NCBI RefSeq assembly: GCF_019649055.1
Contig: NW_026570274.1
Coordinates: 682,001 to 746,000 of the forward strand
From: Paramacrobiotus metropolitanus
Taxonomy: Eukaryota > Tardigrada > Eutardigrada > Parachela > Macrobiotidae
Direction of reading: 5' to 3'
Length of the DNA stretch: 64,000 nucleotides
Under the pieces are notes generated by a model. The model did no database searches. It worked only from the letters and a program-made list of their open reading frames with translations, and was not told where the DNA came from. Position numbers and translations under genes: made by a program. Below, one piece after another: positions 1-64,000 of the stretch; the stretch's first letter is position 1, and the number at the start of each line of letters is the position of its first letter.

Positions 1-1847
1 TACATGAGGGCTCACGGTGATTTTTTTGACTGGTGTAGCTACATGTACACGGACACCGTAGAAATCCTTAACAAGGACAATGTTTTCCGGACGCAGAGCT
101 GTGTGGATAAATATGACTTACCAGCGCTGGTGGCCAAGTGCACTCGCTTTATCCTGGATTATCTTAAGGCGGAAAACTGTCTAGAGATTCTGGAGATGGT
201 TGGCATCCTTGGCTGCTTGGACCTTGGTTTTGTACATTCAGCATTTTGTGACGAATTCTTGTCATCTGTAGGTCGTTCGTTATGATTGCACACCGCCCTG
301 CGTCTTGGAGGAGTGTCTGCGCCTGGTTGATGAATCAGCGGAAGCTGTCTGGCAGTCCGATCACTTCCCTGCCATAGAACACAACTCGGTGCAGATGATT
401 CTCCAACGCGATACGTTGGCCGCCGATGAGCATACCATCTAAAAGGTGAGGACCGTAGGATCTTCTCGAAAGCACTGGATTGTCGACTTGACATTAGCCA
501 GAGTCGTGTACCGTGCCACTACGGCATATAGACTGTAGTTATGGAGGTCTGACCGCCTGACACCGTGGGTTTCCGATACATATTTTAGGATACAGTCATT
601 ACAGTACTTTTAGCTCCAGTGCTCTTTAGTTTGGGAAGCCCGTATGAAATTGCTTATATTGATGCCGCAGCTTGGTAATATCTGCTGCGGTCTTCGTGTT
701 GGCAGGTGGGCTGCGAGCGCCTGTGATGAAATGAATATCGAGGCATCTGCCGTGAATCGACGCGAAATGTTGGGCCAGGCGCTGTATCTCGTCCGGTTCC
801 CGCTCTTAACCGACAAACAGCTAATGGATGGCCCTGATAAGGTGCTGTGCTTGTCATAAACCGATGGCCAGTTGCTCTTGGTTGAATCAAAATAGCCGCT
901 GCTCCTACAGAAGCCGGCTTATTCTCGCACTGTTCAGCATACTGTCTGATGTGATCATCCTCGTGATCATATTTTTTATGCCGACGTAATGTGAAATATT
1001 TTTCAGACTGGTTTGTTGCTGCATTCAGAATTACGGGACATTCTTCGCTATAAGCACGCCACAGATAAACCGCAGCTACCGTTCGTACGGAGCCCCGAGA
1101 AAGTTAGTGCTTTGACGTGTGCCACAGAAAGGGCAACATGTGTTATAGGAAGTGCTTCGGTAACTGTAGCGCGCGTCATTTATTATACGGTTCCCGATGT
1201 GAGGATTCTGCAGGAGAACATTACGTTCAGCAATCCCGTGACATTCAGAAACCTGTATTGGTGAGAATATTGTCATAGACTCATAGTGGAACTGCAAATT
1301 AGGCGAAATGTTAATACAGTTGATGCATCGTTATTTGTTTGGCAGGAGCCTAGGGGTGGCCAAGAAGATTGTCGATGAGTCTGCTGCTCTGGGCTTCTAC
1401 CTGCACGGTTCCGGGCCCCCTGGCAGCCCGACGGCTCCCTGGGCCTGTCAAGTTAAAGTACAGCTGCGCCTACTTCCATGGAAAATGGGAACTGCGCCAA
1501 TTAAAAAAGGTGCATTTACATAATTTTTTGCTTGATAGTTTGCAAAATCTCAGACAGCAGAAGAATATCCTTGAATATCTTCGTGGAGGTAAACTCAGCG
1601 GTGTAATTTGTAGAAAATTCCCGTCTGTTCCACGGTGAACATTCTACCCGTGGATACTCGCGGTATATCGCGATGCAGGTGAGCGGTGTTCGTGCTGTAA
1701 TCCTTGCTTCAACATTGTTCGTATATGTGCATAAATGCTTATGTCCAGGAATTACTGGATCCGGTGAAAGGATACGTTAACCCGACTGACTTCTCCTTAC
1801 GATTGCAAATCCAATTGGCTGCTGATCTCCCGGCTGGAATCGAGTAA
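1..1847 (+). pseudogene. BTB-BACK-MATH protein gene, 5'-truncated by window edge, decayed
   Basis: Proteins of this architecture usually act as cullin-3 substrate adaptors (family knowledge). Exons read as about 1-198 (end of BTB, YMYTDTVEIL then DKYDLPALVAKC), 272-442 (BACK, ECLRLVDESAEAVWQSD), 706-841, 1007-1102, 1170-1260, 1346-1509, 1614-1678 and 1749-1847. The last three form a MATH-like end (GYVNPTDFSLRLQIQLAADL, stop 1845-1847). Compared with the sister copy at 62390-64000 there are two lesions. A 12-nt deletion after ACCATC creates an in-frame TAA at 440-442, and one base is lost at the donor near 1102 (GAGAAAGTTAGTG, where the sister has CAAG/GTTT). The stop lies before the second half of the protein, so I call it a pseudogene. 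A short BTB-BACK product cannot be excluded. The 5' end lies outside the window. Confidence 0.75.
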
Positions 1848-3168
1848 TGTAGTGCGCGCGTGGATGTTTGAGAAACAGGATTGCGTGTAAATAGTAAAAA
1901 GATTTGATAGGTTTTCCTTACAGTTGCCTCGTGTTTGCGGAAAGAGTATAATCGTTTTCTTACACATATTAACGAATTTTGTACCAGGTTCTGTTGCTAA
2001 AATTCTGGGGCATCAGAAGTCATTAGCTGATTAGGTGGGATGTTTTAATCGGTGGCCTGTTCTAAGTCACTTACTATGTGGACACTGGACAGGATGTTTT
2101 TTTGGCTATAGATTACTGCATTTGCTAAAGAGCTCTTCTGTTTTTGTTTTGCGGGCTTCGGTACACTAAAGTGTTGTAAGGTTATTTATCTTCTGCAATT
2201 TGATCCTTTAGGTATACTGTAATTGCTTTAACGTTTTGCCGGCACAAACCAGAAGAGGAATTACTATACATTAAGACTTCACATAAGCAGCAACATGCAA
2301 CTAAATGTTTGAAATCCTTTAATTCCTTTATACTAAAAGAATAAGAAGTGCTCAAAATTCAACTGCGGGGAGTCAGTCCCAGCCACACACAGGACCAAAC
2401 TTCGATGTCTTGGTATCATTCGATAGCTCTTATCGTGTAGTAGAGCCATCAAAAGTCAGATCTGAGAAAAACAGTTCCAATTTCATAAAACATTGAAAAA
2501 ACTTAACATGCCGAGTCTACGGGAGAAGTGAAGAATCCACCACTGCAGAACCGACCACCTCACCATTGTCTCAAATAAACAGCCAAAAACGGTGAAAAAC
2601 CACCTTGCTGCCAAGCAGCCAATGGCCTCCAGAGCGTTTCACTGGAACGAAACTTGAATGTTTATAAATTATAGGGAGCCTCGCGTTTTTATTTTTCTCA
2701 TCGAAACTCAGACTCGAAAGAAAGGAGAGTCTGATGAAAAAAGCAACGAAGATCTGAGTCGAAGCGTATCGAACAGTTTCCACCATGATCATTAAGACAA
2801 CTGCCCTCCGCAGGAGTCTGACCAGTTTTAAATTAAAGTAAGTAGCATACCAGCAACGCGTCCACGGGCAGCAGCTGGTGAGCAATGGAAGTAGGCACTT
2901 TTGGCACAGTGAGCGGGCTCGAGAGCAGTAAAAAAAGGTTTTCTAAAATTTCTGTTTTGTAAAATGTGTGGCAACCAGCAGAAGGCAAAGCAGCAAGGGA
3001 GAAAAATTTAAAAAAAAATCGTTGTAAGTCAACAGCCATGGCGCCACCCCTATTCTGCTCGGTGAAGTTTAATAAATACCGTATTGCGTATTGCACATCG
3101 CTCATACTACAAAATACCATATAATAGTGGTAGCTGTTGGACTGAATTATCCTCAGAAGTCAGAACGG

Positions 3169-3210
3169 TATGTAGCCGATCTAAACCGTGCAATTTGCGC
3201 GGGGTCTATC
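3169..3210 (+). repeat. Short dispersed repeat, copy 1
   Basis: About 42 bp shared in direct orientation with 3783-3827. Both contain GTAGCCGAT followed by a GC-rich block ending TTTGCGCGGGGTCTA or ATTTGCGCGGGGTCTA. No coding meaning is seen; probably a fragment of an old mobile element. Confidence 0.6.
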
Positions 3211-3782
3211 ATTCGATGGATTTTACTCCAAGTCAGTTACTCTGCAGAACCAGGAAAAATTAGATCTGAGAAGAGGTGGCTCCAGATGTCACGGAACATT
3301 ATAAGTCTTTCCTTTGCGTCGTAAATTTTTGAAAATCTGATTGTTTCCTTTATGAGGAATAAGAACCGAATGCCCGATGCCAAGCTGCGGCGCGAGCGGA
3401 ACATCAAGTGAGACATTAATCGTGGCAATATTTTTTGCCCGAGACTGCATTCCGCTTTCCCACCACTTCCTATACTTCGTACTGATACTTTCGGATTAAA
3501 GGGCAGGGGTCGAAAAATTATTTTTACGGAGGGGATAGACAGAAACCAGAAACACGAGCAATGTCTGCTCCTTAGTTCTGATGGTGAGTCATAGACTCAT
3601 TGTGCTGTTTCCGGTATTAGACTTGGGGATTTACAATTGCTTCAACTTTGTGACGTTGCCACGAAAACATTATTCGCACAAACAATACAGTGCATGATAG
3701 CGCTGATGACACAAAAAAACCGTGATCTTCGTCACCAAAAGATAAATAATGATGATATCCTTCTGATTTTAAATCGTTCCTA

Positions 3783-3827
3783 TTACGTAGCCGATATATT
3801 GCGCGCAGTTTGCGCGGGGTCTACTAG
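3783..3827 (+). repeat. Short dispersed repeat, copy 2
   Basis: Direct copy of 3169-3210, with the same ACGTAGCCGATA ... TTTGCGCGGGGTCTA phrase and a few substitutions. Confidence 0.6.
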
Positions 3828-4687
3828 TAATTATTATTAATGAATTACATTATGCATTACAGTACAGACTGTAAAATGAAGCACTGGACAGGATGATGAA
3901 AACCGAAAGCACAAGATGAAAAACACCTCTATATTTTGCCGGCTATATTTGTACAATTCAGTGTTTCCGGGACGGTATTGACGTTAGCGCATTAGCACTT
4001 CGTACTCTGTTTATGCTCGTACAATTGTATGAATGTGTATGTACAGATACTGTATTATCCCGTGCACATAATTGTTATGATGTTTGCTAAATGCCCCTGG
4101 TAAAATTTTACGGAGCAATGAACTCCAGCATAAATTTTCCGTGGGCTCTGCAATTAGAAATGATTATTATGCATTGTTCCAAAATTGATAGAATTATTGA
4201 GAGCTGTAACACAAATCAGTTCTACATACTTTTTTGTTTCCAAAGTTTACCTGCTTTTTCAGTTCATACCGTTAGCTTTAGCGAAAACCTTTTCGGGGAT
4301 TTAGATTTAGTTCAATAATAAATTACTAAATAAATTAATCATGTTGCTGTACTAGAAGTCTGTGACTGCTGGAAGGCGAATCACGTGCACCGATCTCTGT
4401 CCACGGATGTACAAACGTGGCTTCCGGCTGAAGAAGACACAAGACAAGCACCGTAATAAGGCTGCCTTGCTTGAAACACAATAAAATTCCGAGGGTTAGA
4501 AAATCTTTGGCAAACGTTGCTACCAATCCCAGCGCCTCTGGTTATAAAAATTTTGTTCATCATTCCGATAAAAAAGCAATCGCGTGCTTGTAATACGTAT
4601 GTTAGTAGAATCTTGCCGGTAAAAAGTTGACGTGACATCGGATGTTTTAGTAATACACGCAGCAAATTCGTCAATCAGATATTCACC

Positions 4688-5353
4688 ATGAAGGCTTTCC
4701 TGAGTTTCCTCATTGCTTGCTTTGTTGCTGCAGCTGCCGCTCAGAAGCAGTACGTGTTTGATCTACTAAAACCGGCATTGGATGCGCAAGAAGTGCAAGC
4801 CATCTTGGCCAGTAAATCCGATGGACAGTATCCGACATACAGCGTCATTCCGCAGACGAATTTCGACTGTAATAGCAAAAAGCAGCCCGGTTTTTACGCG
4901 GACGTTGAGGCGCAGTGTCAAGTGTTCCACCGCTGTGATATTCATGGGAATATGACGAGCTACCTGTGTGTCAACACTACCGTTTTCAACCAGGTCACTT
5001 TGGTTTGTGATTACTTCTTCAACGTCGACTGCTCAAGGTAAAAACAGGTTTCAGTGTTTCTGACTCATTCATGATGCCGGTATTTTTAAAAGTTATTGTG
5101 AGCTGTACGGATACCGGGATACGAGTATTAGCGCAATCATGGTAACGCTGAACAAAAGCATTAATGAGACGTTTGCTATTTGTTTTTTAGGTTTGCTGCT
5201 TATGAAGATTTCGCTAATGCGCGCCTTTACTCTAATCAACAACTTTTCGACACACCCCCGGCTGACTACATTCCGCCCGGCGTTGGAGCACCTGAAATCG
5301 TAGCGGCTGCTCCGTCGTCTAAGAAGAATGCAAAGAAAGAATCTAAACAGTGA
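4688..5353 (+). CDS. Secreted chitin-binding (peritrophin-A/CBM14) protein, two exons
   Basis: Exon 1 is 4688-5037 and exon 2 is 5191-5353; the intron 5038-5190 (AG/GTAAAAAC ... TTTTAG/G) splits an Arg codon. The product is 170 aa. Residues 1-18 form a signal peptide (MKAFLSFLIACFVAAAAA). Residues about 57-117 hold the six-cysteine chitin-binding type-2 pattern (FDCN ... QCQVFHRC ... YLCVNTTVF ... LVCDYFFNVDC). The second exon adds a Pro/Ala-rich then Lys-rich tail (KKNAKKESKQ, stop 5351-5353). Such proteins bind chitin in cuticle, gut lining or eggshell. The start is the first ATG and directly opens the signal peptide. No neighbour shares the pathway. Splicing is inferred from sequence. This is one of the few host genes in the window without a visible lesion. 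Confidence 0.88.
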
Positions 5354-6026
5354 TTAATTGATTTAATTCTCAAATGATAATTATCTGCGTACTGTTTAAA
5401 GATTTTACGGCTAACTAATGGAAAATCGGGTGAGGGAAATGGGGTTGAAAAAAATGAACAAATAATTATCGTAGTACTCGCACAAGGTGAACACTCACAG
5501 ACATTAATGCCGTTGTCCGTTAAAACTGTCGCCCATAAAATTGCACCGTAACAAAAGGGTGAAACTTTTCTCAAAACATTTGTAAAATTTAAGGGAACTG
5601 GCCCGGCACATGGTACCAAATTCGTGTACATGCACGAAATCTTTGACTTTCGCGCACTTCCAAACCTTTTATTCTCTTGTTGTAAGACATTCTGTAGCCA
5701 AATGATTTCAGGTAACCCGTATACCGGCCATGATTTATATACGCACCATGGGAATTTACATTGTACACCTGGCCACGTTTATACGAAGTACTAGTTTCTT
5801 TCATTCTCATATGAATCCGTACCTAATATGCAGCACAGCGCAAAGCGGAAGTATATATATGGAACCCACTGCAGTTTGATCTCTGTAGTCTTCACCACTG
5901 TATTGTACAACACATAAAAACAGATGTTGCTCGTTTTCACTTAGAATAACCGATAAATAACGCACAGATTTTCAGATATGTTTAAGCATTGCCCACTTTT
6001 TTTCCTTGTACATCGTATCTGTATTT

Positions 6027-6057
6027 GTGAGTACGGACGCCTGGCAGGGATGCTCAC
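6027..6057 (-). repeat. Palindromic hairpin repeat, diverged copy
   Basis: Arms GTGAGTA and TGCTCAC around a CCTGGCAGG core. The core is degenerate compared with the other copies. Confidence 0.5.
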
Positions 6058-6163
6058 GATGTAAGATCTATGCAGTAATCGGATACCGCTAGCATTTGCC
6101 GCTCTCGTATGCCGATCAGACGCGCTCTTACTCCGCATGGAGGCAGGCGGTTCATGTTACACT

Positions 6164-6230
6164 CGTGAACATGGGAGCCGGGCAGGGATGTTCACGTTTG
6201 TGAGCACGCGTGCCGGGCGAGGATGTTCAC
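6164..6230 (-). repeat. Two adjacent palindromic hairpin repeats
   Basis: The first unit, 6164-6196, has perfect 9-bp arms CGTGAACAT and ATGTTCACG around a GCCGGGC core. The second, 6200-6230, has arms GTGAGCA and TGTTCAC (one mismatch) around the same core. The pair occurs inverted and nearly identical at 8194-8260. Confidence 0.8.
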
Positions 6231-6380
6231 GCTTGTAGTTGCACGGCAATCGGTAACAAAACGGTAATATAAACCGCTCTCATCAAAAACTGATAAAAAG
6301 CGTTTTTTCTTTGTTGGGGCCGATCCTCGTACTTCGTTATCTGTGTAATACATAGCACGTACAAATTTGCATTAAGTTTG

Positions 6381-6415
6381 TAAACTTGTGTGCCGGGCGG
6401 CGATGCACATGTTTA
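6381..6415 (-). repeat. Palindromic hairpin repeat, diverged arms
   Basis: The core GCCGGGC is kept, but the arms read TAAACTTGTG and GCACATGTTTA, so the ends still pair (TAAAC with GTTTA) although they differ from the other copies. Confidence 0.5.
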
Positions 6416-7220
6416 TTTATGTTAACTTTTCGAGCTGCAAAATGTATTTCCAGATTTTTATTTATCAAAGGATTAAGATGAATAAATAGCGAAACGGGAT
6501 TTTTCGGCTTATACCGGGTGGCTGAACGAAATGGCCGTCTAATTTATCAAGGTGTGATGAGTCTAATGTCTAATCTAATGTCTGATTGGCAACATGTTGA
6601 TTTCATTCGGAAGAGCAATCTTCACCACACACAAAAGCTAAATTAGACTAGACTTATATAAAGGTCAAACTTTACCGTAAATTATTTTGGAAAATTGGGT
6701 GGAGTTTGAGGATGTCCCGGAAACAAATTTTCAAATTTCCCTATTTCTAAATTAAGAACTGCTGTTAATCAGTTAAGTAGATGGCAGTATTTTGCATTAG
6801 TATTGTAGCGATAGAAGTTGTACAACCATAAGACCACCCAGTTATGATTCATCATTGGGTTATGAATTTCTGTCCTTTTACCGGCTAGCTGTTTTTCTTC
6901 ACAATTTTTAGAATTCAGTCTTGCATTCGCTTGTTATAGCTTGCATCAGCTTGATCAGCTTGTTCTGCTTGTTAAACTCTTGCTGAACCTTGTCCCTGTG
7001 TTGCACTGTTCTTGTCATTAAACATGCCGTGAACTTCCGTTGTTACGTTCAGTAATTGTGTTACGTCAGTAAGAGCGTCCACGACCGCGCCGTTGCCGGT
7101 CGTGCCTACCTTTCATCCCAACAGCCCACACAACATCGTGGCAAGGTCAACACGCCAACCCACTAGAACAGGAGCCAGATTGGCTACTGTTACAGTATTT
7201 TGCTCATAAGCCTCATATTC

Positions 7221-7251
7221 GAGAGCACGCGTGCCGAGCGCGAATGTCCAC
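7221..7251 (-). repeat. Palindromic hairpin repeat, degenerate copy
   Basis: GAGAGCACGCGTGCCGAGC followed by AATGTCCAC: recognisable by core and arm order, with several substitutions. Confidence 0.4.
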
Positions 7252-7554
7252 ATTATTTTTTAGCACCAGTGCCGACTTGGCCTGATATGTATAAGATTTC
7301 GGAACCCAATATACTGCTGTACAAACCTTAAAAAGTTATTGGAGCATCGTAGTGAATTATCGTTGCTATGCAGACTTTGTTCATTTTGTTGCACTATATT
7401 TGGTTAATTCTTTATTATCTCGGTTCTTTTTAGGCGTGACACCAGTATGCAATGGGCACCGTGAACCCCGGGAATTTTCACGCTACCATACTGTAAAATC
7501 TCGAGTCAGAAGCCCACGACCAAATTTAATTAAATTAAGGCATGCTGGGGCTCG

Positions 7555-7650
7555 GTGTTTACGCCAATGTACGTATACAAATCAGTTGGCTACAGAGTTC
7601 ATAAAACAATGCACAAACGTGTTTGGGAGTGCGCAAAATCGAATGTTTTA
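7555..7650 (+). repeat. Dispersed repeat, copy 1
   Basis: Shares about 100 bp with 9755-9860 in direct orientation, including TGGCTACAGA and GTGTTTGGGAGTGCGC. Probably a remnant of an unidentified mobile element. Confidence 0.6.
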
Positions 7651-7853
7651 GCACATGTAACATGTACCTTGTAGTGGCTTGTACCGGCACACTTCCCTTA
7701 ACTGCAGTTGTGTATTAGCGCACATCCCATCTTTAGAAAAAAGTTTTCTTCGATGCTAGCCAAAGTCATCATGGCATAGTATTTACAGCCAATTATGTTG
7801 CATAATTTCTTAAAGCTTAATACTCAACTAAGTAAACTATTCATTTTTACAAA

Positions 7854-7886
7854 CGCAAACATACTCGTCCGGCACACATGTTCACG
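7854..7886 (+). repeat. Palindromic hairpin repeat, half-conserved
   Basis: CCGGCACACATGTTCACG keeps the right arm; the left arm GCAAACAT pairs only partly. Confidence 0.4.
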
Positions 7887-8025
7887 AATTCTGCGCAGGT
7901 GGAAAAGCCGCAAAACATAAAGCATTCAGCGGCAGAGGCTAATGACATAAATTAACGCATCTTCAAATATCTGATAACGAGAGCAGCTCATGTAAGCAGT
8001 GTCCGATTACCATACCGTTATAATA

Positions 8026-8188
8026 GTGAGTCGGCGAAGTCCGCCGTAAACCGTAAAACGGGCACCAGTTTTAATCAAGAGTACAGAGTTAGACAGAGCG
8101 TCTGTCCAAACGAATTTCTGTCTGCTCCCTTGATTAAATGCGTTTTACGGCGCCCGGTCGCCTGCCCAGGCGGACTTCGCCGACTCAC
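8026..8188 (+). mobile_element. MITE with 20-bp terminal inverted repeats, TA-flanked (copy 1)
   Basis: The termini GTGAGTCGGCGAAGTCCGCC and its exact reverse complement bound a 163-bp element without coding capacity, with TA on both sides (8024-8025 and 8189-8190). An inverted, diverged copy of the same length lies at 48675-48836. TA flanks and short inverted ends point to a Tc1/mariner-type non-autonomous element. Two hairpin repeats start five bases downstream. Confidence 0.85.
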
Positions 8189-8193
8189 TAATC

Positions 8194-8260
8194 GTGAGCA
8201 TTCCCGCCCGGCACGCGTGCTCACAAACGTGAACATCCCTGCCCGGCTCCCATGTTCACG
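8194..8260 (+). repeat. Two adjacent palindromic hairpin repeats (inverted partner of 6164-6230)
   Basis: Unit 8194-8224 has perfect arms GTGAGCA and TGCTCAC; unit 8228-8260 has perfect 9-bp arms CGTGAACAT and ATGTTCACG. Both contain GCCCGGC. The arm sequences differ between the units, yet each pair remains complementary. Confidence 0.8.
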
Positions 8261-9034
8261 ATGGCAGTGCAGCATTATCGTTCGTTCGCATACTAGCATC
8301 CGTCGAATTGCAAAAAGCCACACCGGCAGTTCTTGGGAATACAATTTTAAAAAATATAATTATACAGAATGCCATAATGTTTGTAAGCATTTTAATATGC
8401 TGTAGAGTGTGGGCAATAAATATTCAAGTATAATACGTAAGTACTTATACTTGAAGTGCACGCTTCGCACTTGCTCCCAAGTTTTACAGCCATAGGTTCT
8501 CTCTAAAGGTAATTAAAGCCCCTTCCCAAATGCACGTTCGTTGCAGCCCACAGCAGAAATTCGCGGCCTGACTTTGCTGAAATATTTGCAGGGGGAGTAA
8601 ATTCCGATTTTGCACCTAAAGCTAAATCACTTTTGTGGTTATATCAGGTTTCTTAACAGAATTATAGGGAGCAATAGACACAGAATGAGGAGAGTGACCA
8701 GTTGTTTGAAATGAATTGTGAAACTGACCGGTTGCTGGAGTATTTGATTATGAAATTAAGCAACTGTAAGCCGATAAGTCAGCTGGTACAGTGCACCTCA
8801 GAGACTGATTTCGCTGTTTCATATTATGTATGTACTAAACACCAAAGATCACACAGGGGCTACTTATTTAAGGCATGATGGCATCTGAATTATGAATATA
8901 ATTCTGAATTATGATTGAGCCGGTATAGAGCATCGAAGTTCTAAATTAAAACTGGCTTGTTACCACTATTGCTAAGTTTTATGTTTTATTAAGTGTTATG
9001 AAATTTTCTAGATTTATTTACATGGCTAAAAAAT

Positions 9035-9067
9035 GTTGATATCCCCGCCCGGCGCCGATGTTCACGA
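9035..9067 (+). repeat. Palindromic hairpin repeat, left arm eroded
   Basis: CCCCGCCCGGCGCCGATGTTCACG retains the core and right arm; the left arm reads GTTGATAT. Confidence 0.45.
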
Positions 9068-9167
9068 CCATACAGCAGACTGCCACGCAGAGACGGCCGA
9101 GTTATTCCTCTGATCTGATTGCAAGTGTGGCTTGCACCAGCGGTATCCGATTACCACCGAATAGCTA

Positions 9168-9197
9168 ACGTGTTCATCACTGCCCGGCACCATTCAC
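9168..9197 (+). repeat. Palindromic hairpin repeat, degenerate
   Basis: CGTGTTCATCACTGCCCGGC followed by ACCATTCAC; core intact, arms eroded. Confidence 0.4.
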
Positions 9198-9568
9198 TAA
9201 ATTAACGTCTATTTTGTTCTGCTCGCAAAGCAACATACCCGTAGTAAAGAATCAATTAAATATTCAGAAATAAACAACGTCACGATTGCGTATTGTAAAG
9301 ACGGACTGCCAGACAGGGAATCTTCTGCCAAATACAATGCCATCTTCATCATAGCTGTGTAGTCCTGCTCCAACCATACAGAATCGCTTAAAACTCAATG
9401 ATAAAAGTCGCCGAAGTTTAGGAAAGACTGGTTTTTATGAGACCAACGTTTTATTTCCCAACAACATATTAATGCCATCCTTTGCGTACTGAGAATACAG
9501 GAACATAAAATATTTAATTTCAGACTGGATGCAGAGAAAATCTACACTTGACATGCATGATTTCATTC

Positions 9569-9599
9569 GTGAGCATTTTTGCCCGGCAAATATGCTCAC
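9569..9599 (+). repeat. Palindromic hairpin repeat, perfect arms
   Basis: GTGAGCAT and ATGCTCAC flank TTTTGCCCGGCAAAT, giving a perfect 8-bp stem. A further degenerate unit follows at about 9609-9645 (GTGAACATG ... TTGCCGGCTACAT). Confidence 0.7.
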
Positions 9600-9754
9600 A
9601 CCGTGAACCGTGAACATGTTAACATTCTTGCCGGCTACATACGTGCAACTCCAAAAGTTGACTGAGATCGGCCCATAATGAGACTTTTGGTGCACCTGAA
9701 TGCATTTAAACTTTTTGGAATTTTCGAACAGCCATAACTCCCGAAGCGGATGTT

Positions 9755-9860
9755 GCGCGCACAAACGGTTTTCAGGCCAGTGTATCCAAATCATCTGGCT
9801 ACAGAATGGCATAAACTGAAACAAAAATGTGTTTGGGAGTGCGCGAAAGCAAAAGTTTTG
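9755..9860 (+). repeat. Dispersed repeat, copy 2
   Basis: Direct copy of 7555-7650 (CATCTGGCTACAGAATGGC, GTGTTTGGGAGTGCGC). It lies just past the last recognisable exon of the receptor gene. Confidence 0.6.
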
Positions 9861-12800
9861 ATGTTCTTCAATATTTGTTAAGCTAAGCAATTGCGATTTT
9901 GCTTTTTCTTACCTGGCCGATAACAGTCATCTCCTTAGGCCAGCCAAAATCCGTTAGCTTAATCACCAGCTGATTGGTTACCATACAGTTTGGGCTTTTT
10001 AAAGCGTCATGAAATTTTAAATCGGAGGAGTGGATAAACGCAAGCCCCTAAGAAATCCGTAACGCTGTTAGAAACTATGTAAAAGTCCATACATGGTAGG
10101 ATAGTAATATGTGCGTACGTTGATGATGTCAGCCAGCATGGCGGTTTTAAGATCCCAAGACAACCACGATGGTTTCTCCTCGATAATCTCGTACAACGAT
10201 CCCTTTGGACGGTATTGGGAAAAGATCATAATCTTGTCTTTTTCCAAGGCTACTCCCACAAGGTCAACAATGTTGTTGTGCTTTAGAGCGCTCCTCTGCA
10301 GTCAGCTGCCAGTTAATCGCAGATACCATTTACGAACAGACTTCTTACCATGTTAATTCGCTTGATCAATTTGCCGCTCAAATGCGTCGTGCCATAAGTC
10401 CCATGACTGAGCTGACCGGAGCGGCACCACACCAGCTGCGATCCGTAGACATACACGTTCCGGTATGCCAGGGTGCCGGTTTTTGTGTGCCGAGAATGCA
10501 GCTGTTTATGAAAGACGGTAAACTAATATTATTACGATCTATAACTGAACAACTTTAAAAATCTCTAAAATTCGAAAGTTAACGAAAACAATGGAAAAAT
10601 AAGAATAGTTAAAGACGGCAGATTTAAGTTAATGCATGTGAATATTTCGTACGCACAGAATGCGAAGATCCGGTGGTCTCGTACCTTCCGAACGACGGAA
10701 AATACCTTTGCACTTGATTGGCTGGTACCAGCCAGTTGACATTGCGGCTTTGTTGATGTCTGCGGTTGTAGAAATGAACAAACACAGCTATTATTATCGA
10801 TAATGCAGTGATGTTGCAAAATGGATTAACGGGATAGGTTTAATTCCTGTGGCCTGTACAGCTACCTACCTTCGGATGAAGCACATTCCAATAAAAATTA
10901 CAGCAGCTATAAGCGCCACAGCCGTGGTTGAGGCAGCAATTGTCGTAATGGATGACTCTGGAGCTACAAAGTGTGAATACCCGAAATAAGGCAATTAATA
11001 CACTACATATGCGAATATATTTGTAACAAAAATTTTGCGGTGCAAATAATTACTCAAACCACGTTGGTGGCACTTGGGATTTTCCCCTCGAAATCCGCAC
11101 GCTGGGCGGTTCAGCGGCGCACTGCCATTCAGTAGCCATCTGGTTCCATTAATGGCAACGAGGTGACCAGACTTTTTCTCGTACTGGTAAATTATCTGCT
11201 CGTACAGTACATTCGTTCAGTTTCGCAGAATTAAGCCTTGTTGTAATACTATGTATAAAATATAGAAGTAGTCATACTTCCATGTTGTCGCCACCCTCAA
11301 CCAAGCCTCTCACGCCCATTGCGCTATCAAAATCTCCATTGGAGTTGATGTTGTAGTAACCAAAATCGGTATCAAAACTGTGATTCCATATCAGTTTCGA
11401 TAGCTCGACGCCAGAAACGGTAGCTGCCTGTAATCCTGCTAAAACCTAATGGAAAAACCACAAAGGTTTTTCTCTATTTAATGCAGCAATGCAACGTTGG
11501 ACTGCAGAAAATTCCGCGAAACGTCAGTACCTGCGCCAAAATTTGGATGCCCACGTAGTACCCGCGGCCGTAAACGTTGATCTAAAAAAATACAGAAACG
11601 GAGCAAACAGATTATGGATACAGCCGTGCGACCCTCGACTAATGCCAGCAAAAGGGACAGGTAATGTTGGAGTCGGTATTAGACAGTACCTCTTCATCAC
11701 CATTATACTGCAAACCGTAAAGAGAAGACGATCTGTTTTTGATCCGGATTGAAAGGTCATCGGTTTGGCCGATTCGAGCCGGCATACAGGAAACGAGCAA
11801 CAAGTAGCGATAAGCCGCTTTGGCTAGCTGAAACAGTGACTTCTTTATTACTGCAGCATTAAGAAGGGTAAGGAGGATGTTGCTGGGAGAACTTACCGCA
11901 TCATCGTCGTCGTTATTTTTCCAGGTTAGCTTTCCAATAAACGGGGATGCGAAGGGAAGAATATCAATAAACGCCTGCAATTGATTCCGTAAGAAAAGTC
12001 ATCTTGGGAAGCTGATCTTGAAGGTGGCAAAATCTGCAATGTTCTTACATACTCTCCGTTAGCCATTCCCATTTTTGAGGCCACTACCTAAATTACAGGA
12101 AATATCTTATACTGTAACTGTATTAATACGGGCAGTCGTTGAGCGCATCAAGGTACATACCAGGATATTGCGTAGACGGGAGCCATGTGTGCTGATTAAA
12201 AGCACTAGAAAGTAATATGAAAGGGTCAAGTGCCAAGCGAGACAGACGATACAGTAGATGTACTCGTATTCGAAAGCCCCTTTAATATTAATTTTGTTCA
12301 GGAACTGTCATGATTGGTTTAGCACGTGCACCTCGGCTGTATGTTGCCGCTTCCGTCAGATATCTCTCGTAATCCGGATTGGCTTTTAAATCGTAGTGCA
12401 AATGTGTAAGGACAACGGAATGCCGCTTCTTGATGACATCTGGCAGTGCCCGACAGATTAAGAAGAAGGTATTGAACTCGGTGGCACTATCATCGCAGAT
12501 CAGCGCCAAATTGGTCCAGTTGTACTGCTGCAGCAAGCTCATAACAACGTCCGTCAGGTCTTGCTGCTGGAACGGAGCTAGACGCAAGAGGGTCGGGAAG
12601 CGGCGTTTGTTCTCGAGTGCGGCGTCGGTACCACCCCTGAAAACGAAGCAAAAAAATTAATAAAGTAAAAGAAAAAGGAAATATGCTAGTATAGGCATAA
12701 ATGGTGCGCAAATCTTTGTACGTACAGATACCAGTAAGTAAGGATACATACAGCAATGAGCAGATAAGTAAGCCATACACGATTTGCACTCACGCTGTCA

Positions 12801-13496
12801 TAACCAAAATATTCCACTCTGAAAATCAATTCATTTTAAAATTCATGACATTATTTATCTGCTCTGCGCAAAGAAGACAAAATTAAGCATTTATAGAAAT
12901 GATCAATAAGTAAAGATCGTTTACCAACCTAAGGTCTGCAAGATACCCAACCGCTTCGCTGCATGCTGTAATCGAATAAAACTCTTTTATAATTTAAGAT
13001 CGTCAAATACGTAAGAAACCTAACTGAATTTTCGCGAATATTCATTAAGTTTGCTAGATACAGATATACTTCATACAGCTTCACTCTTCTTCGGTTGCGG
13101 TTAATACTGCATATAACATCTTCGCACACTAATATCTTGTAATTTTCAAATTTTCGCCTATTAACAAAAAATAACCTATAATAAAGGAATTTCTCCGTTA
13201 AGGTAAAAAATGCCATAACCGGTTTATATCTACTTCGTAGTCCGTACTCGAAGCCGCAACTATAAAGTCAAATAAACTTATTTAGCCGTTCTTGGTGGTA
13301 GTCACTCACCGGTAGCAAGCAGAACAAAAACATCGTCAGCCGACTGCTTCCAGTGTTGTGCGGTGTAGTATTCCGTCACAAAGGGTAACACATCATTTTG
13401 TACATCACCACATGTGCGCGACTGGTTGCGCTGCCAGTCAACGACAGAAAATACCATATTACCATCCATACTTCTATACCTCTCGTTGACGGTCAT

Positions 13497-14408
13497 TACT
13501 AGTAGGTTGTACCTAGTTCCACATCTGCTGGTTTTTTCTCTAGACAGACTTTGTCTAGAGCTCTTGGTTTTTGCTGCGATTCTAGTGTTTTTTGGTCAAC
13601 CTTTTTGATAAAATAAGAAGCCCTGCCATTTCTGGTTCGAACCAGATTGGCAGGGACGAACCATTTGACGGAGTTGATCGCACGTCTCGGCGCTACTGAA
13701 GCGCGCCTTCATTAGCACTGGGTCGCTGCTTCACCCTGTCCCCCCTGAGTGCATTTCTCTCATTTTCTTGATACTCCGAACCCATAACTGTTATCACATG
13801 TCGCCCTGTCTTCCTGTCTGTTGTATGGAGCCCTGCTGGGGCTGGAGTTGGAGCTGCGGGGAAAAGTTTGCTGGTCATGGAGACGGACCGCGTGGGGTCT
13901 CTGGACGTTGTGCTCGATGTAATCTGGGGCTAGTACTTCAACGCTTTGCGTTTGGCCATTCAACCAGTGACCTAGCAAGTACGGCGTTCCGACGTTTCAT
14001 GCGCGTTTTTTCCGTGTTTGGTGCTGCTGAGAACCGTGGATCTACATTCTGGAACCCTGCTGGCCCCTGGAACCCTCATCGTTTGCCCTCCCATTACTGT
14101 CATCTCTCTGTAGCCATTTTCGCGAACTCCTTGGCGAGTGGATCCTCCATGCCCTGTGGACGGATGAATGAGATGTGGAAGTTCGGAGCCGGACCTCTTG
14201 CATGTTACGCACGATGTAATCTGGGGTTAGTAATTCAACGCTTTGCGTTTGGCCATTCAACCAGTGACCTAGTTTGTGTGGCATGTGTGGGTTCTGTCTT
14301 TTGGATTTTCGTCAGTCTTGTTTGTCTTGTTTTCAGAGTTTGGTAAATCTACTTGTGTGCGGAATTTGTTTTGAAACAATCATGTAATGTTGTGAATCAC
14401 CCATTAAA
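13497..14408. mobile_element. 912-bp insertion with 13-bp target-site duplication
   Basis: CGTTGACGGTCAT occurs at 13484-13496 and again at 14409-14421, exactly flanking the insert. Taking out the insert and one repeat rejoins the receptor exon in frame (LAVMTVN to ERYRSMDGN). Inside are a 9-bp-arm hairpin at about 13540-13563 (CTCTAGACA / TGTCTAGAG), a 35-bp near-palindrome at 13621-13655, and a segment of about 64 bp repeated 297 bp apart (13912-13975 and 14209-14272). No terminal inverted repeats and no transposase are seen. The duplication length would suit target-primed insertion, but there is no clear poly-A tail, so the class is unknown. Confidence 0.8.
13621..13655. repeat. 35-bp near-perfect palindrome
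   Basis: CCCTGCCA and TGGCAGGG outer arms enclose TCTGGTTCGAACCAGA, with a single extra base in one arm. It lies inside the 912-bp insertion and would form a strong hairpin. Confidence 0.85.
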
Positions 14409-14550
14409 CGTTGACGGTCATGACTGCCAGGTCGATCGGTGCACTGACATAGTTCAGACTGGACGGCAGCGATGTCCACGACTGTACGGACAACAAAATG
14501 ACTCTCCGGCTACTGGCGCACGAAGCTAGTATCATAAAGATTAACAACAT

Positions 14551-15289
14551 TCTGCTGCAGTAGCAGTAGTTTCGCTTCTCCATCGCATTAAGCGGCTGTG
14601 TCGATCATGCAGTTTAAATGCTGTGAAATGCAGTAGGTTCAGGATAAATATTTTATAAAATGTTGCTGCCAGATTGAGCACCACCACAATATGAAAAAGA
14701 ATCGCGGTACGTCATGGATATTTGGACTAAATATTCAGGAAGCAAGTCCGAGCAAAGAGCGGTTTGTTGAGAATTCGCCGAGGAATGCATTGGTCATTTC
14801 TGTGTTAGAGCAGAAGAACGGCGTAATGGTGAAATCCCATGTGCCACGAGCAACAGCGCTCCGACCGAATCAAAACAAAATATTTACACAGTCAAATTAA
14901 CTCGTCCATGACAGTGTCATGCAGCGTCTCAACACGGCGTTTACTGGAAACTGCAACGTTATTGCGGCACACCTCACGCAATAGATGCACCTAGATGTCT
15001 AATAATATCGCCCTTCACGCTATAGCTATAGCAGTAAAGCCACACCACGAAATCGATAATTGTTTTCTGTATACGCGAGACTAATTAGCTTGTCACATAA
15101 TTACGAGCGCATACTGCGTCACCAGTAGATGGGAGTGTAGTGTCTCATCATGTATCAAAACGTTAGAATCGATACAGGATTAATATAATGAAGCAGCGAC
15201 ATTACGTCAGCATGGCAATGAGGAGATCAGTTTGCTATAAAACACAGCACGGGATATTGTGGTCAAATAAAAGAACATCATAATCTTAC
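14551..15289. other. No gene recognised
   Basis: Upstream flank of the receptor gene, about 740 bp. Open frames are short, and I see no domain, repeat family or splice-consistent exon. It may contain the receptor promoter, but no clear element stands out. Confidence 0.4.
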
Positions 15290-15887
15290 CTTGGAGCTTG
15301 ACACGTTCAGTTGTGCCATAGAACCACCGATCTAAGTAGGTTTCAGATACAACAAGCACAGTAAAGGTTTTTTTCCGATTATGATCATAAACTGGATTTG
15401 TCAGTGAGCACCGGAGTAGACTCTAAGTTTTACCGCACCGCCGTTGCATAACCCTGCCGTTGTGCCTTCCGGTAGACAGTTATGCGCACCGTCGACAATT
15501 ATTGACAGTTGAGAAAAAACGGAAAAGCCTAATGGGTCACAAGCCTTTTTCCTGTGATCTCCTTTCGCCCCAGAGCGCCGGTGTATGAGCACCTCGCTGG
15601 ATTCGCCGGATGATATAAGAAACGGCCATATAACCGGCATTCTCAGTGCATCCACGGCAGTGTGAGAATGGGATGCCAGAGTATGCTGTGCCGAGATTTT
15701 GTGGTCTTTTGAAAATCATGTCTATTCTTTTATAATTCGGTATCGCTGCCGCGTATTTGTTTCCTGCTTGTTCTAAACGCTCGACGCCGGTAGTCGTATT
15801 ATCTTCTTCCAGCTCCACATACCTGGTGAAGGTAAGAATCTTAAATTTAATTACTAACCTTAGTTGGTCCATAGGGTTCTCGATTTA
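15290..15887 (-). CDS. Unrecognised multi-exon gene fragment, possibly extracellular
   Basis: Minus-strand frames 15872-15537 and 15655-15401 overlap and look coding. They are followed by a short exon 15360-15290 (FTVLVVSETYLDRWFYGTTE) ending at a clean donor (CAAG/GTAAGA). The phrase GLCNGGAVKLRVYSGA followed by FTVLVVSETY resembles the end of a fibronectin type III repeat of the kind seen in receptor tyrosine phosphatases, but the match is weak. The 5' and 3' ends and exact splicing are not resolved. It could equally be a gene remnant. Confidence 0.35.
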
Positions 15888-16874
15888 AATGACAACATCT
15901 GTTTTTAATTTTTGTTTTTCAAAAAAAGCAGAGCCGCCTGATTACATCGCAACCCCTGCACCATTGTTGTAGACGTTTAAGTGTTATCATATTATGATGT
16001 AGTTCATTGGGTGAGTTTTAAAATCGTCACTCTCCGATAAGTTACCCTTTGTTCACAAACCGGAGCATGAATGATACAAATACTATACATTATGTCACTC
16101 GTATTATACTTCCTCGTATCATGCTAGTTTCCTCCTAAATTAAGCCGTTCGTTTGCAAACTTGTCCTGTACAATACTGTTTTATTAATACAGAATGAATA
16201 TTAACTTATACATTAATTATTGTATAATATGAGTACCCTGTACCCTTGTACAATGAAATAACTGCTAATATACTAAGAAACCGCATAGAAAAGTCGGCAA
16301 AACGCAGGTTAGCAGTATCAGCCACTACTCGTAATAATCCCTCCAGCAAGAAATCAGTGCGTTCGTCGACCTCACGCACGGCATTAACTTTTACTACATC
16401 TCAAGCGCTGCATTGAGTTTTTTTCTTGGAAAACCACATACAAAGGAAGGTGTCACAAATCAGGATGGCACTGATCGATTTTTCTGTAAGACCGACAACA
16501 TCAAACCAAAAGCGTGGTTAATAAATTGCGGGCTATTTTTAAGCCACATATCGAAGCAGCTAAGCATCAAAACAAATCAAACTAATTCGATTTAAATTCC
16601 ATACTTGTTTGTTGGATAAAAATAAGTACACATTTTCAACAGTCATTGCCGTTGCGTCAAAATGACGCCACCCATTCCAGTAAGCAGCCTTATAAACATT
16701 TCCCTCAACGGGCGTTACTCGACCGCTTCATGATCTCTTTTCGACGTAAAACTGTTACAATGTTCTGCAAAATTTACCGCTACCTACGTTACACCGTCTC
16801 CAACCTATTTCGTACTTATACGGTTGTATTTATTGGTTAACCATTTTAATCAGGTTTCCTTGTCCGTTGACCAG
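15888..16874. other. Intergenic, AT-rich; possible promoter of the peptide gene
   Basis: No gene recognised. A TATAAA at 16691-16696 lies about 180 bp before the ATG at 16875, and a splice-acceptor-like TTTTAATCAG precedes the ATG, so a 5' untranslated exon is possible. Confidence 0.4.
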
Positions 16875-17231
16875 ATGCTGCGCCCAAGCTTGGTAGTTAT
16901 CCTCATCATCGCTTACGTCTACGGACAGGATGACCTTTACAATGACAGCGACACCGGGCTGCGCGACTTCCTGGACATGGAGCCGGCGGTGATGGCACTG
17001 CCGGATATCATTAGTGGACCGGTGGACAAGCGTCACATCTTCTACACCGGAGGATGGGGCGCCGGTGGCAGCACCATGGGATATCCGCGCGGCAAAGACA
17101 TCAAAGTACAGGCGGCCCGTAAGAGCTCCGACCAACCGGTTCCCGGGGTGTCCGGTGCGGGGCAGCCCAGTGCCAGCAAATCCGGACGAGTTCGCCAGCT
17201 GTTTCTCTCCCGCAACTGGGGACCGGGATGA
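16875..17231 (+). CDS. Candidate neuropeptide/peptide-hormone precursor, 118 aa
   Basis: The ATG at 16875 opens a signal peptide (MLRPSLVVILIIAYVYG). A Lys-Arg cleavage site lies at residues 52-53. The segment after it starts HIFYTGGWGAGGSTMGYPRG and is followed by Lys, which could give an amidated peptide. The extreme C-terminus, after Arg-Val-Arg, is QLFLSRNWGPG directly before the stop. An N-terminal Gln (pyroglutamate), Ser-Arg-Asn-Trp at positions 5-8 and Pro-Gly at the end resemble the adipokinetic hormone/corazonin-related peptide (ACP) pattern, and Gly would be used for amidation. In known ACP and AKH precursors the peptide directly follows the signal peptide, so the position here is odd. 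AATAAA at about 17403 is a plausible poly-A signal. The precursor call rests on signal peptide, dibasic site and small size; the ACP link is inference. Confidence 0.6.
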   Translation: MLRPSLVVILIIAYVYGQDDLYNDSDTGLRDFLDMEPAVMALPDIISGPVDKRHIFYTGGWGAGGSTMGYPRGKDIKVQAARKSSDQPVPGVSGAGQPSASKSGRVRQLFLSRNWGPG

Positions 17232-18818
17232 ATCGGTTGGTATGATGGACCAGTGAACAGCAGAGCTGTAGCGTATAATGATGTAGCAATAATGCGGCTG
17301 TTAGTGTACTGTTGTTTCGTAGCGTTATTCGGTGCAACTTTGACCTTTCCCTAACCTTGCTTCTGTGCACAAATGGTATACAATCGGGCGAATTCAACTT
17401 GAAATAAATTACTCGGGCACAAATTTAACGCACAACAATTAAGCTGAAATTAGCTGTAGCAGCCAAATGACCGACAGAAGCAATTCAATGCTTTTTGTTG
17501 TCGCGGCGTCATGACTGGTTGTAAGTCGCACTGCACTTCACTGTTTCCAACAATCTGTGAATACTTTACTTTAACAGCGCGAAAACAATATATATTGTCA
17601 ATACGAGTACTGACAATGTCGCGCTTCCGTCTACTAAGTTGCTTGTTCGATTCGGAGCACGAGTTACCGCAGAATTAGGTTTACACTCATATTTACAAAT
17701 GCAGGTCATTCACCGACGGTCACATCTAATCCAGACATTATTATTATTATTGTACTCGTATACTGCCGCTACGTGCTCGCATGACTTGGAGCACGATACC
17801 GAAAAGCAAAATAATAACAGCACGACGAGCTTTCTCATGCGCCTGCTAATATTAATTTTAAATATGTAGTCCGCACATTATCCATATGACGTCCGACGTA
17901 TGTATATTTAACTTCGCATGAAATACGAGTAGGTATATCGCTGGCATTACCGTACAGAACGTAAATCCTTTTATGAACCACTGAATTTCATGAAAATTCC
18001 TTCTGTATTCCGGTATACAGAAACAGTTTTTGTATCCGTAAAGAAACAGATAATACTTTTATTATACATTTCTGTACATATACAGAAAAATGTTTTTGTA
18101 CTTACTCAAACACTGCACTGGTTAAGGCGTTAAGGGCCGTTAGGCGGCGAACACTACATTGTTAAAGCACACGGCTTCGCTTGGCGATTCCGCAACCCAA
18201 ACCAGAACTTCTATTCAAAAATTCAATAATAAACTCCTGTTCGTACACACACATGCCGCATCGCCTACTTAGGCGAGGTGAGCACGTGTATTATGCTATT
18301 CATGCAGCCGGTGAGACCATGGTTTTCTCGCCGCACATGGGCGGCCAGCTGGGAGAAAACATCGTTTCGACTGTTTTTGTGGATCTGGACATGTTAACGG
18401 CTCCTTAAAATGCCACGCTTATGGTATTCGCGGTAATACAACTAATAATTACGAGAAATACTACTGTTGGTGTGTGATTACTAATTCTAACAAAAACCGT
18501 ATTTCGTACTGCACGTTGCATTTAAGTAATCACATAATAAAATTTTATTATCTCGTAGTAATTTATCGTTTACGCTCATAACGCGTCAATATAATTGTAC
18601 TGAGAGCCAATAAAATTAGGTTTGCCAACAAAATGCGGTCATACTGTTGCTGACGTGACAACCGAAAACCTACAACAGCGTAACGCTGATCGTTTGTGAT
18701 GAACTATGCAGGTTTATTCCCACAGATAATCCACGTGGAACATACTATGTGCATTTCAACCTAAGTAAGCTACGGTATATCACATTTCAATGCCACGCAA
18801 ACCAAACTAATAATTACC
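17232..18818. other. Intergenic, no firm gene
   Basis: About 1.6 kb, mostly AT-rich. One stretch, about 18271-18408 on the plus strand, reads as a possible terminal exon after an acceptor (HVYYAIHAAGETMVFSPHMG ... stop 18406-18408), but no upstream exon or family is recognised. Repeated TACAGAAA/GTTTTTGTA words occur around 18000-18100. Confidence 0.3.
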
Positions 18819-19020
18819 ATGCGCTGGAATTATATGCTTATTTTATTTATCGCTATTCTGAGCATTCTTGCGGTTACCTTTACACTACGGCATCCAGGTA
18901 AAATAAGCGTTTTTTTGACACGGTTTTTGATAGAGTAAAGTAGTAAACATTGATAACAGTTAGACGTACTATTTAAACAATGAAAATTTATAAATTTGCA
19001 TTCCGAGGATATCACATATA

Positions 19021-19044
19021 TACATAAAATAGGTATATTTTATG
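19021..19044. repeat. AT-rich palindrome in the leader intron
   Basis: TACATAAAATA and TATTTTATGTA form 11-bp perfect arms with a 2-4 base centre, followed by a further TACATAAAATATTATGTGTG repeat. Possibly low complexity. Confidence 0.6.
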
Positions 19045-19601
19045 TACATATACATAAAATATTATGTGTGTATGTACATCTGTTGTAGAAAGCGTTTATA
19101 CTGCAGTTGATTTTATAAGCGTCTTTAATTAAGTACGCGTAAAATAGCTTCTTTTCAGCGGTGGATTTATCAACCGAATCCATGAGCATCCCATACAACA
19201 ACGTCCACATTCGCGTCTTCAAATCACAGACGAACCACAGCGTGTCGTATCTGTACACCCCCGCCTGCACCTTCTCGCCCAACTCCACCCGGATCATGCT
19301 GAACAACGCCACCAATCAGCAGGTTGTCCTCTTCTCCCTTGACCTATGGACCACCGATTACGAAGCGTACATCCAGCGCTTTGTTACGGATAAACTGCAG
19401 CAGTACACGCCCCCAGACGTCCGCATTATTCCCTTTCGCAGCATGCGTGTGGACACCACGGATAACAGCTACCGGCATAGGACGATGAACCAGTGGATTT
19501 CCATTGCGGATCGCCCGGCACGGATCTTCGGGCGGTTGGTCTGTACGTCAGAGCGGCAATGCCACGAGATTGCTGAACTAATGCAGTATGATAAAGAGTA
19601 C

Positions 19602-19778
19602 GAGGACATTTGGGTGCTGTGAACATACCCTGCACGATTAGGCTGCGATGAACAGCTGGTTAGCCGTAGCTCGCAACGCTACTGATATCACAGTCTGAAT
19701 GCAAACGGCTATAAATTTAGCCGGCTGTTCATAGCAGCCTAATCGTGCAGGGTATGTTCACAGCACCCAAATGTCCTC
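19602..19778. mobile_element. 177-bp MITE with about 55-bp terminal inverted repeats, GTAC target duplication
   Basis: The ends begin GAGGACATTTGGGTGCTGTG and are inverted at the other end; about 55 bp match with one mismatch. GTAC flanks both sides (19598-19601 and 19779-19782). The insertion brings an in-frame TGA at 19620-19622 into the host exon. Ignoring the element and one GTAC restores host frame. The target duplication is the same as that of the foldback at 45498-46153, whose ends also start GAGG. Confidence 0.9.
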
Positions 19779-20542
19779 GTACTTCGCATCGGGATTGAAT
19801 GTCTCCTTCTCGTTAAAACAACCGGAGCGCTATAAACGCCGAATTCCCCTGACGAAAGAGGATCTACAGTTTTCCCCGCTATTCAACGCTTTTGATCAAC
19901 GATTCTCCCAACAAAGCATGGCATGTTTACGGGAATGTGATTTACACAGGATTATTCGGGAGACGTTTGACCACGCCTTGGAAAGTAACCTTTCCGATGA
20001 GGAGTTCGTCAGTGAAGACCAGATGTACGGTGTCATTCATTCATTCAGATTTCCTTTTGGTAAATTCACCATAATGAAGCCACCGACTTATTGTTTCGAT
20101 TTCGACGCTTCTGTAACTTGGAAAACTTTTATGCCTGAGTTTAGAAAAGTTTTGATTCATGTGAGTGACTTGGAATTCGAAGTTCGACGTTTGGGACTGC
20201 AGAACAAGAATCTGGAAGACCAGCTGAAGCAAGCCTTGAGTGATCAACAGAAGCCATTGCATTCAACTCCTCCACTGAATGTAATTGAGAGTAATTCTCT
20301 CGCAGCGTCAACGTTGTCTCAGGAAAATGTCAATGAATTCAACAAAGCGATGGAAAACCTCTGCGAAAGAGTTTATGCAACTGAGTGGACTGTTATGAAG
20401 CCTAAAGCTAAAAAAGCGGGAAAACGCTGGAAGCCCGAGAAAAAAGAAATTCCCCGACTGAAGCCCTGCGCAAGCCAGCCAACGATCCCTTGCTCGACAA
20501 CTGTTCCAAATAGTTCATCAGCTGACATTCCATCAAAACCAC

Positions 20543-20753
20543 TGTTACGAGTATACATTAGCTTAACTATTAATAATATCTCCTTATATGTGTATCATAG
20601 AAGTATCTTTCTTGCGCCTGCCCTAATCTATTTACATGTGTTTTGGAACTCAGCTCGGCTTATAAAGCGCCGGCTGACATTTGTATCCTTCAGCTTATTC
20701 TATCATTAAAGCTCACAGTAACATCCGCGCCTTTACGAAATAAGCACGTAACA
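20543..20753 (+). repeat. 5' LTR of the gypsy element
   Basis: Starts TGTTACGAGTATAC and ends CACGTAACA. TATAAA at 20661-20666 may be the core promoter. The primer-binding region follows from 20754 (ACTTGGTGGCTCC); I did not identify the tRNA. Confidence 0.93.
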
Positions 20754-20968
20754 ACTTGGTGGCTCCAGGGCCGTTGACTGTTTTACTCAGTTAACACGAG
20801 TGCCCATGACAAATTTTGTTTTCTTTTTGAAAAAGTATCTTTATATACCGCGATACTTTTGTGACCTTTCCATCATTTATTTACGTATTTTCGGATTACT
20901 TGGACACCTTACAACCCTCTCCACCAGTGATTGTTATGTCGTAAACCGGTACGTACGCTACGCAGCTA

Positions 20969-22429
20969 ATGTCTCACGCTAATGCCGCAGAAGAAGAAGT
21001 CCAGTTCCGGGAAGAAGAATACTTCTCCAACGACGAATCATCCGCTAGCGAACGTGACGACTCACCAGATCGAACAGTTCTTCGAGCAGATTTCCCGCAA
21101 CAACCCCCAGGGATATCCACTCGTTCTCGACTCCATTTACCAGCTATACCAATTCACGATCAGTACGCCGCCCTTGAACGTGCAAACCGCCCAGCCAAAG
21201 CTATCCCGCAGCGCGAAGCGAACGAAGCAAACGAAGAGAACGAAAAAGAGGAAGTAGATAATCCACGTCACTTCTTCGACCCAATACCTGACCCACCGCC
21301 TCGTCCAGAAAGTCCACCTTATATTCAACCACAAGAAACATCGTTTTTCGAATTACTATCGAAGCGATACCGGGATTTTAACAACAAAATGGCGAAAGAA
21401 GAGGACACGCTCGTTAACCACGCAAACGCCATCCGTGCGCAAATGGCTGCAACCGACAACTTACAACGACAACTGAATGAAATTCGCGATTTAGCAGAGA
21501 ACGGTGCCGGTGCAACTGACATCATTAAAGGTATTTCTGAGACGCATAAGAAGAAAGTGCCAACTAAAGAATTACCGCAGTTTGCAAACAAAGAAGATGA
21601 AGATTTTGAAGACTGGTTGTTAAAGTACGAGATTTGCATTAAACAGCACGACTGGACTAATGAAGACGCAATCGGTAATCTGTACCGTGCATTCAATGGA
21701 ACTGCCCTGCGCATATACAACACGCTGCCTGCTGAAGGGACATGGACAGAAATGAAGAAACTGCTACGCGATGCCTTCGCCAAACAGCTGTTTGACTACG
21801 ACTTGGCTAAAGACACCAAGCGCTCGCTGACGTACGCTGGTAATCCAAACGACTACTACGCCAATGTCATGCGATACCTCAATTCTATTTCTGACTCGCC
21901 GACCGAACGCGAAGTCGTGAATAAGCTGTTCGATGGGCTGCCACCGCAGCTGAAGTCAGGATTCGTGAGCAATATGCCATCTACGCCGAATGAATTCCTC
22001 ATTAAGCTGAAAGAGGTAGTGAGAGAGAAAGCATACCAGAATGAGCAGTGGGAGAGAGAAGTTGCCGACTGTGTGAAGAATCCTGTCATTGCCGCCTTAT
22101 TCAATAACACCGCTGAGTCACGTCACAGCAATCCTAATATGGACGATCGTTTAACTGCCATTGAAAGAGCGATTGAGAGGATGACACTGAGCGAATCCAG
22201 ACCATATATGAACCGTCGTTTCGGCAGAGGAGGAAGAGGAAACTTTAGAGGACACAGAGGATACACACGAAAGTTCTGCAACTACTGCAAGCGTACCAAT
22301 CACACCATTGAAGAATGCCGGCAACGAAATAAAAATAATCAAGGCCAAAGAAATGTCCAGCCGTCGTATGCCAGTATGCTGCATCCGCCAACTGTTCATG
22401 CACTGCCGGCTCCGCAATATTTAAACTGA
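20969..22429 (+). CDS. Retrotransposon gag polyprotein, 486 aa
   Basis: Acidic N-terminus, then a retrotransposon gag domain in the middle (TKELPQF ... DWLLKYE ... LRDAFAKQL). A CCHC zinc knuckle lies near the end (CNYCKRTNHTIEEC) next to an RG-rich basic stretch. It forms the particle core and binds element RNA. The start is the first ATG after the leader. The TGA at 22427-22429 directly follows a slippery site that gives access to pol. Confidence 0.92.
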   Translation: MSHANAAEEEVQFREEEYFSNDESSASERDDSPDRTVLRADFPQQPPGISTRSRLHLPAIPIHDQYAALERANRPAKAIPQREANEANEENEKEEVDNPRHFFDPIPDPPPRPESPPYIQPQETSFFELLSKRYRDFNNKMAKEEDTLVNHANAIRAQMAATDNLQRQLNEIRDLAENGAGATDIIKGISETHKKKVPTKELPQFANKEDEDFEDWLLKYEICIKQHDWTNEDAIGNLYRAFNGTALRIYNTLPAEGTWTEMKKLLRDAFAKQLFDYDLAKDTKRSLTYAGNPNDYYANVMRYLNSISDSPTEREVVNKLFDGLPPQLKSGFVSNMPSTPNEFLIKLKEVVREKAYQNEQWEREVADCVKNPVIAALFNNTAESRHSNPNMDDRLTAIERAIERMTLSESRPYMNRRFGRGGRGNFRGHRGYTRKFCNYCKRTNHTIEECRQRNKNNQGQRNVQPSYASMLHPPTVHALPAPQYLN

Positions 22430-22462
22430 ATACCACAGCTTCTCTGGCTCACGAAGCTGTGG
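22420..22462 (+). promoter_or_regulatory. -1 ribosomal frameshift signal at the gag-pol junction
   Basis: The slippery heptamer TTTAAAC spans 22420-22426 and is in the correct register with gag codons TTA AAC, directly before the gag stop. After a 6-nt spacer comes a perfect 10-bp stem, CCACAGCTTC (22433-22442) with GAAGCTGTGG (22453-22462), and a 10-nt loop. Pol lies in the -1 frame and stays open across the site. All parts are visible; frameshifting itself is inferred. Confidence 0.88.
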
Positions 22463-24807
22463 ATCGTAAGTCACTAATACCTATCTGTCATTTCTATACA
22501 GGCGCATTATCATTTAACTTTTTCATTAACAATGAGCCACTCACCGCAATTATAGACACTGGGTCTGGTATTTCTTTAATTAGTGATCGTGTTGCATCAA
22601 AGTATTTATTTACTCGTATGAATTATAATGGACCTTCACTTGGGACTGTTTCTAATATAATAGTGCAACCAACAGAAGCATGCCGCATGGACATTCAATT
22701 ATTAGGATTTAATGCCGAATTAACCGTAGCAATCCTACATAATTTTCCTTTTGATTTATTATTGGGCAATGATTATTTAATTACTACACCGTTCCTATTA
22801 AGTTTTGCAGATAGCCAGCTGGTCAACCCGGAGAATCAAGAATCAATTCCTGTCGCCTGCATACGCATACCCACTTCATACAGTATATTGCCTAGTCCAA
22901 CCTTGAACTTTCGTGGCCCTGAATCGACATTAAGCGCGCAACCTTCCATCAACAATGCCGGTTCAGCCGTGAACGTTCATCGTACACTGGATACAAGCCG
23001 GAATAAGTCTGCAGCTCCCGTTCCCGGCCTTGCCAACATGGCAGCACGTGCACGTACAGATATACAAGTGGATCCACATACAGAATTTAAAGATGAAAAG
23101 TTTATTAGCCCAACAGACTTGCTACAAGATGGCTCTCCGGAATCACAAGACGTTTCCATAGAAGAATTTTCTAATCAATTTAATTTCGGCAAAGATATGT
23201 CCCAGTCCCAACGTCATCAGATGCTTCAATTACTCTATAAGTACCGTACACTATTCCCCTCGAAAGAAAAGAAAGTTGGAAGAACCAACAAAATCAAGCA
23301 CGTTATTGACACCGGATCAAACCCCCCTGTGCATCAAGCCTTACGACGCCATGCCCCTTGGCAACGCGAATTCATCAACAAGCAAGTGAAACAATGGATA
23401 GAAGAAAAGATAATAACTCCGTGCAACTCCGAATGGGCGTGTAACATTGTTCTAGTCCCGAAGAAAGATAAAGAGCTTCGTCTCTGTATCGACTTCCGTG
23501 CCATTAATTCAATCACGAAGAAAGATTTGTATCCCTTTCCAAGAATTGACGATTGTTTAGACGTACTACAAGGATCAAAGTGGTTTACCGGCCTGGATCT
23601 CCTTTCAGGATACCTGCAAGTTGAAATGCATGAAGACTCGAAAGACAAGACAGCCTTTTTAACACCAGAAGGACTTTACAGATTCGAAGTTATGCCGTTT
23701 GGACTCTGTAATGCCCCGGCTACATTCTCACGTCTAATGGACAGCATACTTAAAGATTTCAAGTTCAAGTTCGTCATTGTTTACCTTGACGATGTTCAAG
23801 TATACAGCCCTTCGTTCGAAGCTCATGTGGAACACCTGGAAAAAGTTCTAATGAAATTTCTCGACGCAAACCTGATGCTCAAGCCCTCAAAATGCCACTT
23901 TGGATGCAATAAACTCAACTTCCTTGGACATACTGTAACACCTGATGGAATTTCTCCTGATGCCAATGAAGTAGCAACTATACAGAAGTTTCCCGTGCCG
24001 ACAGACTTAAAGACACTGCGATCGTTTCTGGGCGCTGCCAATCATTATCGGAAATTTATTAAAGATTTTTCCCTTATTGCCAATCCTTTGAACCACCTTA
24101 CTCAGAAAGACCTACCATTCCGGTGGACCGATGAACAACAAGTTGCCTTTGAATCTCTTAAAAAGAAATTGGTCAGCAAGCCTCTCCTGGCACACTTCGA
24201 CCCGAATAAGAATCTCATTTTGGAAACAGACGCCTCAATGCTAGGACTTGGCGCAGTACTCAACCAAGTGGACAACAACGGAAATGTTCAGCCAATAGCC
24301 TATGCCTCAAGAAGCCTCACCGCATCAGAAAAGAACTATTCCACGACCGAACAAGAGCTTGCCGCCGTAGTTTTTGCCGTAGAAATTTTTCACCCTTACG
24401 TCGGAAACCCTGGAAAGACCTTCGACATAATAACGGATCACAACGCCTTAAATGGACTACTGAAAGCGAAAAACCCAACTGGACGCCTAGCCCGATGGAT
24501 CCTAAGATTACGCCCCTACAACATGCGAATTGGATACAGACCTGGAAAAGTTAATAATATGGCCGACTGTTTGTCAAGATTTCCTTATGACGCAATAGAC
24601 GTCCCACCTGAACATCAGCTATCTACACCTTTATTTTTCCTAGAATCTTTTAACATCGCCTTAATGCAACAGCAAGACTCGTATTGTTCAAAGATTATCG
24701 ACACTCTCCGTGGAGATACGACAACACCAAATTACCGCCAGAAAAGAGTGCACTTCGTAATCAAGAACGACATCCTTTACCGTATTGTTTTCGTGACAAC
24801 AGAATGA
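22426..24807 (+). CDS. Retrotransposon pol, part 1: protease, reverse transcriptase, RNase H
   Basis: Entered from gag by -1 frameshifting; no good ATG opens it. The aspartic protease motif DTGSG is near 22557. Reverse transcriptase includes the fingers motif LCIDFRAIN and the catalytic YLDD at about 23782. RNase H begins around LILETDAS at about 24215. This frame ends at the TGA at 24805-24807, apparently after a one-base loss near 24782, since the integrase continues in another frame. It copies element RNA into DNA in cytoplasmic particles. Confidence 0.92.
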   Translation: MNTTASLAHEAVDRKSLIPICHFYTGALSFNFFINNEPLTAIIDTGSGISLISDRVASKYLFTRMNYNGPSLGTVSNIIVQPTEACRMDIQLLGFNAELTVAILHNFPFDLLLGNDYLITTPFLLSFADSQLVNPENQESIPVACIRIPTSYSILPSPTLNFRGPESTLSAQPSINNAGSAVNVHRTLDTSRNKSAAPVPGLANMAARARTDIQVDPHTEFKDEKFISPTDLLQDGSPESQDVSIEEFSNQFNFGKDMSQSQRHQMLQLLYKYRTLFPSKEKKVGRTNKIKHVIDTGSNPPVHQALRRHAPWQREFINKQVKQWIEEKIITPCNSEWACNIVLVPKKDKELRLCIDFRAINSITKKDLYPFPRIDDCLDVLQGSKWFTGLDLLSGYLQVEMHEDSKDKTAFLTPEGLYRFEVMPFGLCNAPATFSRLMDSILKDFKFKFVIVYLDDVQVYSPSFEAHVEHLEKVLMKFLDANLMLKPSKCHFGCNKLNFLGHTVTPDGISPDANEVATIQKFPVPTDLKTLRSFLGAANHYRKFIKDFSLIANPLNHLTQKDLPFRWTDEQQVAFESLKKKLVSKPLLAHFDPNKNLILETDASMLGLGAVLNQVDNNGNVQPIAYASRSLTASEKNYSTTEQELAAVVFAVEIFHPYVGNPGKTFDIITDHNALNGLLKAKNPTGRLARWILRLRPYNMRIGYRPGKVNNMADCLSRFPYDAIDVPPEHQLSTPLFFLESFNIALMQQQDSYCSKIIDTLRGDTTTPNYRQKRVHFVIKNDILYRIVFVTTE

Positions 24808-26160
24808 ATTTCCTCCTAGTTGTACCTGCAGCAGTACAACAGACAGTGCTCAAGAACGCTCACGACACCTCCGGACACTTTGGAGTTTCCCGTACTTACG
24901 AAAGAATTCATCAAAAGTATTATTGGACAAACTGCATTAAAGATGTTTTTCAATATGTAACTTCGTGCAAGTCCTGCCAGATTTCGAAGTCGCCGAATAG
25001 TAAACCTTCTGGATACTTACAACCTCTACCAGTTTCAGGACCATTCAATACCGTTGGAATCGACTATCTTGGACCGTTTACAACAAGTTCTAAAGGAAAC
25101 GCCTACCTCATCGTGGCAATAGACCACCTAACGAAATGGGTTGAAGCGAAAGCTGTCCGCTCCGCAACCGCCTCGAACGCCGCACATTTTTTAAATGATT
25201 TTATAGTTTACCGCCATGGAATACCTAAAAGACTCCTTTCCGACCGTGGGAAACACTTCGTCAACTCCCTAATGGATAATTTATTAAATTACCTGGGCAT
25301 AGAACACGCAACTACGACAGCATATCATCCCCAGACGAATGGATTAACCGAAAGAATGAACCGTACCATCAGCGTTGCAATTTCTCATTACGTCAGCTCT
25401 AATCACCGCGATTGGGATGCTTTTGTACCTTCATTAGTTTGGTGCATCAATACATCAAAGAACGAAACTACAAAATTTTCACCTTTTGAACTCCTATACG
25501 GACGTCAACCTGTTTTTCCCTTCGACCTTCAAATGCAATACGATGGATTACACGAAATTCAAAATATCCCGCAATACGTGGATACAGTACATAAATGGTT
25601 GAAATCAGCACAAGAATTAGCCAAACTTGTTCAGACAACAACATGTTCAGACAGAATTTTCACCTGGAGATTTAGTTTTACTATGGACACCGCCTAAACT
25701 TCTTAACGACATGGATCAGCCAATCATCAGTAAGAATAAATTAACTACGAAACTTTTAAAGAATTGGCATGGACCGTGGGAAATCATCGAACAAACTTCT
25801 CCTGTCAACTATAAAATAAGAAACCGCAATGGACGAAAAAAGATTGATACTGTACATGTTGACCGCCTGCGAAAGTTCAACGAAAGAATCAACCCGGATA
25901 CGGAAGAGTTTGATGAAATAATTTATTTGGCTAATAAGCCTAAAGAATCAGCAGAAGACAATTTTCCTTTAAATTTTTCTTCTAATGACGATAGTCAGAA
26001 TTTTATTTTCAGTAACGATGACCCAAATTTACCGGAAGATAATAATCCGCTTGGACATAACGCCCTTGACCATGAAAGGCAACCGGACGATACGGATAAC
26101 CCGCAACCACGATATAACATGCGGAAGCGAAAGCCAAAGGAGGGAGGGAAGCCGAAATAA
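24740..26160 (+). CDS. Retrotransposon pol, part 2: integrase (two frames)
   Basis: The first frame, to 25697, has the N-terminal zinc motif (HDTSGHFG ... CKSCQ) and the catalytic core with Asp in GIDYLG, Asp in SDRGKHF and Glu in LTERMNRT. The frame is lost near 25640 and continues in the next frame to 26160 with the GPY-type C-terminal module (GDLVLLW, WHGPWEII, HVDRLRKF) and an acidic tail. The frame change leaves this copy without an intact integrase. Confidence 0.88.
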
Positions 26161-26248
26161 TTTTATTTTCAATTTTCTTTGGATTTTATTTTCATTTTAT
26201 TTTCGTTAATTTCTTAAGCTGCGGACAGCTTAATTTTAAGAAGGGAAG

Positions 26249-26459
26249 TGTTACGAGTATACATTAGCTTAACTATTAATAATATCTCCTTATATGTGTA
26301 TCATAGAAGTATCTTTCTTGCGCCTGCCCTAATCTATTTATATGTGTTTTGGAACTCAGCTCGGCTTATAAAGCGCCGGCTGACATTTGTATCCTTCAGC
26401 TTATTCTATCATTAAAGCTCACAGTAACATCCGCGCCTTTACGAAATAAGCACGTAACA
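26249..26459 (+). repeat. 3' LTR of the gypsy element
   Basis: 211 bp, matching the 5' LTR apart from at least one visible substitution (TTTATATG versus TTTACATG). Preceded by the purine tract at 26238-26248. Confidence 0.93.
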
Positions 26460-27699
26460 CCACCCGTTATTCCATCTTCTTATGCGTCTACTGTCAAACG
26501 ACAACCAAAGATGATTCGTGGTACGATGGCCCCTGAAGCCGAAAATGTGGAACCACAAAGCGAACTGGTACGTTCATTACAGTGTAACCGAAAGCCGCAT
26601 GCTGATTTTTGCGTGCGCGGTATTCCGCGAGTTCCAAGTTCACGATTCAACAACGCAAAAGAATACAACAACTTTCTCGCCGACCAACTAAAGGCAAACG
26701 GGATTTCTACACGATTTGTGAGTGTCTTCATTCCGCCTCTTGGCGACAAGCGAACATCCACATTTGCCCGCATTGGAACTTTCAAAGACATGTCCGAGAA
26801 AATCCTGGACCCGAAAATCTGGCCGTCAAATGTTTTTGTTCGTGAATGGGTATACTGATTGGTCTTGCCTAAATGTTTTCCTGCCTACGACTCCTTCTTT
26901 CTACCTTTGGTAATATCCTGAATGTATCCCAGCATGTACAGTAATTAAATACTGCAGCTCTCTAACGCTCATGATTAGTGAATATATTCCGGCCTAGGTT
27001 TCCAGCTTTCTCTTTCTCGGTGTTATACGTAAGTGTTTAATCACTTTCCTGAAGTGATCTCCTTTTTTCCAAACTTGCTTAATGTGTACCAAAAGCTGTG
27101 CGTTTTTTGACTTTGACTAATTACTGTCTGAAGCCTCGAGGGGGCAACCGCTCCGTGCAAGGACAATAAACCTCCATTATTATTATTATCAGTCGGGCGG
27201 TGCGGTTATTCCTTCCTAAAATAGTCTCCACCACGAATTTTACCGATTTGATGTGGCAGAATACATTTTGGCTAGAACACTCGGAGCGTCCTGATCAAAA
27301 GGTCAAGTTCCTCAACGACAAAGTGGCCAACGGGAATAAGTGGATGAAAGCGCTGTTCAAGATCGGGCCAGTTTTTCGCGCCCTCGATTCACCGCGTACC
27401 GCCCTGGACCCGCAGTCACAAGAGGATCGGACCAGTATCGTGACGAAGGTGAATAGCTCCGAGGGAATGGTGCAATGGGATGGAGACATGTTTGTCATTC
27501 GGCCAACGACACTGTACTGCCTCAATCTGGACACAGTACGGTCGACGGAGAAGTTTGGGAATTTCACGGTATGGGCCAGTGTTAAGGCGGGTGATTTGTC
27601 GGCAACCGTGAATATTCCACTGACTAATCTGACAGCGACGACGGTGGAGAAACAGTGGACGTTGTGCCACTGCAAGTGCACTTGTTAAGTACGAGTGTC

Positions 27700-28195
27700 T
27701 ACGAGAACCGTAATAGTGGTGTTCTTTCCTTTTGCTTATCACTGGCTTAGTGGCTTTACAGCGAGCTTATGGCGCCATGCTTCCTTAACAATTATTCTTA
27801 CACCTGTGCAATGAATCTTTATTGATGTTCTTATCGCGACATAGCAGTCGTAATTCATATCACTACGGCCAACACTGCGTAATTAAGAATTAAAAAAACA
27901 ACCGAAATCAGTATTATCCATCAGTTTATTCTTGCCCGGTAAAGTTCCTAAAACGGCAGCCGCACTGCCTTTAATAATTGCGAGGCTAATACGCTGCTTT
28001 AAAAAAGCCGTGGATCTGCATTCCCCGGACCTCTCCTTCGTTTTCCGTCCAAGGAAACTGACCATTTCTCTGGCTCCTTCGCCGAGCACTCCCAGGGTTT
28101 CCACAGCAAAAGGATAAAACCAGTATTCTTCGCCCAGCTGCCGATAGTTGTATCGGCAGCTGTGTGGAAGAAATTTATATACATTGGTGTTCTGC
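27700..28195 (-). mobile_element. 5'-truncated LINE fragment, reverse transcriptase C-terminal end
   Basis: Minus-strand frame 28197-27883 ends with a sequence typical of the 3' end of certain LINE reverse transcriptases: PFAVETLGVLGEGAREMVSF, then RISLAIIKGSAAAVLGT. The longer relative at 61060-62390 shares ETMG ... LRQRLSLEIQRGNAASILGT. Only the last 80-100 residues are present. It lies just past the 3' end of the broken tail-collar gene and may mark its truncation point. Confidence 0.65.
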
Positions 28196-28792
28196 ACACT
28201 GTAGGCTTCTTATTTCATTGTTGTCAGACGCTAGTTTTCAGTGAATACAGTTAATGAGATTTCTTATCGTTCAAGTTGGTCTGTTGATAACAATACACTT
28301 CCCCGGGTTGCAGCCTGGCATTAAGCATTAACAATACGCACCCTGTCTGCTGGTGAAAGTAAGAGTGTGACTGAGTGTCTGTTCTATTGAGAGACAGTAT
28401 ACGAAACCTATATTTGCATCCGAGCAAGTCCATTTCTTTGAATGGAAAGCTAATGAGATTTTTGTCTCTTAACAGGGATCAAGGAGCAGACAGAACGGCT
28501 TACAGGAGTGCGCGGCTCCGTAGTACGTAGTTACATGCCGTGGCATTTGTGCAGTTGTCAAGTGTGGGAGACGAAAACCATCGATCGAAATAAGTGTAAA
28601 TATTAAGAAGTCCAATGCACCGTGCAGTAAGAAAAACCTTTAATTGTCAGTTCGACCAGGTAGATTGCTGAGCTAGCTGCATTAAGCTGCACTTCCCCAT
28701 ATAATTATGTACGTGTACTTGTTATCTTATTGATGTATTCAGTTATAACTGCTGTTATTGTTACTAAGATGCCGTACGAGTAGCTCGGAAAA
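28196..28792. other. Intergenic, no gene recognised
   Basis: Putative 5' flank of the F-box gene. No domain or repeat family; the word ATGCCGTGGCATTTG at about 28534 recurs, inverted, near 33990. Confidence 0.4.
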
Positions 28793-31700
28793 ATGATTTC
28801 AACATCATCACCTCCGTATGAGCGTCTCTTGTTTGATGCGCAGCAAATGAGCTATCAGAACACTGTTATCGTTCGCACAGACGTCGACGTTTATCTGCTG
28901 GGAAATATTCAGAATATCTCCGGAGACTACGCGTTCATTCACTTTGGATCTACAAAGGTCAAACCCAGCTGGATACATTTAGGCCGCGTTTGGACATTGC
29001 ACTTCCCTCAGGAATGGTTGAAGCACATGGACGGGTTAATTTTCTACAGGAAAATATTTGTGGCTCTCCGCGACGAAGAAGACGGGCCTTATCGGTTTCG
29101 CCCTGCAATTGCGGTCGATAGCGTTACTTCGTGCCGGAACTGCGAAATCCTGTGTGTTGAAACATCGAGTTGCACAACTGAAAGCGCTTCTTGCACGCCT
29201 CGCATGGAGTTGGTGGACAAATGCCAAGTTGCTGTCCAGCTTCCGGTCACAGAGTCGCCGCTGCTGTGTCGAGTCGACGGGTTAATGTACAGAAAATTTT
29301 TCGTTCCCTTTGACAGAGCGCAACAAGTTTTCAGGGACACCTCCGACAGATCGCGAATCATTAAGCATGTTCGCGACACGATGAAGCGCGATGCGCGGTT
29401 GGCCGACTTGTCAGACTGCTGTCGATTTCATCTGCAAATCCAACGAGACGGATGCGCGTTCGTTGTTATCAGTTTGACAGCAGACCCCACAGCAGCGCGA
29501 TGGATGGCTGAAGCACTCTCGAAAACGTTACTAACCCATCTAGCCAGCCGGACCGACTTGCCGCCATTTAGCCATACAGACTTTGGCGGCAATGAAGAGC
29601 TCCTTTACGATCCAGGTTAGACCGTTAGGGGTGTGATTGCGCTTCCCCGTTTTTATGCAAATTTACCACAATAAAAAGCCCAGACTTGCAACCTCTTACC
29701 GGCGAACTATTGTACGTACAAAATTATCCGGAAGTGGATGAAAATTTTAGAAATATTTAGACATATTTATAGCTAATAGAAAATATTTTGAAATATTACA
29801 CAACATTTACAAAATACTGGGGAAAGAGGGCATGATTCCACAAGTGTAATACTGCACTATATCGTATGATACTGTTAGGAGCGTGGCTCTGCTCGTTAGG
29901 TCATGCTGGCTATAACGGACAATATCTTGTCCGTTATGTATTCCGTCCGTTAATATTCCGCCCGTTATGTATCCCGTTATATATTCCGTTATTTATTATC
30001 CGTTATATGTTTCTGTTGTTCGTGCCTTGGGATGTTTTAATGATGTCTCCATAGTCTGCGTTTAAACAGCTGAATGGCTGCACAACATGAAACGATGCGC
30101 CAGACCGTGATATCTATATCTACTTAATCTGTCTGTGACAGCAATTACCAGTAACTAAAATCTCCCGTGTATAACTATACAATAAATACTTTCACCTATT
30201 GGAAAATGCAGCCCGTATTGTACAGGCGACTGCCGTACTTTTTTAAGGCGCTTTCCGTTTACAGCGCTGAATATGCTTCTGGGCTTTTATTACTGCCGGT
30301 CAATGTAATTACGTGGACCACGGACTGAAGGTTCTCACGCGTAGCGTACTTAGGCTTCGTCCCGAATTCGAAGCGAATCTCGTTGCGATACAGCAACTCC
30401 ACCTCGCGAGGTGGCTTCGCGTACCGTATCTGTAGGCGTGGCCACTGCATACAGCTACCTCGTGCGGTTGAGCAACCGTATCATAGCGAGATTCGCTTCG
30501 AATTCGGGACAAGGCCTTAGTGTTACTGTACTGTTCCTGCTGGCTCCGATATTAAATATTATGTTTCTCTTGTCCTAGATGCACGGGCGGATCAGCCGAA
30601 CGAAGATGCCTTTATTGGTAATCTGCCGCAACTGCTCTGGAGCGAAATATTTTCTTTCCTGGACCTGCATTCATGTATAAATTGCAAAAGGTAAAAGTAT
30701 TGCTGCACAACTCTTAAAATGAACCATTTCGTGAAGGTGGGTTGTTTGCACAATACCGGTATTCCATTTATTCAGCTTATCGGGAAAGTTTGCAACGCGC
30801 GTTTTGACTGCAGACTGACAATGGTTTCGAAACCAGAACACTCATAAGTGCAGGCAAAACAAAGAACCCAGAAATAACTCGTAACTCGTCCAGAGTTTGT
30901 CCTACTGATATTTAATTTTGCTGTTTACAGAGTGTGTGTGTTATGGCATCAACTGCTGAACAGTAGCCGCGCTACCGAGCACATCAGAATCTATTTGGAC
31001 ACGTGCACCAAAGAAACGAAATCCGGCAACTTAAACTGTAACAAAACAGCATATCTCCTGAGTTGCACCGTCCGCTCAACGACAAAAAGCCTTACTATAC
31101 TGGAACCATTCTTCAACTTCAGCTTGTTAGCTGATTTGTTGGAAATCATGGAAATCAAGTTGCCTGCAATAATCTTCAAAGATTTCACCCTTTCCAATGA
31201 CGGCCACCCATACAACTTCGCTGCAGCAGACCCTTCTGACAGCAGAAAACTCTTCGCTTGGCATGGCGCGACATTTTGTTTATACCTTTACCAAAACAGC
31301 TGCCAACGCATCGTGCTACACAACTGGAAGATAAACAACATTTTCTGCGGCGTTCTGTATCAAATTTTTTTCCATCGTGCGTTCGGACTTCAGTCTCTGC
31401 CAGCCCATGAGATTCAATGGATGCAGCCTTTCATATCCAAACCCTTGCCGTTCTGGGTCGGTGCACTCGAAATCGATAAACTACAAATCACGATCCCAAC
31501 GCTGGTCTTGGACTGCAGCCAAGATCCAGAAGGCATGATCAGCAAATTCATGTGGGTTTTGGATAGTGGGTTCCCACCTATCTTGGACCATGTTTACGCA
31601 AAGGCCAATTATGTACATGCTCGCTGGGTGCAGACACTGGCTTATCCGCAAGAATGGGAGACTATCCGAGCATTTTTATCAGTGTAAGTTTACCTGATTG

Positions 31701-33537
31701 TATATCACATGAAACGGCAGAGCGAAACTGTCCAATTTCCATTGGTAGGACAAACCAAGCTATGCTGGCAGTAAGCGCATTATCTGATTATGTTTAGGGG
31801 CAGTGTGCCGGTATAAGTACGGTGATGTACCCAGTTCGTGTGCATGTACGAAAAATTTCCTTTAATCAGCTGACCCTAGTTAAGAAAAAGGTATCGGTTG
31901 CTCTTGCCGCGTATTAGCGCACAATGCAGAAAATAAAAAGTCATGAACTATTCGATCCTGTTTCTTTCCTACCGTATCCCCCAGCCCATATTATCACGTG
32001 AGTCAATTCGCAACTGTAATCAGTACTGCCGTCAGTGCCATGAATTTAAAATTGTGATTAAGGCTTTGATCTGTTAGCTTTTTTAATCTTCAGTTGGACT
32101 TTCGGGAGGCTACTGTAGGCAGACAATAAGGTGAATCTGGCTGCAGCGTGCACCCCAAGCTGCACTGTTTAGTTTTTTCCGCGTTGATTTGGATGTAATT
32201 CTACAGTATGTCTAGGCATGTATTTATGTGGCGTAAGTGCGCAGTTAAGCTATAGGCATGGAAGTTGGGAACCAAAGTTTTAAATTTACTTTTTTCCTGC
32301 AAAGTGCACTTTCACTAAAAAATCACCATGGTAATTCAATAATGTTTTGCAAAATATGAGAGGCTGAGAGCCACCAGGAATTGTATTATGGGTTTCTACA
32401 GGTCCATTCCTAAATTCGCTTTTTTATTTTCTTCATTCCTAACTTCGCTTTTTTTTTATTTTTTAAAATTCGCTTTATTCGCATAGCTTTGACCTTAAAT
32501 AATCTTATCTCAACCAAAGCATTCGTGATGTTACTGTATGAGTCGTTCAAGTTCATTTGAACCGAACAAATTGTTTTGATGCCTTTTGGTCGATGTGGTT
32601 GACTAGTTTTAAAAATTGTAACAGCCATCCAAGGTCAAGTTGTAAAATCAGTTGAACAATATTTCATATTTATTTTCTTTTCATGTTCTCCTCGCATAAC
32701 GTTTTGTTGCGCATTCAGTTTCATAAAAAGTGTAACCTTTGATAATTTGTCAGTCAAGTACCAAGTGTTGATTCTGGGAGTCATTTTAGTTTTTAGTGTG
32801 CGTATGACTTTCCCTAATCGAGCTGGCCTGGAAACGATCTCTAACAGGTTGCTTCGAGTTGCTTGTTAAGAAGTGCCCTCCACCAAAAAACGTGACTTCT
32901 TAGAGTATCAGACCCACCTTAACAGTAAACACACCAAGGTGGCGTTTTCTTGTCTGCTTCGCAGTCATTGAAAACATTCCGTCTCGGACTCGCTGTGCAA
33001 ATTACGTATTATTCGTAATTCGTATACTTACTGTAATTAACATTTAACGGAATAGTTAGGGACCATACACAAATTATGTACAGAAAGTATTTTTCGGGAA
33101 AGTAATTTATGGATAGTCCCTTACAGTATCTTCCTTTGTGTAACTTGATGCCTGTGCTTTGCTGTGCTAAACCACCCCCTAAAATGTGCGAATCAGAATC
33201 GTGTAACATTTTGGTTACAGACTAGACCGTTCGAAAACAAGCCGTAAACTACATGTAAATAGTGTACAAAGACTAGTCTTTGAATTATTCTAGTTTAACG
33301 GACTGCCAGCTGGTGTCAGTCCGCTCCGGAAAACCATCCGCTAATATATTTGAGCCTCGGTATAAGAAAAAATAAAGTTAATCAGTAATACACAGAATAC
33401 TATTTTTTAACAGGTTTAGCTCATTTCACGCAGACGGGAACCTGAAATGCTGGAACGATATTGATCTGAGGCTTATGGATGTGTGCAAGCTAAGCAGAAT
33501 GGCATTGCTTGGCATCGCCGAACTGTTCCGGATCTGA
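28793..33537 (+). CDS. F-box protein, four exons
   Basis: Exons: 28793-29615, 30579-30690, 30931-31683, 33414-33537. All three joins preserve frame (G/AT, AG/A, GT/G) at GT..AG sites. Exon 1 encodes about 274 aa with a possible small beta-rich module at residues 24-70 (TDVDVYLLGNIQNISGDYAF) and an otherwise unrecognised region. Exon 2 carries the F-box start (LPQLLWSEIFSFLDLHSC), continuing into exon 3 (RVCVLWHQLL). The long C-terminal part could be the substrate-recognition region; no WD40 or LRR pattern is evident. F-box proteins link substrates to SCF ubiquitin ligases through SKP1. No disabling change was seen. Introns 1 and 3 carry a MITE, tandem repeats and low-complexity sequence. The start is the first ATG after an in-frame TAG at 28781-28783. 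Confidence 0.75.
29927..30010 (+). repeat. Imperfect 11-13 bp tandem repeat
   Basis: Successive variants of CCGTTATGTATT or CCGTTATATATT, about seven units, within intron 1 of the F-box gene. Confidence 0.8.
30353..30516. mobile_element. 164-bp MITE with TTA target duplication
   Basis: The inverted ends share GTCCCGAATTCGAAGCGAAT and neighbouring bases (about 30 bp, with extended weaker pairing inward). TTA flanks both sides (30350-30352 and 30517-30519). A 3-bp TTA duplication suits PIF/Harbinger-type elements. Located in intron 1 of the F-box gene, so apparently harmless there. Confidence 0.8.
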
Positions 33538-35536
33538 AGAAAGGGTACCCTTAGGATATTTCGTTCAATCTTCTCTGATTGCTTTGTTGATTTATTCTTG
33601 CTGGTTCCGATGCTGATTGCTCGAGAAACACGAGCGCTGGCTGCTTGCACGGGTGCCAGCACGGGTTCGGCTGTGTCCACGGCTAAATTCTTTCTCTGTA
33701 GTTGATTTTGTTTAACAGTTCTTGTTAAAGTCGATTTTTGGATATCCAGTTACTGCAGACCTAGAGACCTGTAAGTTACTTAAAAGAATTGTTTCAGGAT
33801 ACACGATCAAGAGCGGCTAATCTGTCGACGTCTGCTCGAATTCTCCACTTCCTGCTGCATTTATATTTCAGCACGGGTTGACTCTTTCCTCGTACCGCGG
33901 GAAGAAGTGGTGTGTCCACAGTAAGGGAGATGTGCGTACAATTGGCGAATCTGTCGCCCATTACGCTGCACTTCTTCATGCAAATGCCACGGCATAATGG
34001 CATCGCTCAAAGGCTTGAAATTTGTCATTCTATGCCACGTATTAATCGACCTTATTCAGAATGCAGTGATTAATATTGAGCGTGTTTTCCGTTTGCCTTA
34101 AATTTATTCTGTGACCTTTGCCAGCACAGTAATGTAATGTATGTTTTGTTTGTGCTTGTTTATTTATTTTATAATTTTTTGTAGGCTTTTATTTGGACGC
34201 GCTGTTTATTCACGCGCCTAGCATTTGCGCATGAAACCACGTAAGGCTTTGAGGAATTGAATGTTTACGGAATCAAATAGCTCTATCACTGTCCACTGGA
34301 ATAAATAACAACAATGTCGTGGTGAAGAAACCCTCTGATGAGGTCAACTCTCAGAAAGCTAGCGGTGTGCTGGACATTGATTTCTTTAATAGTTGTATCA
34401 AGGTATATAAGAGATAAATATCCTGTACCGTAGTTGTATCAAGGCACACTTAGTCAGTCCTTATTGAATTATATTGCAACTCATCCTTTTTACTGCGGTG
34501 TCCTTCACATCAAGCCGCAGCAACTCATATCCTCCACCATGATCTCAACGCTTTCAATCTGGTCTTCGTTCTCACTGCATCGGCGTTGTTGGACCGGAAC
34601 CGCGCAGATACATAGACGCTCTGATCAGCTGCAATTTTTTCGATTTTCAATGGAGTTATTTAAATATGAAAAACTACCGCGAATCCACTGGTCGACTGTA
34701 CGATCGAATGACCCTGTCCTTTAGGCACGCATAATTGAGGCGGTCCCATATTTTGGAATTTCAATTAGTACAAAAGCTACGTAGACGGGGCTTCTGCTTA
34801 GTGTGGTGTAGTTCGTTTAACGCAGCTTCTTCTCTTTGGATGCATATGTCTATCTCTTCTCATGAAAATTTGAAATTAACTTTGTGCCCATATTCGGTAT
34901 TTCTATGGGGATATCCGAGATTATCTTACCCACAGGCCCCAATTGTGGTATGTTCTTGTTTGTTGTGTTATAGAGTTCTTCGTCTAATTTAGAGCGTCCT
35001 CCGAAGTGAAGCGAAGGTCCTCTGTGTTCAAGAAAGCAGGGATTTCGTCTTTCCGTCGGTCACTCCTATCTGTCGGTCACATTCTAAACACTGTTCATCG
35101 AAGTACTACGCGGAACTGAAATTTAATAGTACTAGGCAATATAAATAATTTAATTAATTAAAATATATCAATAATTTATTTAATAGCAACAGCAATATAA
35201 ATAATTTATTGAATTAATTTAAATAATTTAATCCAGCGTGGTAATGCTAAGAGTATTTTGGGAACTGTTCCATCGCACGTTAACTGGACTGGAAATGTCA
35301 GTTAAGGATTAGCAGAAATTAAATTACCGCTGAATTCGCAATTCCCTGTACTCACCGGCACCGGCGCCGGGCCGTGTGCTACGCATTGCTTTGCTCATAG
35401 TGTGTGCTCATTCCTGTCGCTCATTTACGCTAAAATAATTCCTTACTCCTTTCGGTTTTGATTATTTTTACTTTCGATATTCCACGATCAAATTACCCTC
35501 CAACCTCCGAAAAATCTCTCCTATTTTCCCACTATC
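33538..35536. other. Non-coding interval before the DIRS element
   Basis: No gene recognised. The region 35130-35240 is very AT-rich with repeated AATAATTTAATT words. The left boundary of the DIRS-type element should lie near 35.0-35.5 kb, but I could not find its terminal repeats. Confidence 0.4.
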
Positions 35537-36834
35537 ATGCCGCCGAAAAAGCCTGCAGCGCGCGCTCGTAATCCGAACCCACGAGGCGCCCGCTCTGGCA
35601 AAGAACCCGCCACCACGCGGCAAACTAAGTCGCGGCCTAGTCGGAAACGCCGCCGATCGGAGTCGCCCGCCCCCATAATTCGGTCGGAATTAGTCGTCGT
35701 AGAACAGCCGCAGTTCGACTTGAAGATGATGATGGAGCGCCAGAATCAGCAAGGGCAGCAAATCCAGCGCCTAATTGACATTGTGTCACCGCTGGCATCC
35801 AGGAAACCAGCGGGTTCCCGGCCGAAATCTCCGGCTACAGTCAACCCCGGCCTCCAGATTGAGTCCTCACTCGACGGAAAACGAACGGTGCGCTCCAGAG
35901 ATCGCAGCCGCTCACGTGACCAGCACCACAAACGCAGAGGTAAGAGTCGCAGTCACAGTGAGTCGTCCTCTTCTCGTAGCCGCTCCCCGGCTCGCCGCCC
36001 GATCACCGAACGCCTGGGTCCTCACCCAAATCGGCCTCATAGTCTGGAAGACTACTTCGGAGCATCCACGTCGGGAGGGCAGTCAAAAGGCGGAGCAAAA
36101 CACCTGGTCTCAGTTCCAAGTAAAACCCGACGACGGCTCCTCGACCCATCACGTTATGTCGATTTCGACGACCTGCTATCGAAGAATTGCGTCGAGAAGC
36201 CTAAGCATGGAGGTTCAAAGCTGCTAATGTCAAAAGGCAGCGTTCTTCTCAAGCCAAACGAGACACGCGCGGTCGTCGACTCCTTTGAATCCTGGTGTGA
36301 CGCGTTCGCGGTGTTTATGGCATACCGGATCAGCGTTATTCCGCAAGTCGCCGGTGCCATGTGCCGATACTTGTCGCTGATAGCAGCGTACGTCTGGCGT
36401 GGGGTTCCTACAGCCCATTGGCTGGAGTACGACCGCCAGTTCAGGTCCGTGATGACAGGGCATCCTTATGAGTACGATATGTGGGCTCGGCAGCACGACG
36501 ACACCTATACTGATTATATCCAGAACGCCGCCCGGAAGAGGGCACTAGCGACAGCGGAGCCGCGCTTGGAGCGAAGAAATCTGCCGCCCCAACGGACAAG
36601 GGTCGAAACTGCGGACAAGTGGGACACTTTATCGCCCAGTGTCCGTACCCGCGCAAAGGCCAAGTGGGGTACCAGCAGCCCTTTCGCCCTCCCCCAGCAG
36701 TGGGGGGCGAAGTCTGCCGCAACTACAACCGATTTAATTGCGCGGAACCCTGTAGTGCTGGAAGCCTCCACGTCTGCGAGCGGTGCCACGACAAGGACCA
36801 CAAGTCCGCACAGTGTAAATACGGCTCTCGGTGA
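35537..36834 (+). pseudogene. DIRS-type gag, frame changed
   Basis: The start codon ATG at 35537 is followed by basic and Arg-Ser-rich stretches, then the DIRS gag core (SFESWCDAFAVFMAYR ... VWRGVPTAHWLEYDRQFR). Around 36530-36540 the coding frame shifts: zinc-knuckle-like sequence (GRNCGQVGHFIAQCPY, then HVCERCHDKDHKSAQC) continues in another frame to a TGA at 36832-36834. The open frame that runs on is pol. Confidence 0.75.
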
Positions 36835-38475
36835 TCAGGTGACAGTGCCCGAAAAAGCTCAGACGCCCTTGCGTGCTGAGACTTTTGAGAGACTGCTCGC
36901 TGATCACCCCGACGCTCACCTTCGCCGTTTCATTTCCGACACACTACGCCTGGGTGCCGACATCCGCTATCGAGGCCCACACCTTTCTCGCAAGGCGCCT
37001 GACTCGCAGTCTGCGCGCATTCACCAGTACGCGCTGCTCCAAAGTGTTCAGAAGGAAGTTGACTTGGGTCACTCAGTGGGCCCTTTCCCGAAGCCACCAT
37101 TCCCTCAATTTGTGGTCAACGCTCTCGGGTGCCGGCCGAAGAAAGACGGCGGTCACCGCACCATCATGGACCTTTCCCAACCGTCGGGCAGCAGCGTCAA
37201 CGATCACATTGACGGCCGTGAAATGCCGCTGCAGTACTGCTCCGTGGACGACGCCGTTCGACTAGCGTCTTCCGCGGGCAGATACGCCATCATGGGAAAA
37301 ATGGACATAAAGTCCGCGTTTCGGTTGATACCTGTGCGGCGGGCCGACTGGAACCTCCTGGGGTACTGTCTAAATGGTAAGTACTATTTCGACATAGTAT
37401 TACCATTCGGTTGCTGCTCCTCGCCCTATATCTTTCAGTTCTTCTCTGCCGCTGTTCATTGGTGCGTAGTAAAGAACGCCGCCGGACGTCCGGTCCGTCC
37501 ATGCTACACTACGTGGACGACTACCTGTTCGTCGGCTCCCCGGGCACCGACGAATGTGCGGCTTTGATGACAGCGATGTGGGAAGTGTGCAAGGAGCTTG
37601 GTGTCCCCCTGGCGCTCGACAAAACCGAGGGACCCGCAACTCGCCTGATTTTTCTCGGCATTGAAATCGACTCCGACGCGCAAACACTCAGCCTACCGGC
37701 CGGGAAGCTCCAAGAAATCAAAGCAACCCTCGAGCGATGGCACGAAAGGTCAAGCTGCACGCTGACAGAACTGCAGAGCCTGATCGGAACACTGACGTTC
37801 GCCTCGAAATGCATCCCATCGAGTCGACTGTTCACCAGAAGGATGATACAGCTACTGTCAGACCATCCCTTACGGGCTTTCATAACCCTCGACATACAGT
37901 TTCACCTCGATCTTGACTGGTGGCGAAGGTTTCTTCCCCAGTGGAACGGAACTGCGTCATTTCTCCAGCCAGACTGGACCACGTCAGATGTCCTGCACCT
38001 GTACACAGACGCGTCCGCCACGCTAGGACTCGGAGCATTCTGCGAAAATGAGTGGTTCCAATCTAGATGGCCGGAGTGGCTGTTGCAGGCAGCACCGTCG
38101 ATTGAGTACCTAGAAATGGTGCCCATTCTACTTGCCGTCCTTGTTTTGGGGCGAAGATGGCGGCGGAGAAAGATAATCTTCCACACGGACAACGCCGGCG
38201 CTGTGGAGGCATGGGCTCACTTGCGCTCCAGCAGCCCGGGCGTTCTCGACCTAATGCGACGCATGACCTGGGCAGCGGCTATGAATAATTTAACGTTGAC
38301 ACTGAAGCACGTTCGAGGCGTTGACAATGGCATCGCTGACGCGCTCTCTCGCTTTCAGATGGAGCGGTTCCGGGCGCTCGCTACTGCAGCAGCTCCAAAG
38401 CCGACCACGTTTCCGGATATATTTCCGGACCTGCACAGCACGTTCCGCCCAACTCCACGCTGGATAAGCTCCTAA
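36835..38475 (+). pseudogene. DIRS-type reverse transcriptase and RNase H
   Basis: The reverse transcriptase fingers (VNALGCRPKKDGGHRTIMDL) and palm (MGKMDIKSAFRLIPVR, LPFGCCSSPYIF) run to about 37500. The catalytic YVDD (HYVDDYLFVG) lies in the next frame, so one base is gained or lost just before it. RNase H follows (LHLYTDASATLGLGAF, FHTDNAGAVEAW, ADALSRF). Stop at 38473-38475. Confidence 0.85.
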
Positions 38476-38479
38476 TGCC

Positions 38480-39567
38480 CACATCTCTGGATCCTCCAGG
38501 AAGACGTACGGGGCATCGCTGAATCGTTCGAACGGTTCTGCAATGAAAGCGGTTACACGATGTTGCCAGCAAAATCATCTACTGTTGCATCCTTTGTCGC
38601 TCAGCTGTTCGATGAAAAGGCTGCCTTCCGAACCATGAAAGTTTACCTTGCGGCCATCCATAACAGCCACAGAGAGGCCGGGCTGCCTAACCCCACCGTC
38701 GACGACTTGGTCGTGCGCGCGGTGAGCGGTTTCAAACGGCTGAACAGCCCGAAGCCTGACCGGCGTCTACCCATTACAATGGACCTCATGCGCACACTTA
38801 AGACTCGGCTGAAAGCACACAACGACGAAGACGAATCTGCCATGCTCTGGAGCGCCTTCTGCACGGCGTTCTTCGGATTCCTGCGCATAAGCGAGATCAT
38901 CTCGAAGTCGAAGCACACTTACGACCGCGCATCCACCCTGCTCCTACGTGACGTGAGCATATCCGATGACGCAGTGGTTATAACGCTGAAACGGACAAAA
39001 ACAGATCAGAGCGCTGAAGGCTCCAGGATAACGCTGACGGCCACGAATCGTTCGGTCTGCCCAGTGCGCGCCATTAAGACGTACTACCGCTACCGTGCCG
39101 AGCAGGGACACCCTACGTATCCGTTCTTTCGATACCGAGATGGTGATTACCTCACCCGCGGAGCCGTAAACCGGTTTTTAAAATCACTGCTGAAGATCAC
39201 CCGGATTGCGCGCGGCTTAGCACGCACAGCTTCCGCATCGGAGCCGCTACGGAAGCCGCGGAACAACAACTCCCAAAAGAGGAAATCCAGCGCGCCGGGA
39301 GGTGGAAGAGCAACTGTGTGGAGCGGTACATCCGGCCCCGCACACTCACCGGACCTGACCTCTACAGACGAGCAACTTGTTTGGGGGCGAAGAAACCGGG
39401 CACCGGCGGAGGGTGCCGGCAGTGAGCGACCTGTACCCACAGGTAAGATTTCAGCTGCAATTGCGCACCTCCGGCCATGCCGGCACACTTCAAACTCCAA
39501 AAACCGCACGCGGAAGTCGCCTCGCACATCACTGAACTCCGGAACCACATCGCGAATTCAAGGTTAA
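38480..39567 (+). pseudogene. DIRS-type tyrosine recombinase
   Basis: The catalytic Arg box is FFGFLRISE at about 38871-38897. A Lys-containing beta segment follows (LKRTKTDQ). The second box, THSFRIGAATEAAE, and the end GRWKSNCVERYIRPR with the tyrosine nucleophile lie in a different frame, after a one-base change near 39215. It would join circular cDNA to the genome; disabled here. Confidence 0.85.
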
Positions 39568-39984
39568 TTTAATGGATGTTAACATGTGATTTGACATGCA
39601 CGGCAATGCCAGTTTATACCGGTCTGGTGCCAATAAGTCGAAGCAGGCATGCTCATGTACTTGTACCAGTATCAATGACGATGTAGCTCTCCTGGTACTA
39701 ATAATCCTAATGATGATTGGAACCGTTAACCTTGAATTACAATGGCAAATAATATTAAGCTATGCCTGATACTAGAAGCGTCTTACCGGTAACACATGTA
39801 AGCGAAAGGGAGCTTGTTGATCAAAGCGAAAAAGCTATAAAATGCAGGAGTAATAAAGCGAAGCCGATTATAAGTAAAGAAGTGGTTACAGGTCCGAGCA
39901 ACGTTAGAGCGGATGACCTGAATTACTAGTAACACTGGTAATAAAAACGATTTTCTTTTTTGTCAGGATAATGATATTTTCCCG

Positions 39985-40660
39985 GTTACTGCAAATCTAG
40001 ATTTTTTGGCGGAAAGAGAAACTGTTGAAGAAACAAATGCAGTTGAAAAAATCAAAATGGATGCTGCTGCAGTAAATACATTAGCTGAGGCTCTAAATAA
40101 ATTAGTTCCTGCAAAAACCGAGAGAAAGTTAAACCTTACAGATTTACCATCTTTTTCGGGGCAAGAGCAAGAGTCGGCAGCAGATTTTCTGAGAAAATTC
40201 AAACTTTTTGGCGAATATTTCGAATGGGAATAACGAAAAACTAAAGGAAATGTTTCCAATGTGCTTAAATAAAGATGCCTTAAAATGGTTCGTTACCAAT
40301 AAGCTCTCTGACTGGGATGAAACCGAAAAAGATTTTCTGAAAATGTTTGGTAAAAGTGCGTACGACCTTGATCTACAGAGCCTGAACTGTTCGACCTGTC
40401 CAGTTAAAAATCCTTTTGGTTATGTTTTTGAAATTCTCGATTATATTCGCGTAACAAATCCAAACGCCACAGAGCAGGAAAAGGTGCGAGTAATTTTTGA
40501 GCACTTGCCACCTGTAATAAAAGCTGCAGTGATCGAAAACAAACCAAACACTGTCGATGAATTTATTGAAAGACTTAAGGATCTGAAAAGGAAGCAACAA
40601 TATTTGTCAGTGGTCGATAAAAATTCTGCCATTACAACAAGCAGATTAACGTGGTACTAA
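39985..40660 (+). pseudogene. Fossil retrotransposon gag fragment
   Basis: Frame 1 (to 40233) ends NLTDLPSFSGQEQESAADFL ... FGEYFEW; the next frame continues NEKLKEMFPMCLNKDALKWF ... DFLKMFGKSAYDL and VRVIFEHLPPVIKAAV to 40660. This matches the retrotransposon gag domain seen in Ty3/gypsy elements. A single-base shift at about 40230 separates the halves. No pol or LTR was found nearby. Confidence 0.75.
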
Positions 40661-42439
40661 GTTGTTCAAGTCAAGGAACAAAGTATAAAAAAATAAACGA
40701 AACATGGTAATTGTGTTAACTGGTTCGATGGCAGCTACTTTAAATTTAGCTGTTAAATGTAACTTTATTAGATCTAATAAGAAAGCGGAACGGTAGAAGA
40801 GCAGGCGCATAAAAGAAAGCATAAGAAGTGAGGTTTACTGTTTAATAAATTTTGATGTGAGTGTTTATTTTGAATACAGTTGAAGCTAAAGCCATAAGTA
40901 GTCAGGGCCCTGCGCTAAAAATGGTGCTCTATTCAAAAATTATAAAAAAAATTAAGATGTAATGAGATGGTAGAAAGTAAGTGAAAAGTGAGAGAAATTG
41001 TGAAGTTAGTGTTGGTGAAAATTCAAGCGCTTTCTGCCGTAGGGTTAACAGTAATATTTTTCTGTTTGGTATACGTTTTGCCGGTAGTTGTTCAGTCTGC
41101 TAGAAAACATAAGTAAAGAGGAATTTTGCATAACAATTAAAAATGAAGAAATCCATTAATTCTCTTGGTCTCTATCTTTCGGTACATTTGACTGGCCACG
41201 AGTGAGCCCCAACGGCCACCTCAGTGTGCACAAATAAACGTATTGCAAACTTGAAAAGGCGCCTCAGGTTGGTAACTCGTTTAAAATAGTAACAAACATA
41301 CGAGTATGTGTAGCTACCTTAATGTTACCGGAAAGTACAGGAAAATTATTGCCAGTTGTGTGTTAACGCGTGGATGCGCATGGCCAGCGCGTGCACGTTT
41401 GAATCATGCCACTGCATACATTTTTATTAAAACTGACATGTGTTACGACGATAGTAACGATAGTCTAGAGTGAAATGAGGTAGAGCTTTTACAGAAATAA
41501 TTTTCGAAGATGTGTACAGTGCGACATGGTGGTGCAAGGCAACTTTTGAAACCTTTGCTTAACGAACTGTATATAATGTTATCGTTTCACAAATATACAG
41601 TCTGTAGCGCCCAGATGCAACTGCATGAGTACAGATTTATAAATTTCGGAGCCAGTCCGAAGATAAAAAAACTTTGCCTATACACGCTAGAACGTCAAAT
41701 TATGGACCGGTATACGGTTCATTCGAAAAACTCCAGCTCAAACTCACTGGACAGATAGTCACAGTGTGGTGGGTGCGGGCGTATGCTCGCTGTACTGCCG
41801 GTACATACTAATCTAACATTAATCTGAATTGGAAGCATAGGAATGCACAGAGTCGCAGCAGTTTCGTTCTCTGTAAGGCTGTGTACGGAATAAATTTTAC
41901 ATATTCATACTTAAAAAATAAGCTATGGTATCTGGTTCGCCGGGTATTGTACTCTGCGTTAAAATTTTGAAACAACACTGTTCAATCGCGCTCCTATTTA
42001 CTTTTAAATATAGCCGTTTTTGGTGAATCAGTGTCTATCTAAGCAAGTTAATTCTTCACCACATGGAAGCAAAATTATTTCTATTTACGATCAAAGCAAC
42101 AACACTGTTGATTTTCAGCAATATCAAATTATGTTTTTGTGTCTGCCGTCACCCAGTCTTTAGCGCGCCGGTTTGAAAAGTTGTGTGACAAGTGAACCGT
42201 GCATGTGCCACACCTGTCGGCAAACTGCCGGACCACAATGGTAATGCGACCACCCAAAGGGTGCAGATAGCCGTGCGTGCCACGTTTTCTGTTATGCTTT
42301 GTTTTTGTAGTGAAAGCTTAATATTTTCACAAAATATATACGTATGCGTTATGAACTTATGATAACTTTTTATTTTGCTTATGTTAGGCTTACTAATTCT
42401 TTCGACGGAAGCTATGCAGTTGCAGTATAATATATAACT
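40661..42439. other. Intergenic, no gene recognised
   Basis: About 1.8 kb, AT-rich. The open frame 41510-41758 starts with ATG but shows no domain, signal peptide or splice context. Confidence 0.4.
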
Positions 42440-43047
42440 ATGCAGCATTTGTCGTTGGTCTTCTTGCTGTTTGTTATCTTGCCCTTTGCTCTTGGTTAGT
42501 ATTCTGTCGTAAAAGTTTAACGATATTTAATAGAAACACTGTTCAATAAGAGCAGGTATTGAACAGTGTTTCTATATGTACCATACTATTTAATACGTAG
42601 AATAACTTCTGTTTACTAGAAGCATGTTTCCTAATCACAATGTATCTTGCAGGTGATACCGGCGGATCTAGTTGGTCGTCCGCAACGGGCGGAGCAACCG
42701 ACGGCCAAGTCCAGTTAAACAGTCAGCATGGAACCGCCCTGGACAGCGGCAACGTTAACTCGATGAGGCAGACTCAGTCTCTCGTCTCTGGTACAGCGCC
42801 GAACATCGGTGCCGTTTGCAGCTCCAGTGATCTGCAGCATGACCTGGGGGTGACTCCAATCCTGCTTTCGCCTCCGGCGGCGCCTTCGTTACGGCTTACG
42901 GTAGTGCTATGACTGTTGTCCTGCACCACAACCAGAAGAGCCGAAGCAACAGTTCCAGTGACGGCCATAAAGCATCACAGTGTAGTCAGCCAGTCGCAGT
43001 TGACCGGAAACGGCACGGGAGTGCAACTGGGGACTGGCCTCGGGTAG
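42440..43047 (+). pseudogene. Ser/Gly/Asn-rich secreted protein family, copy 1, frameshifted
   Basis: Exon 1, 42440-42494, is a signal peptide (MQHLSLVFLLFVILPFALG) with donor G/GTTAGT. Exon 2 starts at 42653 (GDTGGSSWSSATGGATDGQV) and is collinear with copy 2 at 44807. Alignment by eye needs a frame change near 42872 (SDLQ ... then ASGGAFVTAYGSA) and another near 42967 (NSSSDG ... then HHSVVSQSQLTGNGTG). The last frame stops at 43045-43047. The Cys-rich end of the other copies is absent. Function of the family is unknown; composition suggests an extracellular structural or coat protein. Confidence 0.75.
42531..42574. repeat. 18-bp perfect hairpin in the leader intron
   Basis: TAGAAACACTGTTCAATA and TATTGAACAGTGTTTCTA are exact inverted repeats separated by 8 nt. 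It lies in the only intron of copy 1 of the Ser/Gly/Asn-rich family. Confidence 0.95.
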
Positions 43048-44710
43048 TCTGTATCTTTTAGATTGGGGCCTCCTGCTACTGCTATTGCGAGTCAACTCCT
43101 TACTATCATCCCACATATCCTTCGGTGGCCTCACCATCGCCTATCGCAGCGCAAGAATCACGTGTTGATCAGCGACAACGAAGACCAGGGACTCCTATTA
43201 ACACCGGGGCACACAAGAGCCGGGAAAAGGCGCTTTCAACGCATGGAAGCACAAGCGAATATAATTCGCGCAATAAAACCTAAAATTTGTTTCCTCATAC
43301 TCAATGTAAAGGTGATAAATTATTCCTGTACAGTGCTACATGTTCACCTGATTATGAATAGTGGTAGGAAGTGCTCGCTTGCGTGATGTCGACGACAGGG
43401 CGAAGCTTTTTTTCTGAAAGTCTGACATATTACAGTATGGTTGTTATAGGGAAAAACGGGACCTGACAATCTTGAAAATAAGTTTCGGAATAAATCGAAA
43501 CGATGATATTTTTTAAACCGAGCAAATCGGATTCTACAAAAATGTTTACTACCATTAATGCAGCAGCGTCTGTGCTATTTTTTCGATATTTTTTATGGCA
43601 GGTTGAAGTTCGTTGGGGGTTACGGTAACTCATAAATCTATATAAAATGTAATTTCACTAATCTTTGAATTTAATGTACCATATACGTAGCTGCAAGCCT
43701 GCAATAAATTCAGCAATCATTAACTCATATGAGTTATGGTGGTACGAGTAACAAGGGTCTTGCAACTACTGATTCTATATATCTGTATGTACAGAGTACA
43801 TAGGCAACATCTTTTTATTGTAATTCTGCTGTCTTTTACTTAAACTATACGCGGTCAGCCAGCCTCCAGCCCTTACATTAGGGATTAGGTAGGTGTAATT
43901 CGATTGCATCCATTGCGCCCGTTCCAAAGTTCGCTCTGCTGTTCATCGATTTTAGAGCTTGAGCAAGTTGCGCCTGCATTCTTACAAAATTTTATTCGCA
44001 GATTACAGTAAAAATGCCAAAATTAGCAGGCCACCACTGCAGGGTCCAAGTTATAACTTAACACCATGGGCCACTGGTGCCCCACTTTGAGTTTTGCCCC
44101 CGCGCGCCTGTGCGCCAGTTTCGGGCGCAAGATCAATTTAGAAGTCGACCAAGAGGGGGTGGGGGATTTCACGGTGCCCTCTGTACGGCCCTACGGTTAG
44201 CCGGTTAGCAAAATCGTTTAGGATAGGGAGTCATGGATCATCATATGTTATTTTGGATATCGTTTAGGATACGTGCAGTGCACGTACACCCAAGGCCCAA
44301 GCTACATTTCGATGGACCGTAAAAGGCTTGTTGTAGCGCGACTTGCGCTTAAAATTCGGTTAAAAAAGAAAGGTATTATGCTGCGGAAATATTAAGTTTT
44401 ACAGTACTTACGGTTTTTTGTTTCTTGCAAAATGCGCAGATCTGCTTTGTTTGTATATATTTGGATTGCGCAACTGCGTTGCATTCAAGACGATTAGACG
44501 GAAATGAAATCATGGAACTGATTGTCCGGTATTGCGCAAACAGTAAGCTTGGTCAATTAACTAACCTTAAGTAATTGCGGACAGAGCAAAGAACAGAGTA
44601 AAAGTCATACAACTTTAATCCGGTATGCCGGTAATTCTATTCGTGCTGACGACATTCGACAAGTATTTGATCGATCAATTATAACTCCAGTTAACAGATG
44701 CCGTACCGTG
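43048..44710. other. Intergenic between family members
   Basis: No gene recognised. It holds AT-rich sequence and a G/C-rich patch around 44090-44170 without coding pattern. Confidence 0.4.
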
Positions 44711-44720
44711 TATATAAAAT
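44711..44720 (+). promoter_or_regulatory. TATA-box candidate for the secreted-protein gene
   Basis: TATATAAAAT, about 87 bp before the ATG at 44807; a start site near 44745 would give a short leader. Position and sequence only. Confidence 0.45.
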
Positions 44721-44806
44721 ATAGTTTAAGCGGAATCCACTCTTACATCGCTTTGAACGCATCGTAATGGTTAGTTTTTATATTATGATTCATTGTTAGA
44801 CAATAG

Positions 44807-45523
44807 ATGAAAAGGGCTACTTGGTTTCTCTTGCTTCTGTTGGCGTTTTCAGGTGTATTTGGTACGTGAGTCACTTATCTTAGCATTTCTTATGCGAAAA
44901 CTTTACAGAATTATCGCTGTTTACACGTAGGCGATACTGGAGGCAGCGGTACAGCATCTGGCCAAGGATCAGCCACTAACGGACAGGTCGACCTCGCCGT
45001 TCAGGAGTCATCTTCACTGGCCAACGGCAACCAACAGTCGACGGTCAACTCACAAAATAGTGTCGCAGGCACATCAATATCTTTCAGTGGCAACACTAAT
45101 AGCGACCTCCAGTTCGATCCAACGCTCCCTGCCAATCCGTACATTTCCGGTAGCAGTTCAGCCAACTCATATGGTAATGGCATAACCGGTGTCTTACAGA
45201 ACAGTCACCAGAGTGATTCCAACAGCACGAACGATGGCCAGCACCATTCGGTGGTCAGCCAGGCCCATATAACCGGCAATGGCACTGGATTGTCGTTAAA
45301 TAATTATGCTAACGGCAATATTTTGGCGAGTCACTACACAACCGGGGCACCGTACATAACGACACAGAATCCATGCCCGGGAGGCAGTATTTATGTCTGT
45401 GGGAATAATTATTGCGGGACGTCAGGGACGTGTTGTCTTTGTGCGTCGGCTCCACCGCCCGTAGCTTTTACCGCGACGGAGCCGTCAAAAGCAGTACGAG
45501 GCGTGTGTCCCTTGCTTAGATAG
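44807..45523 (+). CDS. Ser/Gly/Asn-rich secreted protein family, copy 2, C-terminus replaced by a foldback insertion
   Basis: Exon 1, 44807-44861, encodes the signal peptide MKRATWFLLLLLAFSGVFG. The intron 44862-44930 is 69 bp, and exon 2 starts at 44931 (DTGGSGTASGQGSATNGQV). The mature protein is Ser/Asn/Gly/Gln-rich with a repeat-like NGTG phrase, ending in a Cys-rich patch (NPCPGGSIYVCGNNYCG, GTCCLC). The frame enters the foldback element at 45498 and stops at 45521-45523. If the element and one GTAC are ignored, the frame continues 46158-46309 as a Lys/Arg/Pro-rich tail of about 50 residues (first residues HHDQRERTAAPHARKR). The present product therefore has a foreign 8-residue end. Secreted and probably extracellular; role unknown. 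Confidence 0.75.
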
Positions 45524-46153
45524 AGCACATTTACCTTACCATACTAAGATAACTGTGCCCGTGTTGTGCAGCGCTGTCAACCACCCAGAGATGGCAACGT
45601 CAGGGAGAATTTGAAAAATCTGTTGAATCAGCCGTTGATAACTTCAATTGCTCACATCTCGTGAATGTGGGAACAAAACTGTTCATGCAATATCTCAAAA
45701 GATGTGGAAAAAATTCATAAGTTTTCTGATACCAAGTAAGTCAGGATTTAGAGCGGATGAAATAAATTAGAGCCATTTCTGTTTCCCATAGACTTAGCAT
45801 AGTGAGTATTACGTTGAAGGGGTCCACGAAGAGGTCCTATAGTGTGTCTACGAGAAACTCAAAAAGGCTACAACTTGTTTCAGTTGCTCTAAATCCCATA
45901 TTACTTGGTATCGAAAATCTTGTGAATTTTTTCTGCATCTTTTGAGATATTGCTTGAACAGTTTTGTTCCCTCATTCACGAGATGTGAGCACCTGAAATT
46001 ATCAACGGCTGAATCAACACATTTTTCAAATTTGCCCTAGCGTTGCCATCTATGGGTGGTTGACAGATGTGCACATTGAGTGCACAACACGGGCACAGTT
46101 ATCTAAGTATGGTAAGGTAAATGTGCTCTATCTAAGTAAGGGACACACGCCTC
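45498..46153. mobile_element. 656-bp foldback element, GTAC target duplication
   Basis: The two halves are imperfect reverse complements of each other over about 260-320 bp each, starting GAGGCGTGTGTCCCTTGCTT and ending with the inverted form. GTAC flanks both sides (45494-45497 and 46154-46157). No ORF of note. It sits in the coding region of the secreted-protein gene and supplies its present stop codon. Ends and target site resemble the 177-bp MITE at 19602-19778. Confidence 0.92.
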
Positions 46154-46157
46154 GTAC

Positions 46158-46309
46158 ATCATGATCAGCGAGAAAGAACTGCAGCGCCTCACGCGAGAAA
46201 AAGGAATGAACCACAGCGAGTACGGGGACATCAGCAAACCGACAAGAAATCCCCAGCCCCAGCCGCTTCTACACCTGCCCGAAACGTCCGTAATAAGCCA
46301 AAAGCCTGA
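46158..46309 (+). pseudogene. Severed C-terminal coding tail of the copy 2 gene
   Basis: In phase with the upstream exon across the foldback element; about 50 codons, rich in Lys, Arg, Gln, Pro and Ala, ending TGA at 46307-46309. Codon continuity over this length is the evidence. Confidence 0.7.
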
Positions 46310-46373
46310 ACACGCAGCTTTGCATTATCTTCTCTGTTAAGTCTCGTCTCTCATTTACGTCTGGTGATGTTTA

Positions 46374-46512
46374 TTGCTGCAGTTTATCCGTAACAAAACG
46401 CAGGATGTACGCCTCGTAATCGGTGGTCCACATTGGTCCAGGGAGAAGATGACAACGTGGTGATTGGTGGCATTGTTTAATTAGCAAGATCCGGGTGGTG
46501 TTGAGACATGAC
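46374..46512 (-). pseudogene. Fragment of the tail-collar gene family
   Basis: The minus strand matches 19285-19400 closely at nucleotide level (ACCCGGATC, AACAATGCCACCAATCA, TGGACCACCGATTACGA, CGGATAAACTGCAGCA). A two-base gain at about 46430 breaks the frame. Only about 140 bp is present. It is a third, relict family member. Confidence 0.8.
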
Positions 46513-47735
46513 ATACTATTTCATCATTCAAAAACCGTCTTTTGTCGTCATGTCTGTCACTGGTCAATTGAAAACGGTGTTGAATGCTTATTCACCTGGA
46601 TGCTGTAGTGTAGAGGTAACCGAGACAACGCCCCGAATAGCGCCAATTTAGACAATCATACAGTTTATACGGCGCATGATAATTCTTGGTTGGTTTGCGT
46701 GCCATTGAAAATTAATGTGCTAAGCCATGAGTAGAGATGCAGAAGGTTATTTTCACTTGAAATATCTGTGGAAATAATGCTGCTTATGTACCGTAGTTCG
46801 TCCAATGATTGGTGTAACACTGTTGAGTGGTTGTCGATGGTCACGCCAACAACAACATGATCGCATATTATTGGCACACACGTTGGCTTAGGTTCAAAAT
46901 TACGAGCTTAGGTTCAAATTCGTATTATATAATTACTGGCACGTTCATATGAACCTGTACAGGGCAACGGGTCTGCGGCCCGACGTATGTGATCACCGTA
47001 AAACGCGAGCTGTTGTACGTTGTTCTGCTGGAATCTTGTTTTACGTTTTGTAAAGTTTGTATTTCAAGTGCTAACAGTGTTTCTCATTGTTATAAATGCT
47101 TACTTATGGCGTACACTCAGCAGTGTAAGGCAAATATTGTAAAAGATGTGCTGTGATGAATCCATCGTTTTTGAATATTTATGGTGGATAGCGGGATTCT
47201 ATACCAAAATTAATGCAGAATCATGTACTCTGTGCTTAATCCAACCAACGCAAACACTTATGTACGTATTCGGGTAGAAAGCGACAAAGCGTGTTCTGTA
47301 CACCGTAATACAGATTGATAAGTCTATTACCAAAGCTTTCATGAACTTCCCTGGTTCATGGAATAATTAATTACAATCCATAGTACGGTTATGTATTATA
47401 TAAATTACACAATTGTAACGTTCTGGTGAAGTAAAAATATTAGAGAACCTATGTGAAAAATTCTCGTGTGATTGATTTGATCTCCAACGTATTATCAGTC
47501 TCTAACATTACACAAGCTCATATCACTGTAATATAAAAAAAAAACAGAATTAAGTACCTTAACCAATTGTCACTAGGGTAAGTATCCGTATCTTTAAACT
47601 AGCAAGCTCGTATTATAAACCCTGTCGTCAAAAATGGCGGCAAATTGTTATGTGCCTAACCGCTTCCTGTTGTCGTGGTGTTCATTCGTTTTCCTTCACT
47701 GCCGTCAACATCTCTGTCCGTAATCATGCCAGACT
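46513..47735. other. Intergenic, no gene recognised
   Basis: AT-rich sequence without coding pattern; 3' flank of the minus-strand tail-collar gene. Confidence 0.4.
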
Positions 47736-49584
47736 TCAGTTTGTTATCCCCATACACGTAATTGTACCCCGAGTCCGGTCATGATCGAATTTCGTGGCTG
47801 TGCGACGGTACCTCGTTAATGGTAAGGACATGCTCTGCCTCACCGCCCCTTGCCCCACATAGCTGTAATTACCCTTCTGACTGATTCCCATTGGAAAGCG
47901 CTCTCGAAGATCCGGTGTATTAACACGCGGAAACAACGCAGTCGCCAAAAGTGGATACGTTCCGTTATCGAAAGGCGCCCTATCGCAAAGCAACCAGCAC
48001 GGCGGTAGGGAAACGTCGCAATGGTACGCTATAATGCTGCCGATAGGTGTGGTATTTTCCAAAGCTGTGGACAAATTATATATCTGCCGCGCTACGTTAT
48101 CAAAGGTCGATTTCAAACGCTCAATATCCATTAGAAGAGATTCATGATTTCCGGAAAATGGCACATTGACGGCCGATGAGAGGTCACCAGCTTTCGAACT
48201 ACTCCACACCTTTATTTGTCCAAGGTCACCGTCGGAATTTAGGGCAGTCAGATTAATACAATGCAGCGTCGTCAGACGGATAACGAACTTATCACCGTTC
48301 CAAAGGATTAAACCTTTCGGATCTTTTAGCTGCGAACGAATACCGCTCCAGTCCATCGACGAAGTGCTCTCCAGGGCAATGGAATTATTGTCCGATTGAA
48401 AAAACGCTTTGATCCAGTTATTACCGTTACCTAAAGATTCGTTAAGATTTTTTATTATTTCGTCAGGACGGATGCTGCCGACCGGCCAGAAGACGCCTTT
48501 CTAGCTCTGTTCCGTGAATTCGGTAGTTGACCTGACTTTGGGCTTTAAAAGCCGAAGAACGCTGTTCGTAGCTTTGTGCAATTCGTTCTCGCTGACAAAG
48601 TCTTCATCGGGTATGGCTTCCTCCAAAAGAGTATCGAGGGCTTCCCGCGCCAGCCGCCGCAGATCGGTATACTAGTGAGTCTGCGATGTCCGCCTGGGGA
48701 AGCAACCGGACGCCGTAAAACGCATTTAATCAAGGGAGCAGACAGAAATTCGTTAGACACACGCTCTATCTAACTCGGTACTTTTGATTAAAAGCGGTGC
48801 CCGTTTTACGGTTTACGGCGGATACCGCATACTCACTACTGCAGACATACAACCGCCGTCCGGTAGAATTTCTGCTGGATTGCCCGGAATGTATCCGATG
48901 ACTGAAGAGCTGCAGCCTTGATCGAAATATTTCGCTTAGTATCCACAGGTTTCTTCAGCGCGAAGGTCAGTTCTAAGCCGAACAGAAGCTGATCTTGAGA
49001 ATTCTCCACAGCATTTTGAACGCTGGTGCATTCAGGATCGGTAGAGCAGAGAATGCGCACCAGTACGAAAGCCGGTTGATGCGTAATAGGCGTCCATTGA
49101 TTCATGACTTTTATCGGTAGGGTATTATCTATAACGTCCACGCGCACACTGTGAAATGGGATGATGCGAACGCTTGACGGACTCGGTTGATGGCCCTGCT
49201 GGGAAAGTTGTAATTGGATGTGTTCTCCATAGGAAATATTCCATAATTTAACTGAAAAGGCTACATAGCTTTGCAGCTCGTTATGAACGATGTACGTTGA
49301 ATTGGGTACAAACAAACCAGCAGGTGCGTAGTAGTAAGACCAATTAGCTACCGAGTCACCGATGTATCTATATATACGTGCCTGGAACCCTTTGTACGGG
49401 ACATTGATGTAGACGGAAGTGAGGTCGACCGGGGCAGCTGCAAAAACAACAGCAAGTAAATTGAAAGTATGTAACAGTAAGTAAATTTGAGCTACAATTG
49501 GGAACCAAGCGGCTTTTGCATACCACAAGACTGCAATGCAACAAGTTGACACCAGAGTAGTCCTATAAACTCAGCTTCAAACAT
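47736..49584 (-). pseudogene. Secreted protein with C-terminal phage tail-collar domain, MITE-interrupted
   Basis: Exon 1, 49584-49524, encodes a short hydrophobic leader (EFIGLLWCQLVALQSC); the join G/CT to exon 2 at 49437 is in frame. Exon 2 encodes an unrecognised N-terminal region (VDLTSVYINVPYKGF, VRIIPFHSVRV, MNQWTPI), is interrupted by a MITE at 48675-48836, and resumes with RRLAREALDTLLEEAIPDED. A TAG at about 48506-48508 replaces a Trp codon of the relative (MWQN there). A coiled stretch (LLMDIERLKSTFDNVARQIY) follows, then the tail-collar domain at about 48047-47877 (PIGSIIAYHCD, CWLLCD, TPDLRERFPMG). Stop at 47736-47738. The collar domain is typical of phage tail fibres and receptor-binding tips, where it trimerises. 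MITE plus stop suggest a pseudogene. Confidence 0.75.
48675..48836 (-). mobile_element. MITE with TA flanks (copy 2), in a coding exon
   Basis: Inverted, diverged copy of 8026-8188: GTGAGTCTGCGATGTCCGCC at one end, GGCGGATACCGCATACTCAC at the other, 162 bp. TA lies on both sides; AGTA also fits as a 4-bp duplication on the minus strand and, unlike TA, would restore the host frame exactly (CTGCAG then TATACC). Confidence 0.88.
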
Positions 49585-52193
49585 CGTGGCCCGGTGCTTG
49601 CTGGGTAAAATTTCAGAATTCCAAAACAAAGGCTACTGCAGTAGAATTTCCAATGCAGATCTTGTTCCGATTGGACTTCAGGCTGGTATTTCCACTTCCA
49701 GTTTTACAAGCCAACCGGAAATTTGAAATGAAAACAGTTTCAGCCGGCAAGCATAATGCTTGATCGTGACGGCAGTCATTTACTGCATCGCAAAGTAACC
49801 GAATTTTCCAAAATTAAGTGACTGATTTTTCCCACTGCGATTCAGAAACAGGTTATCGCTATTAATGCTACGAGTATTTGAAATACATGATTACCACTAC
49901 AGGCTTCTCAATATATCTGTATAAGTAAGTTTAAATTTCCCACTTTATTGGCTCGCCAAAACAGTTAACTTAATTTTATCCGGTACACCACTGCGACTAC
50001 CTGCGAGCAAAACAAATGAGCCGTTAAATATGTAGTGCACTAATTTTATGCGAGTAAAAAGCTGTTTTCGGATTGCCTTAACAAGCGTACAAGTACATAA
50101 CTACACACTGTTAATAGAATATGTATCTTAATTATAATATATATTTTGTACCGTGCGAAGACGTACTTACGAATATAGTTATATGTGCCAATGTGCGCAC
50201 CATAAACAATACATTAGTACGTACTTAGTTGCACAATAAGTGTACCATAATTAATTTATTGTATTTATTTATACGGTATGGAATACAAATGCACAACTCG
50301 TGTTATTTAATTTCACATGGTACTTTACTCACTTCATGCTTGGAGTTTGGACCGAGATCGCAGGAATTCTGGACTGACCCCGCGTACTAACGCATGCGTA
50401 GGTCGACGTAGGCATTATTTCGCACTCGATCCGAACTACAGCAAAAAACTGATTCGCTCTGGACTATGCTGCCTGCGAAGTGCCGCACTGTATCTGACAA
50501 TATTTTATTATCATGGTGATTGTACATGATTGTATGTAATGATATTATTGAGCTATAAACACGTACAGTCCGTGTACGTAAGTCAGTACGTAAACTTACG
50601 ATAATAATTATTAGCACTACGAGTAGGTGGCTAGGTCCGATCGTAGTCTGCAGGAGCGTTTTATTTATAAATTTCGCTTTTTTTAGTAGATATTCACAGG
50701 TACGGCGACCGTCAGGAGCAATAACAATGTCACCACTTCTGGACGTTGCTGCTTTTACAGGGCTAGGTGGTGTGCTGGATTTTATCCCTGTTAAAGCAGT
50801 GGCAGCACCAAACCGGATCCCTTGTGGAGTAGTTACGGCCGGAGGGGGCTGATACATTTCTCGGCCAATGCATGAGTACAGACTGAGGAGAGTATATCTA
50901 CCTGTACCTGCGACCAGCTACTTACTGTAAAGTGTAAACTGTAAACCTCAATGACCTCGCTAATAAAAAGACGCAATTCTTCTAAAATTTAGTTGACTAA
51001 ATCCAAAAGTAATAGTAAAGCTGTGTGAGAGTTTAAATGAATACAGTAATTTGATTACCGGTTTCACCGACTCACTTCAACGGCTTAAGCCTTAATACTG
51101 TAAACCCACCGTCCAGGCGTCCACTATTGCTCTACTTGGCAGCCGTACGGCAACGTCAAGCGTATTTTGCAGTAGCAGCTGCAGTGGACTGCATCAGTCG
51201 ATGCCTGCACGCGAACCTGGCTGCAGCGCATGTGGATTTGATAGCATCCCTTGGTCGTTGTCATCCCGGAAATTTTATCTCACCTCCTTCCACCCGTTAT
51301 CATCCTCGTTTTATGTATCTTCTCCATCATCCTCCCTCTAAGGTAACCGATCATCTGCCCGTCGTCAGTGCAGGAAAAGCATGTTTTTCGGCAATCGGCC
51401 AGCAGCGAAGCCGCTGTCTGGATTGTCAAGAACCCTTTTGCTGCGCGCCGCGGCACTGTGCTCAGTGTTGTTGCATAAGTAGCAAGGAGTTCGAAGATAT
51501 ATTGTGCTTAATGCTTGTCTTATTCGGGGATTAGGAATCACGCGCCTGTGTTAAGTAATTTGGAGATTGCGCACGGTTGCTGCGTCGTCGTACCGTGGTT
51601 CTGCAGTCACTGCATCAGTGCATCCATCTCTATTTTCCTTTCGGTAAGTAGACTGCGGTGTAATTTATGAACATCAAAGGGAAATTATGAGGTCGCTTAC
51701 TAACATTGTTAAATCTACTCAGTAGTACCATAATCATGAAAACTCGTTGACGAATCGTTTGATCGAAAATCGTTTGATCAAAACTTTACCTGCATTGCGC
51801 AGTAGCAATCTGGACTTTTAAAGTAGCGTTTCTAATACCGTAGTTCACGGTAGTTGTTAGCTTGCAGCGTACCATTGATGTTGTGCAGCATAAACCGTAA
51901 GTCAGTTGTTTGCTTTGTTTGTGTTCCTCAATGGGTAATCTTGATAGGCGGGGCCCTCGACGCATTGTAAACCGGTTATCCAGCGAAATTCAGACAATTT
52001 TTTCCTGCTCCCGCTGATTAAGTGATTATCCCAGAAAGCCCTTGAATTTCTCGAATCTGAATCATTGCGTAATCTTTCTAGCTCCTGTCTGAATGTGATC
52101 TGCTGCTGGTCGGGCATTACAGCATACCGTTCAGAAAGCCTACCTTTATCGTCACCGGAAAACCTACCGTGTGTGCACCGAACTGACACTAAT
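49585..52193. other. Gene-poor interval with weak open frames
   Basis: No firm gene. A minus-strand frame starting at about 50855 (MYQPPPAVTTPQGIRFGAAT, then SGDIVIAPDGRRTCEYLLKK) looks mildly coding and could be a first exon. A plus-strand frame ending at 51534 has a Cys/His-rich stretch (CLDCQEPFCCAPRHCAQC). Neither has a recognised family or supporting splice sites. Confidence 0.35.
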
Positions 52194-52556
52194 ATGGCTC
52201 TGGAATGCCGTAGGGAGGTTGCGTTCACTATTAGTAAGTACTCTGTACATAATAAGAGAAAAACGCAAACGGACGAAAAATTGGTACTGGTTTGGGCTTG
52301 TGAAATGAGTCTAAAATGCATGATCGTTTTAGCTGCCAAGGGAAAGCCATTGTTCGGTTTCTTGGGGGTTTTGCAGTTACCCATATCGGGTGACGTTATC
52401 CGTGACTTTGAGTTTGGCGACAATCCTCAGGACGTTCAGGCCGATTACCATGTTCCGGCACAGATAGGAGTCTTGACGGAGAGCCAGGAAACCCTCGTAG
52501 TGGCGACAGTTCTGGGCCGAACCTGGCAGGCCATAAATGGAATGATTAAAAAATAG
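52194..52556 (+). CDS. Uncharacterised 120-aa protein or 3' exon
   Basis: Plus-strand frame with ATG at 52194 and stop at 52554-52556. The second half (MIVLAAKGKPLFGFLGVLQL ... LVVATVLGRTWQAINGMIKK) has the composition of a folded alpha/beta domain, while the first 45 residues are less convincing and might be intronic. I do not recognise the family. It precedes the helicase paralogue by about 0.7 kb on the same strand. Confidence 0.4.
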   Translation: MALECRREVAFTISKYSVHNKRKTQTDEKLVLVWACEMSLKCMIVLAAKGKPLFGFLGVLQLPISGDVIRDFEFGDNPQDVQADYHVPAQIGVLTESQETLVVATVLGRTWQAINGMIKK

Positions 52557-52827
52557 TAGGTGTATGCATATGTTCGTTTTTCTGTTCTTCGCGCCGGTGC
52601 TTTTGTTTGTCAGTATAAATGAAAATAAAAAAACGTCATAATTATGAAACAAATTTTAAATTGTAAAAATTAATTTTTTGTTGAAACTGTAATCGATCAC
52701 TGGTGACTCTGAACAGCTATCAAAAGGACGCCGACCGTTTATGGGATTACATTCGCCGGGCAGCATTGTTTCTTCTGTGTTAAACAAATAAACTGTGTCA
52801 GAGAAGGAAACTCATTAATTCTGCACA

Positions 52828-53181
52828 ATGCTTCCTAGTTTCCATAACATGGCTAATGGTCATTCTACGGTGTTTGCACTGACTATGCGCACACATTGTC
52901 ACGATCGCTGTGGTTTTTCTGACTCGCACTGTTTTTCCAGCCTTAACAGTCGATTGTTTGGACAAGGACTTGTGAAAGATTGTAAGTTTTACGGGTCGGA
53001 CATCCCGCCCACGCCTCGCGGTATATCTGTGGCTAACATTCTGGTTCCACGCGGAACGACGGAAGCTCAAGCCGTCGCTGCCAGTAACGTCGCAAATCCT
53101 ACGTCTTTGTTCCCTATGCCACCGTGCAGCCTGACCTTGACATCGTACAGGCCTCAGTATTTTTTAATGGTAAATATATAG
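52828..53181 (+). CDS. Uncharacterised ORF, possibly 5' exon of the helicase gene
   Basis: ATG at 52828; 117 codons to a stop at 53181. The later part (IPPTPRGISVANILVPRGTT ... CSLTLTSYRPQYFLM) looks coding, and a possible donor (TTAATG/GTAAAT) lies at about 53168. Its phase does not fit simply with the next exon at 53252, so the link to the helicase gene is unproven. Confidence 0.35.
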   Translation: MLPSFHNMANGHSTVFALTMRTHCHDRCGFSDSHCFSSLNSRLFGQGLVKDCKFYGSDIPPTPRGISVANILVPRGTTEAQAVAASNVANPTSLFPMPPCSLTLTSYRPQYFLMVNI

Positions 53182-53251
53182 TGCGTGACAAGTTGTTGAG
53201 GCGCGATAACGGATTGGCGAGTAACCGGTTATTCGTTATTTGCAAAACTAG

Positions 53252-56200
53252 TGAACGCGCACGGTGGTGGATCTGGGGATACGGATGGGAAGCCCGGCTC
53301 TGATTTGAAAGAGCGGGCTAGCCGCACGCCCCTCGAGGATCAACCGGTCTGGATGAAAGACAACCGGGAGCGGTCGTTGAAAATGTCGGGTCGGGAGAAG
53401 CTGGAGAAGGAGGTGGATATTCTGGAGGAGTTTTGGCGCTGGAAGCCGGAAGGAACCAAAGATGAATTTCTGGACTGGAAGGTGAGGTTTTCTTTGTTTT
53501 GTTTCCAGAAAAGCTGCGTATGCTTTCAAACGTTTTTATTAATTCTGTCAGTAAGAGGATGCTTGATATTCACATACAGTGGAATGAATCTGTCTGCTGA
53601 AGAGTATAGACCTATAAATGTTGATTTCATTGTTACATTTTCGCTTTGAAATATAATGCCGTCGTTATTGCTGTTTTTCTCTGCTGTTTTCTAAACAACT
53701 TTAAAATCGCAGTTCGACTCAGACCTGTACGTTTTTTTCCCGGTCTTTGTATTAACTTCAAGAGTAATTAATTCTGGTCCCTGTATCATGGTTAAAATTA
53801 AATTATTCTGGTTTTTATGGTATTTTTAATAATAATTAATTCTGGTCCTTATATTAATTTTTTTAGATTTATTTGTAGTCTTTATGTTATCCTGAGGTTT
53901 AATTAATTCAAGTCTTTGTAAAATCATTTTTTAAACTTCTGATTTCTGGCAAGTTTTCGTTGGCTTTTGCAGACGGCCGTGGATAATTTTGTCGTGACCC
54001 GGAGGATTGACTTTTCGGATCGGCAGGAGTACGCTGCGTACTGGGACAGTCTGGTTGTGGAACTCTCTCGTCAAGAGAAAGGCACTGTGGAATCCTTGCC
54101 GCCGATGCGCAACCTGGAAATCAAATGGATGAGCGCCTACGATATTGAAGTAAAAGTCCCGCAGGGTATCTTCACGGAATTCCTGGAGATCGGGCGTCCC
54201 ATGGAAGTTTCCTGGATGATCCTGAAGGACGGCGAAGAGTACTCCATGTGGCAGCGCGATGCGACGATTTCCGCCCTCCGCCAGCTAGACACCGAGCATG
54301 TCGTCGTGGTGCACTGCCTGTCGGCCGTCAACCCGGGTCATCATCGTGTCAGCCGCGAACTACGCTTCCGCATGGTGTATAACGATGTGAATTATTGGCG
54401 GATGAACCAGGCGCTGTATAAACTGGAACACGATCCCAGCTGCGTCTTCCAACAGGTAAGGTTCGAATTCAAGCGGCTTTGAGCCGCTTTTGAAATGAAA
54501 TCAATTTGAAAAAAAACAAGTTATTAAAGATTTATTTTTCGAATATTTACTGTCTGTAAACTCAGATATTTAATGAAATATTATTACGGTTACCGGGTTA
54601 CGGTAGTCTCGTTATCTTCGACAGTCATTGAATCGTTACTAGTACTGAAGTTAATACGTTTTTATTGAAAAAATATTTTATGACATTTAAACTAGGCAAA
54701 AATTATAAATAAATCTAAAAATTATTTGAACGGAAATAAAATGTAACATTATTTGATGAAAATAAAAGCAGTTAATTTCACCTTGAATTACTGTATTCGC
54801 TCGCACATCTTGGACCACAGAGTGTGTGTACGGGAAAAACGCGCATTCAATATACACACTCTAACCGGGCCAAACGCGCGATTCGCGATTTGATAAATTT
54901 CTGATGTCTTACAACATCTGGACTGGAGAACTTCTTGAATAATGAAAAAAATTAGAGCTCTAACAATTTTTATCATGTTTAGGCTCGAAAGCAGCCATTA
55001 ACATTCAGCTTTGGCGTAAGCACGAGTTACAAACGGATTTTGTTGTGGTTTTTGGGGTGCCCCTGGAGGGGGAGGGGTACGTTCCGCGTCAACATTCTTG
55101 ATGGCGATGAACCACCGAACAATGCGAGCTTTCAGCTACAGAACCTTTTTTTTCCAGAGTGAATTGCCATTTAAATGAAAAGACTTGATTTAATAAACAA
55201 AAATTCACAAGAAGAACTGTTCATCTTGAAACCAAATGAGGAATATTTCGTAGTCGTGCATTTTGCCCGGTTAGAGTGTGTATATTAAATGCGTGTTTTT
55301 CCCGTACACGGACTCTGTGGTTCAAGATGTGCGAGCGGATACAGTAACTGCTTTTATATTATTGGCGCTGCGGATTTATGAGAAGGAAATGCACAGACTG
55401 TCTGCTGCACGTGCAATGTGAGCGAAAACAGTTTGGACGTTTTTCCATATTTTCTCGCCATCAGTTATTTTTTTTTAATACTTTCAATGGTTTGTGTTTC
55501 TTATTTTGATAACTATTCATGAGTAGTTTGTTCATATATTTGTGATATTATTATAGTAACAACCGCGCACAATTACTTTTTTGGTATTTTTTCCAGTAAA
55601 TTCTTTCTTTTAAGAGCGAGTACTTATTTTTTATTTTTCTCGGGTGAATGCAGAGCGCCGGTCTGATGAGTTTGGAAAAAGTTGCTTTTCCTTACGTGTT
55701 CGTCGACGAAGCCGCTCAAGGAATGGAGCCGGAATGCTTGATTGCAATCACCCGGGCATGCGAAAAGGTTTTTATTGTCGAAAGAATTTTGCAGCGGACT
55801 GCTTTTCCATGTCGTGATTTTGTTGGTTGCAGTTGGTGTTGATCGGCGTTCCGGCTCAGCTGGGCGCCGTTGTTCGCTTTCCCAATCTGCAGAAATCCCA
55901 TTTAACCACCTCGCTGTTCCAGCGCCTGTGGAAGGTGTGTCCGTGGATGATTCTGGTGCAGCAGTATCGCATGCACCCGGCTATCTCCAAAATGGTCTCG
56001 CAGATCACCTACGAAGACCAACTGGTCAATGACGAATGCGTTCGTAAGTCAATTTCGAATCGAAGAAAATTAATTTTTAAACAATTTTTACCAGCTGCAC
56101 AGTGTTATTGGTTTTTAAACTGCCTGTTGGTATTTATTGAGTAAAACTTTTATTGTAAAATCGATAAATAATTTATTATAAAACTGGTTTATAATTTTCT

Positions 56201-57535
56201 TATAAAATATGTTTTAATTGTAGTAGTAATGTTAAAAATAACAGGATTTCTTTGTGGTTTACAGTGACACGAACGTCCGCGTCGGTGCTGTTGAACGACA
56301 TGTTCGGTATGTTCGTGCCGCCACCCTATATTGTCCGCCACCATGAACTGCTCTTCGGATCGGACGGGTTGATCTATACACACGAGGGTATCATTCCGAT
56401 GCTGTTTGTCAGTTTGGCGCGGAATGACGAGCTGTCCGGCAGTGGGACGTCGTTCGTCAACATGGCGGAAGCGCACTTCATCGCCCGCCTGGTGGCCAAT
56501 ATTCTCCACGAGGGCACCGTCTTCTTCATCCCGGGTCTGGAGAAACCCCGCCCGGAAGAGATCGGCATCATTACTTTTTATAACGGACAGCGTCCGCAGC
56601 TGGAAATCGAACTCAAATATTATCCGCAGGTCAACGAGCGGGTCAAGGTCAGTGTATACCGTCGACATTAGATTTATCCCGCTTTCTATCGAAATGTTGC
56701 GCTGCTGGGAGGAATACTTCGGTTTTTGGAATTACCGTCGAGTCGAATGCTTAACGGTTGTTAAGTGTATTGTGTCAAATTTGTAAATAATGAGTACATG
56801 CTTTCGTGGTCAGAGTTGAAGAGCTGTAGTATTTCTGTTAGTCATTCGGCTTAATTATGAAACTTGCGTTATGGCTGAATTCACCATCTTGATTCTTTGT
56901 TGCCAATTTTTCAATCGATTTTAAATTTATCAACTGGGTAATTTAAGAATTTTTTTTCTAACACTCTGCTTGATTTTAAATTTTGATAAATGTGTATTTC
57001 GGAAATTCTCCGATTATCAAATCAACATATTAGTCATCGATGCTGATGGTACTGTACTAACTAGTGAAAATTCTGCGGATTGTATTCGTTTTGACTGCGT
57101 TGCTATGAAGTTGATAAATTATATTTTCAAAATTGTGAAATAATTTTATTATGTATCATTTTGCGCTATGTGTAGGATATTGAGATCAGCAGTGTGGACG
57201 GGTTTCAAGGCCGCGAGAAGGACATTATCATTTTATCCTGCGTCCGCTCGGCCGACTCGTACCGCGGCCGGCGCACCCTGGGCTTCACGGATGACCCGCA
57301 GCGTCTGAACGTGGCCATGTCGCGCGCGCGCAAGGCGCTGATCGTCGTGGGCAGTCTGCATGTCTTCCAGTACTCCGACATGTGGCGCCAGTATTTCCGC
57401 TACATTCCCGCGGTCCAGGCCGACACCATGTGCCATTTGCTGCCGCTGCCCTGCAGCACCAAACCGCCCTGCAAGATCTGCCCGGATGATCACGGACTGC
57501 GCATCCAGCAGGCCATGGTCAATATGGGACAGTAG
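53252..57535 (+). CDS. UPF1-like SF1 helicase paralogue lacking Walker A
   Basis: Exons: 53252-53481, 53973-54455, 55654-55767, 55833-56043, 56265-56647, 57176-57535; all joins keep frame. The first two correspond to the UPF1 stalk and beta-barrel region (EVDILEEFWRW; YNDVNYWRMNQALYKL). Then come motif II (VFVDEAAQGMEPECLI), motif III (LVLIGVPAQLGAVV, where UPF1 has GDxxQL), QYRMHP, GTSF, IGIITFYNGQ, motif V (VDGFQGREKDIIILSC) and motif VI (RLNVAMSRARKALIVVG). The GPPGTGKT exon expected between 54455 and 55654 is absent; a 554-bp inverted-repeat element sits there. UPF1 is the ATP-dependent core of nonsense-mediated decay; without motif I, and with Asp to Val in motif III, this paralogue should not hydrolyse ATP. 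Clean exons suggest recent loss or a retained non-catalytic role. The 5' end is unresolved; no Cys/His-rich UPF2-binding domain was seen. Confidence 0.78.
54791..55344. mobile_element. 554-bp element with about 90-bp terminal inverted repeats
   Basis: The ends share CGCTCGCACATCTTG, ACCACAGAGT, GTACGGGAAAAAC and ATATACACACTCTAACCGGG in inverted orientation with a few mismatches. TA flanks both sides (54789-54790 and 55345-55346). No ORF of note; non-autonomous DNA transposon. It occupies the intron where the Walker A exon of the helicase would be expected. Confidence 0.85.
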
Positions 57536-60052
57536 TGCCTTTTTTGTATTTGGTAACGCTGGTCGTTCATGCTGTATGTTGTGCTTTCACTGGAAATTAA
57601 CTCCTGCTCAGACCGTTGTCGCGTTTCATGATTCTTGTGGGGATTTTTTTGGGTAGAGGGCCTTTTTTTACTGTGTTTTACGTCTTTTTTTATCGCGTTG
57701 CACCGCTTGATAACCAATTCGGCCATTTCATAACGCTGAAAAGGGTAAAGCATGCTGATTCACTGACTGCGTACTTTTAGTGGGAACTAATCAGCCCGAA
57801 ATTGATTGAATCGATTTTTGTGTCAGCCGAAAGAAAACTACTAACGAAGCTTCCGTTGGCGTTTGCGTACTTAATTATTCGTATGAAACTATGAATCGAA
57901 ACCCAAGTTGCGAGTTTTAACTGTTCAACACGCTTTAATGAAAAAATCTTAGAAGTTCATTCGTCAAATAATAGCTGCTATCAAACATCAGCTGAGCGTA
58001 CTAAAAAGTTTGTTATTTATACACATTATGAATCCGCAATTTGTTGTTCGAAGCACTGGAAACAACTGTTTCCGGTGCGTTTGAAACTTTGAAAACCTAC
58101 GGTAATTTCTCGGGCCGGGAAATTTGCGATGACCAGAGCGATCACAGCTAGTCGTGTTGAACGATATGAAGCTGCGTTGCAAATCAGGCAATCCATAGTA
58201 GTCATGTTGTGAAGCGAACAGACTCTATAATTTAATATGTTGGCGGTTTTTCTGATTGTCAATAACCTTAACCATGTAAATATAAATACAGCATACGAGT
58301 ATTTGTATTATGATCTGACAATAAAAAGCATGACTGTTATGCAATAAGGACGAGTAAACGATAATAATTGCAGTAAGAAGTACTTCACACAACAGTCTGC
58401 TGCCGTGCTGCGTAGATGCACATAATTATTACGAGTAGATGTACATAATTACTGCGTAGATGAACATTATTCGTATAACGAACTATGAACGTATATTTAT
58501 ATATGCAGTCACGTTTGCATACACGTGTTCACTTCCGTCGCAGAGGCATTTCCTGTTGGTATTAATAGAGTAATCTTAACAAAATAATATTATTTTTACC
58601 GTAAGAGAGGTTATCGAAAGTACAGAGTACGCCTAGATTATGTTTTTAATTCAGCGGGCTGCACGTTTCTGGTGACCGGTAGTGTTTATAGCCTTATGCT
58701 TACTCATAAACGGATATGTACAAAACAGGACGTTATACTTATTCCAATCGAATCTTTCTGGCTCAACCGGTAGTATCGAACAGCTGGAAGCAGTGTGCAA
58801 TTGCTGGAGTTTTGTGCAAAGTTAAAAATAATATGTACCGACATCGATTAATTATACTACTGTGGTCCATACTATTGCGCTTGCGCGACTGACAGCCGTA
58901 ATTACGATTTACGGTCTGTCGTACGTCAGAATAATTCTGACGTACGACAGACCGTATAAAGTATAAACGCATATGCTGTACCGTATCTGATACTTTATCT
59001 ACAAAACGATTCCTACCAATACTAATTTTCGGTCCGATTCCTACTCAAACTGTCTTCCACGTACCCATCGTTCATGGCTGCGAACCCGTGGAGGATGTTT
59101 GATGTCCGGCGGACAGTAATTGGTGGACGGCGGTCGGCTGCGCTATTCCCGCTGCGAGACTTGTTTGGGCAGCGCGTCGCAGTGATCAATGTGGCCAGAC
59201 GTGACGAAGACATCGTCGCACATTAACGAACAGCAAATCAAAATTCATACAGTAATTGTAATCTGACGCACTGATATTTCCATGGTTTGCGAACTGGAAC
59301 AGTGTGGTGGCGATTTGCATAAATAAACGAACCATTACAAATCAGAACCGAGTTGAAATAGAGCAAGCGGAAATTCATAATGCATGAAGCATTATCATTA
59401 GCATTTAACAGGAATATGCCAGTATAGTTTTTTGGTAATACAGTTTCGGTATCCAGTTTAGGCGGTTTTGGCAAGGAAATTTCTGCCGCCATAGCGTAAA
59501 GGCAGAAGTTAGTCGAAATGTATTACATTAAACAAAGGTAATTTTACTAATACTAATATGTAGTATAGAAGTAGTGTTTTTGAGACAAACCGCAACCCTC
59601 TTCACGACCGTCAACCGGTTTGCCACTGACCGACGTCAAATTTTCGCTACACAGGTCGCATGACGGCGATGATGCAAGGACAGTATACATATGTACAATG
59701 ATGATGGATGATGCCACTGGCCAGTAATAGGCTTTTCGGATGTTTCAAATTAAAAAGGGTTTACGCAGTAATTTAACTTCTTTATTGGGTTGTGGAAAAC
59801 ACTTGCAGGGGGTTCCGGCAGGGACGCCGCATCGGTACAGAGGGATTAAATGGGCGCACCCACATTTGAGTCAAGCAAAAACACCAGTTTAATGAGCGAG
59901 CATTTTAGTACGCCCTACTCACGGAAGCCATAAACATCAATTTAACTAACGCTCATTATGCTCCGGAGCGGGAATAAGAGGACATAAGCGCACGGCGGCC
60001 GCGTTCACTTGTGCCTTTCCACGGCTTTTTGGCAAATCATGTCCGTTCTTTA
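57536..60052. other. Gene-poor interval
   Basis: No gene recognised. Contains the 47-bp palindrome at 58910-58956. On the minus strand, AATAAA at about 59777-59782 could serve the gene ending at 60053. A minus-strand frame starting near 59491 (MAAEISLPKPPKLDTETVLP) looks faintly like a retrotransposon gag start but is short. Confidence 0.4.
58910..58956. repeat. 47-bp perfect palindrome
   Basis: Twenty-three bases starting TACGGTCTGTCGTACGTCAG and their exact reverse complement, with a single A between (58933). The inner GTACGTCAGAATAATTCTGA keeps this symmetry. Confidence 0.97.
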
Positions 60053-60535
60053 TCATCGACGGCGCAGGTTTCCTCTGCCGCTGCTCAGCAGCATGAGGCG
60101 ATCGTGGAGGCGGTGCCGGTGCGTCTGTGCATCTTCGGAGTCGTAAGGAGTTGTAGGACACACACAGTAGCAACTGGGATATCCATTCTCAACAACCGTG
60201 CAGCCGTAACCGTGGCACGTGACGCCCTGGCAGGAAGAGCGCGTCGAATAGGGCGTGGTTGTTGTGGGATTGCGCAGATACAGACTAGCCGACACCGAAT
60301 TGCCGAGAGATTATCCCGTGCCGTTGTCGGTGACCTGCGACTGGCCGAGCACAATGTGATGCTGACCGTCGCTGGTGCTGTTGGATCGGCTGTTCTGGTT
60401 GCTTTGCAGGACGCCGGTTATGAAACATCGAAGATTAGTAGGGCTCCGCCCCCACAGCCCCACAAACATCTTTTCTCTCAAAAATGACCTTAAATGACAG
60501 GGGAGGCTTTGACAAAGAAGTTTTGTGCTGCTCAC
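60053..60535 (-). pseudogene. Ser/Gly/Asn-rich secreted protein family, copy 3, 5'-truncated with nonsense codon
   Basis: The minus-strand frame matches copy 2 from ITGVLQSNQNSRSNSTSDGQ to VTDNGTG. There a TAA (60311-60313) stands where copy 2 has Leu (one-base change from TTA). It then continues in the same frame (SLGNSVSASLYLRNPTTTTP) to a Cys-rich end (CQGVTCHGYGC, YPSCYCVC) and a basic tail, stop at 60053-60055. Signal-peptide exon and N-terminal half were not found upstream. Confidence 0.7.
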
Positions 60536-61059
60536 AACGCGGTAAATTGCAGTTGAACGACGCCACAGATTTTGCAGTGGAAGAACATTTTTCCATGTCC
60601 GGTTTTTAAAATCCCTGTTTTTTTACTCACGAAAAATCTGACAACCCTCACTGATTTCAAGCTACAGATTTTTTGATCTGTAGTTCTGTCCGGTAGGAGT
60701 AAGAAAATTCTAATTTGAAGTTGTCCATGGCTCTGATGATTCTCCAACAAATTTTTGAGCGGGAAATCAGGTGGTATGTAGAAAATTCACCACTAATTTT
60801 GTTTTAAAATCTGTACAAAAAACAGTTTTACACCTTTTTTAAAGAAAAAAGCAGGATTCCCTGTAGAAATAAATTGTGAATCCTGTAGAAGACGAATGGT
60901 GAGAAGTTCAAAATGCAATTTTGAAACGAATTTATTGTGGAGTAGTATCAACTTGGCTTTACCGCATGTACTGTACTGAAATCTGTCTTTATTAATAATG
61001 AATGCACAAATCAGGTGGAAGAAAAATAAACAGAGTACATTATTCACAGCACCAAAACT
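60536..61059. other. No gene recognised
   Basis: AT-rich sequence between the copy 3 remnant and the 3' end of the LINE. Confidence 0.4.
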
Positions 61060-62390
61060 TCATTTAAACTATCCACTCCGTCCATCGTGCCAAGGATAGA
61101 TGCTGCATTTCCGCGCTGAATTTCCAGCGATAGCCGTTGACGCAGGAATTCGTGTGATCGACTCTCGCCCGTATGCTGCTGCAGTCTTTTGCCCAACTCT
61201 TTCACAATGGCAATAGCCGACGGGCCCCAGGGACCCATCGTCTCAAAGGCGATCGGAGAAAAAATATAGCGCCTTGCAGATAAGCATACAGTCGGGACTT
61301 CTTTTCTTCTGCTTGTACTGCAGCAGCACCAGCCGTGACCGACGTGGACTGAAGATGGGAAAGGGCCATTGAGTCGACGCAAGTCACATCCCAGGCCAGG
61401 CACATCCCTCTTTTCCAGGCAAAAGTTGTACAACCGTCTGGGCGTTGATCTGTTGTAGAGGATGTGCCGCGCGGCTCAAGCTTAGCCGGAACACCAGCTG
61501 ACACACAAGCGCGGCATATAATACTATTTAGTCCTCCGTGGCGCGCATGTCTACCGGCTGAGTAGCTGCATGATAACCCGTGGTGTCCCAACTTGTCATC
61601 GCGTTTGTGGCATTTGGTGCAGTTATGCGGCTCACAGATATCGGCTCCAAGACGTAGGCCAATTGAAATTTTCATCGTTTCGTCGTCGAGGAGATTGCCG
61701 ATGTGCGCTGAGGGAAGTGCGTTCAACCAAATGCCGGCTTCCGGTCTGGACTGTGCAAGAAGGCGGGCTGTGTTAATGCCGTCGTCGCGAAATAAGTCCA
61801 ATAAAACCGAAACTGACACATTACAGAGCGGTAAGTCCCACGTTTTTTGTAGCTTTCGGAAGGCAACTTCTGGCATTTCTGATTGTCGGGCTTTGGATTT
61901 CCATGACTCAATTGCTTCAGAAGCGTCCACTGCCGGTAAGAGAGGAAGCATCGACGATAACAGACCCGATACGGAGTGAATCGAAGCCAAAAAGGCTGGA
62001 AGTGATAATTCCTCCGCTCGTCGTATGCCAATACCTCCTCGACTAACCGGTAGAGTCGCTTGTCGCCAACATGGGTAGTCGTCGTGGTTCACTCGAATGT
62101 TACTGAGTTATTGAAAACATGAACGTATAGACTCGTCGATTTGATATAGCAGATTCGGACTTTTCCAGGCATTGCAACATCTGAGAACATAAATTATTTT
62201 CGGGGCGCCCAAACAATATCTGAATAGATATAGTGCATGGTGGCGAGGAAGAAGTTGCAAGCGTTCACAGGCTGTCTTTATGGCACATGATTTCTCTGCA
62301 AGTGTGTCACCGATCGCATCGTCCAGAACCGGGGCGCCTAGCAGTGTTAAAGTGGAGCTGGACATCACACGGAGTTGTGGATGGTGCGAG
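61060..62390 (-). mobile_element. 5'-truncated LINE, reverse transcriptase C-terminal region
   Basis: The minus-strand frame has LLGAPVLDDAIGDTLAEK, SRGGIGIRRAEELSLPAF, a Cys/His region (CTKCHKRDDKLGHHGLSC) and RPDGCTTFAWKRG with WDVTCVDS. This region occurs at the C-terminus of certain LINE polymerases. A TAA interrupts the frame near 62106, and a frame change near 61270 leads into ETMGPWGPSAIAIVKELG ... RLSLEIQRGNAASILGT. Dead copy. Its 5' end at about 62390 abuts the BTB domain of the next gene. Confidence 0.8.
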
Positions 62391-64000
62391 ACAAACGGCG
62401 TAGACAATCTCAACCTGAATAACGTGTTACAAACACTGAATTGTGCCGAAAAATACGAATTAGCATGGCTGGTTGGCACGTGTATTAGCTTTATCCTCGG
62501 TGCGATCGACACAGGCAACTGCGTGGAAATTCTTGAGAAGGTTGGGAGTTTTGTATCGGAATCAATGTTTTTTTGCTGGTTCAGTTTTTGCCTTCTGTAG
62601 GCCATTCGTTATCTACCCTCATCCCCGATGATCATGGAGGAATGTTTGTGTTTGATTGATGAATCAGCGGAAGTTGTCTGGCAGTCAGATCATTTCTTAG
62701 CCATTGGACAAGAGGCCTTACAGGTTATTCTTCAGCGAGAGACGTTAACGGCTGATGAGCACACCATCTATTCGTCGGTTGAAAAGTACGGAAGCAGCTG
62801 TCGAAACTACTCTTTATCATATAACAGGCAAACACTGAGCGAATGAATTTACGTGAAACTCCTAACCCGCTGAATTTTGTTCTTGACAGGTGGGCTACGA
62901 GCGCTTGCAGTCAGAGTTATATGGAACCTTCTGCAGTAAATCGGCGTGAAAAGCTGGGTCCGGCACTATATCATGTTCGATTCCCGCTTTTAACAAATGA
63001 ACAGCTGATGGATGGCCCTGCTAAGGTACGCACTGCGCTTTTTATGAGCAAAGACCAGTGGTCGCTGTAGAGCAACATAGCCGATGCCTGGATGGGGTCC
63101 ACCTAGTTTTCGTACTGATAACACGTAGCAGAATGTAAATTAATATCGAGTATCGGAATTGGGATATTGTAATCGAATCTGACGTAATGTGGTATATTGT
63201 AGACGGGTTTGTTGGTGCGTTCGGAGCTGTGTGACATCTTCAGCTACAAGCACTCCACAGACAAGCCATGTATTCCGTTCCGTACAATACCCCGACAAGG
63301 TTTCAAGAGCGCTACGAGTAGACGAGAAAGTACAGCATTTGTTGTAAAAACTGTTTGGTGTTTCCAGGACGTATTATTTACTTTTCGGTTCCCGATGTAA
63401 GGGTGCTGCAGGATACCACTACGTTCAGCGATCCCGTTACCGTCAGAAAGCTGCTTTGGTGAGGAGATTGCCATAACAACAGTCGAAACTAGAAATAACT
63501 GGGCAGAGGTTGTTGCCGAACTGTAGCTGACATGCATCGTACTGCAGGAAGATCGGGGTTGCCAAAAGAACTCGCTGTGAGTCTGCTAATATGGGCTTCT
63601 TCCTGCACTGTTTTGGCTATCCGAAATCGGCTTCCTGGAAGTGTCAAGTTAATGCACAGTTTTGCTTACTGCCATGGAAAACAGGAATTGCACCAATTAA
63701 AAAAGGTACTTGCAGGTATTATAAAAAAAGGCTTATACAGTTTTTGTAGCCTCTGTCCTCAGACACAACCGCAGTCGTCTTCTTTAAATATTGTAGATAT
63801 TTTCCATCCATATGACCAGAAAAGTGACAGCTGGGGATACTTGTCATACATTTCTATGGAGGTGAGGGCTTTTCGCGTTGAAATCGTTGGTTGCCCATAT
63901 TGCTCACGTTAGTTTGTACTTTTAGGAATTACTGGATCCAGCGAAAGGCTACGTCAACCCTACTGATTTCTCCCTAAAGCTGCAAATTCAGTTGGCTGTT
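62390..64000 (+). CDS. BTB-BACK-MATH protein gene, copy 2, 5'-truncated by a LINE, 3' end beyond window
   Basis: Exons: about 62390-62539 (VLQTLNCAEKYELAWLVGTC), 62600-62789 (BACK, MEECLCLIDESAEVVWQSD), 62891-63025 (SAVNRREKLGPALYHVRFPL), 63205-63296, 63368-63457, 63548-63703 (MATH start, MGFFLHCFGYPKSASWKCQV), 63796-63861 (SDSWGYLSYISME) and from 63927 (ELLDPAKGYVNPTDFSLKLQ) to the edge. Joins are in frame, including VEK/W, where copy 1 has a stop. Its BTB N-terminus is missing because the LINE at 61060-62390 abuts it. Cul3-adaptor type function is known for the family; whether this copy is expressed is unknown. Confidence 0.78.

Follow-up and report, generated by a model that had tools for sequence, protein, structure and literature searches.

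Phage tail-collar tips in a multiplied gene family of the tardigrade Paramacrobiotus metropolitanus

Few grippers of bacterial surfaces have been studied as thoroughly as the tips of phage tail fibres, and the head of these tips is the region where phages change specificity. The best comparisons for the genes described here are the tips of T4 gp12 and gp37 (Phage Tail Collar, PF07484, with the Gp10_C head, PF21939), together with collar proteins of the microcystin-dependent (Mdp) type, which we take to be a suitable comparison for the tips as well. In gp12, His445 and His447 are metal ligands on the threefold axis, according to PMC3004832. Reuse of a phage fibre domain in animal proteins is described for MYRF in PMC3742443, and this is the sole comparable precedent that we met. 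Relevant mentions of collars in a eukaryotic setting came from a virophage table (PMC3671162) and a table of Plasmodiophora effectors (PMC9530463). In the open-licence PMC literature, partly among the matches listed, no report of collar genes in animals was found, and a word search of the main text of the 2017 tardigrade genome paper (PMC5531438) returned neither “phage” nor “collar”.

Here, we describe a locus in a 64-kb stretch of the P. metropolitanus genome (hereafter the window), where an ordinary pseudogene leads to an unusual family. The tips of this family are homologous to those of T4 gp12 and gp37 across ~150 residues, and share with them an aligned pair of histidines (HxH) and a helix before the tip. 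The tardigrade genes differ from phage fibres, however, in having a leader exon, an intron and an unrelated N-terminal module (N-module). MYRF is alike in the reuse of a phage fibre domain in an animal, but it carries another phage domain (the tailspike ICA domain) and is a membrane-bound transcription factor. Some members of the tardigrade family are also related in part to Link-domain proteins, since three paralogues share an Xlink end, whereas the member in the window has a phage collar in that place.

The copy in the window

Judged from its sequence, the family member at 49584-47602, delimited by sequence comparison on the minus strand like all its parts below, is a pseudogene, broken by an inserted repeat, an in-frame TAG and one-base length differences. 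It opens with a signal-peptide-like leader exon of 61 bases (49524..49584, ATG at 49584), matched by a leader exon in the nearest paralogue (C260:8932-10359, 88-89% identical), and with a predicted phase-1 leader intron of 86 bases, GT...AG (49438..49523). The first part of the N-module (48837..49437) has no counterpart in Pfam and matches the family profile at E 1.3e-69, the window sequence itself being one row of that profile. Beyond the inserted repeat (48675..48836), the module continues at 48504..48671 as far as the in-frame TAG at 48501-48503, and its end, with the shaft region, lies at 48144..48500. A predicted helix (48057..48143), possibly a coiled coil, then leads into the Collar domain at 47877..48047, which is recognized by PF07484 and by a tip profile and is covered by a structure model. 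The original prediction had let the collar homology end at 47736 and had given the tip 57 residues, which is too short, as the tip consists of Collar plus a Gp10_C-like head and its pieces extend in other frames to 47602. These are a continuation in a shifted frame with a PSHSH motif (47782..47868, tip profile E 3.7e-8) and the remains of the C-terminal motif (NNLPPFLTT, 47602..47655, tip profile E 9.2e-6). The Gp10_C-type head is frameshifted, and the three one-base length differences from the C260 paralogue all fall after the collar.

A leader exon and a spliced intron had been proposed for this gene. The leader exon and its 86-base intron stand, but the apparent intron within the coding part is an inserted repeat. 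A spliceosomal intron at 48675-48836 was rejected, as this stretch is a dispersed repeat, missing from the C260 paralogue, which has an open frame of 564 residues across the site of the insertion. The repeat is 162 bases long with imperfect inverted ends (17/24 bases) and is flanked by AGTA on both sides, where the C260 paralogue has a single AGTA; with this stretch, the window copy is 167 bases longer than its paralogue. It has at least 40 matches in the genome at 85-100% identity, counting the window copy itself (57 candidates, of which 40 were scored), and a second window copy lies at 8027..8190 (plus strand, 88% identity). The repeat is MITE-like in all three of the usual respects, namely inverted ends, target duplication and dispersed similar copies. 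Because the C260 paralogue is without the stretch and the stretch is dispersed in the genome, we read the coding break as an insertion, which leaves the leader intron as the only plausible intron of the window gene.

Two more relatives had been proposed in the window, and for both the claim holds in part. N-module pieces are indeed present at 18819-27688, but no tip was found with them and they are split by a transposable element. This second family member is broken, with N-module pieces in two frames at 19143..20706 (plus strand, N-module profile E 5.8e-46 and 6.9e-23) and a later part at 27170..27685 (plus strand, E 6.2e-15), after which a search of the window with the tip profile found no tip. 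Its last open frame enters an LTR at 20543. The element itself (20543..26459, plus strand) is labelled Ty3/gypsy-like from our reading of its reverse-transcriptase, RNase H and integrase matches. Its LTRs (20543-20753 and 26249-26459) are 211 bases each and identical and its gag-pol frames are long and open, which suggests a recent insertion. The other proposed relative, at 46374-46512, corresponds to an N-module-like sequence, but only to a short and weak fragment without a tip (46374..46520, minus strand, profile E 0.18), of which one stretch aligns closely with the 19.1-kb copy. Elsewhere in the window, 35462-39567 holds a reverse-transcriptase frame (PF00078, E 8.7e-5) followed by a long frame without a Pfam match, presumably resembling a tyrosine-recombinase element of the DIRS type, and an AAA_12 helicase-type gene lies in pieces at 56195-57535. 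Rfam gave no matches on the 64-kb window.

Homology of the tip

The C-terminus of the window copy follows the Tail Collar pattern, as the original prediction had it. Its collar matches PF07484 at E 4.2e-5 (23.9 bits, slightly below the Pfam cut-off of 24), and it matches the tip profile, built from 26 tip regions elsewhere in the genome with the closest paralogue of the window copy included, at E 3.1e-19. Among the 26 aligned genomic tips, Collar was found in all with E values no worse than 0.1 (the best being 1.2e-11) and the Gp10_C head (PF21939) in 23 at the same level, and three PHROGs tail families match every one of them. At E 0.1 the tips match four Pfam families, none of which is the ICA domain (Peptidase_S74). 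Profile comparison with solved structures in the PDB matched the tips to a short tail fibre (E 5e-11), T4 gp37 (9e-7) and T4 gp12 (5e-5); unrelated viral glycoproteins in the same list, with E 0.28 or worse (below E 1), were taken as noise.

Relatives of the tip are widespread among phages and bacteria. Searches with tblastn from intact tips gave matches in 341 and 366 phage records, covering most of the tip, and the best match listed has E 2e-21 and 35% identity. The damaged window C-terminus reached E 6e-4 or worse among the phage matches listed, and the intact paralogues do much better. Confirmed tip relatives include at least 376 viral-contig stretches and 395 bacterial-genome stretches. 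The closest relative among the rows searched is a Saprospiraceae protein (43% identity), and a Microbacterium phage minor tail protein shares 35% identity with the tips. Minor-tail and Mdp-type collar proteins of bacteria and phages are the closest relatives among those searched, but searches with two peptide patterns and tblastn found no N-module there.

Motifs both unite and separate the two sets of tips. PxHxH is present in 23/24 animal tips and in 71/72 prokaryotic and viral rows. The HxH of the animal tips aligns with positions 116 and 118 in chain 1ocy, which correspond to gp12 His445 and His447 when counted along the 1ocy alignment with the entry numbering from 330. From this alignment of residues with gp12, the two histidines are putative metal ligands. 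In contrast, CWxxC (17/24 animal tips) and a C-terminal RAC (18/24) are found in none of the 72 prokaryotic and viral rows, and both would fit oxidative folding in the secretory pathway. The tips show no enrichment of N-glycosylation sequons (1.13 vs 0.95 per 100 residues).

An AlphaFold2 model of 47865-48146 (coil plus collar), for which the alignment included viral and bacterial tips, has a mean pLDDT of 83 and a pTM of 0.50. Model residues 2-30 form a helix directly before the collar, where a coiled stretch had been foreseen. A Foldseek search of the PDB with the collar model gave five matches, all to T4 tail-fibre proteins and all weak (E 0.07-6.2), and structure comparison gave Z 4.2-4.7, under the tool's level for a clear match. 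In a viral structure library, tail-fibre and collar proteins came top (best E 2.7e-3), and three of the matches bear the name MdpB. Taken at the level of sequence, the anatomy and homology of the tip family are firm.

A multiplied family with alternative ends

We searched the genome (169.8 Mb, 533 contigs) for both parts of the gene. A DM-domain gene pair in it, at C5:2,135,071 and C5:2,163,474, matches the placement of the DMRT pair of P. metropolitanus on Parri_scaffold0000005 (1.96-2.37 Mb, PMC11191345), provided that contig and scaffold numbers correspond; VPS29 did not discriminate between organisms, and a search for a SAHS-type lipocalin met an ordinary fatty-acid-binding-like protein. 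At least 28 Collar matches above the Pfam cut-off lie on 18 contigs of up to 3.16 Mb, and at least 70 N-module matches lie on 32 contigs; both counts are lower bounds, since only the best candidates were scored. In 21 of the 28 cases the 6 kb upstream of the collar hold an N-module match on the same strand, and for the other 7 collars the match lists hold none nearby. Intact-looking relatives, which the window lacks, do occur in this genome, as N-module and tip are found together in 11 open frames (L001, L003, L004 twice, L005, L006, L007, L008, L009, L019 and L021). A phage-type C-terminal motif (HNNxPPY) stands at the end, or at most three residues from it, in 24 open frames, among which L002 nearly repeats L001. 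The tips at L001:2-967 (C260) and L002:1287-1937 (C230) are near-identical and close to contig ends, and perhaps represent haplotypes or an assembly overlap. Several copies have coiled-coil-like shafts, going by weak Pfam matches. Leader-exon candidates, for which a highly hydrophobic stretch and a junction in phase 1 were required under criteria tightened after a looser run (9/16), were found for 8/16 paralogues as compared with 0/400 random anchors; the other eight paralogues have none under the strict criteria. The strongest genomic Collar match (L013:889-1704, minus strand, C15:264608, E 1.6e-9) covers the first 37 positions and is preceded by a membrane-helix-like region without an N-module. 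It is possibly a separate acquisition.

The family was proposed to belong to the host genome, and the spread over 18 contigs, the leader exon and intron and the adjoining N-modules all agree with this. Contamination of the assembly or a prophage remnant would explain a phage-like tip, but we give this next to no credence, as the gene models bear introns, copies contain a retrotransposon and a dispersed repeat, the collars lie on 18 contigs of up to 3.16 Mb, and the window neighbours are of animal type (a peritrophin, a piece of an ANF receptor). In the collar flanks, scanned for open frames at least 150 residues long, no phage tail gene cluster was seen; the collars sit in a eukaryote genome, and 21 of the 28 adjoin an N-module. 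Because of this setting beside an N-module in a eukaryote genome, the tip genes are not phage fibre genes, and the family tip, by its alignments, is a homologue of the fibre tip rather than a phage fibre itself.

The N-terminal region was described as unrecognized and common to all copies, which is in line with our searches. In the window copy, a Pfam search with E values up to 10 matched nothing in it, and across the N-modules of 26 family members there is no consistent match but fifteen scattered single ones (best E 0.0098). A profile of the module likewise gave only scattered single matches in Pfam and the PDB, and a structure model built on an alignment of three other window pieces was useless (pLDDT 40). 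No N-module was confirmed in prokaryotes or viruses (84,980 species genomes, viral contigs, phages and plasmids) in searches with two peptide patterns from four Link-type members, which gave 65 and 71 candidate stretches and no confirmed one, and in two tblastn searches.

Some N-modules carry another end. In three paralogues an Xlink (Link) domain, of a kind that binds glycans, closes the open frame of the N-module, with E between 2e-8 and 7e-7 and scores over the Pfam cut-off. These N-module and Link fusions are L025, L026 and L028 on C106 and C357, with several copies clustered on C106. Carboxypeptidase-regulatory-like stretches follow two N-module paralogues (E 5e-7 and 1.5e-6, below the cut-off), a GTPase-like exon follows one (MMR_HSR1, 22.6 bits, cut-off 21.9), and in one more a weak P-loop match closes the frame of the N-module. 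At L032 and L033 (C74 and C86), the N-module gene adjoins or ends in GTPase-like P-loop domains (AIG1-, septin- or MMR_HSR1-like). Where the end exon lies in a frame other than that of the N-module, the fusion is a predicted one. As Link ends occur in three paralogues, the collar is not obligatory for the N-module, and the module can be regarded as a scaffold with different ends. In a midpoint-rooted tree of 38 N-module rows, these ends need four changes among rows with known ends. The labels in this tree were partly set by eye rather than by Pfam (2/5 Link rows and 1/3 carboxypeptidase-like rows), and C22, labelled “other”, ends in a cut-short collar-like stretch.

Divergence, origin and possible use of the tip

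Eight pairs of paralogues, hand-chosen from 10 genes and non-independent, were compared region by region. N-module and collar evolve slowly as proteins, with dN of 0.15-0.54 and a dS that is either saturated or at least 1.09. Identity is 27-49% in the head, between HxH and HNN, and 46-74% in the collar; head identity is below that of the collar in 8/8 pairs, and the head is the least conserved of five regions in 7/8, with a shaft more diverged than the head in the C36 pair. Since dS is often saturated, we make no claim of positive selection on the head, and relaxed constraint may explain its divergence.

This pattern bears on whether the tip does more than hold a protein together. A tip that served only as a folding or trimerization cap, on structural proteins of the cuticle, egg shell or a glue and with no microbial binding, would suit the finding that collar, HxH and C-terminal motif are its most conserved parts, as well as the coiled-coil-like shafts suggested in some copies by weak Pfam matches. 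MYRF offers a precedent in the tailspike ICA domain (PMC3742443). Nevertheless, nearly all aligned tips have kept a head between HxH and HNN, fast though it diverges, and other paralogues carry Link domains; both observations are suggestive rather than decisive, and we consider a mere cap unlikely.

Trees of the tips show viral and bacterial rows intermixed, with the animal tips in two or three groups. The larger tree comprised 24/26 tips (two partial ones were left out), 32/80 viral loci, 34/80 bacterial loci (35 had been selected, of which one contained a stop and was removed) and 6 phage records; the smaller, of 39 rows, comprised 23 animal rows and 16 others picked by hand. The animal grouping needs two changes in the larger tree and three in the 39-row tree, and in the latter the animal tips form one clade in 0/200 bootstrap trees. 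The phylogeny of the collar domain, in other words, recovers no clean single animal clade. When one animal clade was imposed, the AU test gave p 0.216 for the 39-row tree and p 0.75 for a reduced tree, in which the constrained tree was even better and from which 10 further rows had been dropped, nine of them long-branched or near-identical prokaryotic or viral rows. As one clade is not rejected, a single capture of the collar is possible, and several captures are compatible with the trees as well. Tips may also have been exchanged between paralogues. The C319 and C102 genes are 76% identical in their N exons and 45% in their tip exons, and constraining their tips as sisters gave AU p 0.043, in a test set after the first tree had been seen.

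A different history would make the collar an old animal or eukaryote inheritance, or let it arrive by way of a giant virus or virophage of eukaryotes. Eukaryotic Collar proteins are found in Pfam, and in the midpoint-rooted tree of N-modules collars are present in each of the two main groups. A protein of Orpheovirus named as a collar appeared in the viral structure library, the virophage genes OLV18 and OLV19 have collars according to the table in PMC3671162, and a Collar is listed for a Plasmodiophora candidate effector in the table of PMC9530463. Against an old inheritance, the closest rows are bacterial, with up to 43% identity, although this is weak because the comparison was made among prokaryotic and viral rows. 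We see such a history as a real possibility, somewhat short of an even chance, and it is compatible with a role of the tips as adhesins.

On balance, we favor, with some confidence, the reading that a captured phage tip was multiplied into a set of secreted proteins with a predicted function as adhesins. An animal gene with an N-module of ~300 residues would have gained the tip of a phage fibre, or of a phage-like bacterial one, at its C-terminus, in the form of Collar plus a Gp10_C-like head of ~150 residues, and the fused gene would then have multiplied within the tardigrade genome. Intact copies would be laid out as a leader exon, a phase-1 intron, the N-module and a shaft, coiled-coil-like in several copies, followed by Collar, the PxHxH motif, a variable head and the HNNxPPY C-terminus. 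The proteins would be secreted and would form trimers through shaft and tip in the manner of phage fibres, displaying the head as an adhesin for a surface glycan, plausibly one of microbes in the gut or on the cuticle, although the choice of ligand is a guess. The N-module would serve as a scaffold for different ends, the Link domain among them. An acquired tip fused to a secreted module and then multiplied is what the original prediction had suggested, and its core is supported on a larger scale than proposed (28 collar and 70 N-module matches, as lower bounds), but the window copy is itself broken and the N-module also occurs without the collar.

A multiplied family with a variable head would suit a recognition repertoire of any kind, and a diversified secreted repertoire could act between individuals, in self- or gamete recognition, instead of towards microbes. 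Nothing in our data speaks specifically for such a role, and we hold it to be improbable. Returning to the captured adhesin, we tentatively suggest, as a broader view to which we would give rather less than even weight, that tardigrades have a secreted, fibre-like recognition repertoire built from a captured receptor-binding phage tip, in which one animal scaffold carries phage collar heads, diversified beyond the histidines, as well as Link and other ends, for use in defence, feeding or symbiosis.

With at least 70 genomic matches and no Pfam name, the N-module constitutes a separate family that has no name, and the intact tips of ~150 residues are a testable set for glycan binding. If the capture is true, it would be a new route for animals to obtain microbe-binding proteins, and if recognition is indeed the role of these tips, an animal would be reusing a virus's way of gripping bacteria.
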